A stretch of 64,000 bases of DNA, from contig NC_080423.1 in the NCBI RefSeq assembly GCF_029873635.1, positions 109,695,087 to 109,759,086 on the forward strand, written 5' to 3'. Below are positions 1 through 64,000 of the stretch, piece after piece. The DNA is from Malania oleifera (lineage: Eukaryota; Streptophyta; Magnoliopsida; Santalales; Ximeniaceae). How positions within the stretch are numbered: the first letter of the stretch is position 1; the number at the start of each line of letters is the position of its first letter. The notes under the pieces are model-generated. The model saw nothing but the letters and a program-made list of their open reading frames with translations. It was not told where the DNA came from and ran no database searches. The position numbers and the translations under genes are program-made.

Positions 1-2365
1 CCTCTACCTTGACTTTTACCTAGTGATAGCCTGACCGAAGGTCAATTTTGGAGTAGACCTGGGTCCCTTGGAGTTGGTCAAATAAATCATCAATTTTAGG
101 AAGAGGATATTTAATTTTGACTATCAGTTTATTTATTTCTCTATAATCTATACACATCCTCATGGCCCCATCTTTCTTTTTCACAAATAGAACTGGGGTT
201 CCCCAAGGTGACACACTAGGCCTGATAAACCCTTTATCCAATAACTTCTGCAATAGATCTTTCAATTCCTTCAATTCGGCTAGAGCTATTTTGTACGGCG
301 CTTTAGATATTGGTGCCAACCCTGGTAACAGATCCACGGTAAATTTGATCTCTCGATCTGGTGGTAAATCAAGTAATTCCTCTGGAAAAATATCTGAAAA
401 TTCTTTAACCACTAGAATATCAACCTGTTTCAATTCTTCCTTTAGCAGCTCTTTTATGTAAGCAACATATCCCTAGAATCCACCCTGGATCAATCTTGTC
501 GCCTGAATAGCTGACACTAGCTGTGGCGAGGCACGCACATATGAACTCACAAATTTGTATTCTTGCTCACCTGGGGGGTCTTAAAATCACTTCCTTTTTA
601 TGGCAATCTATGTCGGCGTGATTGGCTGCCAGCCAATCCATACCTAATATTACATCAAACCCCTGCATATATAATATCACGAGATCAGCTGGTAGTACTT
701 TCCAATGAATGCCCATTGGAAAGTTCCTAAGTACCTTCCTACACCTCACAATAGATCCTGTCAGCGTGGCTACAAACAACTTAACATCTAACAACTGTGC
801 CTCTACCTCAGTTACTTTAACATACCCCGCCGATACAAAGGAATGGATGTCACCTATGTCAAATAAAACAACAAATTTATATGGTAAAACAGTAAGGATA
901 CCTGTCACAACGTCTCCATCAGTCTCAGCATCTCTTAGTGTCAATGCATAAACCCTTGCCAGTACTGTGTTCCTCTGCTGGCCCCTAGAGGGGGCCTGAA
1001 AACCACCCCAAAGTGGTCTATGAGTTGGTGCGTGGATTGGCGGTCCCCGACATGATTGTGCCATATGGCCAAATATCCCGCATTGATAGCAAACATTTTC
1101 TCCCAACTGACATTCACCTGGGTGCCTCCGACCACATTTAGGACAAATAGGAATAATCTGCCCACCCTGAACACCAATGTGCCCCATCATCTGTCTCTGG
1201 CCTCCTCCATATCGGTCTCCTCTTCGTGGGCTCTCGTTAGGACCTACTAGGAAACCCAGTGGCACGAGCCTCATTTTCTAGTTCGGTACTCCTACATCTG
1301 TCTGCTCACTCTCCTCTACTACTATAGCTCTGTCAACCAGGTTAAAGAAATTCTGCATCTTCAGTACTACCACCTGCTTGTATATATCTCGTCTCAAACC
1401 CCGCTCAAACATTTTGGCTTTCTTAACTTCATCTGGTACTATATATGGAGCGAATCGTGACAACTCGATGAATTTCACTGCATACTACTGAACTTTCAAC
1501 GATTCCTGAGTCAAACTCATAAACTCCTATACTTTAGCCTCTCTGACCATGGCAGGATAGTATCTGTCAAAGAATATGTCTCTGAATCGGGCCCAGGTCA
1601 TCGACATTGGGATAGGTCTCTGCTCCTCTAGCAATTTCATGATCGTCGACCATCTCTCGGCCTTTTCTGCCAACTTATACGTGGCGTAAAGGACCCTCTG
1701 CTCGTCGGTGTAGTGAAGCACCGTCAGTATCTTTTCTATCTCCTATATATAGTTCTCTGCAACTGCAGAATTAGTTATTCCCGAAAATGTTAGAGGGTTC
1801 ATCTTCATGAATTTTTCTATCGTGCACCCCTACGTAGTAGATGGACCTCCCTGCTCCCTAGAGTTCCGTGCAATCTCAACCATGACTTGCTGAGCTACGT
1901 TGCGTAAGACAGCATCTGAGTCCCCGCCTCCCATGCTTGACGACCCCGTTTCATCATCGCCGCTAGCGTGGGCACTGCTACCTCCTGGGTCCATCCTGCA
2001 ATAATACCAAATTATTTTGAAAATTCGAACCTTACAATGCTACTCTAACTAAAATACCCCATACCTCCTATCACTAATTTAGGGTATAATCCTACCATAT
2101 GGAAATAGAAATCGACGATAGTTTACTATGGTTTTCCTAAAATCTTCACCATAGGAAAATCATAGAAACCACCCTGAAATTCTTGCTTCCAGAATGCAGA
2201 ACAGAACCCTAAATTCTCATCATAATTTCCCAACATTATCTCACTGATATTATGTTCTATCCCAATTCCTATCCTTCCTCAAAATCCATTCTTATATTTT
2301 GGTATTATTTTCTGCTGCACTCTAGAGTCTACAGAACCTAGCAAACCTAGGCTCTAATACCAAAC
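1..2365 (-). mobile_element. Ty3/gypsy (Tekay/Del-like) internal region, partial
   Basis: Internal region of a Ty3/gypsy retrotransposon on the minus strand, continuing beyond the left edge. From right to left it shows: a primer-binding site (about 2351-2362, matching TGGTATTAGAGC on the minus strand, the initiator-Met tRNA type); gag from an ATG near 1994; a double CCHC-like knuckle block (CPKCGRRHPGEC, then CYQCGIFGHMAQSC) at about 1060-1150; an aspartic-protease domain at about 620-960; and the start of reverse transcriptase at 20-433 ([33 protein letters not shown]). The gag-knuckle-protease-RT order and the ARVYALT...VVTGILTV protease context point to the Tekay/Del chromovirus lineage. 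It is a fossil with several breaks in its frames. Lineage is recalled from family knowledge and was not checked by search. Confidence 0.88.
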
Positions 2366-4392
2366 TATAACGACCCGAAAATTTATACCATTTTTTTCAA
2401 TTAAACTTTACTATATACTAAAACTTAATTTATTTCTAATACCCTTGGATTATCTACTATAACATCTCATACCCCAAATGAGTACTGAGGAAACCCTGTT
2501 CATTTTGCATACCTACGCAACGGAAAACATATAACTGTACATCCATATTTACAATACCATAATTCAATAATTTCCCAAAATATATATACAAAAAAACACA
2601 TCTTCTGGTAACATCCATCAAAAACCTTGGAAAACTACCCAAAAACACATCTCCCTCAAAACACTTACCCCACAACCAGGGTAGTGCAACAATCCCTCTA
2701 TCGGCGAGCCTGATTAGCTCGTTTAGTTGGATCACCTAAAAAAGTGTTAAATCACTGGGATGAGACAAAGCTTAGTAAGAGGAAATATGCTATTACTAGT
2801 GTGTGACAATTAAGTTCCATAAATACTATACTGATAAATATCTGAAACTGTAAAAACTGGTAAAATAATATATAGTACAAATTGCATACATTATAATTTA
2901 AAATACAACTCTAACATCTAAGTTTTCTACTTTTTCATACTTCTAGTATCATAATATATTTGTTGATATTCTGTAAATCTGTATAGGTATACATAACTGT
3001 GATATTTATCTTAGAAAACTGTACATCATGATTTAACCCCTCATTACAGGGTTGTGCGGCTTGTAGGAGGGACTTAACTCTGGTTGGCCTACCAGGATAA
3101 GTCAACTGTAACTCTACCAATCCTCAGCCCGACCATCTGCTATCCCTCCAAGGCATGGGACTAGTATCTACCTCGTCAAACCGGCCACCTCAACCCAGTC
3201 TTCTGGGGAGCCTGTAATCTCTTCAGGTATAGTTCAGGTATGGTTGACGGAATCCTCCACACACTATATGAGATGTGTGGTTGCGCTCTGATCTATAATA
3301 GCAATAGTACCATGCTCTGCTGATATCCGAACTGATTCATCAGGGTCTGATACTGTATAATACTATTTTCTATACATACATCTTACTGTTTCATCATGAT
3401 TCCAAAATAACCATAACACCATAAACTGTTCTGAAAATATTGTAATATCTGAACTGTAATAGCTGTAATAACTTATCTGTAATATTTGAATTGTATAAAC
3501 TGTAATATCATAGTGTTATGCCTTTAAAATTCTAGGAATAATGGTAATCTGTAAATACTATAAAATATCTGTTTGTATATATACTATAATTCATAATTCT
3601 GTAAAATTTGATAAAACATATTTCTACATAAATATTGTAAATCATAGTAATCTGAAATATGTAGGATTTCTCTATTGATCTGATAATGTCTCATGCCACA
3701 CAACTAAATAAATAAATATTCCATATTCTAAAAATTGTATCTTCTAATATACAAATAATTTGCGTATTGGACAATAATCTGGAAAAAATATAATTTATTG
3801 ATAAACATTCCAAAATTCTTAACATAGCATATTTCCCTTACCTATATAATTGGGAGGCTTGCATCCAATTCAACCCTCACGCCCTCAGCGTACCAACCTC
3901 AAAATCTTGTAATTACATATATACAAATTCCCCAATAAAACACTGAATTTCCCATAAAATCATCATACTCACATTTCCTAAATCTGCCTATTTGTAATTT
4001 CCTAAACTATAATTTACCAGAGTTCCTAGAAAAATAACCGCTAAGGTCCTCAGCCTATGCCTGTAGGGTCCAAAAAACACCCTAACCCTGAAATCATAAC
4101 ACCCTAATTTTACTCCACAAAACACTAGTATATTCTTATACAATACAAAATTTGGGCTCAAATAAATCTGGTAATAGTGGAAATACCAAAATAATCTACT
4201 TGCCTGAAATTGGGATGATGTCCAAACTTCTCAAATCAACATTCTACTCTGGTTAGGTTGTAGAGAATCTCCCCAGGATCACCGTGGTAGCTTCTAATCC
4301 TTGAACCAAGAAGAAACGGAGCCGGAAATCTAGAAAGAAGGAGAGAGCACCGAATTCTTGTGAGAGAAAGAAGGAGAGAGCACCGGAAATCT
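2366..4392 (-). mobile_element. 5' LTR of the Tekay-like element, incomplete
   Basis: LTR next to the primer-binding site; its inner end reads TATAACGACCCG on the plus strand, the usual TGTAACG-type terminus. It carries the CTTAGTAAG/GATGAGAC hairpin block (2755-2780) and a CAGGGTTGTGCGGC block (3053-3066) that recur in the other gypsy LTRs here. The outer end is not recognisable: near 4392 the sequence passes into a Tat-like LTR. No TCGTCGACGA array is present, and the part where one would be expected is missing. Confidence 0.7.
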
Positions 4393-5634
4393 AGGGTTAT
4401 TATTATTCATATTTTGTGTTTATAATATGGTTATATTTTAATATTATGTCATTTTTAGTATTCCATTCTATGTTACATATTATTGTAAGTAATTGTATAT
4501 ATGTTGACATCTAAGGTTCATGTTTAATCATAGTTATATCATATCATTAGTATTTTAGAGTTTTAATCACATTGAATAGCATGTTAGGACTTTAGTAGGT
4601 TAGATATTTTTAGTTGTATTATATATAGCATCCTAGAATTATAATTGTATTTAGTATTCTAAAAATTTTAGCTATATTATATGTTTAGTATCTTAGTATT
4701 TTTGGTAACATTGTGTATTTAATATATTAGAACTTTAACAACATTATATTTGGTAAGTTAATATGGTAGGGTTTATTATGGTATTTTTTTCATAGTATAT
4801 ATGGTATTAGAGTATCTTATTATTATTATTATTGATATTCTTAGCATTTTAATATATATAGAGGACTTCTTATTATGGTAACTTTTGCATATTAGCATGA
4901 ATAATTGACTGGCGGTAGCTTTTAGTATTTTAACATATAGGAGACTATTTATTATAGTATTAGTATATATATAACTTATTGGGATATTTTAAGTGTTTTA
5001 ATATATAGGGTATTACTTTTTGCGACATCTTAATATATATGGTATTTTATTACCTATCTTAACATTTGGAATTATTTTAGTAGTTGCTAATTATCCTATG
5101 ATCATATATTAAAACTTCCCATACTAGTACTTTCCTACTAAAAAATTTCTATACTAGTTTCAAAATATGGGAATGTATTTTATTAAAATATTTTTAATTT
5201 TTTATCCCTATGATTTTAATGCGGGGGTATGAGCCTTCGGGCTTCACGTACCTTAAGCTCTGAGGGAATATATATGTATATATTATATTTATTTAGTTAT
5301 TTATTTATTTATTTTTCATATTTATTTATAAATTCATAAAAAAGAGTAATTTAAAGACTTATTAGGTTAACTTAGGGATAATTTCAAATTAATTAGGTAC
5401 CGTTCGTAAGAACGGGCGCGTAGGGGGTGCTCGTACCTTCCCCTCGCGTAACCGAACTCCCGACCCCAACTCTGGTAGTGTAGATCGATTCTACCCCTAA
5501 CGGGGTAGTAATCATGTGTTCTAACTGCACTAAAGGTTAGTGGCGACTCCGATATTCCATGTTTTTCCTTAAAAATAAAAAATTGATTTTAACCTCGCCG
5601 CCCGGGGCACACGCGCTCCCGGGACGTCGCGATA
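4393..5634 (+). mobile_element. Tat/Ogre-like LTR fragment
   Basis: The right-hand 450 bp matches the end of the complete LTR at 48301-51162: the TATGAGC-TTCGGGCTT box, GAACGGGCGCGTAGGGGGTG, CCCCTCGCGTAACCGAACTC, GGTTAGTGGCGACTCCGAT, and a final CGGGACGTCGCGAT. The left part is an AT-rich stretch of short ATTT/TAGTATT repeats. It abuts copia LTR sequence at 5635 and seems to have inserted into that LTR. The left boundary is approximate. Confidence 0.7.
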
Positions 5635-5791
5635 GTGTGTTAAGTATTGGTTTGTGGATTGATTAAGTGATTAAAAAGCTTTGCTGTGTGTTTGTTAAAG
5701 TAATAAGTGGTTAAGAATTAAAAGAAATTTTAATAACCCAATTCACCCCCCCTCTTGGGACTACACCTCAACTTTTAATTGGTATCAGAGC
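5635..5791 (+). mobile_element. SIRE-type Ty1/copia: end of 5' LTR plus PBS
   Basis: The end of a copia LTR (CCCAATTCACCCCCCCTCTT, then GGGACTACACCTCAACTTTT) is followed at 5780-5791 by TGGTATCAGAGC, complementary to the 3' end of initiator tRNA-Met. The same LTR end occurs at 26430-26594, the 3' LTR of this element. The rest of the 5' LTR is not visible to the left, where a Tat-like LTR adjoins. Confidence 0.85.
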
Positions 5792-7160
5792 GGGGTTGGC
5801 AAATCCTAACTAGAAGCTACATAAAGATCTACATGGCACACCTGGGAGTAGCTCCTTTTGGAGAGGGTCAATCCTCAACTAGGCCTCCCATCTTTTGTGG
5901 TTTAAATTATACTTTTTAGAAACAAAGAATGAGGATATATATTCAAACCATGGATTGAAAAGCATGGAAGGTTGTCACACATGGTGACTACATTCCTACT
6001 AAACTCATAGATGGCAAAGAAGTTCCTAAAGAAGAAAAAGACTTGACCGACAATGATTACGAAATTATGCAAGTAAACTCTAGTGCCATGAATGCACTAT
6101 ATTGTGCCTTAGATGATAATGGATGATAATGAGTTCAATAGAGTCATGGTTTGAAAAACAGCAAAAGAAATTTGGGACAAGCTAGAAGTAACCTATGAAG
6201 GAACTATAGATGTTAGAGACAATAAATCAAGTGACCAAGAGGTCACTTGCTTGATGGCATGGGACGATGAGGAAAGTTCCTCATCCAAATCTTTTAATAA
6301 TTCTTGTGATTACTCGGCAGAAGAATCCAATGATGAAAGTATGCCTTCCTATGAAGAACTTCAAAATGAACTATTCAAGATGCATAAGATCTTAGTTAAT
6401 GTGACTAAAAGATATAAATCATTGAAAAATAAGAATGAAGGTATAATGAAAGAGTTGGAATCTCTAAGACTTGCTGAAAGAGAAAAAGATTTAAAAATCA
6501 ATAGACTAGAAAGTAAGAATGATAAGGTAATAAAAGAACTAGAAGATTTAAAGTCCAAAACTTCTATGGATAAATAAAAAGACTTATACATTTATGAACT
6601 AAAAAATAAAATTGTCAAAAGGTCTCAAAACCAAGAAAAACTGTAAGAAAAGGGTAAAAATACTCTAGACTCGAGAATTAGTAATCTTAAGAGGAAAAAT
6701 TAGGATCAATCTAAAATAATTTACATTTTCACTAGAGGAAAAGAGAACTTTGATAGAATGATTGGTGCACAAAAAATGTCTTAGAATAAAGAAGGCCTAG
6801 GGTTCAGTAGAGTTGAAAATACAAGGAAAAAGAACCTCTACACGGGGTACTTTACAAAAGCCTCTAAAGACTATGCTAGCACCTCTTCTAATGCTTATAC
6901 TCACATTACATGCTTTCTATGTAAGAAAAATTGGCACATTAAGTTTGAATGTCCATTAAAGATGAAAGATATGAAAATTAGACAAGTTTGGAGAATAAAA
7001 GAATCAACTTCTTCTAAACCCTCCGGACCCAAGAAAGTATGGGTAGCAAGAAAAAAACCTAGTTCACAAACTAAGGACTCCAAAGATATCAGGATTAGTC
7101 ATTCCCTTTTAGAAATTAAGAAAGTCACTATTTCCAATTTTCGACAAGGATAATGAACTA
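5792..7160 (+). mobile_element. SIRE/Maximus copia gag region (fossil)
   Basis: Gag-derived sequence of the copia element. The N-terminal part starts near 5833 (MAHLGVAPFGEGQSS). The middle contains an acidic, serine-rich and coiled-coil-like stretch (6251-6577; SYEELQNELFKMHKILVN, with many Lys/Glu heptads), typical of SIRE gag. A zinc knuckle (CFLCKKNWHIKFEC) lies near 6908-6950, followed by a basic tail (KVWVARKKPSS). Frames are broken several times. Little recognisable pol follows, so the element had lost most of its coding part before or during the later insertions. Confidence 0.82.
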
Positions 7161-8031
7161 GTTGAAATAAAGAAATGCTTATGAGATAATTACAAAAAGT
7201 CCTTGGTAGCTTCAAATCAAGAGAACCTTAATTGAACATGACTTATCTTCAAAGAACAAGGAAGTTATATGTCTCAAAAGGCAATGTTAAATAGATGCTT
7301 GAAGCCTAATAATTTGATAAAGCATAGTAAGGAAGTAATTTAGGAAGGTTTCAGGATAAGAATAGAAAGATTTTTGAAAATTTATAGACTTCAGATGATT
7401 GAACTTGTAAGCGCAGACAACTGAACACTGTAGCATTGAAGGCTCAAACGACTGAGCCTGGACCTCAAACGACTGAGGTGCTACTGCTTGTTCAATTTAC
7501 TGATTCTAAAAATCTCGAGAAGACTTAACTAAATCTTCAGTTTTCTGAGGTCACGGGAACTATATATTTAATACTTTAAAACCCTAACTTTAGAAATGGA
7601 AAATCTCAAAGAAGAGTTTAAGAGCTTGTTGACGACTATAACATTGAAACAAATACAAACAAAAATGGCATTATTGGCCAAAATCAGAGGATGAATTGTA
7701 CAAGACTTAACTTAGAAAGTATTAAGATTTGGAAAGTAATATGAATTTTGGGAATTCATATGAAATCAAAAGAAATAAAATCTGAAGCAAATTGAGCTTA
7801 TGACAAGAGTATTTTGATTAAGAAAAGATATTTGAGTAAAATGAGAGGTTTTTAAGCAAAATGAGAAATTTTTGAGAATGAGAGATACTTAAGCAACATG
7901 AGAACAATTTGAGCAAAATTGTAGCACAATGCACAAATGATAATAATATGCTCCATACTTATATGATATGCTAATATGCTACATACTTACATGCTAAATG
8001 TTGATACTCTGATATGCATATGTGGTGAGAT
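7161..8031 (+). mobile_element. Copia internal remnant, non-coding
   Basis: No domain can be recognised. It holds degenerate repeats such as GACTGAGC..., ACGACTGAGG and AGCAAAATGAGA, typical of decayed SIRE 3' internal sequence. It ends at the GAGAT target duplication (8027-8031) of the gypsy LTR that follows; the same copia element resumes at 19299. Confidence 0.55.
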
Positions 8032-8766
8032 TGTAACGCCCCAGTCCTTTATACGAACCCAAAGTGCTACTACACATATGGAATACTTGTATCTGATAAA
8101 TATACATAGACAACCCGCCTTAAATAGGGACAAACAGGTGTATCTCAGACATATCTGTAATTATGCACAACGGAAAACATAAACATTCCCATTCGGGGTT
8201 CTATTAGACATATACCAAAGTTTTATATGTATTTTCCAATACATAAGATCCATGTTTAGAACATAATCATATTACATCCTCCTTACATTCTACCAGGCTA
8301 ACAATCCAGTACTATTACAAAAACTTACGTCTACTAGTAAGACTATACGCGCCAAAGTCCCCCTAGAAGAACTAGGGCCGATGTCCTGTAGGACCTGAAA
8401 CAAAGGTTGTAAGATTAGGGCGAGACACTTCTCAGTAAGGTGGAAGATATTACAACAGCATGTGACTACATGAGTTTATTCTAGTTAAAAATACTTGCAT
8501 AGTATTACATACACAGTACAGTACTATCAGAGATATATAAACATAATATGGCATCATTACAAGCAAGAGTCCCGGAGGCTAGGGTAGGGTATAGGCTCAT
8601 ATGTTGTACGATTCCCTCCACACAGTACTCAATTCTGTGACTTTAAATCATGTATAAGAAAATTTAGGACAATGACCAGCTTTGAAACTTCCGTAAATAT
8701 GCCTAATTACCCCGTGGCACGGGTTATGCACTGATAACTCTGACAGGGCCCTGTTCGTGCAGGCAC

Positions 8767-11099
8767 TGTGATGACCCAAAGATATATATATGATTAAAGC
8801 ACAATAATAATAAAATAATAAAAATGGTCATTAAGTTAATATCAATACAGAAGTGTTTCTCTGTAGCATCCTTGATTCCATGTTTGATGCCTAAGAAAGA
8901 CCTTGTCTTACCGAGTGTTCAGAGACCATTGCGGCTTAGTCGCTCCCTTGAGGTCGGCCTGGTCAAAATGGAATTTCATAGGATAGACACTGTTTGTGCA
9001 CGTAAGTAAGTACATAAAATAATGTTTTGACTAACATAATTTGCAGAAATATATGATAAAATAATAATAATATAGGTATCCTATGCGAGGCCCACAAGAC
9101 TGTGTAGGGCCCACATAAGTCCCGAAGCCTTGTGGAGGTTTACACGAGTCTCGAAGCTATGTAGGGCTCATAAAATCGTATGAGGATTATTGGAATTACG
9201 TAGGATCCATTTAGGTATCGAAGTTGTGTAGGGTCCATAAGACCATATGGGGCTCACATGAGTTTTCAAAATTTAAATTTAATTCTTGTTAAAAAATAAA
9301 TAATAAAATAAATAAATACTAAAAATAGTTTAAAAGTAATAACAATGATAATAATAATGATAATAATGATTAAGAAAAATAATAAAATAATTAATTAACT
9401 AATTGATTAATTAATTAGGTAAGTAATTAATTAAAAATTTATTTAATGGGAATGGTGGCAAGCACTCCCACATGGCCTCCATCCCCATCCCATACTCAAC
9501 CCATACTTTGCTCATCCCTTCCCTATTATTTAATTTTAAAAAAATTATAATTTCACCCATCTCCCCACACTTTTATAAATTTCATTTCTTCCCCAAAATT
9601 TTCCTATAAATAGGGAGCTCTCAACCTTCATTTTTCACAACAATTTTCTAAGGAAGAGAAGGATTAGTGAGTGAAAGAAATTGTGGTGGAGAGATAATTT
9701 TTTTAATAAGTTCTCAATCACCTACTCTTTCCAATCTCATTTCTTAGAGATAGTTATAGTATTCGTAAGGAAGAAGGTAAGTAAATTTTGATTATGTTAG
9801 TTTTTTTTTATTTAAAATTTATACCCGAGTTTATTTTATAAGTAAATTTCAATTATGTTAATTAGTTCCACAAAAATTTCATGAGTTTATTTTTACGCAT
9901 ATTTAATTATATCAGTTCTATCTTTAATATACTTGCATCTATTTTTGGGTTAATGAATGTTTTAATCCTCTCGGGTAAATTTTCAGCATTTCTTTCTATT
10001 CAAAAATAAAATTATATATATTTTTAACACCAAAATTGTGTGGCATGAGTTTATTTCTACGTTACATTTTTTTTATGAAAATATGAGTAAAGATGAGATT
10101 TTTATGATATTATTTTAAATTGCATAAATTATAATAAGATGATTTTAAAATCCCTTATGGCAACGAAAGTTCAAAGTTACAGATATTCGGTACCGCAGCT
10201 TAAAGTTTATATGGATCAGAGTGCACTCACACTGTTTACAGAGTGGTTATTTATGTTAGTGGATTTCTCCTGAGTGCACACCTAGTTCCGGACCAGGACT
10301 TAATAAGGAAAATCTCACTTAAAGTTTACGTACGTTGATTTAGTTTGGTCGGCAAGCCAGCTAAGTCCAGTCTTCGGACCGCACAACCCAGTCATGGAGG
10401 TAAACATGATTACGGCAAATAGGCTTAAGGGTGGTTTTTACAATATATGTTTATATATATTTAATTACGTGTACAAAATTACTGATAATTTGAAAGAAAA
10501 GTATAAGTTTACATGAAAATGATCATTCTAGTGCTTAAATAACGATCTAAAGAACACGTATAAGGAAAAGTATATGTATATTTATCATTAAATATTTATA
10601 CAGTTTTAGAGTTAAAAGTTTAATTTAACAGTTATAGTATATGATTATAAAATTTTACTGTTATAGTTGATGGTAAAAGTTTTATGCAGAAATTTTTAAA
10701 TTTATATTTATTCTAGAGACGGTTTTGAAGTTATAATATTAAATATTGTTTTACGAAATTTTTAAAAAGCTTATTTTGGTTACACACTAATAATAATCTT
10801 TTTTACTTACTGAGCGTCGTCTCACTCCAATCATATTTTTATTTCAGATAACTCTGAAGAGCATGTTGGAAATCAGGCTTAACAAGCATGCGGGTGGGGA
10901 TAGAAAAATAAAGATTTGTTTAGAAATATTAGTATGATATCAGATATTTATGTTTGCGAAATTTTTCTTCTTTTGAAATAAATGATTGTAATATGGATAA
11001 TTAGTACTCTGATTTAATAATAATTGAGTTGATTTGTTTCCGCTGTAAATCAATAATAAAAAGTTAATATCTCAAGCCCTTCGGGGTTGGGGTGTTACA
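8767..11099 (+). repeat. Left LTR of the LARD element
   Basis: LTR with TG...CA ends. A TATA box, TATAAATAGGGAG, lies at about 9605-9617. A CACAACCCAGTCATGG block is at 10382-10397 and the hairpin block TACTGAGCGTCGTCTCACTCC at about 10808-10829. Unlike the gypsy LTRs around it, it has no TCGTCGACGA array upstream of its TATA box. Confidence 0.85.
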
Positions 11100-11101
11100 T
11101 T

Positions 11102-11113
11102 TGGTATCAGAGC
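11102..11113 (+). other. Primer-binding site (tRNA-iMet) of the LARD element
   Basis: TGGTATCAGAGC lies 2 bp after the LTR end and is complementary to the 3' end of plant initiator tRNA-Met. It fixes the plus-strand orientation of the element. Confidence 0.85.
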
Positions 11114-12200
11114 AATAAGTTATAGGTTCTGCAGACTTTAAAAAATAATTTTACGAAAGCATATGATATAGGTTCTGCATACTCTAATATATAAATTTTA
11201 CCAGAACTTAGGTATAAAACATGATTTGGGTAGGATTGGGTAGTTTAGAATATTTATTTTAGTTTGTTATATTAATATACGTTAATAATAGATTTATGAT
11301 TTTAAAATAACATTTTATCATTGTTTAAGAATGGATCCTAAAGATAGTAACATTTGAGAAAATGAGATTAACGTGAAAGCTCCCAATGACAAGTAATAAT
11401 CGTAAATTCTCTAAGAAAAATGGTAGTATTATTGAAGACACGTTAATTAATTTAAATATGTTATTTATGTTTGTAAAAACACATACCCATATTGATGATT
11501 CATAATTAATTGTCAAATGCATTAATAATTTAAAATTTATATATATATATAAATAATAATATCTGAGATTTAATTATTTTCACTAAATATATAAGAAATA
11601 ACCTATTAGACCCTACTAAGTTTAGAAGTGCTACATATACAAATAAATATGAACAAACGTCTATTATGAAATCTGAATTTATCCAAAATTTTTTTGCATG
11701 TATAAGTTAGATATGAATATGTATTTTTACATTACATATTGAGTTATCAACAAAACATTCAAGCTTAATTTAGGAATATATATTTTGACAAAATCTTTAA
11801 TTTTAATTTTGTATTAGTTTATAAGGAATTAAATATAATTTAAATATTACTTATTATATTTAAATTCAAAAAAAAAAATTATATATATATGTATAATCCC
11901 TTAGCATGTGCAAGTTAAATATCTATATCTATTTTCCATTACATATTCAATTTCCATCAAGTATCCAAGTTTGATTTAGGAGTACAAATTTTGACAAAAT
12001 ATTTAATTTTTTTTTATAAATTTATAAAAGTTATTACAACTTAAATTTTTCTATATTTAAAAAAAAAAATAAAGAAAGCAATATAAAAATTAACTAATTT
12101 CCTTCAAATAACTAACCAATGTCAAATCATCAATTGGTCAAACATGTCCAACATATATTTGATCTAATAATAATAATAATAATAATGGAATATATTAATC
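11114..12200 (+). other. LARD internal leader, non-coding AT-rich DNA
   Basis: Over 1 kb of AT-rich sequence with no protein signature. An ATGGATCC context at 11331 resembles the position of a gag start in gypsy elements but opens only a very short frame. Two loosely similar stretches (about 11640-11880 and 11890-12060), each with the TTTAGGA...TTTTGACAAAAT motif, suggest an old internal duplication. Confidence 0.5.
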
Positions 12201-12211
12201 TTGTAGTTAAA

Positions 12212-12392
12212 AAGAAAAAGAAAAAAAATGCTTCATGGATGGAAATCATCGGTTATAGCTCACTTACGTCCGAAGCAAGGTCAGGGCATGAGACCACTTG
12301 GGCATAGTGGGGACTCGAACCCGTGATCACATGGATGCACGGCCGGTTCCTTACCACTAGGCTACCCACCCAAGTGGTGATCTAAGGATGAA
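12212..12392 (-). mobile_element. tRNA-derived SINE (Au-like) inside the LARD
   Basis: Read on the minus strand, the head has Pol III boxes: A box TAGCCTAGTGG (12354-12364) and B box GGGTTCGAGTCCC (about 12311-12323). The body ends in CGATGATTTCC and a T-rich tail (12212-12230), as in plant Au SINEs. Candidate target duplications contain TAGTTAAA at 12204-12211 and 12401-12408. A working tRNA gene is unlikely because the sequence outside the boxes does not fold as a cloverleaf. Confidence 0.75.
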
Positions 12393-12474
12393 ATTAATTA
12401 TAGTTAAAGTATTAATAAAGATGTAGAAACATAAAAAGAACCTAGAGTCCGCAAATTTTGCAATACGTGTGCGT

Positions 12475-12691
12475 GCTCGATATCCGTGACATGCGTAGCT
12501 CTCTCTCGATTCTCGTGACTCACGTCATTCTCCCTCGATTTGTGCAAAACGCGTTGCTCAATATTCGTGACACGCGTCGCTCTTTCTTGATTCTCGCGAC
12601 ACACGTCGTTCTCTCTCGATTTGTGCAAAACGCGTTGATTGATATCTATGACACGCGTTGCCCTCTCTCGGTTCTCGCGACACACATTATT
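12475..12691 (+). repeat. 81-bp tandem repeat, left part
   Basis: Units start at about 12475, 12556 and 12637, giving an 81-bp period. Key words are CGATATCCGTGACACGCG, CTCTCTCGATTCTCGCGAC and CTCGATTTGTGCAAAACGCG. The repeat is CpG-rich in AT-rich surroundings. The third unit is interrupted at 12691 by a solo LTR and resumes at 15164. Confidence 0.85.
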
Positions 12692-15163
12692 TGTAACACC
12701 CCGACCCCGAGGGGCCTGAGATATTAACTTTTGACCATTGATTTACAGCGGAAGCAAATAAACTCAATTATTATTATACCAGAGCACTAATTATTCATAT
12801 TACAATCATTTATTTCGAAATAAGAAAAATTACACAAACATAAATATCTGAAACCATACTAATATTTCTAATCAATCTTTATTTTTCTAATCCCCACCCG
12901 TATGCTTGCTAAGCCTGATTTCCAACATGTCCTTCAGAGTTATCTGAAATAAAATATGATTGGGGCGAGACGACGTTCAGTAAGTAAATAAGATTATTAT
13001 TAGTGTGTGGCGTAAATGAGCTTTTAAAGAATTTCGTAAAATAATATTTAATACTATAACTTCAAGACTGCTTTTAGAATAAATATAAATTTAAAAATTT
13101 CTATATAAAACTTTTTTATAATCATATACTATAACTGTCAAATTAAACTTTTAACTTTAAAACTATAAAAATATTTAATGATAAACATACATGTACTTTT
13201 CCTTATACGTTTTCCTTAGATCGTCATTTAAGCATCAAAATGATCCTTTTCACGTAAACTTACACTTTTTCTTCAAATCATCAGTAACTTTGTACACGTA
13301 ATTAAATATGTATAAACATATATTATAAAAACTACCCTTAGGCCTGTTTGCCGTAAGTCATGTTTACCCCCATGACTGGATTGTGCGGTTCAAAAACTAG
13401 ACTTAGCTGGCTGGCTGACCAAACTAAATCAACGTACATAAACTTTAAGTGAGATTTTCCCTATTAAGTCCTGGTCCATAACTAGGTGTGCACTCAGGAG
13501 AAATCCACTAACATAAATAACCACTCTGTAAACAGTGTGGGTACACTTTGATCCATATAAACTTTAAGCTGCGGTACCGAGCATCTGTAACTTTGAATTT
13601 GCTTTGCCATAAGGGGTTTTAAAATTATCTTATTATAATTTATGTAATTTAAAATAATATCGTGAAAATCTCACCTTTACTCATATTTTCAAAAAAAAAA
13701 ATGTAACGTGGAAATAAACTCATGCCACACAATTTTTGTGTTAAAAATATATATGATTTTATTTTTGAATAGAAAGAAATGCTGAAAATTTACCTAAGGG
13801 GATTAGAACATTTTTTAACCCAAAAATAGATGTAAGTATATTAAAGATAGAACTTGATATAATTAAATATGTGTAAAAATAAACTCATGGAAATTTTGTG
13901 GAACTAATTAACATAATTGAAATTTACTTATAAAGTAAACTCGGGTATGAATTTTAAATAAAAAAAACTAACATAATCAAAATTTACTTACCTTCTTCCT
14001 TACGAACACTGTAACTATCTCTATAAAATTAAATCGGAATGAGTGGGTGATTGAGAACTTATTCAAAAATTATCTCTCCACCACAAATTCTTTCACTCAC
14101 TAATCCTTCTCTTCCTTGAAAAATTGTTGTGAAAAATGAAGGTTGAGAGCTCCCTATTTATAGAAAAATTTTGAAGAAGAAATGAAATTTATAAAAGTGT
14201 GGGGAGATGAGTGAAATTATAATTTTTAAAAATTAAAGAATGGGTAAGGGATGGGTAAGGTATGGGTTGAGTATGGAATGGGGATGGAGGCCATGTGGGA
14301 GTGCTTGCCACCATTCCCATTAAATAAATTTTTAATTAATCACTTACCTAATTAATTAATCAATTAGTTAATTAATTATTTTATTATTTTTCTTAATCAT
14401 TATTATCATTATTATTATCATTGTTATTAATTTTGAACCATTTTTAGTATTTATTTATTTTATTATTTATTTTTAAATAAGAATTAAATTTGAATTTTGA
14501 AAACTCATGTGGGCCCCACATGCTCTTGTGGGCCCCACACAACTTCGAGATCCGAATGGATCCTACGTAATTCGAATAATTCTTATATGATTTTATGCAT
14601 CCTACATAACTTTGAGACTCGTATAAACCTCCATACGGCTTCGGGACTAATGTGAGCCCCACACAGTCTTGTGGGTCCCGTATAGGATACCTATATTATT
14701 ATTATTTTATCATATATTTCTACAAATTATATCAGTCAAAACATTATTTTATGTACTTATTTACGTATATAAACAGTGTCTTGTGGCTCCGGGACTCATG
14801 TGGACTCCACATAGTCTTGTGGGCTCCACATATGATACCTATATTATTATCATCTTATTATGTATTTTTACAAATTATGTCTGTCAAAACATCATTTTAT
14901 GTATATATACTTATTTACGTGTACAAACAGTGTCTATCCTGTTTATCCTATGAAATTCCATTTTGACTAGGCCAACCTCTAGGGAGCGACTGAGCCGCAA
15001 TGGTCTCTAAGCACTCGCTAAGACAAGGTCTTTCTTAGGCATCAAATATGGAATCAAGAATCCTATAGAAAAACACTTCTGTATTGATATTAACTTAATG
15101 ACCATTTTTATTATTTTATTATTATTGTACTTTAATTATGTATATTTTTTTTTGGTCATCACA
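12692..15163 (-). mobile_element. Inverted solo LTR of the LARD family
   Basis: A 2.5-kb LTR of the same family as 8767-11099, in the opposite orientation. Plus-strand ends are TGTAACACCCCGACC and TTTGGTCATCACA. Flanks TTATT (12687-12691) and TCGTT (15164-15168) fit a 5-bp target duplication with two CpG-type transitions on the left. The insertion splits the 81-bp repeat, whose intact units predict CACACGTCGTT at the site. No internal sequence is attached. Confidence 0.85.
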
Positions 15164-15260
15164 TCGTTCTCCCTCGATTTGTGCAAAACGCGTTGCTCGA
15201 TATCCGTGACACGCGTCGCTCTCCCTCGATTCTCGCAGTACATGTCACTATCTCTCGATT
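15164..15260 (+). repeat. 81-bp tandem repeat, right part
   Basis: The repeat resumes after the solo LTR: CTCGATTTGTGCAAAACGCG, then CGATATCCGTGACACGCG, then CTCCCTCGATTCTCG. It fades just before the TATA box at 15284. Together with 12475-12691 it would form an upstream array of about four units next to the homeobox fragment before the solo LTR landed. Confidence 0.8.
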
Positions 15261-15283
15261 TCCACAACATTCGGCCATTCCCT

Positions 15284-15290
15284 TATAAAA
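15284..15290 (+). promoter_or_regulatory. TATA box upstream of the homeobox fragment
   Basis: TATAAAA in the context CCCTTATAAAAAGGG, 120 bp before the ATG at 15410. The intervening leader contains CAATCACATTTCAG. It may be the captured gene's own core promoter. No transcript evidence is available. Confidence 0.5.
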
Positions 15291-15409
15291 AGGGTCTGCC
15301 CTTCTCGAACTCTAAGCATCACAGCTTTCTATCATCTTGAACAATCACATTTCAGTTTGCAGTGATTAGCTCTTCCCAACTTGTCTCTTAGTTGTCTCAT
15401 TACTCGAAA

Positions 15410-15967
15410 ATGTTGCCAAATCACCCAACTCCCCAAGTTGCTGAGAGCAGCATTAGATCGTCGATCCAAAGATGGAAACCCAGTAAGGCACAAGTGGAGA
15501 TTTTAGAGGCGGCCTTCCACAGCAGTCAAGGGGAACTCCCTTCTGTGGAGCGTACTATCTTGCTTGCAGCACAACTCTGACGGTATGGTCCAATTGAGCT
15601 GAGAAATATATGTTTTTGGTTTGAGAACCGTAGGCGTAGGCGGGGATCATTTGGAGAAGCCAGTATCTCAACTACTGCCCCATCAATTCTCCATCTTACC
15701 TCCTCCGCCACTACCGCCCCGAGTAGTGCCCCTGCCATTCTTCCAACCGTCTTCCCTATCGAGAATATTCCGACTATGAAACTTACAACTAAAATCACAC
15801 CAATGAGTCATATCCCTTACAATGGCAATATCGCAGTCACCACACTAAGGGTTTCGGATAATGCTGGCCTACTTCACCATTGCAAGGAAATCCGATGCAC
15901 ATTGAGACTCATATACAGGCCACCAATAACTCGGGAAAAGGGCAGCTCTTCCTCCTTCACCGAATAA
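15410..15967 (+). pseudogene. WUSCHEL-related homeobox (WOX)-like fragment
   Basis: The frame opens at ATG 15410 (MLPNHPTPQVAESS) and reads to TAA at 15965-15967, with one in-frame TGA at 15578-15580, codon 57, inside the homeodomain. The homeodomain begins near residue 21. Before the stop are RWKPSKAQVEILEAAFHSS, PSVERTILLAAQL; after it are RYGPIELRNICFWFENRRRR. This follows the WOX pattern: RW-P---Q---LE in helix 1, the long loop, AxL--YG-I, and N--FWF-N in helix 3; the ILEAAF and AQL-RYG spellings look closest to the WOX8/9/11/12 group. A Ser/Thr/Ala/Pro-rich tail of about 100 residues follows. No WUS box was recognised. It lies in the same orientation as the enclosing LTR element, preceded by a TATA box and the 81-bp repeat, and no intron is visible. 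The most likely reading is a host gene captured by the element and now decaying; the stop fits a CGA-to-TGA change. It could instead be a resident gene whose locus was invaded. Confidence 0.72.
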
Positions 15968-16380
15968 ACGGGTGTTCTCTCCCTTTTTTCGACCCAATCC
16001 GGCAACATTATAAGAGGTCAACTCTGCCAAGAAAGAACCTAGGCGGTTAGCAGTGACACCGCTAGTACTGCAATAGATGTTGACGTTGATCTAAGGTTCT
16101 AAAGGTCAAATCTCGTATATTTTTAATTTATAGGACATGTATAATATATATACATATATATAATTATCCTTTTCCACATCTTCTGAATTTCTTTTCTATT
16201 TCAACCTCTATTAGACCGACGATTCACACTTCAATTCCCAAAATAAAATACTTCGCCAAATTGACCCTCAGTCTATTCTAAGATTTAGTCAAATCATTAA
16301 TCAATGTACTCTTTTAAATAGTGCAACCAATTATACAGTACTCATTTTAAATTAGCAAATTTTGATGACGAAATTTTTGT
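15968..16380 (+). other. LARD internal 3' part, non-coding
   Basis: No gene seen. It includes an ATATACATATATATA stretch (about 16148-16163) and, just before the PPT, TTTTGATGACGAAATTTTTG (about 16361-16380), a wording common at the 3' end of gypsy internal regions. Confidence 0.5.
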
Positions 16381-17789
16381 AAGGAGGGGAGATTATGATG
16401 ACCCAAAAATATATATATATATATGATTAAAGCACAATAATAATAAAATAATAAAAATGGTCATTAAGTTAATATCAATACAGAAGTGTTTTTCTGTAAG
16501 ATCCTTGATTCCATGTTTGATGCCTAAGAAAGACTTTGTCTTAGTGAGTGCTCAGAAACCATTGCGGTTCAGTCGCTCCCTAGAGGTCGGCTGTACACGT
16601 AAGTAAGTACATAAAATAATGTTTTGACTAACATAATTTGCATAAATATATGATAAAATAATAATAATATAGGTATCCTATGCAGGGCCCACAAAACTGT
16701 GTGGGGCCCACATGAGTCCCGAAGCCGTGTGGAGGTTTACACGAGTCTCGAAACTATGTAGGGCTCATAAAATCGTAGGAGGATTATTGGAGTTACGTAG
16801 GATCCATTTGGGTCTCGAAGTTGTGTAGGGCCCACAAGATCAAGTGGAGCCCACAAGACCATGTGGGGCCCACATGAGTTTTCAAAATTTAAATTTAATT
16901 CTTGTTCAAAAATAAATAATAAAATAAATAAATACTAAAAATAGTTTAAAAGTAATAACAATGATAATAATGATTAAGAAAAATAATAAAATAATAAATA
17001 ATTAATTAACTAATTAATTAATTAATTAGGTAAGTAGTTAATTAAAAATTTATTTAATGAGAATGGTGGCAAACACTCCCACATGGCCTCCATCCCCATC
17101 CCATACTTAACCCATACCTTGCCCATCCCTTGCCTATTCTTTAATTTAAAAAAAATTATAATTTCACCTATCTCCCCACACTTTTATAAATTCCATTTCT
17201 TCCCCAAAATTTTCCTATAAATAGGAAGCTCTCAACCTTCATTTTTCACAACAATTTTCTAAGGAAGAGAAGGATTAGTGAGTGAAAGAAATTGTGGTGG
17301 AGAGATAATTTTTTTCAACAGTTATAATATATGATTATAAAATTTTACTGTTATAGTTGATGACAAAAGTTTTATGTAGAAATTTTTAAATTTATATTTA
17401 TTCTAAAGACAATTTTGAAGTTATAATATTAAATATTGTTTTACGAAATTTTTAAAAAGCTTATTTTGACTACACACTAATAATAATCTTATTTACTTAC
17501 TGAGCGTCGTCTCACTCCAATCATATTTTTATTTCAGATAACTCTGAAGAGTATGTTGGAAATTAAGCTTAGCAAGCATACGGGTGGGGATAGAAAAATA
17601 AAGATTTATTTAGAAATATTAGTATGATGTCAGATATTTATGCTTGCGAAATTTTTTTTCTTTTGAAATAAATGATTGTAATATGGATAATTAGTACTCT
17701 GATTTAATAATAATTAAGTTTATTTGCTTCCGCTGTAAATCAATAGTAAAATATTAATATCCCAGGCCCTTCAGGGTTGGGGTGTTACA
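16381..17789 (+). repeat. Polypurine tract and right LTR of the LARD element
   Basis: AAGGAGGGGAGA (16381-16392) is a typical plus-strand primer. The LTR then starts at 16394 (TATGATGACCC) and ends at 17789 (GGGGTGTTACA). It is about 1.4 kb against 2.3 kb for the left LTR, so it is incomplete. GGCAC (17790-17794) repeats the left flank. Confidence 0.85.
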
Positions 17790-17966
17790 GGCACTGTCAA
17801 GTATCGCATATATAGTCCGACTGCCCCACCTGGTCCATTATTTCACCAGTGGCCCCATTAACTCCTACAAGCCGACTATCTCGATACCCACACTGATTCA
17901 CATGTGTGGTTACACTGTACCTTAACTAGCAACGGAATCGCGCCTCTGGCTAATTAAAGCCTTTGA

Positions 17967-18033
17967 TAAACTGGAGTATCTTTCAACTCTTTTGAAGTAT
18001 CTTTCAACTCCTTTGGAGTATCTTTCAACTCCT
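17967..18033 (+). repeat. 24-bp minisatellite inside the gypsy solo LTR
   Basis: Three near-identical units of GGAGTATCTTTCAACTCCTT. The sister LTR has only a diverged pair here (about 44565-44612), so the array expanded in this copy. Confidence 0.75.
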
Positions 18034-18908
18034 TTAGTAACAAGTTGTGGCCCCAATTAATCATATATATAATTTACAGTAAAACATAACAACCTGTTCA
18101 GTTCCAGTATTTTTACAACCGTAATCATGCAATCTTTCATGCATTTTTCTTTTCTGTCAGTCAGTGGTGTTAATCGGCACAAACTCTCTTGGTTTAACCC
18201 CTTTTTACATAATAAGCTCGGTGGTTAACCGGTACCTGTTTTCCACATTTCCAGATAACATAATGGAATTCTAGTTTTCATAGTCCATTCACAAATATAA
18301 CAGTTCCATATGTTCTAGTTCATATCACATGTCACGTTCATTTCGTCAAAAGCCGCTTTAATCAGTGTATAATTCGAAAAATACCATTTGGACCGCAAAC
18401 ATGGGTATCAAGCAATTCCTACCTTAGTTTTAAAGCAGTTAAAGTAGTTTTAGAAAATTTGGAGTTCATATACCAAAACCCCTATTTTTGCCAAAAAATC
18501 GTAAAATTATAAGAAACAATATTTATACCAGGTAAAATTTTGTAGATAAATATTCAAAATGTGCAGTAAGACATAATCTAACTTTCTAGCCGTTCAGTTT
18601 TCTAAAAATACTAACGTAAACAAATCCCCTTACCTTAATCCCAAAAATAGAAATACGAACAGATTGATCCAAAACAACGACCCAGAATCCCCGAAACCTA
18701 AAAACCGAAGAACATTACTTCACTATAATCACAACTACTACATATATACCGAATTAGAAATGGAATCAGATGCTTACCTTGATTTTAGGGAAAAACCCAA
18801 AAATCCTCGAATCAAAAATCTAATCCTCTACAACTGCATAGATTATCCTTCTAATCCCTGTAGTGATGTCGGATTATTGATTTTGGCAACGGACGACATG
18901 AAATCCTA

Positions 18909-18935
18909 GAGAGAGAGAGGGTTGGTTCGAGTTCT

Positions 18936-18966
<31 letters not shown>

Positions 18967-18975
18967 AAAAAAAAA
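18909..18975 (+). repeat. GA microsatellite
   Basis: Two GA runs, the longer at about 18940-18966, followed by an A-run. They lie just downstream (on the minus strand) of the LTR TATA box, so they would be in the transcribed leader. Matching GA runs sit at 45448-45500 and 47513-47550 in sister LTRs. Confidence 0.8.
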
Positions 18976-19004
18976 TTGGAATAACTTAGCAAGAAAATGA
19001 TATT

Positions 19005-19229
19005 CTATTTATAACTAAGTTGACCCGGCCAACCTCGTCGACGAGTCGGAGTTCTCATCAACGAGCCGAAGAAGGTCAATCATGGTTAAGAAGGTGACCT
19101 CGTTGACGAGTTTGAGATTTCAGAATCTTTGAAAATCCCTTGGCATCTTCTCATCAACGAGCCCCGGCATCTCATCGCCGAGCCACAGAAGAAACCTTAT
19201 CGACGAGAAATGGAGCCTCGTCAATGAGC
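19005..19229 (-). promoter_or_regulatory. LTR promoter: TATA box plus TCGTCGACGA array
   Basis: On the minus strand, about seven copies of a palindrome-like word (CTCGTCGACGAG at 19034 and variants CTCATCAACGAG, CTCGTTGACGAG, CTCATCGCCGAG) occupy 19034-19229. The array stops 15 bp before TTATAAATAG (19005-19019). Most variants are CG-to-TG/CA changes, as expected for methylated CpG decay. Confidence 0.75.
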
Positions 19230-19298
19230 TCTATTGTTTTATCCTTTTTAATTTCTTTTCTCTTTATTTATTTTCTAGATTTGGGTCCCTATAGAGAT

Positions 19299-19667
19299 AC
19301 TAATAATATGATAATATGAACTAAATACTGAGTTATGACTATACTAAAATGCTAACATGTACGATTTCTTGATATTGCCAAAGACATGATAATGACTTGA
19401 CTTATATTGATGATTTATGACTCACTGTACATTGCAAATTTGAGCATAAATATATTGAGCATGATTATGAAGCATGAATCTTGATATAATATTGATATAT
19501 GAGTATGAAATTAAATTTTGACCATATTAGTTTACATGCTAAATGATGGATCACATTATATATCTTTTGCATGATTGACTAATGGATAAACATATTATGA
19601 TTGAAATAAATGTTGGCTTATGGATTTTTGTATTGCAATCTAAATGTGAAATTTGTTTTGGTCCTTA
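19299..19667 (+). mobile_element. Copia internal remnant, second piece
   Basis: Continuation of the SIRE-like internal region after the GAGAT duplication at 19294-19298. It is AT-rich, with repeated TTGATAT/ATATTGA words and no recognisable coding. It ends at GTACG (19668-19672), the target site of the next insertion. Confidence 0.55.
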
Positions 19668-19672
19668 GTACG

Positions 19673-21718
19673 TGAAATTAGGAATAACTTCCCAAGAGGG
19701 GGGGTGAATTGGGTTCTAAAAATTTCTTTTAATTCCTTTTAAGATACCTTAAACTTCCTTTATTTCTTTTAACCAATTCTTGACTTGTTTGTTTAATTCT
19801 TTAATCACTCAAGAACTTAGTTCTTTTATCCAATTAATACCACAATTAAACAACCAATCAATTAAACACAATTTTCAAACCAAAAAATCAATTTATTTGC
19901 CAAGCACAAGTTAAACAACAAACAACCAAACCAAGATATAAAGAATTCAGCACTTTTGTAATATAACAACTCAAGATGGTTGTTTGTTTATATTTTCCAA
20001 TTTTGAACCAAGCCTTGTAGTGAATGAGAATTTATACTTGCTGATGTAAAGCCCTGTATTGATGAATCAAATCACTCTTTCCAAATATTTAGAACTCAAA
20101 TTAACTTTTGGTAAATTTATCTTTGGGGTGTTAACCAAGTAACGTACTCCCGTATGATTTCCGTAAGATATGGTGTAACCAACGTACTCCCTTTCGTTTT
20201 CTGCAACCCAAATAAAAATTGGACTTTAAGTTTACTTGATTTCCAAATATGCGTAGTATGTATAATTTAGATATTTAAATCATCCACGCAGTTGTATATG
20301 AACTGAAAATAAAGAATAGGCAAAAAGAGAGTGAGACGGAGATTTTTACGAGGTTCGACTTCAACACAGCCTACGTCCTCACCTTTGGCAAATCTCCAAA
20401 GGATTCACTAAAACCTGTTCCATTGACGGGTGGAACAAACCTTTACAAAACTCCTTTGTTAAGGCTAGAGCCCGCCTTCTCCAAATGATATTCTCTCGTT
20501 TAGTCACTCCTTACATAGGCTAGAGCCCACCTCTCTAAGCAATATCCCCTTGCTTAGCCAACGATCCAAACACCTTGGAAAGTAAATGAACTACAAGAAA
20601 CACAAGATAAAATCTGCATACAAGTATACTCTTTCAAAGAGCAAGTTAGTACAATTTCAGCACTATATACTTCAATGTTCAATATCAATAGGAAATGGAA
20701 TGAAGCTCAAGTGTAGAGATCACCAATATCCTTCTTAGATGAGGATTAACAATAGGAATTCAGAGGAGGAAGGATTAGCACTTCAGAATATCTCAGCAAA
20801 AGAATTTTTCAATGAGTGAGCAAGAGAACTTTGGAAGAATAAGAGTGCTTTCAGCTTCTTAAAACATATTTTTCAATTCTTGGATATATTTTGATTTGCA
20901 AAACCATGTATTTATAGGCTTTAAAACTTGTTTCCATGTTGAAAAAGTTTTATTAGAGAGTTTCCCAAGTTTTTAGAAAGTTTGGAGCTCAAATGGCTAT
21001 ATTTTAAAATATTAGAATTTAAAAAATTTTCCCGTTCAACGGTGTTCAGATATCTGACAGCAGTGACCTCATTTCAGTGTTTTAAAATAATGAGATTTTG
21101 ATATATAAAAATTCACCTCAATGCGGTTGTATAAAAACTGACAACATTTGGAAGAACTCTCTTTTTGTGCTTTTCATTTTAAAAATGATTATAACCTTTT
21201 TAAAATAATTTTTGACTTTATAAAAATATTTTCTAGATATTTTAAAAGGTATTTTAGGTCCAAGAAGTTAACCTAAGAGTTTCAAAATATTTCAAACGAT
21301 ATTTTAAACATTAAAGTACTTACATGAAAACTTCTAAGACTTTTTTTATTTTAGGTTCTTGAGTCTTCATGCTTTGTCCTTGAATTGAGTCTATCTTTTC
21401 TTCAAGCTTTCATATTCTTTGAGCTTCCTCACTTTGCTTTTCTTTGGTTCTTTGAACTTTAATATTCCTTGGCTTTCAACAACTCATTCATGTCCTCATA
21501 TTCTTTCAAGGTTTCATATATCATTTTTAAATCCATGCTTTGATCTTTAAATCCATACTTTGACTCTTTTAAGCTTCATTTGATCCTTGTGAGTACTTTA
21601 ACCTTACTTTCTCATATATGAGCCCTGAAATATCATTACTCACACAAATACATTAAATTTTAATTGTTTGTTAGCATCAAAACAAGATAACAAGATTTTA
21701 AGCCTTGTAAGACCAACA
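19673..21718 (-). mobile_element. Inverted SIRE-type copia solo LTR
   Basis: A 2.05-kb copia LTR in the orientation opposite to the host element. Read on the minus strand it starts TGTTGGTCTTACAAGGC and ends CCTCTTGGGAAGTTATTCC...TTTCA. The motif GGTGAATTGGGTTCTAA (19703-19719) mirrors the copia LTR end at 26530-26575. Near-matching flanks GTACG (19668-19672) and GTACT (21719-21723) indicate a separate insertion. Confidence 0.8.
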
Positions 21719-21723
21719 GTACT

Positions 21724-22670
21724 TTTATTTCTGTTTATCTTCTTGTTGATATAGAGAGGGAGAAATATTTGAATTGAAAACTTGATATCCATGAGCATCA
21801 CATGATATGATATTGGTATTATTCTTGATATTGGTATCCATGAACACTTACATGAAGTAAATTAATTTTTTAAGCATGGCATGATAAATTTAAAAGCACA
21901 ATTGGTATCTTCATGAATACATAGTTTACAATTTACAAATGAAAGTCTAAATTTATTGAATACAAGATATATTTCATTCAGGGGAGTTAGACTTGATGGA
22001 AATCATTGAAAATTATGATATACAATCCTCTATTTTTTTTTTCATACTACTTTGAGACTTTTTGTTAATCTTATTATGCATGATAAATACAAAGTTTCCA
22101 TTTTGAGCCTTCACTAGATCTATACTTTTGCTTATGGTTGCTCATTGCCTTAAGTACTCTTGATGTAAACACTTAGTTTTTATGTTACTTATATTGCCTT
22201 GAGTTATTTCTATGCTTGTAATGTCTCCTTGATGACTTTTTGCTTGTATTATGACTTTTTGCTTTATCCCCTTGCTCTTTTTGAATGACATCAAAGGGGG
22301 GGAGGGGGGGGGGGGAGAATAGTGTAAGCAAAGATGAATTTTGAAGCAAATATGACTTTTGAGAATATGAATTGTGTGATATGACCAAATATGAATGAAT
22401 GACTGTTAAAGCACAATGTGAGCAAACATGTTGAAACATATATAAATGATTAAAATGAATGTTAAAGCAATAAAAGCACACCATATATGCTATAATGAAA
22501 TATACTAAGTTGTGTGTGTTCATATGCTTTAATTGTGATTATTGTTTGAACTTTTTGATATCATCATTTTTCAAACTTATTAAAAGGAATACTTATTGTA
22601 AGGGGGAACCTTTTTCTAAGGAACCCTCATCTTTACTGCTTATTTGTCATCATAAAAAAAAGGGGGAGAT
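21724..22670 (+). mobile_element. Copia 3' internal remnant with PPT
   Basis: Third internal piece of the SIRE-like element. There is no coding signature. It contains a G-rich run (22298-22318) and ends in the polypurine tract AAAAAAAAGGGGGAGAT (22654-22670) directly before the 3' LTR. Confidence 0.65.
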
Positions 22671-23471
22671 TGTTGGCCTAAAATGGTTTTTCAATTTTGT
22701 TTTGATGATAACAAAATGATGATTTAATATGTGTGTTTAAGTGATGATGTTTCGGGTTTGCTTATAGACCAAGCTCAAACTAAAAAAATGCAAATGAAAA
22801 GTTCAAAGCATAATTGGGACTCTAAAGCTACATATTCAAAGACATCCAAAGAAGCTCAAGCAATACCAAAAAGATAAGAGAATGTGGAAACTTAAAAGCT
22901 GACTCAAAGATCAAGTCAAAGAGGACACAAAGCAAATATATCATGGAAGACTTGAAGACTAGAGTCTTAGGCTTTAAGAACATATGATGTAAGTACTTCA
23001 TGTTTAAAATATCTTATGGAAATATGTTGAAAGATCTTTAGGGGTAATTATGGACTTAGAGACCTTATTTAAAACCCTGAAAAATATTTTATAAGTAATC
23101 AAAGCAAGAGAGCAAAATGAAATTTTGAAAACAAAACTGAAAAACCAAAAAAATGGTCTACCCAGACGACTGAGGTAGTCTGCCAGAAGACTGAAGATTT
23201 CGTTCAGTCTACTGAATAATTTCTTCAAGAGAGTGAAGAATTAGTTTAGTCTGCTGAAGAGTTTCCTAAAGGAATACGGAACAGGCAGTATACCCTCAAA
23301 AAACTGAACCCTTAGTTCACTCATTTGACCCTGTGTCCAAACTAAATTTTTTTGAGTTTTAAGGTACTTCAGTCTACTGAACACTATTAAAGACTAATTT
23401 TTTTTAAATATTTTAAAATTCAAAGAATGGTTTCTTGTGCCCTAAAATTTATGAAAACTTGGGAGATACTC

Positions 23472-25335
23472 TGTAAGTACCCGAACTGAGATATAAGGGT
23501 TTAAATAATTAAGAGAGGGGTAAAAAGGTAATTAAACAGGCTTCGTCAACGAAGTTAGAGTTCGTCGATGAAGTGGCTTTGTCGGCGAAGCCAGAGTTCG
23601 TCGACAAAGGCCTCATATTTTTCGTCAACGAGGAGCAGGTGTTCGTCGACGAGGAGAAATCGAGAGGTTTTATGAAATGCGACGAAATTCAAGGTTCGTC
23701 GACGAGGAGAATTCGAGGGGTTTCGAAAAATCGAAAATATTAGGCTCGTCAACGAGGTCATGGTCTCATCGATGAGAAGACTATAGGGTCTCATCGACGA
23801 GGACGCAATTCGTCAACGAAAGCTGCTGAGTCAAAGGTACTATAAATATTAGTTTCATTACTTCTCAGTTAAGAAATCATATATCCTCTCTTTATAAACT
23901 TTTCCTACTCTCCATCTCTCTAGATTTCTTCACTGATCGTTGCGAGAATCATTAATCCGAAGTTACCACGAGGATCGTGGGAGGATTCTCTACAAATTCT
24001 ATGGATCGGATTTTCGGTTAAGCCATTTTTGGGTTTTGGCGTAAAATCGAGGTAAGGCTCAGTTTTTAATTTTGATCTGGAAGTTTTGTAGAGAATAGTC
24101 TTATGAGTATCTTATATACTGGGATTTGTAGGTTTTGGAACTCGGATCGCTATTTAGGAGTCTTAGAGTTCAAGAATTGCTATTTGGGGGAAAGGTAACG
24201 GGAATTGTGTTTATATCGGTTATTTTTGAAATCGGACTCGGTAAAATTGTGGTTCACGATCCTGTGTGTGTGTTTTGGTTACTCATTTGGGGGGATCTAA
24301 TGGAAAAAATTATGGGTTTTTCATGATTACAGTTTTAGGAAAAGGAGGCGACGACTGCATCCCTAGTTTTGTTGAAAACCAAATGTATATGTTGATTTAT
24401 ACTGTGTTATAGGGATGACCATGCCTTGACTTGTTTTAAACTGTATATGTTTGGAAAACCATAATTTTAGATTACCAAATGGGCATGGTTTGTTTGGTTA
24501 TATGAGCATGTATGTGTATGTGATTGGTTGAAATGCGAGTAGGAACGTGGTTCGAATTTGTTCTAGGTACTGAGAGTGTCCGACTTTATATCCGAGAGCA
24601 TGAGCCTATCTTGACTGATCACCGAAGGGTGTGGATCCACCAGTTAGCGCCGGTACGATGCCATGGGAGTCGGGGACTAGCCATGTGCCGATGGCGTCGT
24701 GTTCACGAGTTGGCTACGAGCCAATGCCATATGTTGCCGGTCGGCATCGGGTCGAAGGGTGTGACGACACCGGGTAGATCATGGGCGTGCGTATGTATGT
24801 GTGTGCGTGTATGTATTGTGTAAAATTAGTACTGGAACTGCATTTAACTGCGTGTATGTTGCATCATGATAACACTCAAATGCCACACATCGATATAACC
24901 TGTATTCTTCCTTACTGGGAGGTGTCTCACCCCTACTGTACGTACATATTTTTCAGGTCCTTCGAGTAACTGGAACTAGCGTCCTTGTGTTGGGAGCGTA
25001 GTGGCCGGTGTACAGCGGGTAGCATTTGGGTAAGTGTTAGAACTTGTGTTTTGTGGGTTGCCATTGTGGGATATGTTGGGCACGTAGATGTACGTTGTAT
25101 GATAAAGCTTTGCCATGCTCTTGTATAAACTCTGGTATGATACCATGTATGTACATAAAATGACCTTTTTCCGCTGCGTATGTGATTGTGTTTGGATGTG
25201 TATAGGGTGCCTGGGAACCCCACGGGATCGAACCCTCATCCTTTGTACTGTATCTTTGGATGTTTTATTGGATATAGAGACAAGTTAGGTTATATCTTCA
25301 CCCCTAGGTCCCATTTTTGGGTTCGGGGCGTGACA
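23472..25335 (+). mobile_element. Gypsy solo LTR inside the copia 3' LTR
   Basis: A 1,864-bp LTR, TGTAAGTACCCGAAC...GGTTCGGGGCGTGACA, flanked by perfect TACTC duplications (23467-23471 and 25336-25340). No internal region is present, so it is a solo LTR. The same family, inverted, is at 45907-47878. It carries a TCGTCGACGA array, a TATA box, GCCGGT/GCCATG-type degenerate repeats (24650-24760) and the hairpin block TACTGGGAGGTGTCTCACCCC (about 24913-24933). Confidence 0.9.
23541..23848 (+). promoter_or_regulatory. LTR promoter: TCGTCGACGA array plus TATA box
   Basis: About eleven copies between 23541 and 23820, mostly TTCGTCGACGAG, TTCGTCAACGAG, CTCGTCAACGAG and CTCATCGACGAG forms. TATAAATA follows at 23841-23848, 20 bp after the last copy. 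This is the richest of the six arrays in the window. Confidence 0.8.
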
Positions 25336-26594
25336 TACTCCAAGTAATCCTAGGCAACACGAAATTACTTTTCTAAGCCTATAAATACATGGTTTTGCAA
25401 ATCAAATTATACCAAGAATTGAAAAATCTATTTCAAAGCTGAAAGCACACTTACTCTTTCAAAGCTCTCTCTTGCTCACTCATTGTAAAATCTGATTTGC
25501 TGAGAATACTGAAGTGTTGATCCATCCTACTCTGATTTCTACTGCTGTTCCTCATCTAGAAAAGGATATTGGTGAAATCTTACTTGAACTTCAATCTTAT
25601 TTCAATTTGGTATTTGAATATTGAAATATATAGTGTTTGAAATTGTACTAATCTGCTATTTGTGAAAGTGTTATTGTATGCAAAGATTATCTATTGTTTC
25701 CTTGTAGTGATTGATGATTCTAGGATTGTTGGATCGTTGGACCGAGTGTGGGGTATCGATTGGAGAGGCGTTGCTCTAGCCTATTGAAGGAGTGACCGAG
25801 TGTGGGGTATCGCCTGGAGAGGTGTTGCTCTAGCCTATTGAATGAGTGACTGAGCATGGAGTATCGCTTGTAACGGTTTGTTCCGCTCGGAAAGGAATGG
25901 TATAGTAGAATCCTTAGGTGGTATTGGCCTAAGGCGAGGACGTAGGCTGGGGATAAGCCGAACCTCGTAAAAAACGTGGTGTCACCCTATTTCCTTACTC
26001 TCTTTACTTTTCAACATATATTAATTGCGTGGTTGAATTAAATTTTTGATCATATACACTACGTGGATTGGATATTAAATAAACTAAAGATTAATTTGAT
26101 TTTGAGATTTACGGAAACCGAGAGGAAGTACGTTAATTGATCAATATAAATTGCGGAAACCGCAAGGGAGTACGTCAATTGGTTAACACCTAAGACTCAT
26201 TAACTGAAAGTTTATTTAAAGTCAAAGTTCTTGGAAGGAGTGTTGGATTTCATATTGTGCTTTATTTTGAGAAATCAATTTCATTCAATACCAGGTTTGA
26301 AACAAACTCATATATTCATGGGGCTATAAAAGCTGAAACTTGTCAAAAAGCTGCTTACCATATCTTAATTGGGTATTTTATAGTTGATTACTTTAATTGA
26401 AAATTGGTTGGTTGAATGTTTAAGTTGTGTTTACTTGTGGTGTGTTAAGTATTGGTTTGTGGATTGATTAAGTGATTAAAAAGCTTGTTGTGTGTTTATT
26501 AAAGTAACAAGTGGTTAAGAATTCTTGAAAAGAATTAAAAGAAATTTTAATAACTCAATTCACCCCCCTTTTTGGGACTACACCTTAACTTTCA

Positions 26595-27594
26595 ACTCAT
26601 ATTTTGGGTGGAACACATATATTGGGGAAAGCATCGTGAAGCAAGGAACAAGAGAGAAGTTTGTAGGAGGGCAATCGTCCCCGGTTTACTCGACAGTCTT
26701 AGGGCTAACCATTGATGATTTGGCCTAAACCGTTGACGGTTACGCTCGCACGCGTCATGGAATTTCGAATAAGAGATCAGTAGATTGAGAGTTTTTGGAG
26801 GATTTTCCTCTGAGAGAATGTAACAAAAGTGTTTTAGATATAATAGAAGTCTTCTGTGCACATAGGATTAGTATTTAATCATATTATGTAACCCTAGTTT
26901 GATAAACTTGATGTAAGCTTTATTATATGTGGTTTGGGAGTTTGGGCTCATTTATCATCAAAATAAACGATTCCCAACTTCAGTTTTTAGAGTCATTTAA
27001 CAAACGAGTTAAGCTTAAAGAGTTAAATTCGGTTTGTCTCGGCTTACAAATAGCTCGATTATATTCGTTTATTAGGTTTAATAAGAGATCCACTAATGAA
27101 CTCGTTAATATAGAGTGGATGGTTATCACAATCGCTCGGCCAAACTCAATTACAAGGCTAAGGCTCATGGATTAAGCTTAACAAGTTACATGCTATGCCT
27201 ACACATAGAGTTTAAATAATGAATAAACAAAAATAATGAATTGAGTCCGACCTATAAATAGCTTAGCTTAAACTTGAGCTAATAATTCAAAAGATGAGTT
27301 AAATTCAAGTATGAGCTGAACTTTTTCCTATTAGACTGAGTTTGAACTTGCTAAAGCTTAACTCGATTCACCTCATTTGTAGTCCTAACTATATGGATAT
27401 ATTTGATATGTATAAAAGCAACAATAACACAAAAGGGAAAAAAAAAAAACTTCATATAGTGGACACGAGTTAAAAAAAATATAATTTTGAATGAAAGGTT
27501 TTATAGAATGGGTAAACCCAATTTTTTGGTTGGGTCAAACTGAAGTTCAAAAAATAGTGGGTTACTCGTAAAAACAAATGAGCCTTTAGGCTTA
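26595..27594. other. Intergenic; possible decayed hAT-like repeat
   Basis: No gene recognised. Part of it, about 26985-27390, has repeated TTAAGCTTAA, GAGTTAA and AGCTTAGCTTAAACTTGAGC words and ends ACTCGATTCACCTCATTTGTAGTCCTA... (words split here), resembling non-autonomous hAT-like repeats common in plants. No clear inverted ends or target duplication were found. Confidence 0.35.
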
Positions 27595-28902
27595 GGGATT
27601 GTTTGGAACCACTTGTACATGAGTGTCTTTCATATTAAAGTGTTGAATTTAATAAGTATTGATAATAAGTGTTAAACTTTTTAAGTGATGTCTGGTTGTA
27701 TTTAAAATAAGTGCTATTTGGGTACTATATGATTATTTTACAAATATTAATATTTTTTAATTAAAAAATTCACTAATAACTATTTCAATTATTTATAATT
27801 AAAATTTAAATATCTACTATTAAAAAAATAATATAACATTATTATTTTTAATTAATAATAATCTTATACTGATGTATACTTATAACATATTATGATAAAA
27901 ATAATATTATTAATAAATTTTAAATATTATTTTATTTAATATTAATTTAAATCAATAAACATTTCTTGTTCAATACAAAATTGAATTATAGTAACTAATA
28001 TGTATTTTTAAATAAAAATATTTATATTTATATAATAAAAAATTTAAATGATAATTACATTAATTTTATAATTAAAATTTAAATATTTTTTATAACTAAG
28101 TTAATGTAATATTATTTATTAAATAACTATAATCTTGTTATTAATATATATTTATAACATATGATTATCACATTAATTTATGTTAGAAATAATACTAATA
28201 ACCAAATTAAAAATTTTAATTTCTTTAATATTAATCTAAATTTATAGATGGTTCTTTATTCATTCCAAAATTTAATTATATTTTATTAATAAATAATAAG
28301 TTATAATGCATAATGAAATAATATATGACTAATTTTTAATTTATAATATGTTAACTATTATTTTTAATTAAAATTCGAATACTTTTATCCAGTAAAAAAT
28401 ATATAATATTATTTTTCGATTAACAATAATCAAGTTCTTAATTTATATTTATAACACATGACTATCATATTAATTTATGTTAAAATAATATTATTAATTA
28501 AATTAGTATTTTTATTTTTAATAATAATTTAAATTAATAGGTAGTTTTTCTTCTTCATTTTAAGATTGAATTATGTTTTATTAATAATTAATATATATTA
28601 TAATATATAATAAAATAATATATTATTATCTTTTAATATATTTTTTAAATTATAAAATAAACACTAAATTTCTTATATTTATAAAATTAATTCTTCATAT
28701 GAACAGTGTCACTTATAAGTGATTAAGAAGTTAACTTAAATTATTTATTAAAATTTACTTAAAAAATAATTCTGTAAAAAACATATAATAAAATATTTAT
28801 TGTAATCCAAGCTAAATGTTACTTCTTTTTTTTTTTGAAAATACTTATTTTAAGTGTAAGTGTTATAACCACTTTTATTTTAGGCTCTCCCAAACGGGCC
28901 TG
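27595..28902. mobile_element. Possible MITE-like or non-autonomous TIR element, AT-rich
   Basis: An AT-rich 1.3-kb stretch of ATTAATAATTTAAAT-type sequence. The left end reads GGGATTGTTTGGAACCACTT (about 27596) and the right end, on the minus strand, AGGCCCGTTTGGGAGAGCCT (about 28902-28883). The shared (G)TTTGG-type end is typical of plant TIR elements beginning GGGCC-GTTTGG. Similarity between the ends is partial and no target duplication was seen. Its right end lies about 100 bp from the RPL7A start codon. Confidence 0.4.
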
Positions 28903-29002
28903 GTGAGCGAAGTGGACTACTATATATACTCCACATTCTTCATATTCACTTTTCGACAACCTAGGGTTTCTGCTTGGGCTCAGAGACAGAACCAGTTGCG
29001 GC
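28890..29002 (+). promoter_or_regulatory. RPL7A core promoter and 5' UTR
   Basis: GGGCC word at 28896-28900, TATA-like CTATATATACTCC at about 28919-28931, a telo-box-like CTAGGGTTT at 28961-28969 and a site II-like TGGGCT at 28975-28980. Telo boxes paired with TGGGCY elements are the usual signature of plant ribosomal-protein promoters. The transcription start is inferred to lie near 28950. Confidence 0.6.
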
Positions 29003-31655
<2,653 letters not shown>

Positions 31656-31920
31656 AAGGATTGTCACTTGCAGGGACATATTCTACCATTTTTGTTGTCT
31701 TGTTTTGTTTTCTTATCCCAATGGTCTTATGTAGTCTCTTAAAAACCAACTCTTGTTTTACATTCCTTGTCTATGCAGGAATTTAAGAGCCTTTTGTGTT
31801 GAAACATTTCGAAGAACACATTACTTAGATTTCACCTATTTCCGGTGGCTTTGTGTTTTAAATGTGTTCAAAATGCTTTTTTTTTAATCAATAAAGGGTA
31901 AATATATTGATCAAAATGGA
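31656..31920 (+). terminator. RPL7A 3' UTR and poly(A) signal
   Basis: A T-rich 3' UTR; AATAAA at 31890-31895 (in TCAATAAAGGG) is a good near-upstream element for cleavage shortly after. Inferred from the motif only. Confidence 0.5.
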
Positions 31921-33540
31921 ATATGTGCAAAACATACACTGATTGATGAAAACAAAGTTCTTCATCCAGATGTCACATGTAACAAAGAATACATCAAAAT
32001 CTGGGCATATCTAGGGGCACGATGCCGCCATTTTTTTACACATAACTCCGCAGAGCATCCATACAGTCAAATGGAGACCTAGTCCACTAGCATATTACAT
32101 TCAAATCCTAGTCCACTAGCATATTACATTCAAATCATGTGGAAGTCAAATTTGTCAAACACAACTCTATAAATATGTCTCTTGATAACTTCAATCAATT
32201 CCTCAGTTCCAGTATCCTTGTGCTCAAATCTCTTATTTTTGAAGTGTATAGGAAGAAAAGTAGTATCAAGACCAATCTTTTTCCCACTGCTCCAATATCA
32301 TTTCCTTTTACCTCCTTATGAAGAAGCCATTTTCACTGAAGCTTTAATTATCTCATTGGGTGCAAAATGAAATGAAGGGCTTTAAATATGAGGAGGGTAG
32401 GATATGCTCTAGAGGAGCCCAAATCCTTCTTTGGTTGAAACTTGAACTGGGGATCAGCGTGGTTACTGGTTAGATGATGGGTACTAGGTTTTTAGTTTGG
32501 GGTAAGGCCAGGTGTTGAAGTACTGGTGGCGTCATCTTTGGCTGGCTTAATTAGGGCACTGTTTGGGGTCTGTTTAACGGTTGATAAACATTTTCAATAT
32601 TATGTTTTTGTTTTTAATCTTTTTGGCTAGAAAATATTCACGAGGGAAAATTAAATATTATTTTAAAGGTGTTGTATGTCTTTTTCTCTTTTTGTTTTTT
32701 TTTTAAAGAAGTATATTTGTTATTGTTTGCCAGACTGAAAATTGGATAGTTAACACTATTTTTATTGGTCATCCTAACTCTGGTTAATTGATAATTCGGG
32801 TTGTTATTAAATGACTAATATAAATATAAATTGATCAGTTCAGGATTTTTTATTTTAATGTTAGAAAATTAAAATCTATATTTCAATAAAGCACAATTTG
32901 TACACATGTAAAAAAAAAAAAGAGTTTTTTTTTTTAATTTTAAAATAAATTACTTGCATATATAAAACATATATTTAAAAGTATTTGCAAGGTATGTTGG
33001 TTGAGGCTTGAGAGAGACTTGTAAGAGAATAGCATTTAAAACTGTATAATTATTATTCGATCATTGATGATATCTCAACCAGACTTGTTGACTTGCTTTG
33101 TGGGACTAATGTATTGGCTCATAAGTTCACATTATATTAAAATCACTTCTAAATTCATATTATTCTTAAGAATGAACTGGTTGTTGACATTTTAACATCG
33201 CTATATAATTAGGCAGTCCCAAATCATATACTGAGGACCATCCTTTCTAATTACTCTACCATTTTGCTTGGTTAATTTGCAGTTATTGGGACTTGTCGAA
33301 CAAAAATCGATTTGATAATCCAAAAAACAAACCGAAATAGATGATAAGTGATACTTAGTTTGGTTTTGTGCTTCCAAATTTTCGATTTTCCTCGCCCACT
33401 TTTGTTCCTTTACATGCCAAATGGAGGATTGATCATCAAACTTCTTGTGAAGCCCGTGACTTCATTTGATCGTTTTTCTTTATGTGTCTTCTGCGTTGCC
33501 AATATTGAGCATGCTGCTCTTCGATCATAATGAGGACTAG
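31921..33540. other. Intergenic, no gene recognised
   Basis: About 1.6 kb between RPL7A and the acyltransferase. It contains a perfect tandem duplication (32080-32138) of a 30-bp unit with CCTAGTCCACTAGCATATTA, and T/A-rich runs at 32693-32706 and 32911-32936. The frames at 32139-32370 show no family resemblance. Confidence 0.5.
32080..32138. repeat. 30-bp tandem duplication
   Basis: Two adjacent copies of the unit CCTAGTCCACTAGCATATTA + CATTCAAAT, identical over about 29 bp apart from the first base. Such identity suggests a recent slippage event. Confidence 0.85.
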
Positions 33541-34238
33541 CTAGGAGGTATATATAATGCGCACTAACACTAAAAAGGGAAGAAGAGAGTAGAAGAACCT
33601 GGAAAATTCAAAATTGTTCACCGATTTTAATTAATAAGAGTAGATGGATTGAGCAAGTTTTGGAGGCCAACCTCACCAACCCAACCCCTCTGTCCCTTTC
33701 CCTCTCATGCCACAGGTAATGTTTGGTTCCCTGACCAGTGGCCTACCTTCATCCACATCACCTTGCCCCCTCAATCTGCAGAGCACACCAATTTCCAAAA
33801 GAACATTCAAACACCCTCTCTCTTTGGTAGAACATCTTCCATTGAAAGAGCTTTAGCGTATGAACCATCTCCAATGACTTGTCACCATTTGTTGTTGTCA
33901 AATGTCTCACCGTTTTATTAATGAATTATAGTACAAGTCAACATTGCACCCAGCCTTCTTTAGTATATATTACCATGGTTTCCTCATTACAGGGCCAATC
34001 ATAGTGTCTCTTATTGAATTAGTACTCTTCCATATCAATTATCAGGTATCTTTCAAAAATTCTGAGTTCCTGGAAATTCATCTTCTGCATCAGCTATAAA
34101 CAATGGTTTGTCAACTCTTAATTGAGAAAAATATGCATTTGCATACATTTAACTTGTGTGACATTTGATTTTATCTCAATATAACTCTATTTTGATTTGT
34201 GTGGTGGCCAGGTTTTGGATCTTGGAGAGTGTCTTGCC
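33541..34238 (+). promoter_or_regulatory. Upstream region of the feruloyl transferase gene
   Basis: TATA-like GGTATATATAATGCG at about 33547-33561. ACCAACC at 33675-33681 within CCTCACCAACCCAACCCC matches an AC-II (MYB-binding) element typical of phenylpropanoid genes. A splice-acceptor-like GTGGTGGCCAG at 34201-34211 suggests a 5' UTR intron whose donor was not identified. Promoter roles are inferred. Confidence 0.4.
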
Positions 34239-36258
34239 ATGGAGAAGGCAACCAAGAAGAGGTTTGAGCTTGATGTGAAGCAAGGGGCGCCAACTCTGGT
34301 TCCTCCTGCAGAGGAAACTGAAAAGGGTCTTTACTTCCTCTCAAACCTTGACCAGAACATCGCTGTGATTGTTCGAACCATTTACTGCTTTAAATCAGAT
34401 TCGAAGGGTAACGAGGAAGCTGCAGAAGTTCTTAAGAGTGCTTTGGCAAAAGTTCTTGTGCACTACTACCCACTTGCTGGAAGGCTCACAATCAGCTCGG
34501 AAGGAAAGTTGATTGTGGATTGCACAGGGGAGGGTGCTGTTTTTGTCGAGGCCGAAGCTGACTGTGCAATGGAAGAGATAGGGGACATAACGAAGCCTGA
34601 TCCTGTGACTCTCGAGAAGCTTGTTTATGACATTCCTGGAGCCAAAAACTTGCTGGAGATACCTCCTGTGGTTGCTCAGGTTCACTGATTCCCACTGATT
34701 TTCTATGCAGTAAATTGTGTTTAGACAGGGTTGGTTGGATCGCATGCGCTATGCATAATTCAAAAACCGAATCTTAGCATATATGTGATCTCTGCTTTAT
34801 TTTGCTTAGGAACATAAACATTTACTAGTCCTAAATTCGGTATCATGTTGGGGTGAGAACTGAATTAGGAAGCACAGGCAAAAGGAAAATAGGTTCTAGC
34901 AGGAACTCTTTTCCTGTGAAGGCCAAGGTCTATCCTAGGAATGAAAAGGGCTTGGGGTGAGAAAGATGAAATTTCTACTTATGCAAATGAAATGTTTTGG
35001 TTTGAAGATGGACAATTTTATTCATTTATTTAGTTATTTTGGCTTAGGACACAAGAAATCACATCCGCTTCAAAAGTTTCCTAAACAATTTCCATTGTTA
35101 TGAATGCCTCGTGTTCTGAAAATTATTCAAGGAGCTCATAATTTGGAGGTCTTGTTCTCAAATTATCAATATTTACATTGAGATAAATTGTCCTACTTCT
35201 TTACTCATTAGTGTTGCTCGTGTCGTTTAATGGAAAAAATTTTCAACTAATTCTTGTAGGAAAAGTGTTTGAAGTTTCAACTTATTAATCAATAAAAGAG
35301 AAGCAAAGGAATCATAGGATTTGCCTCGGTTTTTTTTATTTAATTTGTTCATACTTGTAGAAACTTCTGTCTGCAAATGTAATAAAGCGTTATGTTTCAG
35401 GTGACAAAGTTCAACTGTGGGGGATATGTTCTTGGGCTATGCATGAACCACTGCATGTTTGATGGGCTTGGTGCCATGGAATTTGTGAACTCTTGGGGGG
35501 AAACAGCCAGAGGCTTGCCCTTGAAGGTGCCTCCCTTTCTTGACAGAAGCATACTTAAAGCCCGAAACCCGCCTAATATAGAGTTTGCTCACCACGAATT
35601 CGCCGAGATTAAGGACATATCAGACACCACAAAGCTCTATGAAGAAGAAATACTCTACAGTTCCTTCTGTTTCGATCCTGCCAAGCTTGAAACACTCAAG
35701 ATGAAGGCCATGGAAGATGGGGTTTTATCCAAGTGCACCACATTTGAAGCCCTCTCAGCCTTTGTATGGAGAGCTCGAAGCCAAGCACTGAATCTTCGAC
35801 CCAATCAAGAGACGAAGCTCCTCTTTGCTGTTGATGGGCGGTCTAGATTTGACCCGCCAATACCAAACAGGTACTTTGGAAATGGTATTGTGTTGACAAA
35901 TTCTCTGTGCAGTGCAGGTGAGCTTATGGATAATCCATTATCGTTTACGGTAGGCCTAGTTCAGAAAGCAGTTGCGATGGTTAATGATAGTTACATGAGG
36001 TCTGCTATAGATTATTTTGAGATAACAAGAGCAAGACCTTCTTTGGCAGCCACTCTTCTGATCACAACTTGGTCTAGGCTATCTTTCCACACCACAGACT
36101 TCGGATGGGGAGAGCCTCTTCTCTCAGGACCCGTTGCTTTGCCTGAGAAGGAGGTAGTTTTGTTTTTGTCTCATGGGAAGGAGAGGAAAAGCATAAATGT
36201 GCTTCTTGGTTTGCCTGCTTCTGCAATGAAGACCTTCGAAGAGCTCATGCAGCCATAG
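34239..36258 (+). CDS. BAHD acyltransferase: omega-hydroxyacid feruloyl transferase type
   Basis: Cytosolic BAHD enzyme resembling ASFT/HHT, which moves feruloyl from feruloyl-CoA to omega-hydroxy fatty acids or fatty alcohols for suberin and associated waxes. Two coding exons, 34239-34679 and 35401-36258, with one GT-AG intron of 721 bp, give 432 residues, the normal family length. The start ([20 protein letters not shown]) lies 14 codons inside a longer frame; the upstream part falls before or across a possible splice acceptor. Landmarks are YYPLAGRL near residue 82, the exon join [20 protein letters not shown], the catalytic HCMFD (H164-D168), and DFGWG (380-384). The [18 protein letters not shown] wording is characteristic of the ASFT/HHT clade within BAHD. 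Introns between these two motif halves are common in the family. No damage is visible. The exact acyl acceptor cannot be read from sequence; related fatty-alcohol caffeoyl/feruloyl transferases are alternatives. Confidence 0.93.
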
Positions 36259-37260
36259 GAAGAAAACTAAAACTAGTTGATGATGCTAGTTTGTCATGAT
36301 TTCTTCCAAGAGTATAGATTTATTCTTCTGGTGGATTGTGTGCTATTCACTTCAAATTAGCTGAATGGAGAAAGAAGTTGAGAAGACAATATGTGAGTAT
36401 ATGATACGAAAGATGAAGATGCTAATGAATTACAGTACAATGTGCAGCATAAGTGCAAATTTGTGTTCCCTGTTTGTTTTGTTTTCTATTTTGTTTACTT
36501 CCTTTGATGTAAGTGAATGTTCTATATAAGTAGGGAGCCAGAGGTTTCCACTATATTCATCAGCTCGAGGTCTTTTGGCTTCTGTATTAACTGTTATTGA
36601 GAGGTTTATACTTTGTTCTCTACTGTAATGTTATTGTATTGAATTCTAGCTTAATGAACAAGGATATCTCTTAAAAGTCTAAACCACATGTTTGCTGATA
36701 GTGAAAGTTTCTTCTCTTTGCCTCCAAACATTCAATTCCATATTTCCAACCTGAGATTGAAATTTACTTCCTGAAACAAAAAGGGAAGTTTTCATTTTGT
36801 TTTTGAAGAAAATTAAAACTTTTAAGATTAAAAAATAAGAAAACCCTTTTTATAGGAAATATGTCAATCTTGGTTTTTATGCTAGCATTGCCGAAATAGT
36901 CTCTCCAAGCAATGGGTACAATGGTTGAGATCCTGCCCGTCCTTAATCTCATCTAGAGAAATTATACGGGAGATCTTCCATGACACATGGCAGCTAACAA
37001 TTACATTTTTACTTCGATGCGACTGTGCAATCAAAGCCGTTCGTGGATGTGGGTCCCACAGTGCTTGGTATGAAATGCTTTACCCAAAAAAATGTGCTGA
37101 GAATTCTACTTGTGAGTTTGTCGTACATTGAAAAATTTGAGTGGATGATGAGTACTTATATACATAATTGAGTCCAAAACCTAATAGACTTATGTTCAAA
37201 TTTTTGGGTCAAGTTGGTATACACCCATATGTATCAAGCCCATCCATGGGCTCTTTCAGT
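36259..37260. other. 3' flank of the feruloyl transferase and intergenic DNA
   Basis: The first 400 bp is probably 3' UTR (TTTGATGTAAGTGAATGTTC at about 36502-36521 and the T-rich stretch before it). No further gene was recognised; short frames at 36764-37131 have no homology that I recognise. Confidence 0.4.
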
Positions 37261-37281
37261 CCTAACAAGTGGTATGCTCCC

Positions 37282-37421
37282 CTCTAAATGGAAACTGTTT
37301 CCCTTATGGGAATAAACCTAATTTCCCAACAGTTACTCAAGTGGACCTTACCTTTAAATGGAAACCGTCTCCCTTATGGGAATAAATCCAATTTCCCAAC
37401 AGTTGCTCAAGTGGGCCTTAC
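37282..37421. repeat. 70-bp tandem repeat, two copies
   Basis: Units start near 37286 and 37356, each with AAATGGAAAC-GT-TCCC, TTATGGGAATAAA-C-AATT and TCCCAACAGTT-CTCAAGTGG. The two copies differ at a handful of positions. The short frame across them is repeat-derived, not a gene. Confidence 0.8.
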
Positions 37422-38064
37422 CACTGGTGCCTTATGTGCCTCATATTACATTTTACATGCTTCCAAACTAATCTTACCTCCCACATCTTGATCCTATTCG
37501 GATTCATCTCCGGCTTAGATGATTCTTACTGGCCTCGGTTACACACTTGTCGTCCAACTATATGTCCCTGCCTGCTTATGGAGAACAATCTATTTCGTTT
37601 CCTTTCTAGTCCCAGTACGAGATTAATCACATGGGTACAAAGCTTTTTTCTCATGATTTAATTTTCCATTTTATCATATTAGTTGGCAATTTTTCTCTTG
37701 GCTCTTCCCAAAGAAGGAAGGAATTACAGCCAACCAGTGTGTCATATTTTCGTAAAGAATGAATGGTATTTTTCAAATATGTTTGCTTCTTGGCTTTGAA
37801 ATGAAGATCCATTGCAGCTTATCAAAATTGGAATGGTGATTCCCCCCATTTGCAGGAATCGTCCATCCTTGATTTTTACAAATCGAAGGCAGGAATGCAA
37901 TTCAAAAACTCAAATCCAACTGAAAACAGTCTGAGAAAAAACCTAAAACAGACAAACTATTGTAATCATGAACATTCGAAGCTTCTCTCTTCTTTTATAT
38001 TCAAAAAGCTAAAAAAACAGAGGGGGGGTTATGGGTTTTTCTTATGCTTCGATTCTTCTATTTA
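37422..38064. other. Intergenic, nothing recognised
   Basis: No protein, RNA or element signature. It probably includes the 3' UTR of the SAUR gene at its right end (downstream of that gene's TAA). Confidence 0.4.
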
Positions 38065-38580
38065 TTATTTAAATACAAAATTGGAGTGATTCATCTTGCG
38101 CATTGGAGACGGGCTGAGAGGCGCATACGACCCAGACCCTTCTCTCATCTCACCGTTTCCAGTAGCCGGCCGGCGAGACGGGCTGCAGAGAAACGGAGCG
38201 CAACCGGGCGACGCCGGGCCCATCTCCTCGTCGCCGCAGTCCATCGCCGCCAAAACGCCGTAGAACTCGTCGACGTCGCAGGGAAGCACAATGGGTCCAT
38301 CGCTCTTGTACCCATATTCCAATTCCGCGTCTTCCAGTAGCGTCCTGAACAGCGGGTGCCCCGCGAACTCCGTCTTCACGAAGAACCTCTGTTTCTCGTC
38401 TCCGACGCAGACGGTGAAGCAACCCCCCGGAGCCACTTGGCTTTTCGTAGATTTGTTCTTACTATTATCCTCTTCCGATGATGATTTTGCCGAAAAGGGT
38501 TTCACCGATTTGGTCCGACTCCTCCCGCCGAACGTCGTCGTCCACAGAGCTTTCCTCCATCTTCTCTTCACGGCGTCCAT
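38065..38580 (-). CDS. SAUR-family auxin-responsive protein
   Basis: Small auxin-up RNA family; members generally act in auxin-linked cell expansion, many by inhibiting PP2C.D phosphatases at the plasma membrane. Single exon, 171 residues, as usual for SAURs. The start chosen is MDAVKRRWRKALW at 38580, with a basic N-terminus; an upstream in-frame ATG adds 16 residues without family support. The SAUR domain spans about residues 50-115: APGGCFTVCVGDEKQRFFVK, KTEFAGHPLFRTLLEDAE, then EYGYKSDGPIVLPCDVDEF. The N-terminal 45 residues are Ser/Lys-rich. A C-terminal tail of about 50 residues (CAPFLCSPSRRP...) extends past the domain, as in the larger SAURs. The coding sequence is far more GC-rich than its surroundings. 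No defect is seen. The exact subgroup is not assigned. Confidence 0.92.
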   Translation of the reverse strand: MDAVKRRWRKALWTTTFGGRSRTKSVKPFSAKSSSEEDNSKNKSTKSQVAPGGCFTVCVGDEKQRFFVKTEFAGHPLFRTLLEDAELEYGYKSDGPIVLPCDVDEFYGVLAAMDCGDEEMGPASPGCAPFLCSPSRRPATGNGEMREGSGSYAPLSPSPMRKMNHSNFVFK

Positions 38581-39200
38581 TTTTACAGACTCTGCTTTCT
38601 CGAGAAAGTGATGGGACGGTTGGCACAATGAGGATTTTGCTCAAACCCTTCCTCCTTGGTACATAAAATCTCAAAGATTACAACATGAAATCAAAATAGG
38701 GAGGAAATTAAAGTTCAGTTTTGTGATTTCTGTTGCAAGAAAGGGAATCCCATGGAACCCAGATGCGAATCTGATCCATCAAAGCTTCGAACCCATTAAT
38801 CAAGAAGATGGGATAAGATCGTAGCAGAGAAATTAGGTAGAAGATGACCACACGAGAAGAACTTTAAAATTTTTTCTCACACACTGCGGCTCGAACTGGC
38901 AGTAACGCCCCCATACTCATATAAATACTGGAGGAGAAATGGGAATGCGGCATTTGACAATGTGCAGAAAAGGGCTGAGCTTTGAATCATTGAATATGTA
39001 CGAGAATAAAATATTCAGTAATTATATAATTCTGTAAATGAGTTTTGACAAAGAAAGTGCCATTCAAAAGGCTGCCAGAGCAGGTGGGAATGAAGAAAAA
39101 TAGATAAAGATTCTCATTTCTCACATACATGGTAGAAAAAATTTTAAGAAAGAGGCGGGCATGGAAAGACACCACCATCTTCGAAGTATTATTGGGGTTT
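38581..39200 (-). promoter_or_regulatory. Upstream region of the SAUR gene
   Basis: A TATA-like TATTTATATGAG on the minus strand lies near 38917-38928, about 340 bp before the start. I saw no TGTCTC/GAGACA auxin-response element in this stretch. The remainder has no other recognisable features. Confidence 0.35.
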
Positions 39201-39204
39201 AATT

Positions 39205-39502
39205 TTAAGTAAATACACTCAAGGAGTTAGTGATACTTGTGAATGGTGAGAGTTTACTCTGTAAGTCAATGAAAACCATAGATGATGAGAGTTTCCTGTG
39301 AGCTAACGAGAACTGTGGATGATAATGAAGATGTGTTTCGAGAGTCGCGTTGGTTGAATGTCCAATTGATGCACGGAAGTCGTGCCTCCATTCGGATTTT
39401 GTCATAATTAGTGAAACTTGGGGGCGGAGGATGCTAATTCGTAGGTTTGGTATTGCACTAGGGGATTTGAAGGGCTCGTTGGTGGCTGAAGTTCCTATGT
39501 AA
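39205..39502 (+). repeat. Dispersed SINE-body-like repeat, diverged copy
   Basis: Contains GAATGGTGAGAGTTTACTCT, CAATTGATGCACGGAAGTCG, CGTAGGTTTGGTATTGCACT and AAGGGCTCGTTGGTGGCTG. It matches, in the opposite orientation, 43460-43735 and, in part, 56964-57020. No coding was recognised. Confidence 0.6.
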
Positions 39503-39640
39503 TAAAAAAAAAAAAAAAAGGGAAGAGTTAAATCCAGATGTGTGGTACAAGCGGCAGATTTTGAACCCTAAATCCACCGTTGCAAGCGGCCTTTTGAAAT
39601 AAGTCCTTACCACTTGACCATATGCCTGGGGGCACATGCT
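39503..39640 (-). mobile_element. tRNA-derived SINE with T-tail
   Basis: On the minus strand the head reads TGGTCAAGTGGTAAGG (A box, about 39608-39623) and GGGTTCAAAATC (B box, about 39560-39571). The 3' end is a T-run, seen as the A-run at about 39503-39519 on the plus strand. It differs in wording from the SINE at 12212-12392. Confidence 0.7.
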
Positions 39641-41090
39641 TGATTTGTTGTTGCTGTTATTATTGTTGTCGGTGTTGTTTTATTTTTTATTTTATTTTAT
39701 TTTATTTTTTGATAAAAGACACTGATCTCTCATGAGATTTGACGAAGACAAAGATCTCCCCAGAGATTTTAAAAATCCCGTTGATCTCCTTTAAGGTTTC
39801 AAAGAAGCTACAAACCTACTCGAAGATTGCTAGAAAGACAAAAACTTCTCAAAAGATTTATCTTTTTGCAAAATATAAGGAAAAATGTGTCTTTTTGGTT
39901 CTTGAAAATTTTGAAACTTCAGGAAAGATCAGTCTCCTTTTGTTAAACCTTAGGAGAGGTTAGTGTTTATTGCATTATATATACATATAATTTGCATAAG
40001 GGAATGGATCTCATTGCTGCTTGTACATCATTTTTCTATATTACTTTGATATATAACTTTAAAAAAAAAAGATTAGTTTGATGGATATTCTTTGCGCAAA
40101 AATGTTTTGATGATATAAAATTGCTATTCTATATTAATGATCAAGATTCTAAGTCTTTCTTCAATAACAATTTAGAATTAGGAGATTTTATTTTGGAATT
40201 TTTCGTTTGAGGTTGTATATGATCATAAAAAGGCATTTAACAAGATCGTCTTTGGAGTTTGAACAAGCTATGCCTTTCGTTTATCTATTAATGTGATTTA
40301 CACCCATATTCTTTTTTTCTTAGCAAAACAATATTTTCTTCTTCTGATTTTGAATGCTTATTATCATTTTGCTATTTATAAAATTTTATAATCTAATGCA
40401 GTAAATACTTTTAATTATTTATTATTACTACCGCCCAAAAGTCATGATCGCACTATATCTCATATTTTTTTTTAATAAATAATAACTTGTTTCTAATAAA
40501 ACGTATGACTTGAACTTAAAGTATTTCACTCTTATCTTTTTTTTATTGATCATTCAACATCGAACCCTCCTTTCATTTCGATCAAGTTCAAGGTCTCATA
40601 ATTATTACTTTGCAACGATTCAAAGTTAATGATGATATGAGTCTTTTGTGCATTGATTTATTATCTATTATTTTCACTTTTTCTGATAACTAAATATAAA
40701 AAAAAATAATTTTTTACTTTCTTTCATTTTTCCTTTCTTTAATTTTTTATAATTTCCAAATGAGACCTTAAATAAGTCCTCTTTAATTTGCACAATCTCA
40801 ATTTATTTTTCATTAACATTTTCCTATTTTTTTTCTATAAATTAAGTTGTTCCGGAAATACTTTAACTACTAATAAATTTTATCTTATCGATAACTTAAA
40901 ACAAGAGATATGTATTTTATCAGCTATGGCATTCATAGCCAACTAAGAGTATCAAAATTGTGTTTAATCGAGTGACAACTCTTTTGATTTAATTGAATGA
41001 TCATTACTTTGAATTAAGAGTGTAAAAATCCAATTATCAAGTTGTTGAGCTCTCCCGATCAACAACTTCATAAGTATATTTATTATATTC
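39640..41090. repeat. 1.4-kb duplicated block, copy 1
   Basis: Colinear with 58465-60075 in the same orientation. Shared words in order: GCATAAGGGAATGGATC, GGATATTCTTTGCGCAAAAA/GTATTCTTTGCTTGCAAATA, AACAATTTAGAATTAGG, AAGTCATGATCGCA/AAGTCATGATTGCA, TTTATCTTATCGATAACTTA, AACTAAGAGTATCAAAATT and AGAGTGTAAAAATCCAAT. The 5' part is a foldback element (39707-39970). No gene seen in it. Confidence 0.8.
39707..39970. mobile_element. Foldback MITE-like element
   Basis: Its left end has TTGATAAAAGACACTGATCT and its right end the rough complement (TTTTGTTAAACCTTAGGAGA), with TTTGCAAAATATAAGGA in the middle. Similar elements are at 57190-57480 and 58510-58795. Such elements with (G)ACCTCCC-TGAGGTTTC wording are frequent non-autonomous repeats in eudicots. 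Confidence 0.6.
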
Positions 41091-41183
41091 TAAATTATTG
41101 AGCATCCTTAAAATTTAATCCTAAAATTGGCTAATATTTTTTAAGATAAAATTGAGAATAAATTGGTAGTTTTAAGAAAAAAG

Positions 41184-41217
41184 GTGGGCGTGGGGATTGG
41201 GGTGGGGCGGTGGGGGG
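41184..41217 (+). other. Potential G-quadruplex
   Basis: Four runs of at least four G (41192-41195, 41199-41202, 41204-41207 and 41212-41217) with loops of 3, 1 and 4 nt, in AT-rich DNA. This fits the canonical intramolecular G4 rule. Confidence 0.7.
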
Positions 41218-41298
41218 ATGACAAAAGCAATGACTAATTCTTTTGTCAAGTGTTCTTGATCCAAATGGACCTTATTTGGTGTCAACTAGCTAGGAACA

Positions 41299-41699
41299 TT
41301 AGGGGTGAGTATAATTCGGTTAAAAATTTATTCAACTTAATTTGGTTTTCATTTTCATTGAATTTTGGTTTTTGGGTCGATTTTTGGGTTCAGTTAATTT
41401 GGTTAACCGAATTAATAGAATAGTACAAATATATATACTAAAATTTTATTTATTTTTTTATATTATATATATTAAAATATTGCATATACTATTTATATTA
41501 TTTATATTTTATATATTTAAAATATTAAATTGGTAAAAATCGGTTAAATGATTTAACTGAAATTCGATTCGGTCAATTTTAAGTTCGGTTAAATATGAAG
41601 TTTCAGTCAGTTCGGTTAATGAGTTTTTTTAACCGAAATTTTTTCGTTCATTCGGTTAATTAACCGAATTCACCGAACCAACCGAATGCTCATTCCTAA
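41299..41699. mobile_element. hAT-like MITE with FRE-type GGTT repeats
   Basis: Terminal inverted repeats: left TTAGGGGTGAGTATAATTCGG, trimmed here as TTAGGGGTGAG...ATTCGG; right, on the minus strand, TTAGGAATGAGCATTCGG. The interior has many CGGTTAA/TTAACCGAA words and an AT-rich core. A degenerate 8-bp flank pair (AGGAACAT and AGTGGCAT) is possible. The roughly 400-bp length and ends match common plant hAT-like MITEs. Confidence 0.65.
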
Positions 41700-42725
41700 G
41701 TGGCATGAGATTTTTTTAATTGATTTTTTTAGAATCCATTAATTAATAGGAGATGATCAATGAACAGGCTAATTTTTTATTTTTAATTTATTTTCATTGA
41801 CCCAATTGGTTGTTGAGAAAACTTCGAAGCAATCAAATTATTCAAATTTCCTTATTTTTGTTTTTTCAATTTATTTGTATTTTAGCCAATTATTATTGTG
41901 ATTTGTAATGTATTAATTAATCTATTGAAAGTGACAATTTTTTTGGCTATTAATCTATTAGTTGCTTTAATTTTTGTTTTTTTATTATGATATGAATTTT
42001 TTTAGTTTAATATGTATTTTTTTTTTTTGCATCTCCATAGTTTTTAAAATAATTAGCAACTAAAATTTTCTAGCACTCAATTAAGCTCTTAATCCATTCA
42101 AAAAATTCAAAAACCAATTACTTTATAAGCATGGTTTTCAATATTAGATTTGGATTTGAATGTTTTTGGACAAGTTTCAATACAATTTTGTATTCAATCT
42201 TATTCAAATCCAATACAAATTCAAATCAAAGATCTCTCCAAACACAAGATTATCGAACAAGACCGTAAACTTAAAACTCATATCTTGCCTTCTTCAATCA
42301 ACCAATTTATTTTGAACAAATAAAAATGATGTATAATTCAATTTTACGATGTTTGGTTTGCATAAATTGTCAATTTATTTATATGCTTGTTGCGTACTCA
42401 ATGATTTTCAACGACAATCAGTTTTATGCGAGAGCGACTGTCTCGTAATATTTAATAATTTCTCCTTGTAATCAATAAATTAATTAATAATAATTAATTA
42501 TTCTAACCCGAATAGTCAAAAGATTATATTATTCTGGATATCAAAAAAATAAATAGTCAAAATTTTCCAGTTGATAAAAAGTAGTTATATTTTGGCATTT
42601 TGCTGCACTTGTCACATATTCACAGTGCCGTGCCTGCCCAATGCTAATAATAACAATAATAATATAAAATATTTTTATTATTTAATATTTCATTGGGCAT
42701 TAGGGAATTCCCAGTGAGTCGGTGC

Positions 42726-42761
<36 letters not shown>

Positions 42762-43370
42762 TAATATGGTTTATTCAAACATTGGGTATATGTGTGCATG
42801 CTGTTTGTTTCTTGAGAAAAAAAATATATAGTATTACTCCCTTGTTGGGACGCCAAATTTTCTTTTCTAGCAGACAGCAGGACATGGACAAATAAATGCA
42901 GTTTATCATCTTGCCCAGGCAGCAATTTTTTTTTCATGCATATATATATATTGGTGTCTTTGACTTAAGAAAAATCCAATACACATATGAGTAATGTGAC
43001 AAAAATGAGAGTTTTCAGCTTATTTTTTATTATGGATTTTATTAAGCTTCTCAGGTTTTGCTTTCGGAGTTAGAGTCGATTCCAACCTTGTAAATAAAAT
43101 CCAATACACATATGATCAAATGTGACAAAAATAAGAGTTTTCAAGTTATTTGTCATACATGGATTTAATTAAAATTTTTAATTTTTGGTATTTCAAGAGT
43201 ATTTCATGCACTTATATGATCAACTAGTTGGATTCGCATTCAGGAGATAAGAGTCCATCATAACACTGTGAATCCTTTTCGGGACATAAAATTCGGAAAA
43301 ACAAAAAGTTTAATTATGTATGCTAATATGTATTTTATTATTATTATTATTATTGGATTACATAAGAACT
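41700..43370. other. Intergenic with small repeats
   Basis: No gene recognised. It includes an inverted repeat (GATTTGGATTTGAAT at about 42148 against ATTCAAATCCAA at about 42205), a hairpin with TGCCCAATG/CATTGGGCA arms (about 42636 and 42690), an (ATA)n run at 42727-42762, two diverged copies of a roughly 120-bp unit beginning AATCCAATACACATATGA (42976 and 43099), and a (TTA)n run at 43335-43354. Confidence 0.5.
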
Positions 43371-43735
43371 TCAGCCATCAACGAGCCCTTCGGACCCCCT
43401 GTTGTGGTAGGATTACATAGGAACTCCAGCCACCAACGAACCCTTCGGACCCCCTATTGTGGTAGGATTACATAGGAACTCCAGCCACCAACGAGCCCTT
43501 CGAACCTCCTGTTGCGGTACCAAACCTACGGATCAGCGTCTTCCACCCCCAGGTCTCACTGATCAGGACAAAGTCCGGAATGAGGACACGATTTCGGTGC
43601 ATCAGTTGGACGTTCGGCCAACCCGAACTTCGGGACCCATCTCCATTACCATCCACGGTCCCCACTAGCTCACAGAGTACTCTTACCATTCACGGTCCCT
43701 GTTGGCTCGTAGAGCAAACTCTCACCATTCACGGT
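43371..43735 (-). repeat. SINE-body-like repeat with minisatellite, 3' half
   Basis: Three tandem units of about 55-63 bp (ACTCCAGCCACCAACGA, CCCTTCGGACCCCCT, TTGTGGTAGGATTACATAG) at about 43371-43530 lead into the dispersed-repeat body, then a 40-bp minisatellite (GTCCC-TGG-TC-AGAG-A, CTCACCATTCACG) at 43640-43735. The continuation is at 56964-57110; the gypsy element between them inserted in a minisatellite unit. Confidence 0.7.
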
Positions 43736-43747
43736 TGTCACTGTTTG

Positions 43748-45829
43748 TGTAACGTCCCGACCCTTTATACGGACCTAGATGTCACTCACTCATACAAAAT
43801 ACCTGTACCTGTTTAATATACATAGACAACCTGCCCTAAACAGGGACATACAGGTGTAACTCGTACATAACAGGAATGCAAATGTTGCGGAAAAATATAA
43901 ACATTCATCGGGATTTCTAATAGACATATACTAGAGTTTACTATTGTATCCTCAAATAGATTTATCTAGACTTAGAACGTAACCTATTATTACAACCCCA
44001 AAAAAAGGTACTCCAACCAAGTTCAATATACACATAGTCCACTTACGTATGCTATGACCTAAAAATTCTCTAAGTCCCTCAAGCAACTAGGACCGACGTC
44101 CAGATGAATCTGAAAACAAAAGTTGTATAATGGGGTGAGACACTTCTCAGTAAGGCGGAAGGTATTACAACAGTGTGTAACTGCATATGCTCATTTTAAT
44201 CAAATTCACTACATACAACAATTTTTCAATCAAGCGGTGCAACAGGTATAGTAATATAAATACAATATATTTCTTCCTTAAAAAGTATTTAAATCATGTA
44301 TATGATTATTAAAACAACGACCAGCTTGGTATGACATAATTACGCCTATTTACCCCGTGGCACGGGTTGTGCACTGATGAATCTAACATGCCCTGTTTGT
44401 GTGGACATTGCCGAGCATCTATTCTATAGTCCGACTGCCTCCCCTGGTCCATTATTTTACTAGTGATTACAAACTCTTGCAAGCCAACTATCTCATGTAC
44501 CCACATTGATTCACATGTGTGATTGCACTGTACTTTACTAGCTACGGAATCGAGCCTTTTATTTCCGGAGTGTCTTTCAACCCCTGTAAACTGAAGTATA
44601 CTTCAACTCATTTGGTAGCAAGTTGTGGTTCCATTTTTCATATATACGATTTATAACGAAAACATATTAACCTATGCATTTCTAGTATTTTCAGAACTCA
44701 TATAATCATTTCGGGCATAAACCGGCACACATCCTCTCAATTTACTCTTTCCACGTTCATAGCTCGGTATGTAATCGACACCTATTTTCCACATATTCAG
44801 TATAGCAAAATGGAACTCTAGTTCCCAAAGTTTATATAAGTATTGTAAAAGATTCTCATATTTCATTTCTATGCACATGTCACGCTAATTTGGTCAAAAG
44901 CCCGCTATATAGTACATAATACAGTAAACGTCATTTAAATGAGAAATAATGGATTCAAGCATCTCACACAATAATATTAGTACAAATAAGGATGTTTTGT
45001 AAAGTTTGGAAATCATATGCCAAAATCTGTATTTTTACCAGAAACTGTAAAATCGCAAAATCGACATTTTTACCCAGTGAAATTTAGTAAATAAGAAGTC
45101 ATATCAGACATATAAACATAAATTATCTTTTGAGCGGTTTAGTTTTTTTCAAAAATATTGTTGTAAACAAATTCCCCTTACCTTAAACCCGAAAGTAGAA
45201 ACTCGTACGAAACGGCTCAAAGCAACGACCTGGAATCCTTAAAACCTAAAAACCACAGAATATTACTTCGCTATAATCTCGACTATTATACAGCTATCTA
45301 ATCGAAATTGGAATCAGATCCTTACCTCGATTTTTAGGAAAACCCGAAAATCCATAAAACGACGATCTTATCTACTAGAGTAGTAAAGCTTCCTTTCTTG
45401 ATCCACGCAGGAACCTCCATTTTTAGAAACGGACATCGAACAGAGAAGGATCATAGAGAGAGAGAGAGAATCCGTAGGTTAGAGAGAGAGAGAGAGAGAG
45501 CTTTTGGGAGAAACTTAGCCCTTAAGCAACCAAAATGGATATTTATAGGGCCCTTGACCGAGTCAAACTCGTCAACGAGGTGGCGTCTTCGTTGACGAGC
45601 CAGCCACATAGCTCGTCGACGAAGCCATTCCTTCGTCGATGAACCTCATTCGGATATTTCTTTGACCCGCTTGGTATTTTCTCGTCGACAACGCTCTGAA
45701 TTTCATTGACAAGGCAGTGAAGGAACTTCGTTGACGAACTTGCTGCCCTCATCGACGAACCCTACTATATAACTCCCCTTTATTCTGTTTCTTACATATT
45801 TTCCTTATTTACGAGTTCGAATCTCTACA
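43748..45829 (-). mobile_element. Gypsy solo LTR (same family as 8032-19293)
   Basis: Plus-strand ends TGTAACGTCCCGACC and CGAATCTCTACA, flanked by GTTTG (43743-43747) and GTATG (45830-45834). It aligns throughout with the LTR at 8032-8761/17795-19293: ATATACATAGACAACC-GCC, GACAAAC/GACATAC-AGGTGTA, CACTTCTCAGTAAGG and CCCGTGGCACGGGTT. It sits 12 bp inside the left LTR of the host element. It carries a promoter array at 45568-45760. Confidence 0.87.
45538..45760 (-). promoter_or_regulatory. LTR promoter: TCGTCGACGA array plus TATA box
   Basis: About eight copies between 45568 and 45760 (CTCGTCGACGAA, CTTCGTCGATGAA, TTCGTTGACGAG and others). On the minus strand TATAAATAT (about 45538-45547) lies 21 bp downstream of the array. 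A GA-rich leader follows (45448-45500). Confidence 0.78.
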
Positions 45830-45906
45830 GTATGACTATTTTCACACCCTTGTGAAGGGTCGTGCGACGCTAGCTAAAACACTCTTGCTTAACTAGCCAG
45901 CCTATC

Positions 45907-47878
45907 TGTCACGCCCCGAACCCGCAGATGGGTCCCAGGTGTGAATAGAGTAACCTAACCCGTCTATGTATCAATTAAAACATACATGATACAATACAAT
46001 AAGGGGGTTCGACCCTGGTGGGTATATGGATGCCCTGTACGCATACACATATACATCGATACTCATCAAATACACAACGGAAAATGTTTCATCTATACCA
46101 TACTAGAGTCTATACAACACTAGGATATACAAACCCATGCAACACTAAGATATGCAATCCCATAATTACAATACATACTCCGGGTGTCTACAAAAACCAT
46201 CACGACAACTTGGTTACAAAACTCGTACATAATCAGGCACTAACAGCAACTCACGACACCCCCACTTCCAAATGCTAGAATGCTAATTATGGCTACCTGA
46301 AGGACCTGAAAACATTTGTACGTACATTCGGGGTGAGACACCTCTTAGTAAGGAAGAAAGCAGGTTATATCAGTGTGTGGCATACCAGTGTTATTTTACT
46401 TAAAATATAACACCATGCAATACGATACAGTTCAAAAACATTTACATATAGTTCCAGTATTTTCACAAATCCATTCTAGTATATACGATACCCAACCATA
46501 TAGTTAGTGTCGTCACACTAATACACAACTACTCTATGAAACCCGAAACTTCACAGCGATTACGTTGCCAATACGATGTAGCTCACACTAATACACAATT
46601 ACTTTATGAAACCCGAAGTTTCACAGCGATTACATTGCCAATAGAGTGTAGCTCACACCCCTCGGTGACCAACCAGGACATGCTGGTGATATTTCACACC
46701 CTCGGATATAAAGCCAAACACTTTCACCCATAGTTTTTACACCGGTACATAGCGCAGCGTACGATAATTAGTTGCCACATAGCTGTTTCGGCATACGGTA
46801 ATTAGCCGCCACTAATTGATTTCACAAAACCTGTAATCATTTTGAAACTCATGTTTTGTATACTCATCAGCGTACGATAATTAGCCACCACATAGCTATT
46901 TTACAAAATACCTTGAGCATTTGCATACAACCATACATACCACACTTATTTGGTTTATGGAAAATCATATCGTTTTCCAATTCAAGTATACAGTTTTATA
47001 CAAATATGGATAATAGTCATCTCAATAATACAGTTTAAACAAAACAAACAGTTTTCCAAACAAAGCAGAGATGATACTCGAAATCCCAAAAATTTCTTAA
47101 AAACTGTAACCCGAAATTCCCGTATTTTACCTGATAGATTTCCCCAAATTAGTTACCAAAACATACATACGATCGTAGCCTACAAGCTTACCGATCCCGA
47201 TTTCAAAAAGTAACTGATATAAATTGAATCCCCTAACCTTAACCCGAATTCCAACTACGAACTCTACGGTCCCCGAAACTACGAATCGAGACTCCAAAAC
47301 TTACAAACTATAGTACAATACATGCTTACAATTCATACTACTACACAAATTTCGAATCAGAAAGGAAAATCAAGTCTTACCTCAATTTTGGCTCGAAACC
47401 TGAAATTGCTCTAAACGAGATTTCAATCCGCTAGAAACGCAGAGAATCCTTCCCTAATCCTCGCACTAATGTTGGATTTACGAATCAGGTGACGAACGGC
47501 GAAAAAATCTAAACAGAGAGAGATCTACAAGTTCTAGAGAGAGAGGGAGAGGATATTTGAGATTACTTAGCTCCAAAGCAACCCATTTGGATATTTATAG
47601 CCCTTTGACTCGGGTGGATTCGTCGACGAGATGACGTCTTCGTCGATGAGTTCACCGGGTTTCTCATCGACGAGATGGAGGTTTCGTTGACGAGCCAGAT
47701 ATTTCCAATTTTTTCGAACCTCTCGACATTCCCTCATAGATGAGCCTCTGAATTTCATCGACGAGGAGCCATTAGCCTTCGTCGACAAATGATAACCTCG
47801 TCAACAAAGTCTACACAATTACCTTTTTACCCCTCTTTTAATCAATTTAATCCATTTATCACGAATCGGGTTCTTACA
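45907..47878 (-). mobile_element. Gypsy solo LTR (same family as 23472-25335)
   Basis: Plus-strand ends TGTCACGCCCCGAACC and ATCGGGTTCTTACA, flanked by perfect CTATC duplications (45902-45906 and 47879-47883). It is inserted within the left LTR of the chromovirus-like element. Local repeats GCGTACGATAATTAGC-CC (46759, 46870) and ACTAATACACAA-TACT-TATGAAACCCGAA (about 46517 and 46588) lie in its middle. It carries the hairpin block at about 46330-46352. Confidence 0.88.
47591..47810 (-). promoter_or_regulatory. LTR promoter: TCGTCGACGA array plus TATA box
   Basis: About eight copies (TTCGTCGACGAG at 47619, CTCATCGACGAG, TTCGTTGACGAG, TTCATCGACGAG, TTCGTCGACAAA and others) between 47619 and 47810. 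On the minus strand CTATAAATAT (47591-47600) lies 19 bp after the array. Confidence 0.78.
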
Positions 47879-48300
47879 CTATCGTTTACCAACATTCATC
47901 CACAAAGTACTTTCATTAGCATTCATTCAAATAGTAGCGGAAACAGTAATCAATTCATGAAAGTCGTGACAAGCAAGCAGTAAATATTGAAGCAAACGTA
48001 ATTCATTAATAACACCTCCGTTGACATTGTGTGTTTAGCGAGGGAGGCAAGTAGGCTAAACACGTTGACAAAAGTTAGTGAGTTTTACAATGACTGATGA
48101 ACACTCACCCTCCCCTAAAGAATTTTCTAGGCCATTCCCACTCTAGCACTAGGCAACATCAAAGAGATCGAGGAGTCATACTGCCTTATTTGGCATACAA
48201 AGACACTACTAGCATAAAATAACCTTACACTAGTATTTACATGATGGAAACCCATCCCAAGCAAACGAGACAAGCCGTCACAGGCAAGCATAATGCTCTG

Positions 48301-48355
48301 TGCAAACACCCTATTTTTGCCCTAACCAGATAGAACAAGAGGTTTATTCTTATTT

Positions 48356-48407
<52 letters not shown>

Positions 48408-49726
48408 CACTATTATTTTAGTATTTATTATTTTTATTCTTATTATTACTATTAGTATTATTAGTATTACTTTACTACTATTATTTTGGGATATATTTAT
48501 TATTATTATTATTATTTTACTGATAGTATCTTTATTATTTTTATTTTTACTATAATTATTTATTATTAGTATTATTATTATTATTACCTTATTGATCCTT
48601 ATATTATTATTATTATAATAATAATAAATATTATTACTATATCTATTATTACCATAAAAGTATAAAAAGAATAAAAATGAAAAAGGAAAAGAGTAGAAGG
48701 ATTTTTTCGGTTGAAAATTTTATAAACGGGAGCCGGAGACCAAACAAAAAAGAAAAAAAGAGCCTAGCTTTCTCCTCGGCCAGCCGCCGCTCTTCTTCAC
48801 GGCCACAATCTCCCAGCACAACTCTCCTCCTACGCAAACCCCATAGCCACATCACTCTCACTCTCATTACTCCCCCATAGTTGCCGCACATCTTCCATCT
48901 CCGCCATCATCTCAATCTCCCTCGCATAGTTCTCCCTCACTCTCTCTGCACAGCCCTGGCAGCCCCCTCACGGATTTAATCCCAGCCGTTTCCCTCATTC
49001 TCCCACCTTCCCTCATAGCCTCTCCCTACCGGCTCCTCTTCTCCAGCCCTCTGTTCAGCCGAAGTCTACAGCAGATCCTCTGCAAAAATCTGCACAACTC
49101 CGGCCACCCTGCACAGCTTCATACCAGCTGGTCCCGAGCACAACCTCCAGCTCCCCCACAGCAGTTTCAGCACTGCAAGCTTCCCCTGCTCCAGCCTTGA
49201 TCACAGCAACCCAGGCTCTATACCAGTAGCCCGAGACATTCCACAGCAGGCCAGACTCTCGAGCACCGGCCTCCGACGAACCAGTGCCACCGCCATCGCA
49301 ACCTCCTCCCTCGGCTTCTCTCGGACTCTCTTCTCTGTGAGTCTCCCGCCCCTCTGCATGTAGACACACAAAACACACACACGCACTCACACTGTCACAT
49401 ATTTTTTGGATTTGTTTGGGGTTTTGACATGTAAAGTTTAATTTTTTTTATTATACATTTAATTGGAGCTTTATGTATGTGCATATTTAATATTATTCTA
49501 TTTTTCACAGGATTTTTCCACCTTTTGCAATAATATTGATTCAGGTTTCATATATATATATACGTCAATTCATTTTATTTATTTTTGCAGGATTTTTTTT
49601 TTTTGTAAAAATATTTATTCACGTCTGATATACATATATATTTAACATCAATTCGTTTTTATTGCAGGATTTTTCTTAACTTTAGGATGTCGGTTACTTT
49701 AGGTTTAAATTCGTTTAGGGTTTTAA

Positions 49727-49759
<33 letters not shown>

Positions 49760-50220
49760 TTAATGTGTTGGTTATTTTTCGTTTAGGGTTTTTGATTTAT
49801 TGTATTTAATCATTAGGTTTGTCTTATTGTTATTACATTATTCATCTTTATTTGTTATATTTAGTTACAGTTCTTGATGAATTGTTTTTGAATATTGTTT
49901 ACATACTTATATTATTATTGTTATTAATCGTATTGTATATTAATGTTAATTTTAATTTGTTGCCGTACTTATCTTGCATATCTATTTAGTGATTTTAGAA
50001 TTGATTTGTTTCCTAATTGTATAGTTTACATGTTAATTATAGGATTAGTTTATTTCTTTAATTATTTCCATATTGTACATGTTATCATTAATTATGTCTT
50101 AATATTAAGGTAGGTTTGGTATTATTAAAATATGCTTATTATTATTATTAGTATTAGTATTGCTGTAATTATTATCTTTGTTATTATATACATATACATA
50201 TGTATGTTTTTAGATGTGTG

Positions 50221-50260
<40 letters not shown>

Positions 50261-51162
50261 GCGGGTATATATATATACATATGTGTTAAAATAGATGTTA
50301 TTATTACTATTAATGTACGTATATATATTTGAGTTACGTATTATTATTACCATATATAAGAGTGCAGGTCATTTATTATTATCATACATACATATTCATA
50401 TGTTAAGGTAGCGTTATTATTATGTGATATTATTATTAGTATATAATTATTATACTTTAATTATTTATGTAGTGTCATTGTGGTATCATTGTATGTTATT
50501 ATTACAGTATAGCTTGCAATATTAATATGATATTATTAGTATATGAATATTATTATAGTATTATGTTTTCATTATTGTTACTATTGTTATTACTTTTTAT
50601 TATTATTAATATCAAATATTCTTAGTATTTTTGTTTCTCAGGTATATTCAAATTTTGTATTATGTATTATGATATTTACTCTTATTATTTTATTTTACAA
50701 TTTATTTTCGTGTACGTAAATCCCTATGATTTTAATGCTAGGGTATGAGCTTTCGGGCTTTACGTACCTTTAGTTCTGAGGGAATATGTAAATATCTATA
50801 TTTTACATATATTTTTATATTATTTATTTATTCATTAACTTTGCATGTATATTAGTAAATTCACTATACAAGTAATTTGAAAGACTTATTAGATTAACTT
50901 AGGGATAATTCCGAATTAATTAGGTACCGTTCATAAGAACGGGCGCGTAGGGGGTGCTCGTACCTTCCCCTCGCGTAACCGAACTCCCGACCCCAGCTCT
51001 AGTAACGTAGACCTATTCTACCCCTAACGGGGTAGTAATCATATGTTCTAACCACACTAAAAGGTTAGTGGCGACTCCGATATTTCTTATTTTCCCTAAA
51101 ACATTTAAAATTGATTTTTATTTCGCCACCCCGGGGCACCCGCGCGCTGGGACGTCGCGACA
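48301..51162 (+). mobile_element. Tat/Ogre-like solo LTR
   Basis: A 2.86-kb LTR, TGCAAACACCCTATTTTTGC...CTGGGACGTCGCGACA, flanked by CTCTG (48296-48300) and CCCTG (51163-51167), one transition apart. Left part: long ATT microsatellites (48355-48405 and others), then a GC-rich block 48770-49390 full of CTCC/CAGCC words. Right part: ATT/TAT repeats, then a conserved GC-rich end block (50925-51162). Frames in the GC-rich part show no known domain. It is the third solo LTR in the left LTR of the host element. Confidence 0.82.
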
Positions 51163-51187
51163 CCCTGAATAAGCTTAGTTCGTGACA

Positions 51188-54100
51188 TTCTCCCCCACTT
51201 ATGCGGTCGACGTCCTTGTAGACTTTGGCGGTAGGTACACTTCAAGTTTGCCCAAAAACAACTTCATATCTTCCACAGAAATCTAGCTAATTTCTTTGTC
51301 ATCAAGGCATTTTCACTTCATTAGGAACTTATGCCGCTTCTTCCTTGAGGATATGAACTTTCTGTCCGCAAGGGTCTCTTCAACTTCACGTCATCAGGTT
51401 GCATTGTCTTCAACTCTGCTCTGTTCGACTGACTTCTGCTCAAGTCATTGGTGTTGGCGTTGAACGGCTTGAGGCAGTTGACATGATGCTGCGATCTTCT
51501 CCCCTGATCTGCCCACTTCTTCATCTGCTTAGAAGCTTTTTCCATATTGGCCCGGGTAAACTCTGCATTCTATCTCCATTCTCTAGTGAAGATGTACGCC
51601 CTGGGACTCTTTTGTCTGTATGGCTTGCCCACTGTGTGAGGTAACAACTGCAGTTGGCATGTAACAAGCTCAAAAGGGATCTTGTTGGTTATTGAGCTTC
51701 TTTGGGCATTGCCATAGAATGGAGCCACATCAAGTAGTTGCACGCCATTCTTTTGGTTGTCGTTGACAAAATGGTGCAAGTACTCATCTAGTAGCTCTCT
51801 GAATTTCTTCATTTGTTCGTCTGTCTATTGGTGATAACTCGAAGAGATGTCAAGATGTGACCTAAATATCCTGAAAAATTCTGTCAAAAAGTTGTCAGTG
51901 AACATTAAGTCTCGGTCACAAACAATAACTTGGGGAGAACCCCAATATCTCACAATAGTAACAAGGAACAATTGTGTCGTCTCCTCTGCCGAACAGTACT
52001 TTGGTGCGGCCATGAAAGTACCATACTTCTTCTGCTCCGCCTTGTTTTGTTGGCATGAGACAAGTTTAGGTATAATCAACCACATCATCCCGCGTGTGCG
52101 GCCAACAATACCTCCCTAGTAGTCCTATCATTGGAGTCATTCTCCGCGAATACCCCTCAATGAACTTCCTGCAATATATAGGAAGGCCAAGAAAGGAACG
52201 CAACTCCTTCATTGTCGTGGGGATCTTCCGTTCTTGAATCATCCTTACCTTCTCCATACCCCTTCGGATACGACCTTGTTCAACCACATGACCAAGGAAT
52301 TTGTTGCTTCGCTAAGAAAAAGAGAACTTCCTTTTCTTCACATACATACTGTTTCCCCACAGCCTGTTGAACACCTTTCGTAGATACTCTTCATGTTTCC
52401 TCAGAAACAACACCGATGCTCCCAACGGTGCTTTGGAAGGGGGAACACATCCCGCTCCCAATTCATCAAGTTGTTTCCCTAACTTTACTATCTCTTGAGG
52501 GGCATTCCAACATGGCCCTTTGGCAGGTGGTTTCATTCCTGATAACAACTTGATCTCATGCTCCACAATCCATCGTGAAGGCAAATTGTGAGGCAACTTA
52601 TCCGGTAAGACCTCCTTATCCTCATTCAACACCACTTGGATGGTCATAGGCTCCAACTCTTGGCCTACTTCTTTGTCTACCACCACCATGGCTAGACGTG
52701 TCTGCTCACCCTGACTCAATCCCTTATTGAGTTGTATAGCTGAAAGGGACTTCTCGTCGTCTCCTTTCATTACGATAACTTTCACCATGCACGAGTGATC
52801 TCCCATCAGACACATGGAACCAGCCGAAGGCATCAGCACTGCCCTTTTCCCCCTTAGGAACTCCATTCCGAGAATGACTGGAAGTCATCCAATGGCACCA
52901 CTGTGAAATTCCCAGACTTTCCACTGTCCAAGCTTCACAGTCACTTGCTTGGCTGCTCCTAGAGTAGGCTAGACTACAAAGTTAACTGCTTTCATGTGTC
53001 CTGTATCCTTCTTTAAGGATAAGTAGCCCCCATATCCCCCATAGCGCGGGTACTCTTCCCATTTATCCTCAAGTCCACAAATATTAACCCTTTTGCTCGT
53101 GTTACTTTCGGTGCTTTTGCATGCTTTTTCAATGTGCTCACCAGCTGCACTGAACCTACCCTCGGGGCATCATCCTCTTCCTCCTCGCTTTCCACCACTT
53201 TTCTCGAAGTGGAAGCTTGTAAGGCATTGAATAATCCCTTGTGTTGACACCCACTCACTCGGTGAGATCCACCACACAAGTAGCACGAAATTTTACCCTT
53301 CCCCTTTCCATTGGGTGTGTTGAATCCTTGAGACGACGAAACTTCCTTTGAGGTTGATGATTTAGAGTCAACTCCCCCACTCTTGGGTTTGCCTTTCTTG
53401 AAAGACTTTCCACTGTTTCCCTCTCCGCCAAACCGTTTGGACAAAGCGGTATCATCACCAATGTAGTCAGTCAAGCGTTCTGCAGCAGTTTGTGCAATTG
53501 ACAAGTCTTGAACCCTTTGCCTATGAATTTATTTTCTTGTCCATGGTTTCATCTCCTCTAGAAAATAGAACAACTTGTCCTTCTTCGACATATCCCGAAT
53601 ATCCAACATCAAAGTAGAAAATTGTTTCACATATTCCCTGATCAACCTCTTATGCTTGAGATCTCTCAGTTTTCTCCTTGCATTATACTCGACATTCTCA
53701 GGAAAGAATTGGGCCTTGAGTTCTCTCTTCAAGTATGCCCAGCTATCGATTACACAACTTCCATTTTCAATTTCTCTGTACTTGGTACGTACCATAGTTT
53801 GGCGTCACCAACCAAGTACATGGCCGAAGTATCAACCTTTTCCTATTCTGAGCCATTCCTCACAGCGCAAAAGTACTGCTCCACATCAAACAAGAAGTTT
53901 TCTGACTCCTTGGTATCTCGAGCACCCCCATATGTCCTGGGTTTTGGTACCTTGGTCTTGCTAACTCCTGGAGTGTTGGAGTTCCCCATAGCAAGAACCA
54001 TCAGATTCACTTTTGCATCCAGATCAACCATCCGCAACTGCAAAGTTTCAACTGTATGGCAAAAGTCCTCTGATATGTCGCCTATCAAATCTGCTTGATG

Positions 54101-54309
54101 TTTTTGTGATCCCATCACTTCATTAACAAGTTCTCTTATCTGAGCCACCTCCGCGGCCACAGTGTTGGTTGTTGCCTTAACCTGTGCTTCTAGCACGTTG
54201 ATCCTCTTAGCATTGTTTGGTGCCATGGTCACTTATCAAAGCTTTCCAAATCCTAAAACGAAGGCAATTGAATTCATTTAGCAACTCAACCTTAGGCTCT
54301 AATACCAAG
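51188..54309 (-). mobile_element. Chromovirus-like internal region (fossil gag-pol)
   Basis: Read on the minus strand from right to left: gag from near 54232 (coiled-coil N-terminus with VLEAQVKATTNTVAAEVAQI, then PKPRTYGGARD, FLFDVEQYF); gag core 53529-53795 (FPENVEYNARRKLRDLKH); zinc knuckle CYLCGGSHRVSGC near 53260-53300; a protease-like region (GLIFVDLRINGKSTRAM) near 53040; RT pieces 52312-52866 (PPSKAPLGASVLFLRK) and 52066-52287 (TTMKELRSFLGLP); integrase core 51825-52088 (FMAAPKYCSAEETTQLFLV, CDRD); and the integrase tail 51321-51812. Order and wording fit Ty3/gypsy. It is clearly broken, with many interruptions, and is taken as dead. Confidence 0.85.
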
Positions 54310-54817
54310 CGTCACGGTCCGATTATTTTCACACCCTTGTGTAGGGCCGTGTGGCGCTAGCTAAAACACTCTTGCTTAACTAGTCAGCCTATCGTTTACC
54401 GACATTCATCCACAGAGTACTTTCATTAGAATTCATTCAAATAACAGTGGAAACAGTAATCAATTCATGAAAGCCGTAGCAAGCAAGCAGTAAACATTGA
54501 AGCAAACGTAATTCATTAACAATACCTCCATTGACATTGTGTGCTTATCGAATGAGACAAGTAGGCTAAACACGTTGACAAAAGTTAGTGAGTTTTACAA
54601 TAACTGATGAACACTCACCCTCCCCTAAAGAGCTTTCTAGGTCATTCCCACTTTAGCACTAAGAAACATCAAAGTGACCGAGGAGTCATACTGCCTTATT
54701 TGGCATACAAAGATACTACTAGCAGAAAATAACTGTAACAACCTGAATTTTTAAATGAAATTTAAATAATAAAGAAAGAAAAAATTGAAAAAGGGAAAAG
54801 AAGGGAAGCTTCCAAGC

Positions 54818-55017
54818 TTCGTTGACGAACACAAGGTTTCGTCGACGAACATAAGGTTTCGTCGACGAACATAGGGTTTCGTCGACGAAAAAATACCGAG
54901 AGGGGTTCTGAGGCAACCTGAATTTCGTCGACGAATACAGGATCTCGTCGACGAAATTTGTGAAGAACTCGTCAACGAAGATCGGGCTCGTCGACGAATT
55001 CCGCCGCCTATAAATAT
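54818..55017 (+). promoter_or_regulatory. LTR promoter: TCGTCGACGA array plus TATA box
   Basis: Eight copies at about 54818, 54838, 54858, 54878, 54924, 54944, 54968 and 54988. The first four have an almost exact 20-bp spacing, and five are exact TTCGTCGACGAA or TTCGTCGACGA forms. TATAAATAT follows at 55009-55017, 10 bp after the last copy. This is the best-preserved array in the window. Confidence 0.85.
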
Positions 55018-55748
55018 GAAAAATCTGATTTTTATTTCATTTTTCACGCTCTCTCTCTTTCTCCTTTCTCTCACTCTCTCTGTTTGATTTTGGGTTAATT
55101 CTACGCTGGATTGAAGATCTGAGGCTACCACGATGCTCCTGGCGAAGTTCCCTGCAAGTTTGCCGGAGCGGATCGTCGGGAAAACAGAGTTGAAAATCAT
55201 CCCTAAGTTGAGGTAAGACTTTTTAAGCCAAATTAGACTTCATGGTAGTTATAGAAATTGACGTACGCATGAAAATACTGATGATTAATACTGGGAGTTT
55301 TGAGTTTCAGGATATTGAGTAGGAAATCCTACGGGGGGTCAGGCTAAGATTTTAGGGGGTTTTCTCAATAGTTAGGTAAGGGAGTAAACTAAAGTAGTTA
55401 TTTTCCATGCAAATTATTATTGATTATGAGTAAATTTATTTTCAGAAAAGCATATGATATACCTGTATATTATAGATGAAATGTACGTTTGGGAAATACT
55501 GTTATTATGATGAAACGTATATGTATATATGAGATGATAGAAAAACACGATTTTAGAATATGAAATATGACGTTTAACAAAGCATGTGTGGCATGAATAT
55601 TATTTTATGTGAAATGAGATATGATATGTATGCTTTTACGTTTAAAACACATTTTCAGGTATTTTGGAAAGATGAGTTATGCTATATTAAGTTGACGAAT
55701 ATATGATAAAAGAGTTAGTTTTTTTGAATATAAATACCTGAAACGATT

Positions 55749-55985
55749 CGGCACGAGGCCGTATTGATGTTAGCGGCGCGTGGCCATATTTTATTATGCA
55801 ATCGGCGCGAGGCTGTATTTATTATGCCATCGGCACGAGGCAGTATTATTATGTTATCGGCACAAGACCGTATTTATGTTATTGGCGCGAGGCCATGTAT
55901 ATATATTTACTATGATTTTGGCACGAGACCATACATATGATTTCGGCGCGAGGTCGTATCTATGTTTTCGGCACGAGGCCGTGTT
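55749..55985 (+). repeat. LTR minisatellite CGGCACGAGGCCGTAT
   Basis: About nine units of 23-32 bp: CGGCACGAGGCCGTAT or CGGCGCGAGGC-GTAT followed by a T/A-rich spacer such as TTATGTTAT. GGCACGAGGCC is itself partly self-complementary. A related CGTACGCCGACAAATC minisatellite occurs at 63180-63370. Confidence 0.8.
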
Positions 55986-56963
55986 GATGTTACGTATGTT
56001 CATGTATTATATGTTATTGCAACCAGGATGTAGTTTAGTTCATACCAGGAGCTTGGTACCGTAGCTATGGGTTGATTTTGGCATGAGACCTTATTAGTGC
56101 TACTGTTCCACGAGGGGATGGGAGATGGATAATCGATGAGGCTTTTAGTAGAGTTTAGAAGTCCACCTGGCAGTCCGGACCAGGGTGCGGCGGGCCCATC
56201 GTACTTACAGACATATTTGATTTGGCAGTGGTCGGCCAGCTATTGTCAGGTCCCGCCTTCGGGCTGCACAACCCGTCATGGGGGGTAATACATGACATTA
56301 GTTAGCTATTCATCCTAGGTTGATTTTCAGTATTACGAGTTACAACAAATGTTTATGTATGTTATGATTTATTAACGAATATGAAAATACATGATTATCT
56401 AGCATGATATTATAATTACTTTCAGAGTTATGAAATGTACTGTATATGTATAAGCACTTTAAATATTCATGTTGCCACACAGCTGTATTTAGTTTACTTT
56501 CCCTTACTGAGAAGTGTCTCACCCCCATCATTATTAAATTTTTCAGAAGCCCTTGAGAGACCGACGGGTCAGAGCTGCCATTGAGTTAGAAAGATTACCC
56601 CATGAGGAGGGTAAGATTTTTGTACTAGGGTTAGAGTTATTTTGTGTGACCCTAGAGATATTTTGATGCATATAGATATGTACAAGAGTACAGTATTATA
56701 ATGTTATAAAAGCTCTGGTATTATGTTTTATGGATGGATGTATGGATTTTTATGTTTACTGCTGCGTAGGTTTTCCGCTGTGTATGACAGGAGTCCCCGT
56801 TACCCACGGGTTCAGGTTGACTATTTATTTGTTATGTTGTATTTTATTGAGGGACGTTACAATAACCCTACACTAGTATTTACAAGATGGAAACCCATCC
56901 CAAGCACACGAGGCAAGCGGTCATAGGCAAGCATAATGCCCTGAACAAGCTTAACTCGTGACA

Positions 56964-57110
56964 ATGGTCCCCGCTGGCTCACGGAATAAACTCTCACCAT
57001 TCATAGGTATTGCTGGTTCCGTAAGTGTATGTACCTAGAATTGAATCCCCGATGCTTCTTCTTAAGTGCTGATGCATTTCCACCGCGCCATGCCCGTGGG
57101 GACTGCATTT
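56964..57110 (-). mobile_element. SINE head, continuation of the repeat at 43371-43735
   Basis: On the minus strand it starts near 57110 with CCCCACGGGCATGGCGCGGTGG, given here in part as GGCATGGCGCGGTGG; the A-box-like TGGCGCGGTGG is followed about 45 bp later by the B-box-like GGGATTCAATTC. It then runs into the minisatellite body (GAATGGTGAGAGTTTATTCC). The tRNA-like head plus body support a SINE, split by the 13-kb gypsy insertion. Confidence 0.6.
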
Positions 57111-58464
57111 TATTTATTTGTTAGTTATAGAAGATGGGTTTTTTTAACTTGAAAGATTTTCTAGAAGCACATCAATGAAATATTAGATAAAAATAAAAAA
57201 GAAAAAGATACTAACCTCCCCAGAAGTTTCGAAAATTTAAGAGACCTCTCATGAGATTTCAAGAATTTGAAGTACCTTTTGTGAGATTTTTCAAAAAGAT
57301 ACAAATCTCTATTTTTATTTTACAAAAGACAAGTTATGTTTGTATCTTTTTGGAAAACTTCAATGAGAGGTTTGTGTTATTTTTAAAATTTTCTGGGAGG
57401 TTAATGTAATTTTTTAAATCTAAAAGAGATCTATGTCTTTTTTACCAAACATTACGGGAAGTGAGTGTTTTTACCCAAAATAAATCAACATTCGATATAA
57501 AATTATTTATATAACAAGTCATGTAAAAATAAGTAAATGAATAGAATAAAAAAATGTGGGTGGTCCATTTGTTAGCGTCTTGCATATAAAAATTATTATT
57601 GACTTCAATATTTTGGAGATGTACAAGTGTCAAACAATAACACAAATATTAATAAACAAGTTTTGAGATTTTAATATTTTGGAGATGTGTAAAGCAACAC
57701 AATAACAAAAACAAGAATAAAGAGTATTAGATTTCACTAAATTGAGACAATTATGTAAGATAATAAATTTTTTTACTAACTATCATTGTCCAAATTATTT
57801 TAGATTTAAATTTTTGCTTTGGTAGTCAACAATAACAATTTACTCCTCGGCCTCTTTGTTGGTATGGAATTTGATCTACTTTTCAAACTATCTTTTTCTT
57901 GTTCACCATGTCTTGCATGCACTTTAGTATCGGGAACACTTGGCATTCTTAAAAATAGTCTAATGACTCCGTATGTATTTTTAAATATAATAAGTGATAA
58001 TTTTAATCATTAGTTTTTACTTTGAAAGTGAAAAAGTAAAAAGAAAGAAAAAAGGGGAGGGGGGGGGGGGGCAAATGCATCCTTTCATTGTGTAGGGGAG
58101 ATAAAAAAAGAATGTAAGGGACTTCAAATCCAATGCACTTGTTTGGGTGTTTTAGGGTTTGAGATTGGAGACAACCTATTTCATTGGGGAAGTCTTTTTG
58201 TATTCATTTAATTTAAAATTTTTTTTTTTTTACATTTTGAAATATGTTGGTGCAAACATCTGCAACATAGGCCAAATCATGTACCAGTAAAGAGAAATGA
58301 GTAAGTTAGGATGAGGGATAATAGAAGAAGTGAGATATACCTAAGAATATCTTGGAATGCGATAATATTAAAGATTTAATAGTCTTAACTTTATTAGAAG
58401 AAATTACCCATGATCGTATAAGTTGACAAAAAGGAATTCATGTAATCGACCCCCTAATGGGAAT
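57111..58464. other. Intergenic repeats, no gene
   Basis: Contains a foldback MITE-like element (57190-57480; ACCTCTCATGAGATTTC near its left end and its rough complement on the right), two TTTTGGAGATGT words (57609 and 57679) in a short diverged duplication, and a G-run (58049-58070). The frame at 57819-58013 has no recognisable homology. Confidence 0.5.
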
Positions 58465-59486
58465 TAATGTTTGGTTTATTGTTATTGTTGTTGTTGTTGT
58501 TTTTTTTTTTTGGACAAATGACACTGTCCTCCCTTGATGTTTGCCAAAAAGATAGGGACCTCCTTGAGGTTTCAAAAATTTTATTGACCTCTCTTGAAAT
58601 TTTAAAAGTACCACAAACCCCCCTAAAATTTATCAAAAAGACAAAAACCTACCTTTTAAAACTTATCTTTTTGCAAAATATAAGGAGAAGTTTGTGTGCT
58701 TTTTGAGAAACCTCAAGGGAGGTCCTTGAAAGGAGCTTTAGGAGAGGTTGGTCTCTTTTGTCAAATCTCAGAGGACTTTGGCGTCTTTTATCATTTATTT
58801 TATTTATTTTTTATTTTTTTTAATAATTTGCATAAGGGAATGGATCCCATTGCTTGTTGCACATCATTTTTCCATATTACTTTGACATATTCTTAAAAAA
58901 AAAAAAATAGTTTGACTTGTATTCTTTGCTTGCAAATATTTTGCTAAGATAATTTCTCAATTCTATATTAAAATCAAGGATCTAAGTCTATCTTTAATAA
59001 CAATTTAGAATTAGGGGATCTTATTTTAGAGTTTTCACTTTGAGGCTCTATATAATCATAAAAGGACATTTAATAAGACCATATTTGGAATTTGAATGAG
59101 CTATGTTCTTCGCTTACCTATTAATATGATTTATACCCATATTTTTCTACTCTTAATAAAACAAATTCTCTTTCTTCCAATTTCAAGTGCTTATTATCAT
59201 TTAGCTATTTAGAAAATTTTATCATCTAATACAACATATTTTTAATTATTTTTAACTGCACCACCCGGAAGTCATGATTGCATTATATATAATATTTTTT
59301 TTTAGTAAATTATAGCATAATAATTTGACAATATATCTTTTCTAATAAAGCATTTGGTTTGAACCTAAGAATTGTATAATAAATGATCTTATTTATATAA
59401 ATTTTAAATAATTATGCATTTATAAATTATTTGTTAAAAGTTATTAAAACTAGTCTTTCACATATGTACTATTCTCCAATTTAATA

Positions 59487-59517
<31 letters not shown>

Positions 59518-60071
59518 TTCTTTTCTAAGTTAAATAGGGAAACATTTATTTTACATGATATTTTATCTTTATTTCAAGTATTATTAGAATTGAAAGATGT
59601 TCTAATATGATTAAAAATTAAGAATTAAAAGTTAATAATGTGCAATATGAGATTTTTGTTCATTGATTTACTATGTATTTTCTTTTCTTTTTTCTTTTTC
59701 CTGATAACTAAAAATTTTAAAATAGATTTTTATTTTTTTCTTTTTTCCTTTCTTTAATGTTTTATAATTTCCAATCAAGGCCTAAATGATACCCTCTTTA
59801 ACTTGCACATTCTGAATTTTTTCTTGTTAACATTTTTTTTTCTATAAATTAAGTTGTTTCGAAAATACTTGACTACTAATAAATTTTATCTTATCGATAA
59901 CTTAAAACAAGAAATATATATCTTATGGAATTCATAGTAAACTAAGAGTATCAAAATTATGTTTAATCGAATGACAACTATCTTGATTTAATTGAATGAC
60001 CATTACCTTGATTAAGAGTGTAAAAATCCAATAACCAAATTGTTGAGCTAGCTCCCTCTCATAGAACTTCA

Positions 60072-60075
<4 letters not shown>
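58465..60075. repeat. 1.6-kb duplicated block, copy 2
   Basis: Second copy of the block at 39640-41090, same orientation, about 18.8 kb away. It starts with a TTG-trinucleotide stretch and a foldback element (58510-58795) and ends near ATCCAATAACCAAATTGTTG. The two copies are clearly related but diverged, with small indels. Confidence 0.8.

Positions 60076-60140
<65 letters not shown>
60073..60140. repeat. Compound (AT)n(GT)n microsatellite
   Basis: An AT run (about 60076-60106) passes directly into a GT run (60107-60140), ending 2 bp before an LTR start. Confidence 0.95.
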
Positions 60141-60142
<2 letters not shown>

Positions 60143-61911
60143 TGTAATGATTCGGAAAATTTTAATGATAAAATAATTAAGGAAAATAATAGATGAAAAA
60201 GATATATAAGGAATAAAGGAAAAGAGGGGAAATAGAAGTAAGGAAAAAGAAATTTGAAAAGGGATGATAAGCAGGTGCTTGTCAACGAGCAGGATTTTTT
60301 CGATGATGAGTGATGTTATGTGCCTCGTCGCCGAGTAAGTATGTCCCGTCGACGAGGATTAATCGAGAGGTTTTGGCTATTTTGAAACTAGTCGACAATC
60401 TCACGGCCTCGTCGACGAGTATTCTTCGGTGGTTCGTCGACGAGCCCTATCTTCTCGTCGATGAGTGCACGTGGCAACAACTTCTATAAATTGAATTAGG
60501 CTTGCTTCTACGCAAAAGAAATCAAATTTCCTTCGATTTTCTCTCTTTGGGTCGTCTTCTCTCACTTCTCTCTAGCTTTCCGGACCGGATTCAGCCCAAA
60601 TCGATGATCAGAGGTCGCTATGGTGTTCTAGGGAAGATTCTCTACACATCTAGCGGATCGGTTTCTTAAATTGGGCATCTTGGGAAATAATCCTAAGTTG
60701 AGGTAAGGGTTTGGATTCTCAGTTTTGGGTTTTTAAAATGTTATTTAAGGTTTATAAGTTGAGAAAATGTAAAAATAGTAGTTTATAGAGTTTTTGAACC
60801 AGAGACTGGGTGAGCATCACAGGCATCGGTTTAGGATACCTGTTGGTGTAGTTCGAGGATTCAGGTAAGGGGGGAATTATATATATTAAATCAAGTTTTT
60901 ATGAATTAAATAAAAATGGACTATGTTATATATGTATATATGTTTTCATGTGGGTATAAAATGTCAACCATGTAAATTATATTTTCTGAGCTTAGGACTG
61001 CTTATTTAGCTACGTATATGTGAAAATAAAGTGATGAAAGTGAAAAGTATTTCAGGATAATTATGTAAGAAATGAAGGTATATTTTTAGTAAATAAACGT
61101 TAAATGATGGTTGACTTATTTTATAGGTAATGTATGAATTTTTCTGCTAAAATTGTGTGGGATAAGCAAATGGTAATGTAATGTAAATGTATGTTATACG
61201 TATGAGATACAGGCTATGTAAGTAATGCATTGATAATGAAATGTTATACGGACCATGTTGCTCGTGTTTGATAATGCAACCATATATGTAATGACAACTA
61301 AAAGGAGCTGTAGACTAATGGATGATAGTTAAAAAGAGCTGTGTTAGCATATTCTAGCGCATATCTATGTGGATTAATTGATGTACAACTAAAAGGAGTT
61401 GTAGTACGAATGAAAAAGGAGCTGTAGTACGAATGAATAAAATGAAAATGAATGAAATGGAAATGTGAATGAAATGGATGTGAAATATGAAATGTGAACG
61501 ATGTAAAATGTTAAAGGTTACGTAAAGTGAAATGCTATTAAATGCCAAAGTTATGAATATGAACAGATATGGATAGTTGAATAACAACAAACAAAATAAT
61601 GTATTATAGTATTATTAAGTATGTATGTTAGTAGAACATGTTACTTTAGGGCAGGACAAACTCTTCGCCTTAGTGCTTGCTGAGAAAGGCGAGTGCACTA
61701 ATAGTATCAGATGTAGCAGCAGGGTGCATAACGCACTAGAGCAGAGGGAAACTACTTGTATGGGCGGGTAGATTTCCTTATTCTTGGGGACCTTCACTAG
61801 TAAACCTTTGTATGAACTGTGTGAGTACGAGATTAATTTGTCACTTAAGGGCTTACTGAGTAAGGTGAGTGCTTTGGTACGCTTCAATTGTGACCTTTGA
61901 GTTGCCTAATA
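60143..61911 (+). mobile_element. Gypsy LTR, cut by the next LTR
   Basis: Starts TGTAATGATTCGGAAAAT directly after the microsatellite. It has a TCGTCGACGA array, TATA box, a TAGGGAAGATTCTCTACACA leader word and an AACTAAAAGGAG-TGTAG minisatellite (about 61288-61430). It is interrupted at 61912 by an LTR in the other orientation. Its own 3' end is not in the window. Confidence 0.75.
60279..60490 (+). promoter_or_regulatory. LTR promoter: TCGTCGACGA array plus TATA box
   Basis: About eight copies between 60279 and 60465 (CTTGTCAACGAG, CTCGTCGCCGAG, CCCGTCGACGAG, CTCGTCGACGAG, TTCGTCGACGAG, CTCGTCGATGAG and others). TATAAA is at 60485-60490, 20 bp after the last copy. Confidence 0.78.
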
Positions 61912-64000
61912 TGTAACGCCCCGAACCCTTAAACCCGAGTCCGGCGTGTTATACCTGATAAAATCCCTGATAATTCATAATCAACATATACGCAGCAGAA
62001 AACATGATTATAATCTTCCAAAAAATATAATACCAGAGTTTACTAATTCCTATCTATAATCGATAATAATTATCCATCACCTGCATTTCCATAAATCTAC
62101 ATAACTCCCAAAACATTTCAGTATTTTCACAATCATTCCTTAGTCAACAGCCTTAATGTCACGACTTGCTCATTTTTTCATAAATTTTTTTTTTTATAAT
62201 AATATCATCATAAAATCAATACCGCACATCACACATTTCAGCTCAGTAGGTCACCATCCACCTGGACCCATGGGTACCAGGGATAAAACAGAATATACAG
62301 CAGAAGCCTACGCAGCAGAAAACACACAGTAATATGTATTTAATCATATCATACATCACAATATTCCAGAGTTACTACATCCACTGTATTTCCAGATATA
62401 CATCCCAAAAATAAAACCTAGGGACATTTCCCACAAAATCTAACTGTCCCTACAAAACTCACCCTTTAAAAGGGTAGCTAACAGCTCTATATCAGCGGGG
62501 CTTTTCCCGCTCTCCTATTTGGGGCTCTTGAAAAGTTAATAAGATTTAGGGGTGAGACATCTCTCAGTAAGGGAAATAAACTAATACTAGTGTGTGACAA
62601 CATAAGTATCCCGTGTTCTACATATACCATACATATCATATTCAGTACTGTTTATCAAATCTGGGAAAACATATGCATATCAAAACATGGCAGAACATAC
62701 TGCATTTTCATAAACATTTCTCATCTCATATCATAATAATAATAACATAAAAACAATCCTAGTACGTTAGCTGGCTGTTGTCATGTATTACCCCCACATG
62801 ACTGGGTTGTGTGGCTCAAAGGCGGGACCTAACAATGGTTGACCGACCACTGTCAAGTCAAATAGTAGTCTGTAGGTCCGATGGGTCTACCCAGACTGGT
62901 CCGTACACCAAGGGCGATAACAACACACTTTTTGAAAATAACCACATCGACCATCCAATCTCACACCACTCCGTACAACGGCGTTAACACAAATATCATG
63001 ATCACAAAGACCATGGACACATAGCAACGGTATCGTGTAAGTGCTAGCCTAGACCAAGCCAACCAGATTCTGATATCATATACATATACTAAAATCGTGA
63101 TACATGGATATCTCATATCAATAATTATCAAATCAATCATATCATTTTTCACATATACATATTTCATGAAAATTATTGGCCCGTATGCCGGAATTACACA
63201 TTTTATCATAGCTCGACTCGTACGCCGATAAATCACATAGCACAGCCCGTACGTTGGCAAATCTCATCCACATAGCACGGCTTGTATACCAGTAAACATA
63301 TCCATATAGCACGGCCCGTACGCCGACAAATCATATATATATATATATATATATAAATATCTCGCCCCGTACGTCGGTTTTTCATCATAGAAATCCATAT
63401 CGTCCCCATTCCCAAAAAACAGTATTTCACAACATTTTTATACTCATGCCACACTAAATAAATTTTCCACGTATACAACATATCATCATTTAAACAGTAT
63501 TTTCCAAATATAAATCATATATATAAATATATTTATTTTTCCTGAAACCAGATGCTACATATATATACATGCATTTTCTTAAAACAAAACTAGCTTAATT
63601 TATCCCCTTACTTGATTCTTGCAAAGTCCCTAAGAAAATCTTCCCTGCACCCGCAGGGTTCCCAACTCAACAACTCTGGAAATGAAAACTCACAGAATTA
63701 AAGTTCAGTATTTTCGTACGCACAACATTTTCTATAACTACCACTAAGTCAAATTCGGCTTAAAAAGTCTTACCTCAACTTAGGGATGATTCCCAACGTT
63801 CCCAATCAACACCCCTGAAAACGAAAATTTTCAGTATTAAACTTTAATATTTCAATGCGTATAACACTTTTCTTAACTGTTACAACTTCAAATTTGGTTT
63901 AAAAAATCTTACCTTAACTTAGGGATGATTTCCAAATCGCTTTCTCCAACGATCCGCTCCAACAGATTTGCAGAGAATTTAGCCAAGAGTGTCGTGGTAG
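61912..64000 (-). mobile_element. Gypsy LTR running off the right edge
   Basis: Plus-strand start TGTAACGCCCCGAACCC. It carries the hairpin block (about 62549-62571), the TTACCCCCACATGACTGGGT block (62788-62807) and a CGGCCCGTACGCCGACAAATC-type minisatellite (63180-63370), interrupted by an AT run. Near the edge, CAACGATCCGCTCCAACAG and CAGAGAATTTAGCC match the leader of the LTRs at 54734 and 60143. The promoter part lies outside the window. Confidence 0.78.

Follow-up and report, generated by a model that had tools for sequence, protein, structure and literature searches.

Repeated short words in the noncoding parts of transposable elements are known from several systems, among them the Ty1/copia retrotransposons Tnt1 and Tto1, in which short repeated U3 boxes near the TATA box are transcriptional activators, and the VANDALs, which are DNA transposons. 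The LTRs of Sireviruses carry palindromic, CpG-rich repeated motifs upstream of the TATA box that have been called Sirevirus-specific, and a CGG-CCG core is found in 12 of the 13 published Sirevirus boxes (Bousios et al. 2010, PMC2829016, where Tnt1 box I is also mentioned). In maize, Sirevirus LTR palindromes form clusters in a cis region with strong predicted RNA structure and are linked to small RNAs (PMC10760457). The target words of VANC, by comparison, are oriented; they turn over through tandem repetition, and the protein that binds them is encoded by the element (PMC5735166).

The window analysed here, a 64-kb stretch of Malania oleifera DNA, holds six arrays of a dyad, TCGTCGACGA, each repeat of which (a cell) usually has a pyrimidine before it and a purine after it. 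The arrays lie within LTRs as follows:

19035-19227, minus strand: array A, seven cells at up to two mismatches; TATA at about 19007-19013
23543-23819, plus strand: array D, eleven cells; TATA at about 23840
45569-45758, minus strand: array B, seven cells at up to two mismatches, eight at up to three
47620-47807, minus strand: array C, seven cells at up to two mismatches, eight at up to three
54819-54997, plus strand: array E, eight cells, six of them exact; TATAAAT at 55009
60279-60464, plus strand: array F, seven cells at up to two mismatches; TATA at about 60484

At up to two mismatches, 47 cells precede the TATA boxes of the six LTRs (7, 7, 7, 11, 8 and 7), the same scan finds no cell after TATA in the same LTR sequences, and the last cell ends 10-21 bp before the TATA box in the LTR's own direction; the initial annotation, which had described six LTRs with 7-11 palindromes each and arrays ending 10-21 bp before TATA, is thus borne out in all six. 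One correction to that description concerns array A, in which only two cells are found at up to one mismatch, the other five having two. With no more than one mismatch allowed, the window has 39 matches to the dyad (100 shuffles: mean 0.31, largest 2), of which 37 fall inside the six arrays; the remaining two are single matches at 1643 and 38267, so that there is no further window LTR with a close-match array. The palindrome starts of array E follow one another at steps of 20-20-20-46-20-24-19 bp. The ratio of observed to expected CpG is 1.3-2.3 in the six arrays and 0.7-1.0 in the rest of the LTRs.

Full LTRs in the window, as delimited by sequence ends and target-site duplications (TSDs), are approximately 1.9-2.2 kb long, and LTRs A to E appear to be solo LTRs:

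23-1277, minus strand: Ty3/gypsy gag-protease and reverse-transcriptase pieces behind LTR H (RVP_2 4.9e-33, RVT_1 6.7e-08)
2366-4414, minus strand: LTR H, of the same lineage by its leader; U3 lost, hence without an array
8032-19293, minus strand: LTR A, apparently solo, in pieces 8032-8766 and 17795-19293; TSD GAGAT on both sides
23472-25335, plus strand: LTR D, apparently solo, with ends and TSD TACTC; 64% identity to LTR C
43748-45829, minus strand: LTR B, probably solo; TSD GTTTG/GTATG; 67% identity to LTR A
45907-47878, minus strand: LTR C, apparently solo; TSD CTATC
54734-56861, plus strand: LTR E, apparently solo, holding array E; TSD ATAAC
60144-61911, plus strand: LTR F, its 3' end not defined
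61912-64000, minus strand: LTR G, cut by the window edge, its array region lying beyond the window

LTR A is interrupted by a nested element at 8767-17789 with its own TSD, GGCAC; this insertion of about 9 kb contains inverted copies at 8985-11099 and 12692-14781 with 90% identity. An empty-site match exists for LTR E, whose flanks (54389-54733 and 56858-56950) pair with 47879-48307, where the LTR is absent. The starts of the six array-bearing LTRs are variants of TGTA..RACCCGAA (LTR A reads TATAGGG), and the six are collinear in alignment through U3, TATA, a CT-rich leader and a conserved GGTAAG. Pairwise identity among them is 43-67%, a range in which values near 45% are uninformative alone in AT-rich DNA, permissive BLAST having also paired unrelated AT-rich stretches; stronger local matches join A to B (73% over 606 bp) and C to D (70% over 690 bp). 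Because boundaries and feature order are shared, and given the stronger A-B and C-D matches, we conclude that the six are, on alignment, divergent representatives of a single LTR lineage of Ty3/gypsy chromoviruses, and the array has therefore been inherited within the window. The proposal of at least three LTR families, made from the LTR ends, fails on this comparison, and with it any exchange of the array between families inside the window. The leader GGTAAG is splice-donor-like and, in each of the six LTRs, follows TATA by approximately 200-234 bp (e.g., at 24049, 60700 and 45320), which suggests a spliced leader. Host-gene-like frames at 34185-36255 and 38068-38640 were judged by eye to be acyltransferase-like and SAUR-like.

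Beyond the window, we sampled 56 loci (20 of 10 kb and 36 of 700 bp) from the first 2.5 Mb of one contig (C1), all chosen for containing exact TTCGTCGACGAA. An HMM of the chromovirus lineage recognises 51 of them, and one more (L035) was added by eye. In the window, a primer-binding-site-like word at 2351-2362 adjoins LTR H, and reverse transcriptase of the type of the LTR H element occurs in seven of the 20 sampled 10-kb loci. The order of domains can be followed in one degenerate element (L025) with arrays in both LTRs, which are 88-91% identical where compared, the 3' LTR running past the end of the locus: between them lie CCHC gag, RVP_2, RVT_1, RNase H, integrase H2C2 and SH3_Tf2-1. Its integrase has a weak core (rve 0.0087) beside a clear H2C2 match (9.8e-20), and its pol ends in SH3_Tf2-1 (1e-21) followed by a 27-aa piece that is chromodomain-like by eye only. 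By its domains the main array carrier is a Ty3/gypsy chromovirus, presumably Tekay/Del-like. In the long loci the leader was matched 39 times; upstream of 30 of these matches stand three or more CpG-tolerant cells, and upstream of nine there are fewer, the sequence stopping there in three of the nine. A short element at L028 2571-8846, with LTRs 95% identical, arrays in both and a gag-like piece as the only recognised part within, looks non-autonomous. Arrays of at least ten cells occur in chromovirus LTRs at L017 4268-4478 and L025 8558-8845, in both of which the left module is enlarged by a pair unit of about 45 bp.

The word is not peculiar to these loci. In the 1.494 Gb searched, with the reversed word as control, exact matches number 37,861 for TTCGTCGACGAA (TT..AA; reversed word 67), 29,470 for CTCGTCGACGAG (CT..AG; reversed word 36) and, on both strands, 54,641 for the mixed-end CTCGTCGACGAA (27,487 + 27,154; reversed word 141, 76 + 65), so that exact cores with pyrimidine/purine ends sum to 121,972. 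Matches at 5-33 bp upstream of TATAAATA total 17,959 (9,606 + 8,353) and downstream matches 89 (48 + 41), an excess of approximately 200-fold in counts where a single TATA may be counted twice; the reversed word gives four upstream and four downstream. The possibility that the word is equally common away from LTR TATA boxes is rejected by this asymmetry. It is also clustered: in the 20 loci of 10 kb, 165 of 171 matches fall into 28 arrays, and the reversed word has three matches.

The arrays also keep to a fixed spacing. To measure it we used 63 arrays that could be oriented, drawn from the window and 51 loci (a leader HMM oriented 57 and a U3-start HMM six); of 67 arrays that passed the filter, four that the chromovirus HMMs did not orient (L018, L023 twice and L041) were left out, and L029, L035 and window array A failed the filter. 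Among the 430 cell-to-cell steps, which are not independent counts since the arrays are related by descent, 212 are 19-21 bp, 113 are 24-25 bp, 56 are 44-47 bp and one is 22-23 bp; the other 48 comprise three of 12-17, one each of 26, 41 and 43, and a remainder of 48-76 bp. The commonest ladder of palindrome starts is 21-25-20-46-20-24-21 bp, give or take a base, that is, four pairs at 20-21 bp (two helical turns) set apart from one another by 24-25 or about 46 bp, the 24-25 bp step not being a whole number of helical turns. Short and long steps alternate (short-long 98, long-short 94, short-short 5, long-long 1), and where an array closes with three short-range steps (44 cases), their order is short-long-short in 42. 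Without any array filter, exact neighbour pairs number 20,629 genome-wide (control 0) and repeat the ladder steps: the 83 distinct places among the neighbour pairs listed comprise 58 at 19-21 bp, 24 at 24-25 bp and one at 26 bp, with no other step in the range 11-40 among them. Ladder slots are filled at up to two mismatches in 431 of 504 cases by an assignment that tolerates small steps round a template, and because slot assignment follows a template the claim of fixed spacing rests on the free scan and the neighbour pairs.

The distance from the last cell to TATA is likewise quantised. In the 49 of 63 arrays with a TATA match, the offset is 8-12 bp in 35, 19-21 bp in 13 and 29 bp in one, and none of the 49 has TATA at 13-18 bp; in the other 14 the TATA pattern is unmatched, and several of these show near-TATA sequence. 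Among the first 100 genome matches the distances are 9 bp (38), 11-12 bp (11), 19-22 bp (14), 27-33 bp (36, mostly the next cell up) and 5 bp (1). The shorter and the longer of the preferred distances lie one helical turn apart.

The cells have been kept while the sequence between them has not. Core identity between arrays is 0.82-0.86 at all spacer identities from 0.34 to 0.90 (1,434 pairs; shuffled spacer baseline 0.463), and within arrays (n = 34) cores are 0.84 and spacers 0.30 identical, the core figures having a floor under them because cells were selected by likeness to the word. Spacer sequence thus drifts towards random as spacer length stays within about 1 bp. The 457 cells carry 404 core substitutions, of which 335 change C to T or G to A within a CpG, and the non-CpG letters T1, T4, A7 and A10 are nearly invariant (266, 268, 263 and 267 of 270); we read this pattern as probable purifying selection in source elements combined with methylation decay in dead copies. 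Outer bases tend to match as a dyad would (435 cells: C..G 78 against 57 expected, T..A 196 against 175 expected), a preference that is weak genome-wide (mixed ends 54,641 against 60,697 expected). Symmetry within cells, by slot, gives z of 2.4-5.2 in C1, C3, C4, C6 and C7, 0.3 in C5, -0.1 in C8 and -2.3 in C2. Mirror symmetry of the whole ladder was considered and rejected, mirrored cells being without complementarity. Other motifs recur beside the cells. A TGACGTG-like box occupies the C7-C8 spacer in 28 of 58 arrays and is found in 3 of 322 other spacers, and GTCAA occurs in 8 of 12 long tails between C8 and TATA; we take the two to be ACGT or W-box-like. A linker motif, ATAYHRAGRG, stands 4 bp after C4 in 24 of 56 chromovirus modules; in its strict form it is missing from 31 of 56 chromovirus linkers, and anywhere in shuffled linkers it occurs 30 times in 11,200.

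Four of the 56 sampled loci were not recognised as chromovirus lineage. L023 is Ty1/copia by Pfam (gag_2 2e-28, RVT_2 1.6e-61); the array in its 3' LTR has steps of 21-25-22-47-20-25-20 bp and that in its 5' LTR keeps the last six cells, and L029 has a similar LTR with a degraded array. The copia LTR fused to a cell was found at 17 places in the genome at up to two mismatches (control 0), two of them L023's own LTRs and 13 having two mismatches; the downstream copia stretch has 241 copies by a pattern of different strictness, so no fraction can be derived. A second family (L041) has LTRs of 1.39 kb, a Ty1/copia gag (Retrotran_gag_2 2.4e-20) and, in all four loci inspected, four copies of the polypurine tract AAGGGGGA(G) before the 3' LTR, which as a sequence feature is a Sirevirus hallmark; L018 is weakly related to it. 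The array is present in all 12 fetched loci of this family, for which 40 of 515 candidates were scored. In L041/L065 and L066-L077 the array is lengthened by a repeated four-cell half-module (steps 20-24-20, joints 47-48).

By BLAST, the L041 array is 77, 74 and 73% similar over 188-190 bp to chromovirus L043, window array E and L042, respectively; the similarity is mostly limited to the array, and part of it is the word itself, cores making up about 80 of 188 bp. The linker motif is found at the same offset of 4 in both L023 modules and in 10 of 12 L041-family modules, the 12 including one (L071) that is perhaps a neighbouring chromovirus array and was left out of the linker comparison. By sequence, two Ty1/copia LTR families have the module found in the chromoviruses, together with the second motif at its constant offset, and its presence there suggests that it has probably been copied between unrelated retrotransposon superfamilies. 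The earlier view that the array was shared or exchanged between families therefore has to be relocated: it does not hold within the window, whose six array-bearing LTRs form a single lineage, and it stands in so far as the module is also in Ty1/copia LTRs. We would put at about an even chance the fuller proposition that a portable promoter cassette of fixed geometry (eight dyads, linker motif and helically phased TATA) has moved between chromovirus and Ty1/copia elements, that one putative dimeric protein activates both, and that the module evolves apart from its carrier.

Alternatively, Ty1/copia and Ty3/gypsy LTRs could have evolved the same array independently by way of the same host factor. 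When copia and chromovirus modules are compared slot by slot, their spacers show no homology, and the identity of entire linkers across the superfamilies does not exceed that of shuffles; these two results weaken the claim of transfer without deciding it. Although most L041-family modules are clearly above the best shuffles in spacer identity (e.g., 0.70-0.72 against 0.59-0.66), those of L023 are barely or not above them (0.68 against 0.61-0.68), and Sirevirus families elsewhere are described as having palindrome words of their own (PMC2829016). Convergence would nevertheless have to produce the same step ladder, the same linker motif at the same offset and the 73-77% similarity over about 188 bp to three chromovirus arrays, mostly limited to the array, and we consider it unlikely. 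On promoter exchange between copia and gypsy elements, nothing of use was found in the open-licence literature.

As to what the array does, its geometry leads us to favour, as the probable reading, promoter-proximal and helically phased dyad sites for a putative dimeric protein driving LTR transcription. In a large LTR lineage of Ty3/gypsy chromoviruses, the array would serve as the upstream promoter (enhancer) module, and a dimeric DNA-binding protein, probably host-encoded, would occupy pairs of cells cooperatively on one helix face and, once bound, would place the transcription machinery at the TATA box. The module could be copied between element classes, e.g., by template switching between co-packaged RNAs or by LTR recombination, and the CpG decay of single cells would be the expected effect of methylation on dead copies after insertion. 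A promoter-proximal array of sites for a dimeric factor had been the initial annotation's own interpretation, and it gains support, at the level of sequence, from the roughly 200-fold upstream excess, from the quantised spacing and TATA distance, and from cells kept while spacers are at the shuffled level.

The CpG content of the arrays invites a different reading, akin to the CpG-rich silencing target that the initial annotation offered as its alternative: once methylated, the three symmetric CpGs of each cell would be recognised by methyl-CpG proteins or by the silencing machinery and not by an activator. The CpG enrichment of the six arrays over the rest of their LTRs favours such a platform, as does the predominance of CpG transitions among core substitutions (335 of 404), which is expected if the cells are methylated in dead copies. 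However, T1, T4, A7 and A10 are nearly invariant though they are not part of a CpG, a CpG cluster needs neither fixed spacing nor phasing to TATA, and an element would gain nothing from keeping a silencing target, so we regard this as improbable.

One could also suppose that the palindromes act as RNA or single-strand hairpins, the U3 RNA folding by palindrome-palindrome pairing into a structural signal or a source of small RNAs. Array RNA does fold better than shuffles (mean z -4.2 in 63 arrays; -5.5 for E and -3.7 for B), and in maize Sireviruses small RNAs are reported to map to palindrome clusters (PMC10760457). Complementarity is in excess in one of four neighbour pairs, C3-C4 (z 2.7), whereas the remaining neighbour pairs (z 1.0, -1.1 and 1.2) and the four mirror pairs (-0.8 to 0.0) show no such excess and non-partners such as C4-C7 reach z 3.9; predicted folding partners are promiscuous, and the TATA offsets are left unexplained. 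Because the array is foldable without fixed partners or consistent covariation, we retain hairpins as a rival only, and a quite improbable one; folding of the array RNA may be a by-product exploited by hosts.

Less probable again is that the array is the target of an element-encoded anti-silencing protein, as VANC motifs are in VANDAL transposons. As published, VANC targets form arrays of short motifs outside coding sequence (PMC5735166), an architecture that is broadly alike, but VANC motifs are oriented and dynamic, whereas the array cells are palindromic and locked in spacing, the word is common to three element types, and of the 11 frames of at least 80 aa in the degenerate element L025 the seven searched gave five gag-pol pieces and two without a Pfam match. 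Passive inheritance of an old array, with word and spacing fixed in one lineage without selection, would suit the single lineage of the six window LTRs and of 51 of 56 sampled loci by HMM, yet is very improbable given that core identity is steady even where spacer identity has sunk to the 0.463 of shuffled spacers and spacing holds within about 1 bp.

If the activator reading is correct, the strict spacing offers a handle on the putative plant factor, since a pair of palindromes set 20-21 bp apart could serve as bait for the protein that binds it. Should a single factor read copia and gypsy arrays alike, activity bursts of both would be coupled, and promoter-module exchange, if true, would be a route for elements to take over each other's expression programmes. 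The surprises are the fixed ladder and its occurrence across Ty3/gypsy and Ty1/copia, and a feature reported as Sirevirus-specific is thereby carried, at very high copy number, into the second large class of LTR retrotransposons in plants.

Among known systems, Tnt1 and Tto1 resemble the array in having short repeated boxes in U3 near TATA; their boxes are few, are other words and are not known to form an eight-cell ladder. VANC targets resemble it in that one short word recurs many times in the noncoding DNA of a transposon family, and among systems in which the binding protein is known and is encoded by the element they are, from the published account, the closest (PMC5735166). The maize Sirevirus palindromes are, as described, likewise clusters of palindromes in an LTR with predicted RNA structure (PMC10760457). 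The initial annotation knew of no description of such an array, which requires correction in so far as palindromic arrays before TATA are described for Sireviruses (PMC2829016); for the TCGTCGACGA word and for palindrome arrays in Ty3/gypsy elements no report was found among titles and abstract openings of the open-licence literature, and to that extent the statement stands. With the Sirevirus RM array the present one shares a high-copy palindrome, at 7-11 cells per window LTR and hence more than eight per two-LTR element, a cluster shortly upstream of the LTR TATA (17,959 upstream against 89 downstream) and a richness in CpG (1.3-2.3 against 0.7-1.0), and the Vitis RM box CGGTCGACCG has GTCGAC in common with it (PMC2829016). 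Unlike the RM boxes, the word here, TCGTCGACGA, is without the CGG-CCG signature; the main carrier, like window element H, belongs to Ty3/gypsy, a Sirevirus-type carrier being found only in the L041 family; and the cells stand on a fixed spacing ladder, which does not feature in the published description as far as it bears on the boxes (PMC2829016). By analogy, the array looks to work as the Sirevirus boxes do, yet in the window elements without two of their defining features, the core and the carrier.
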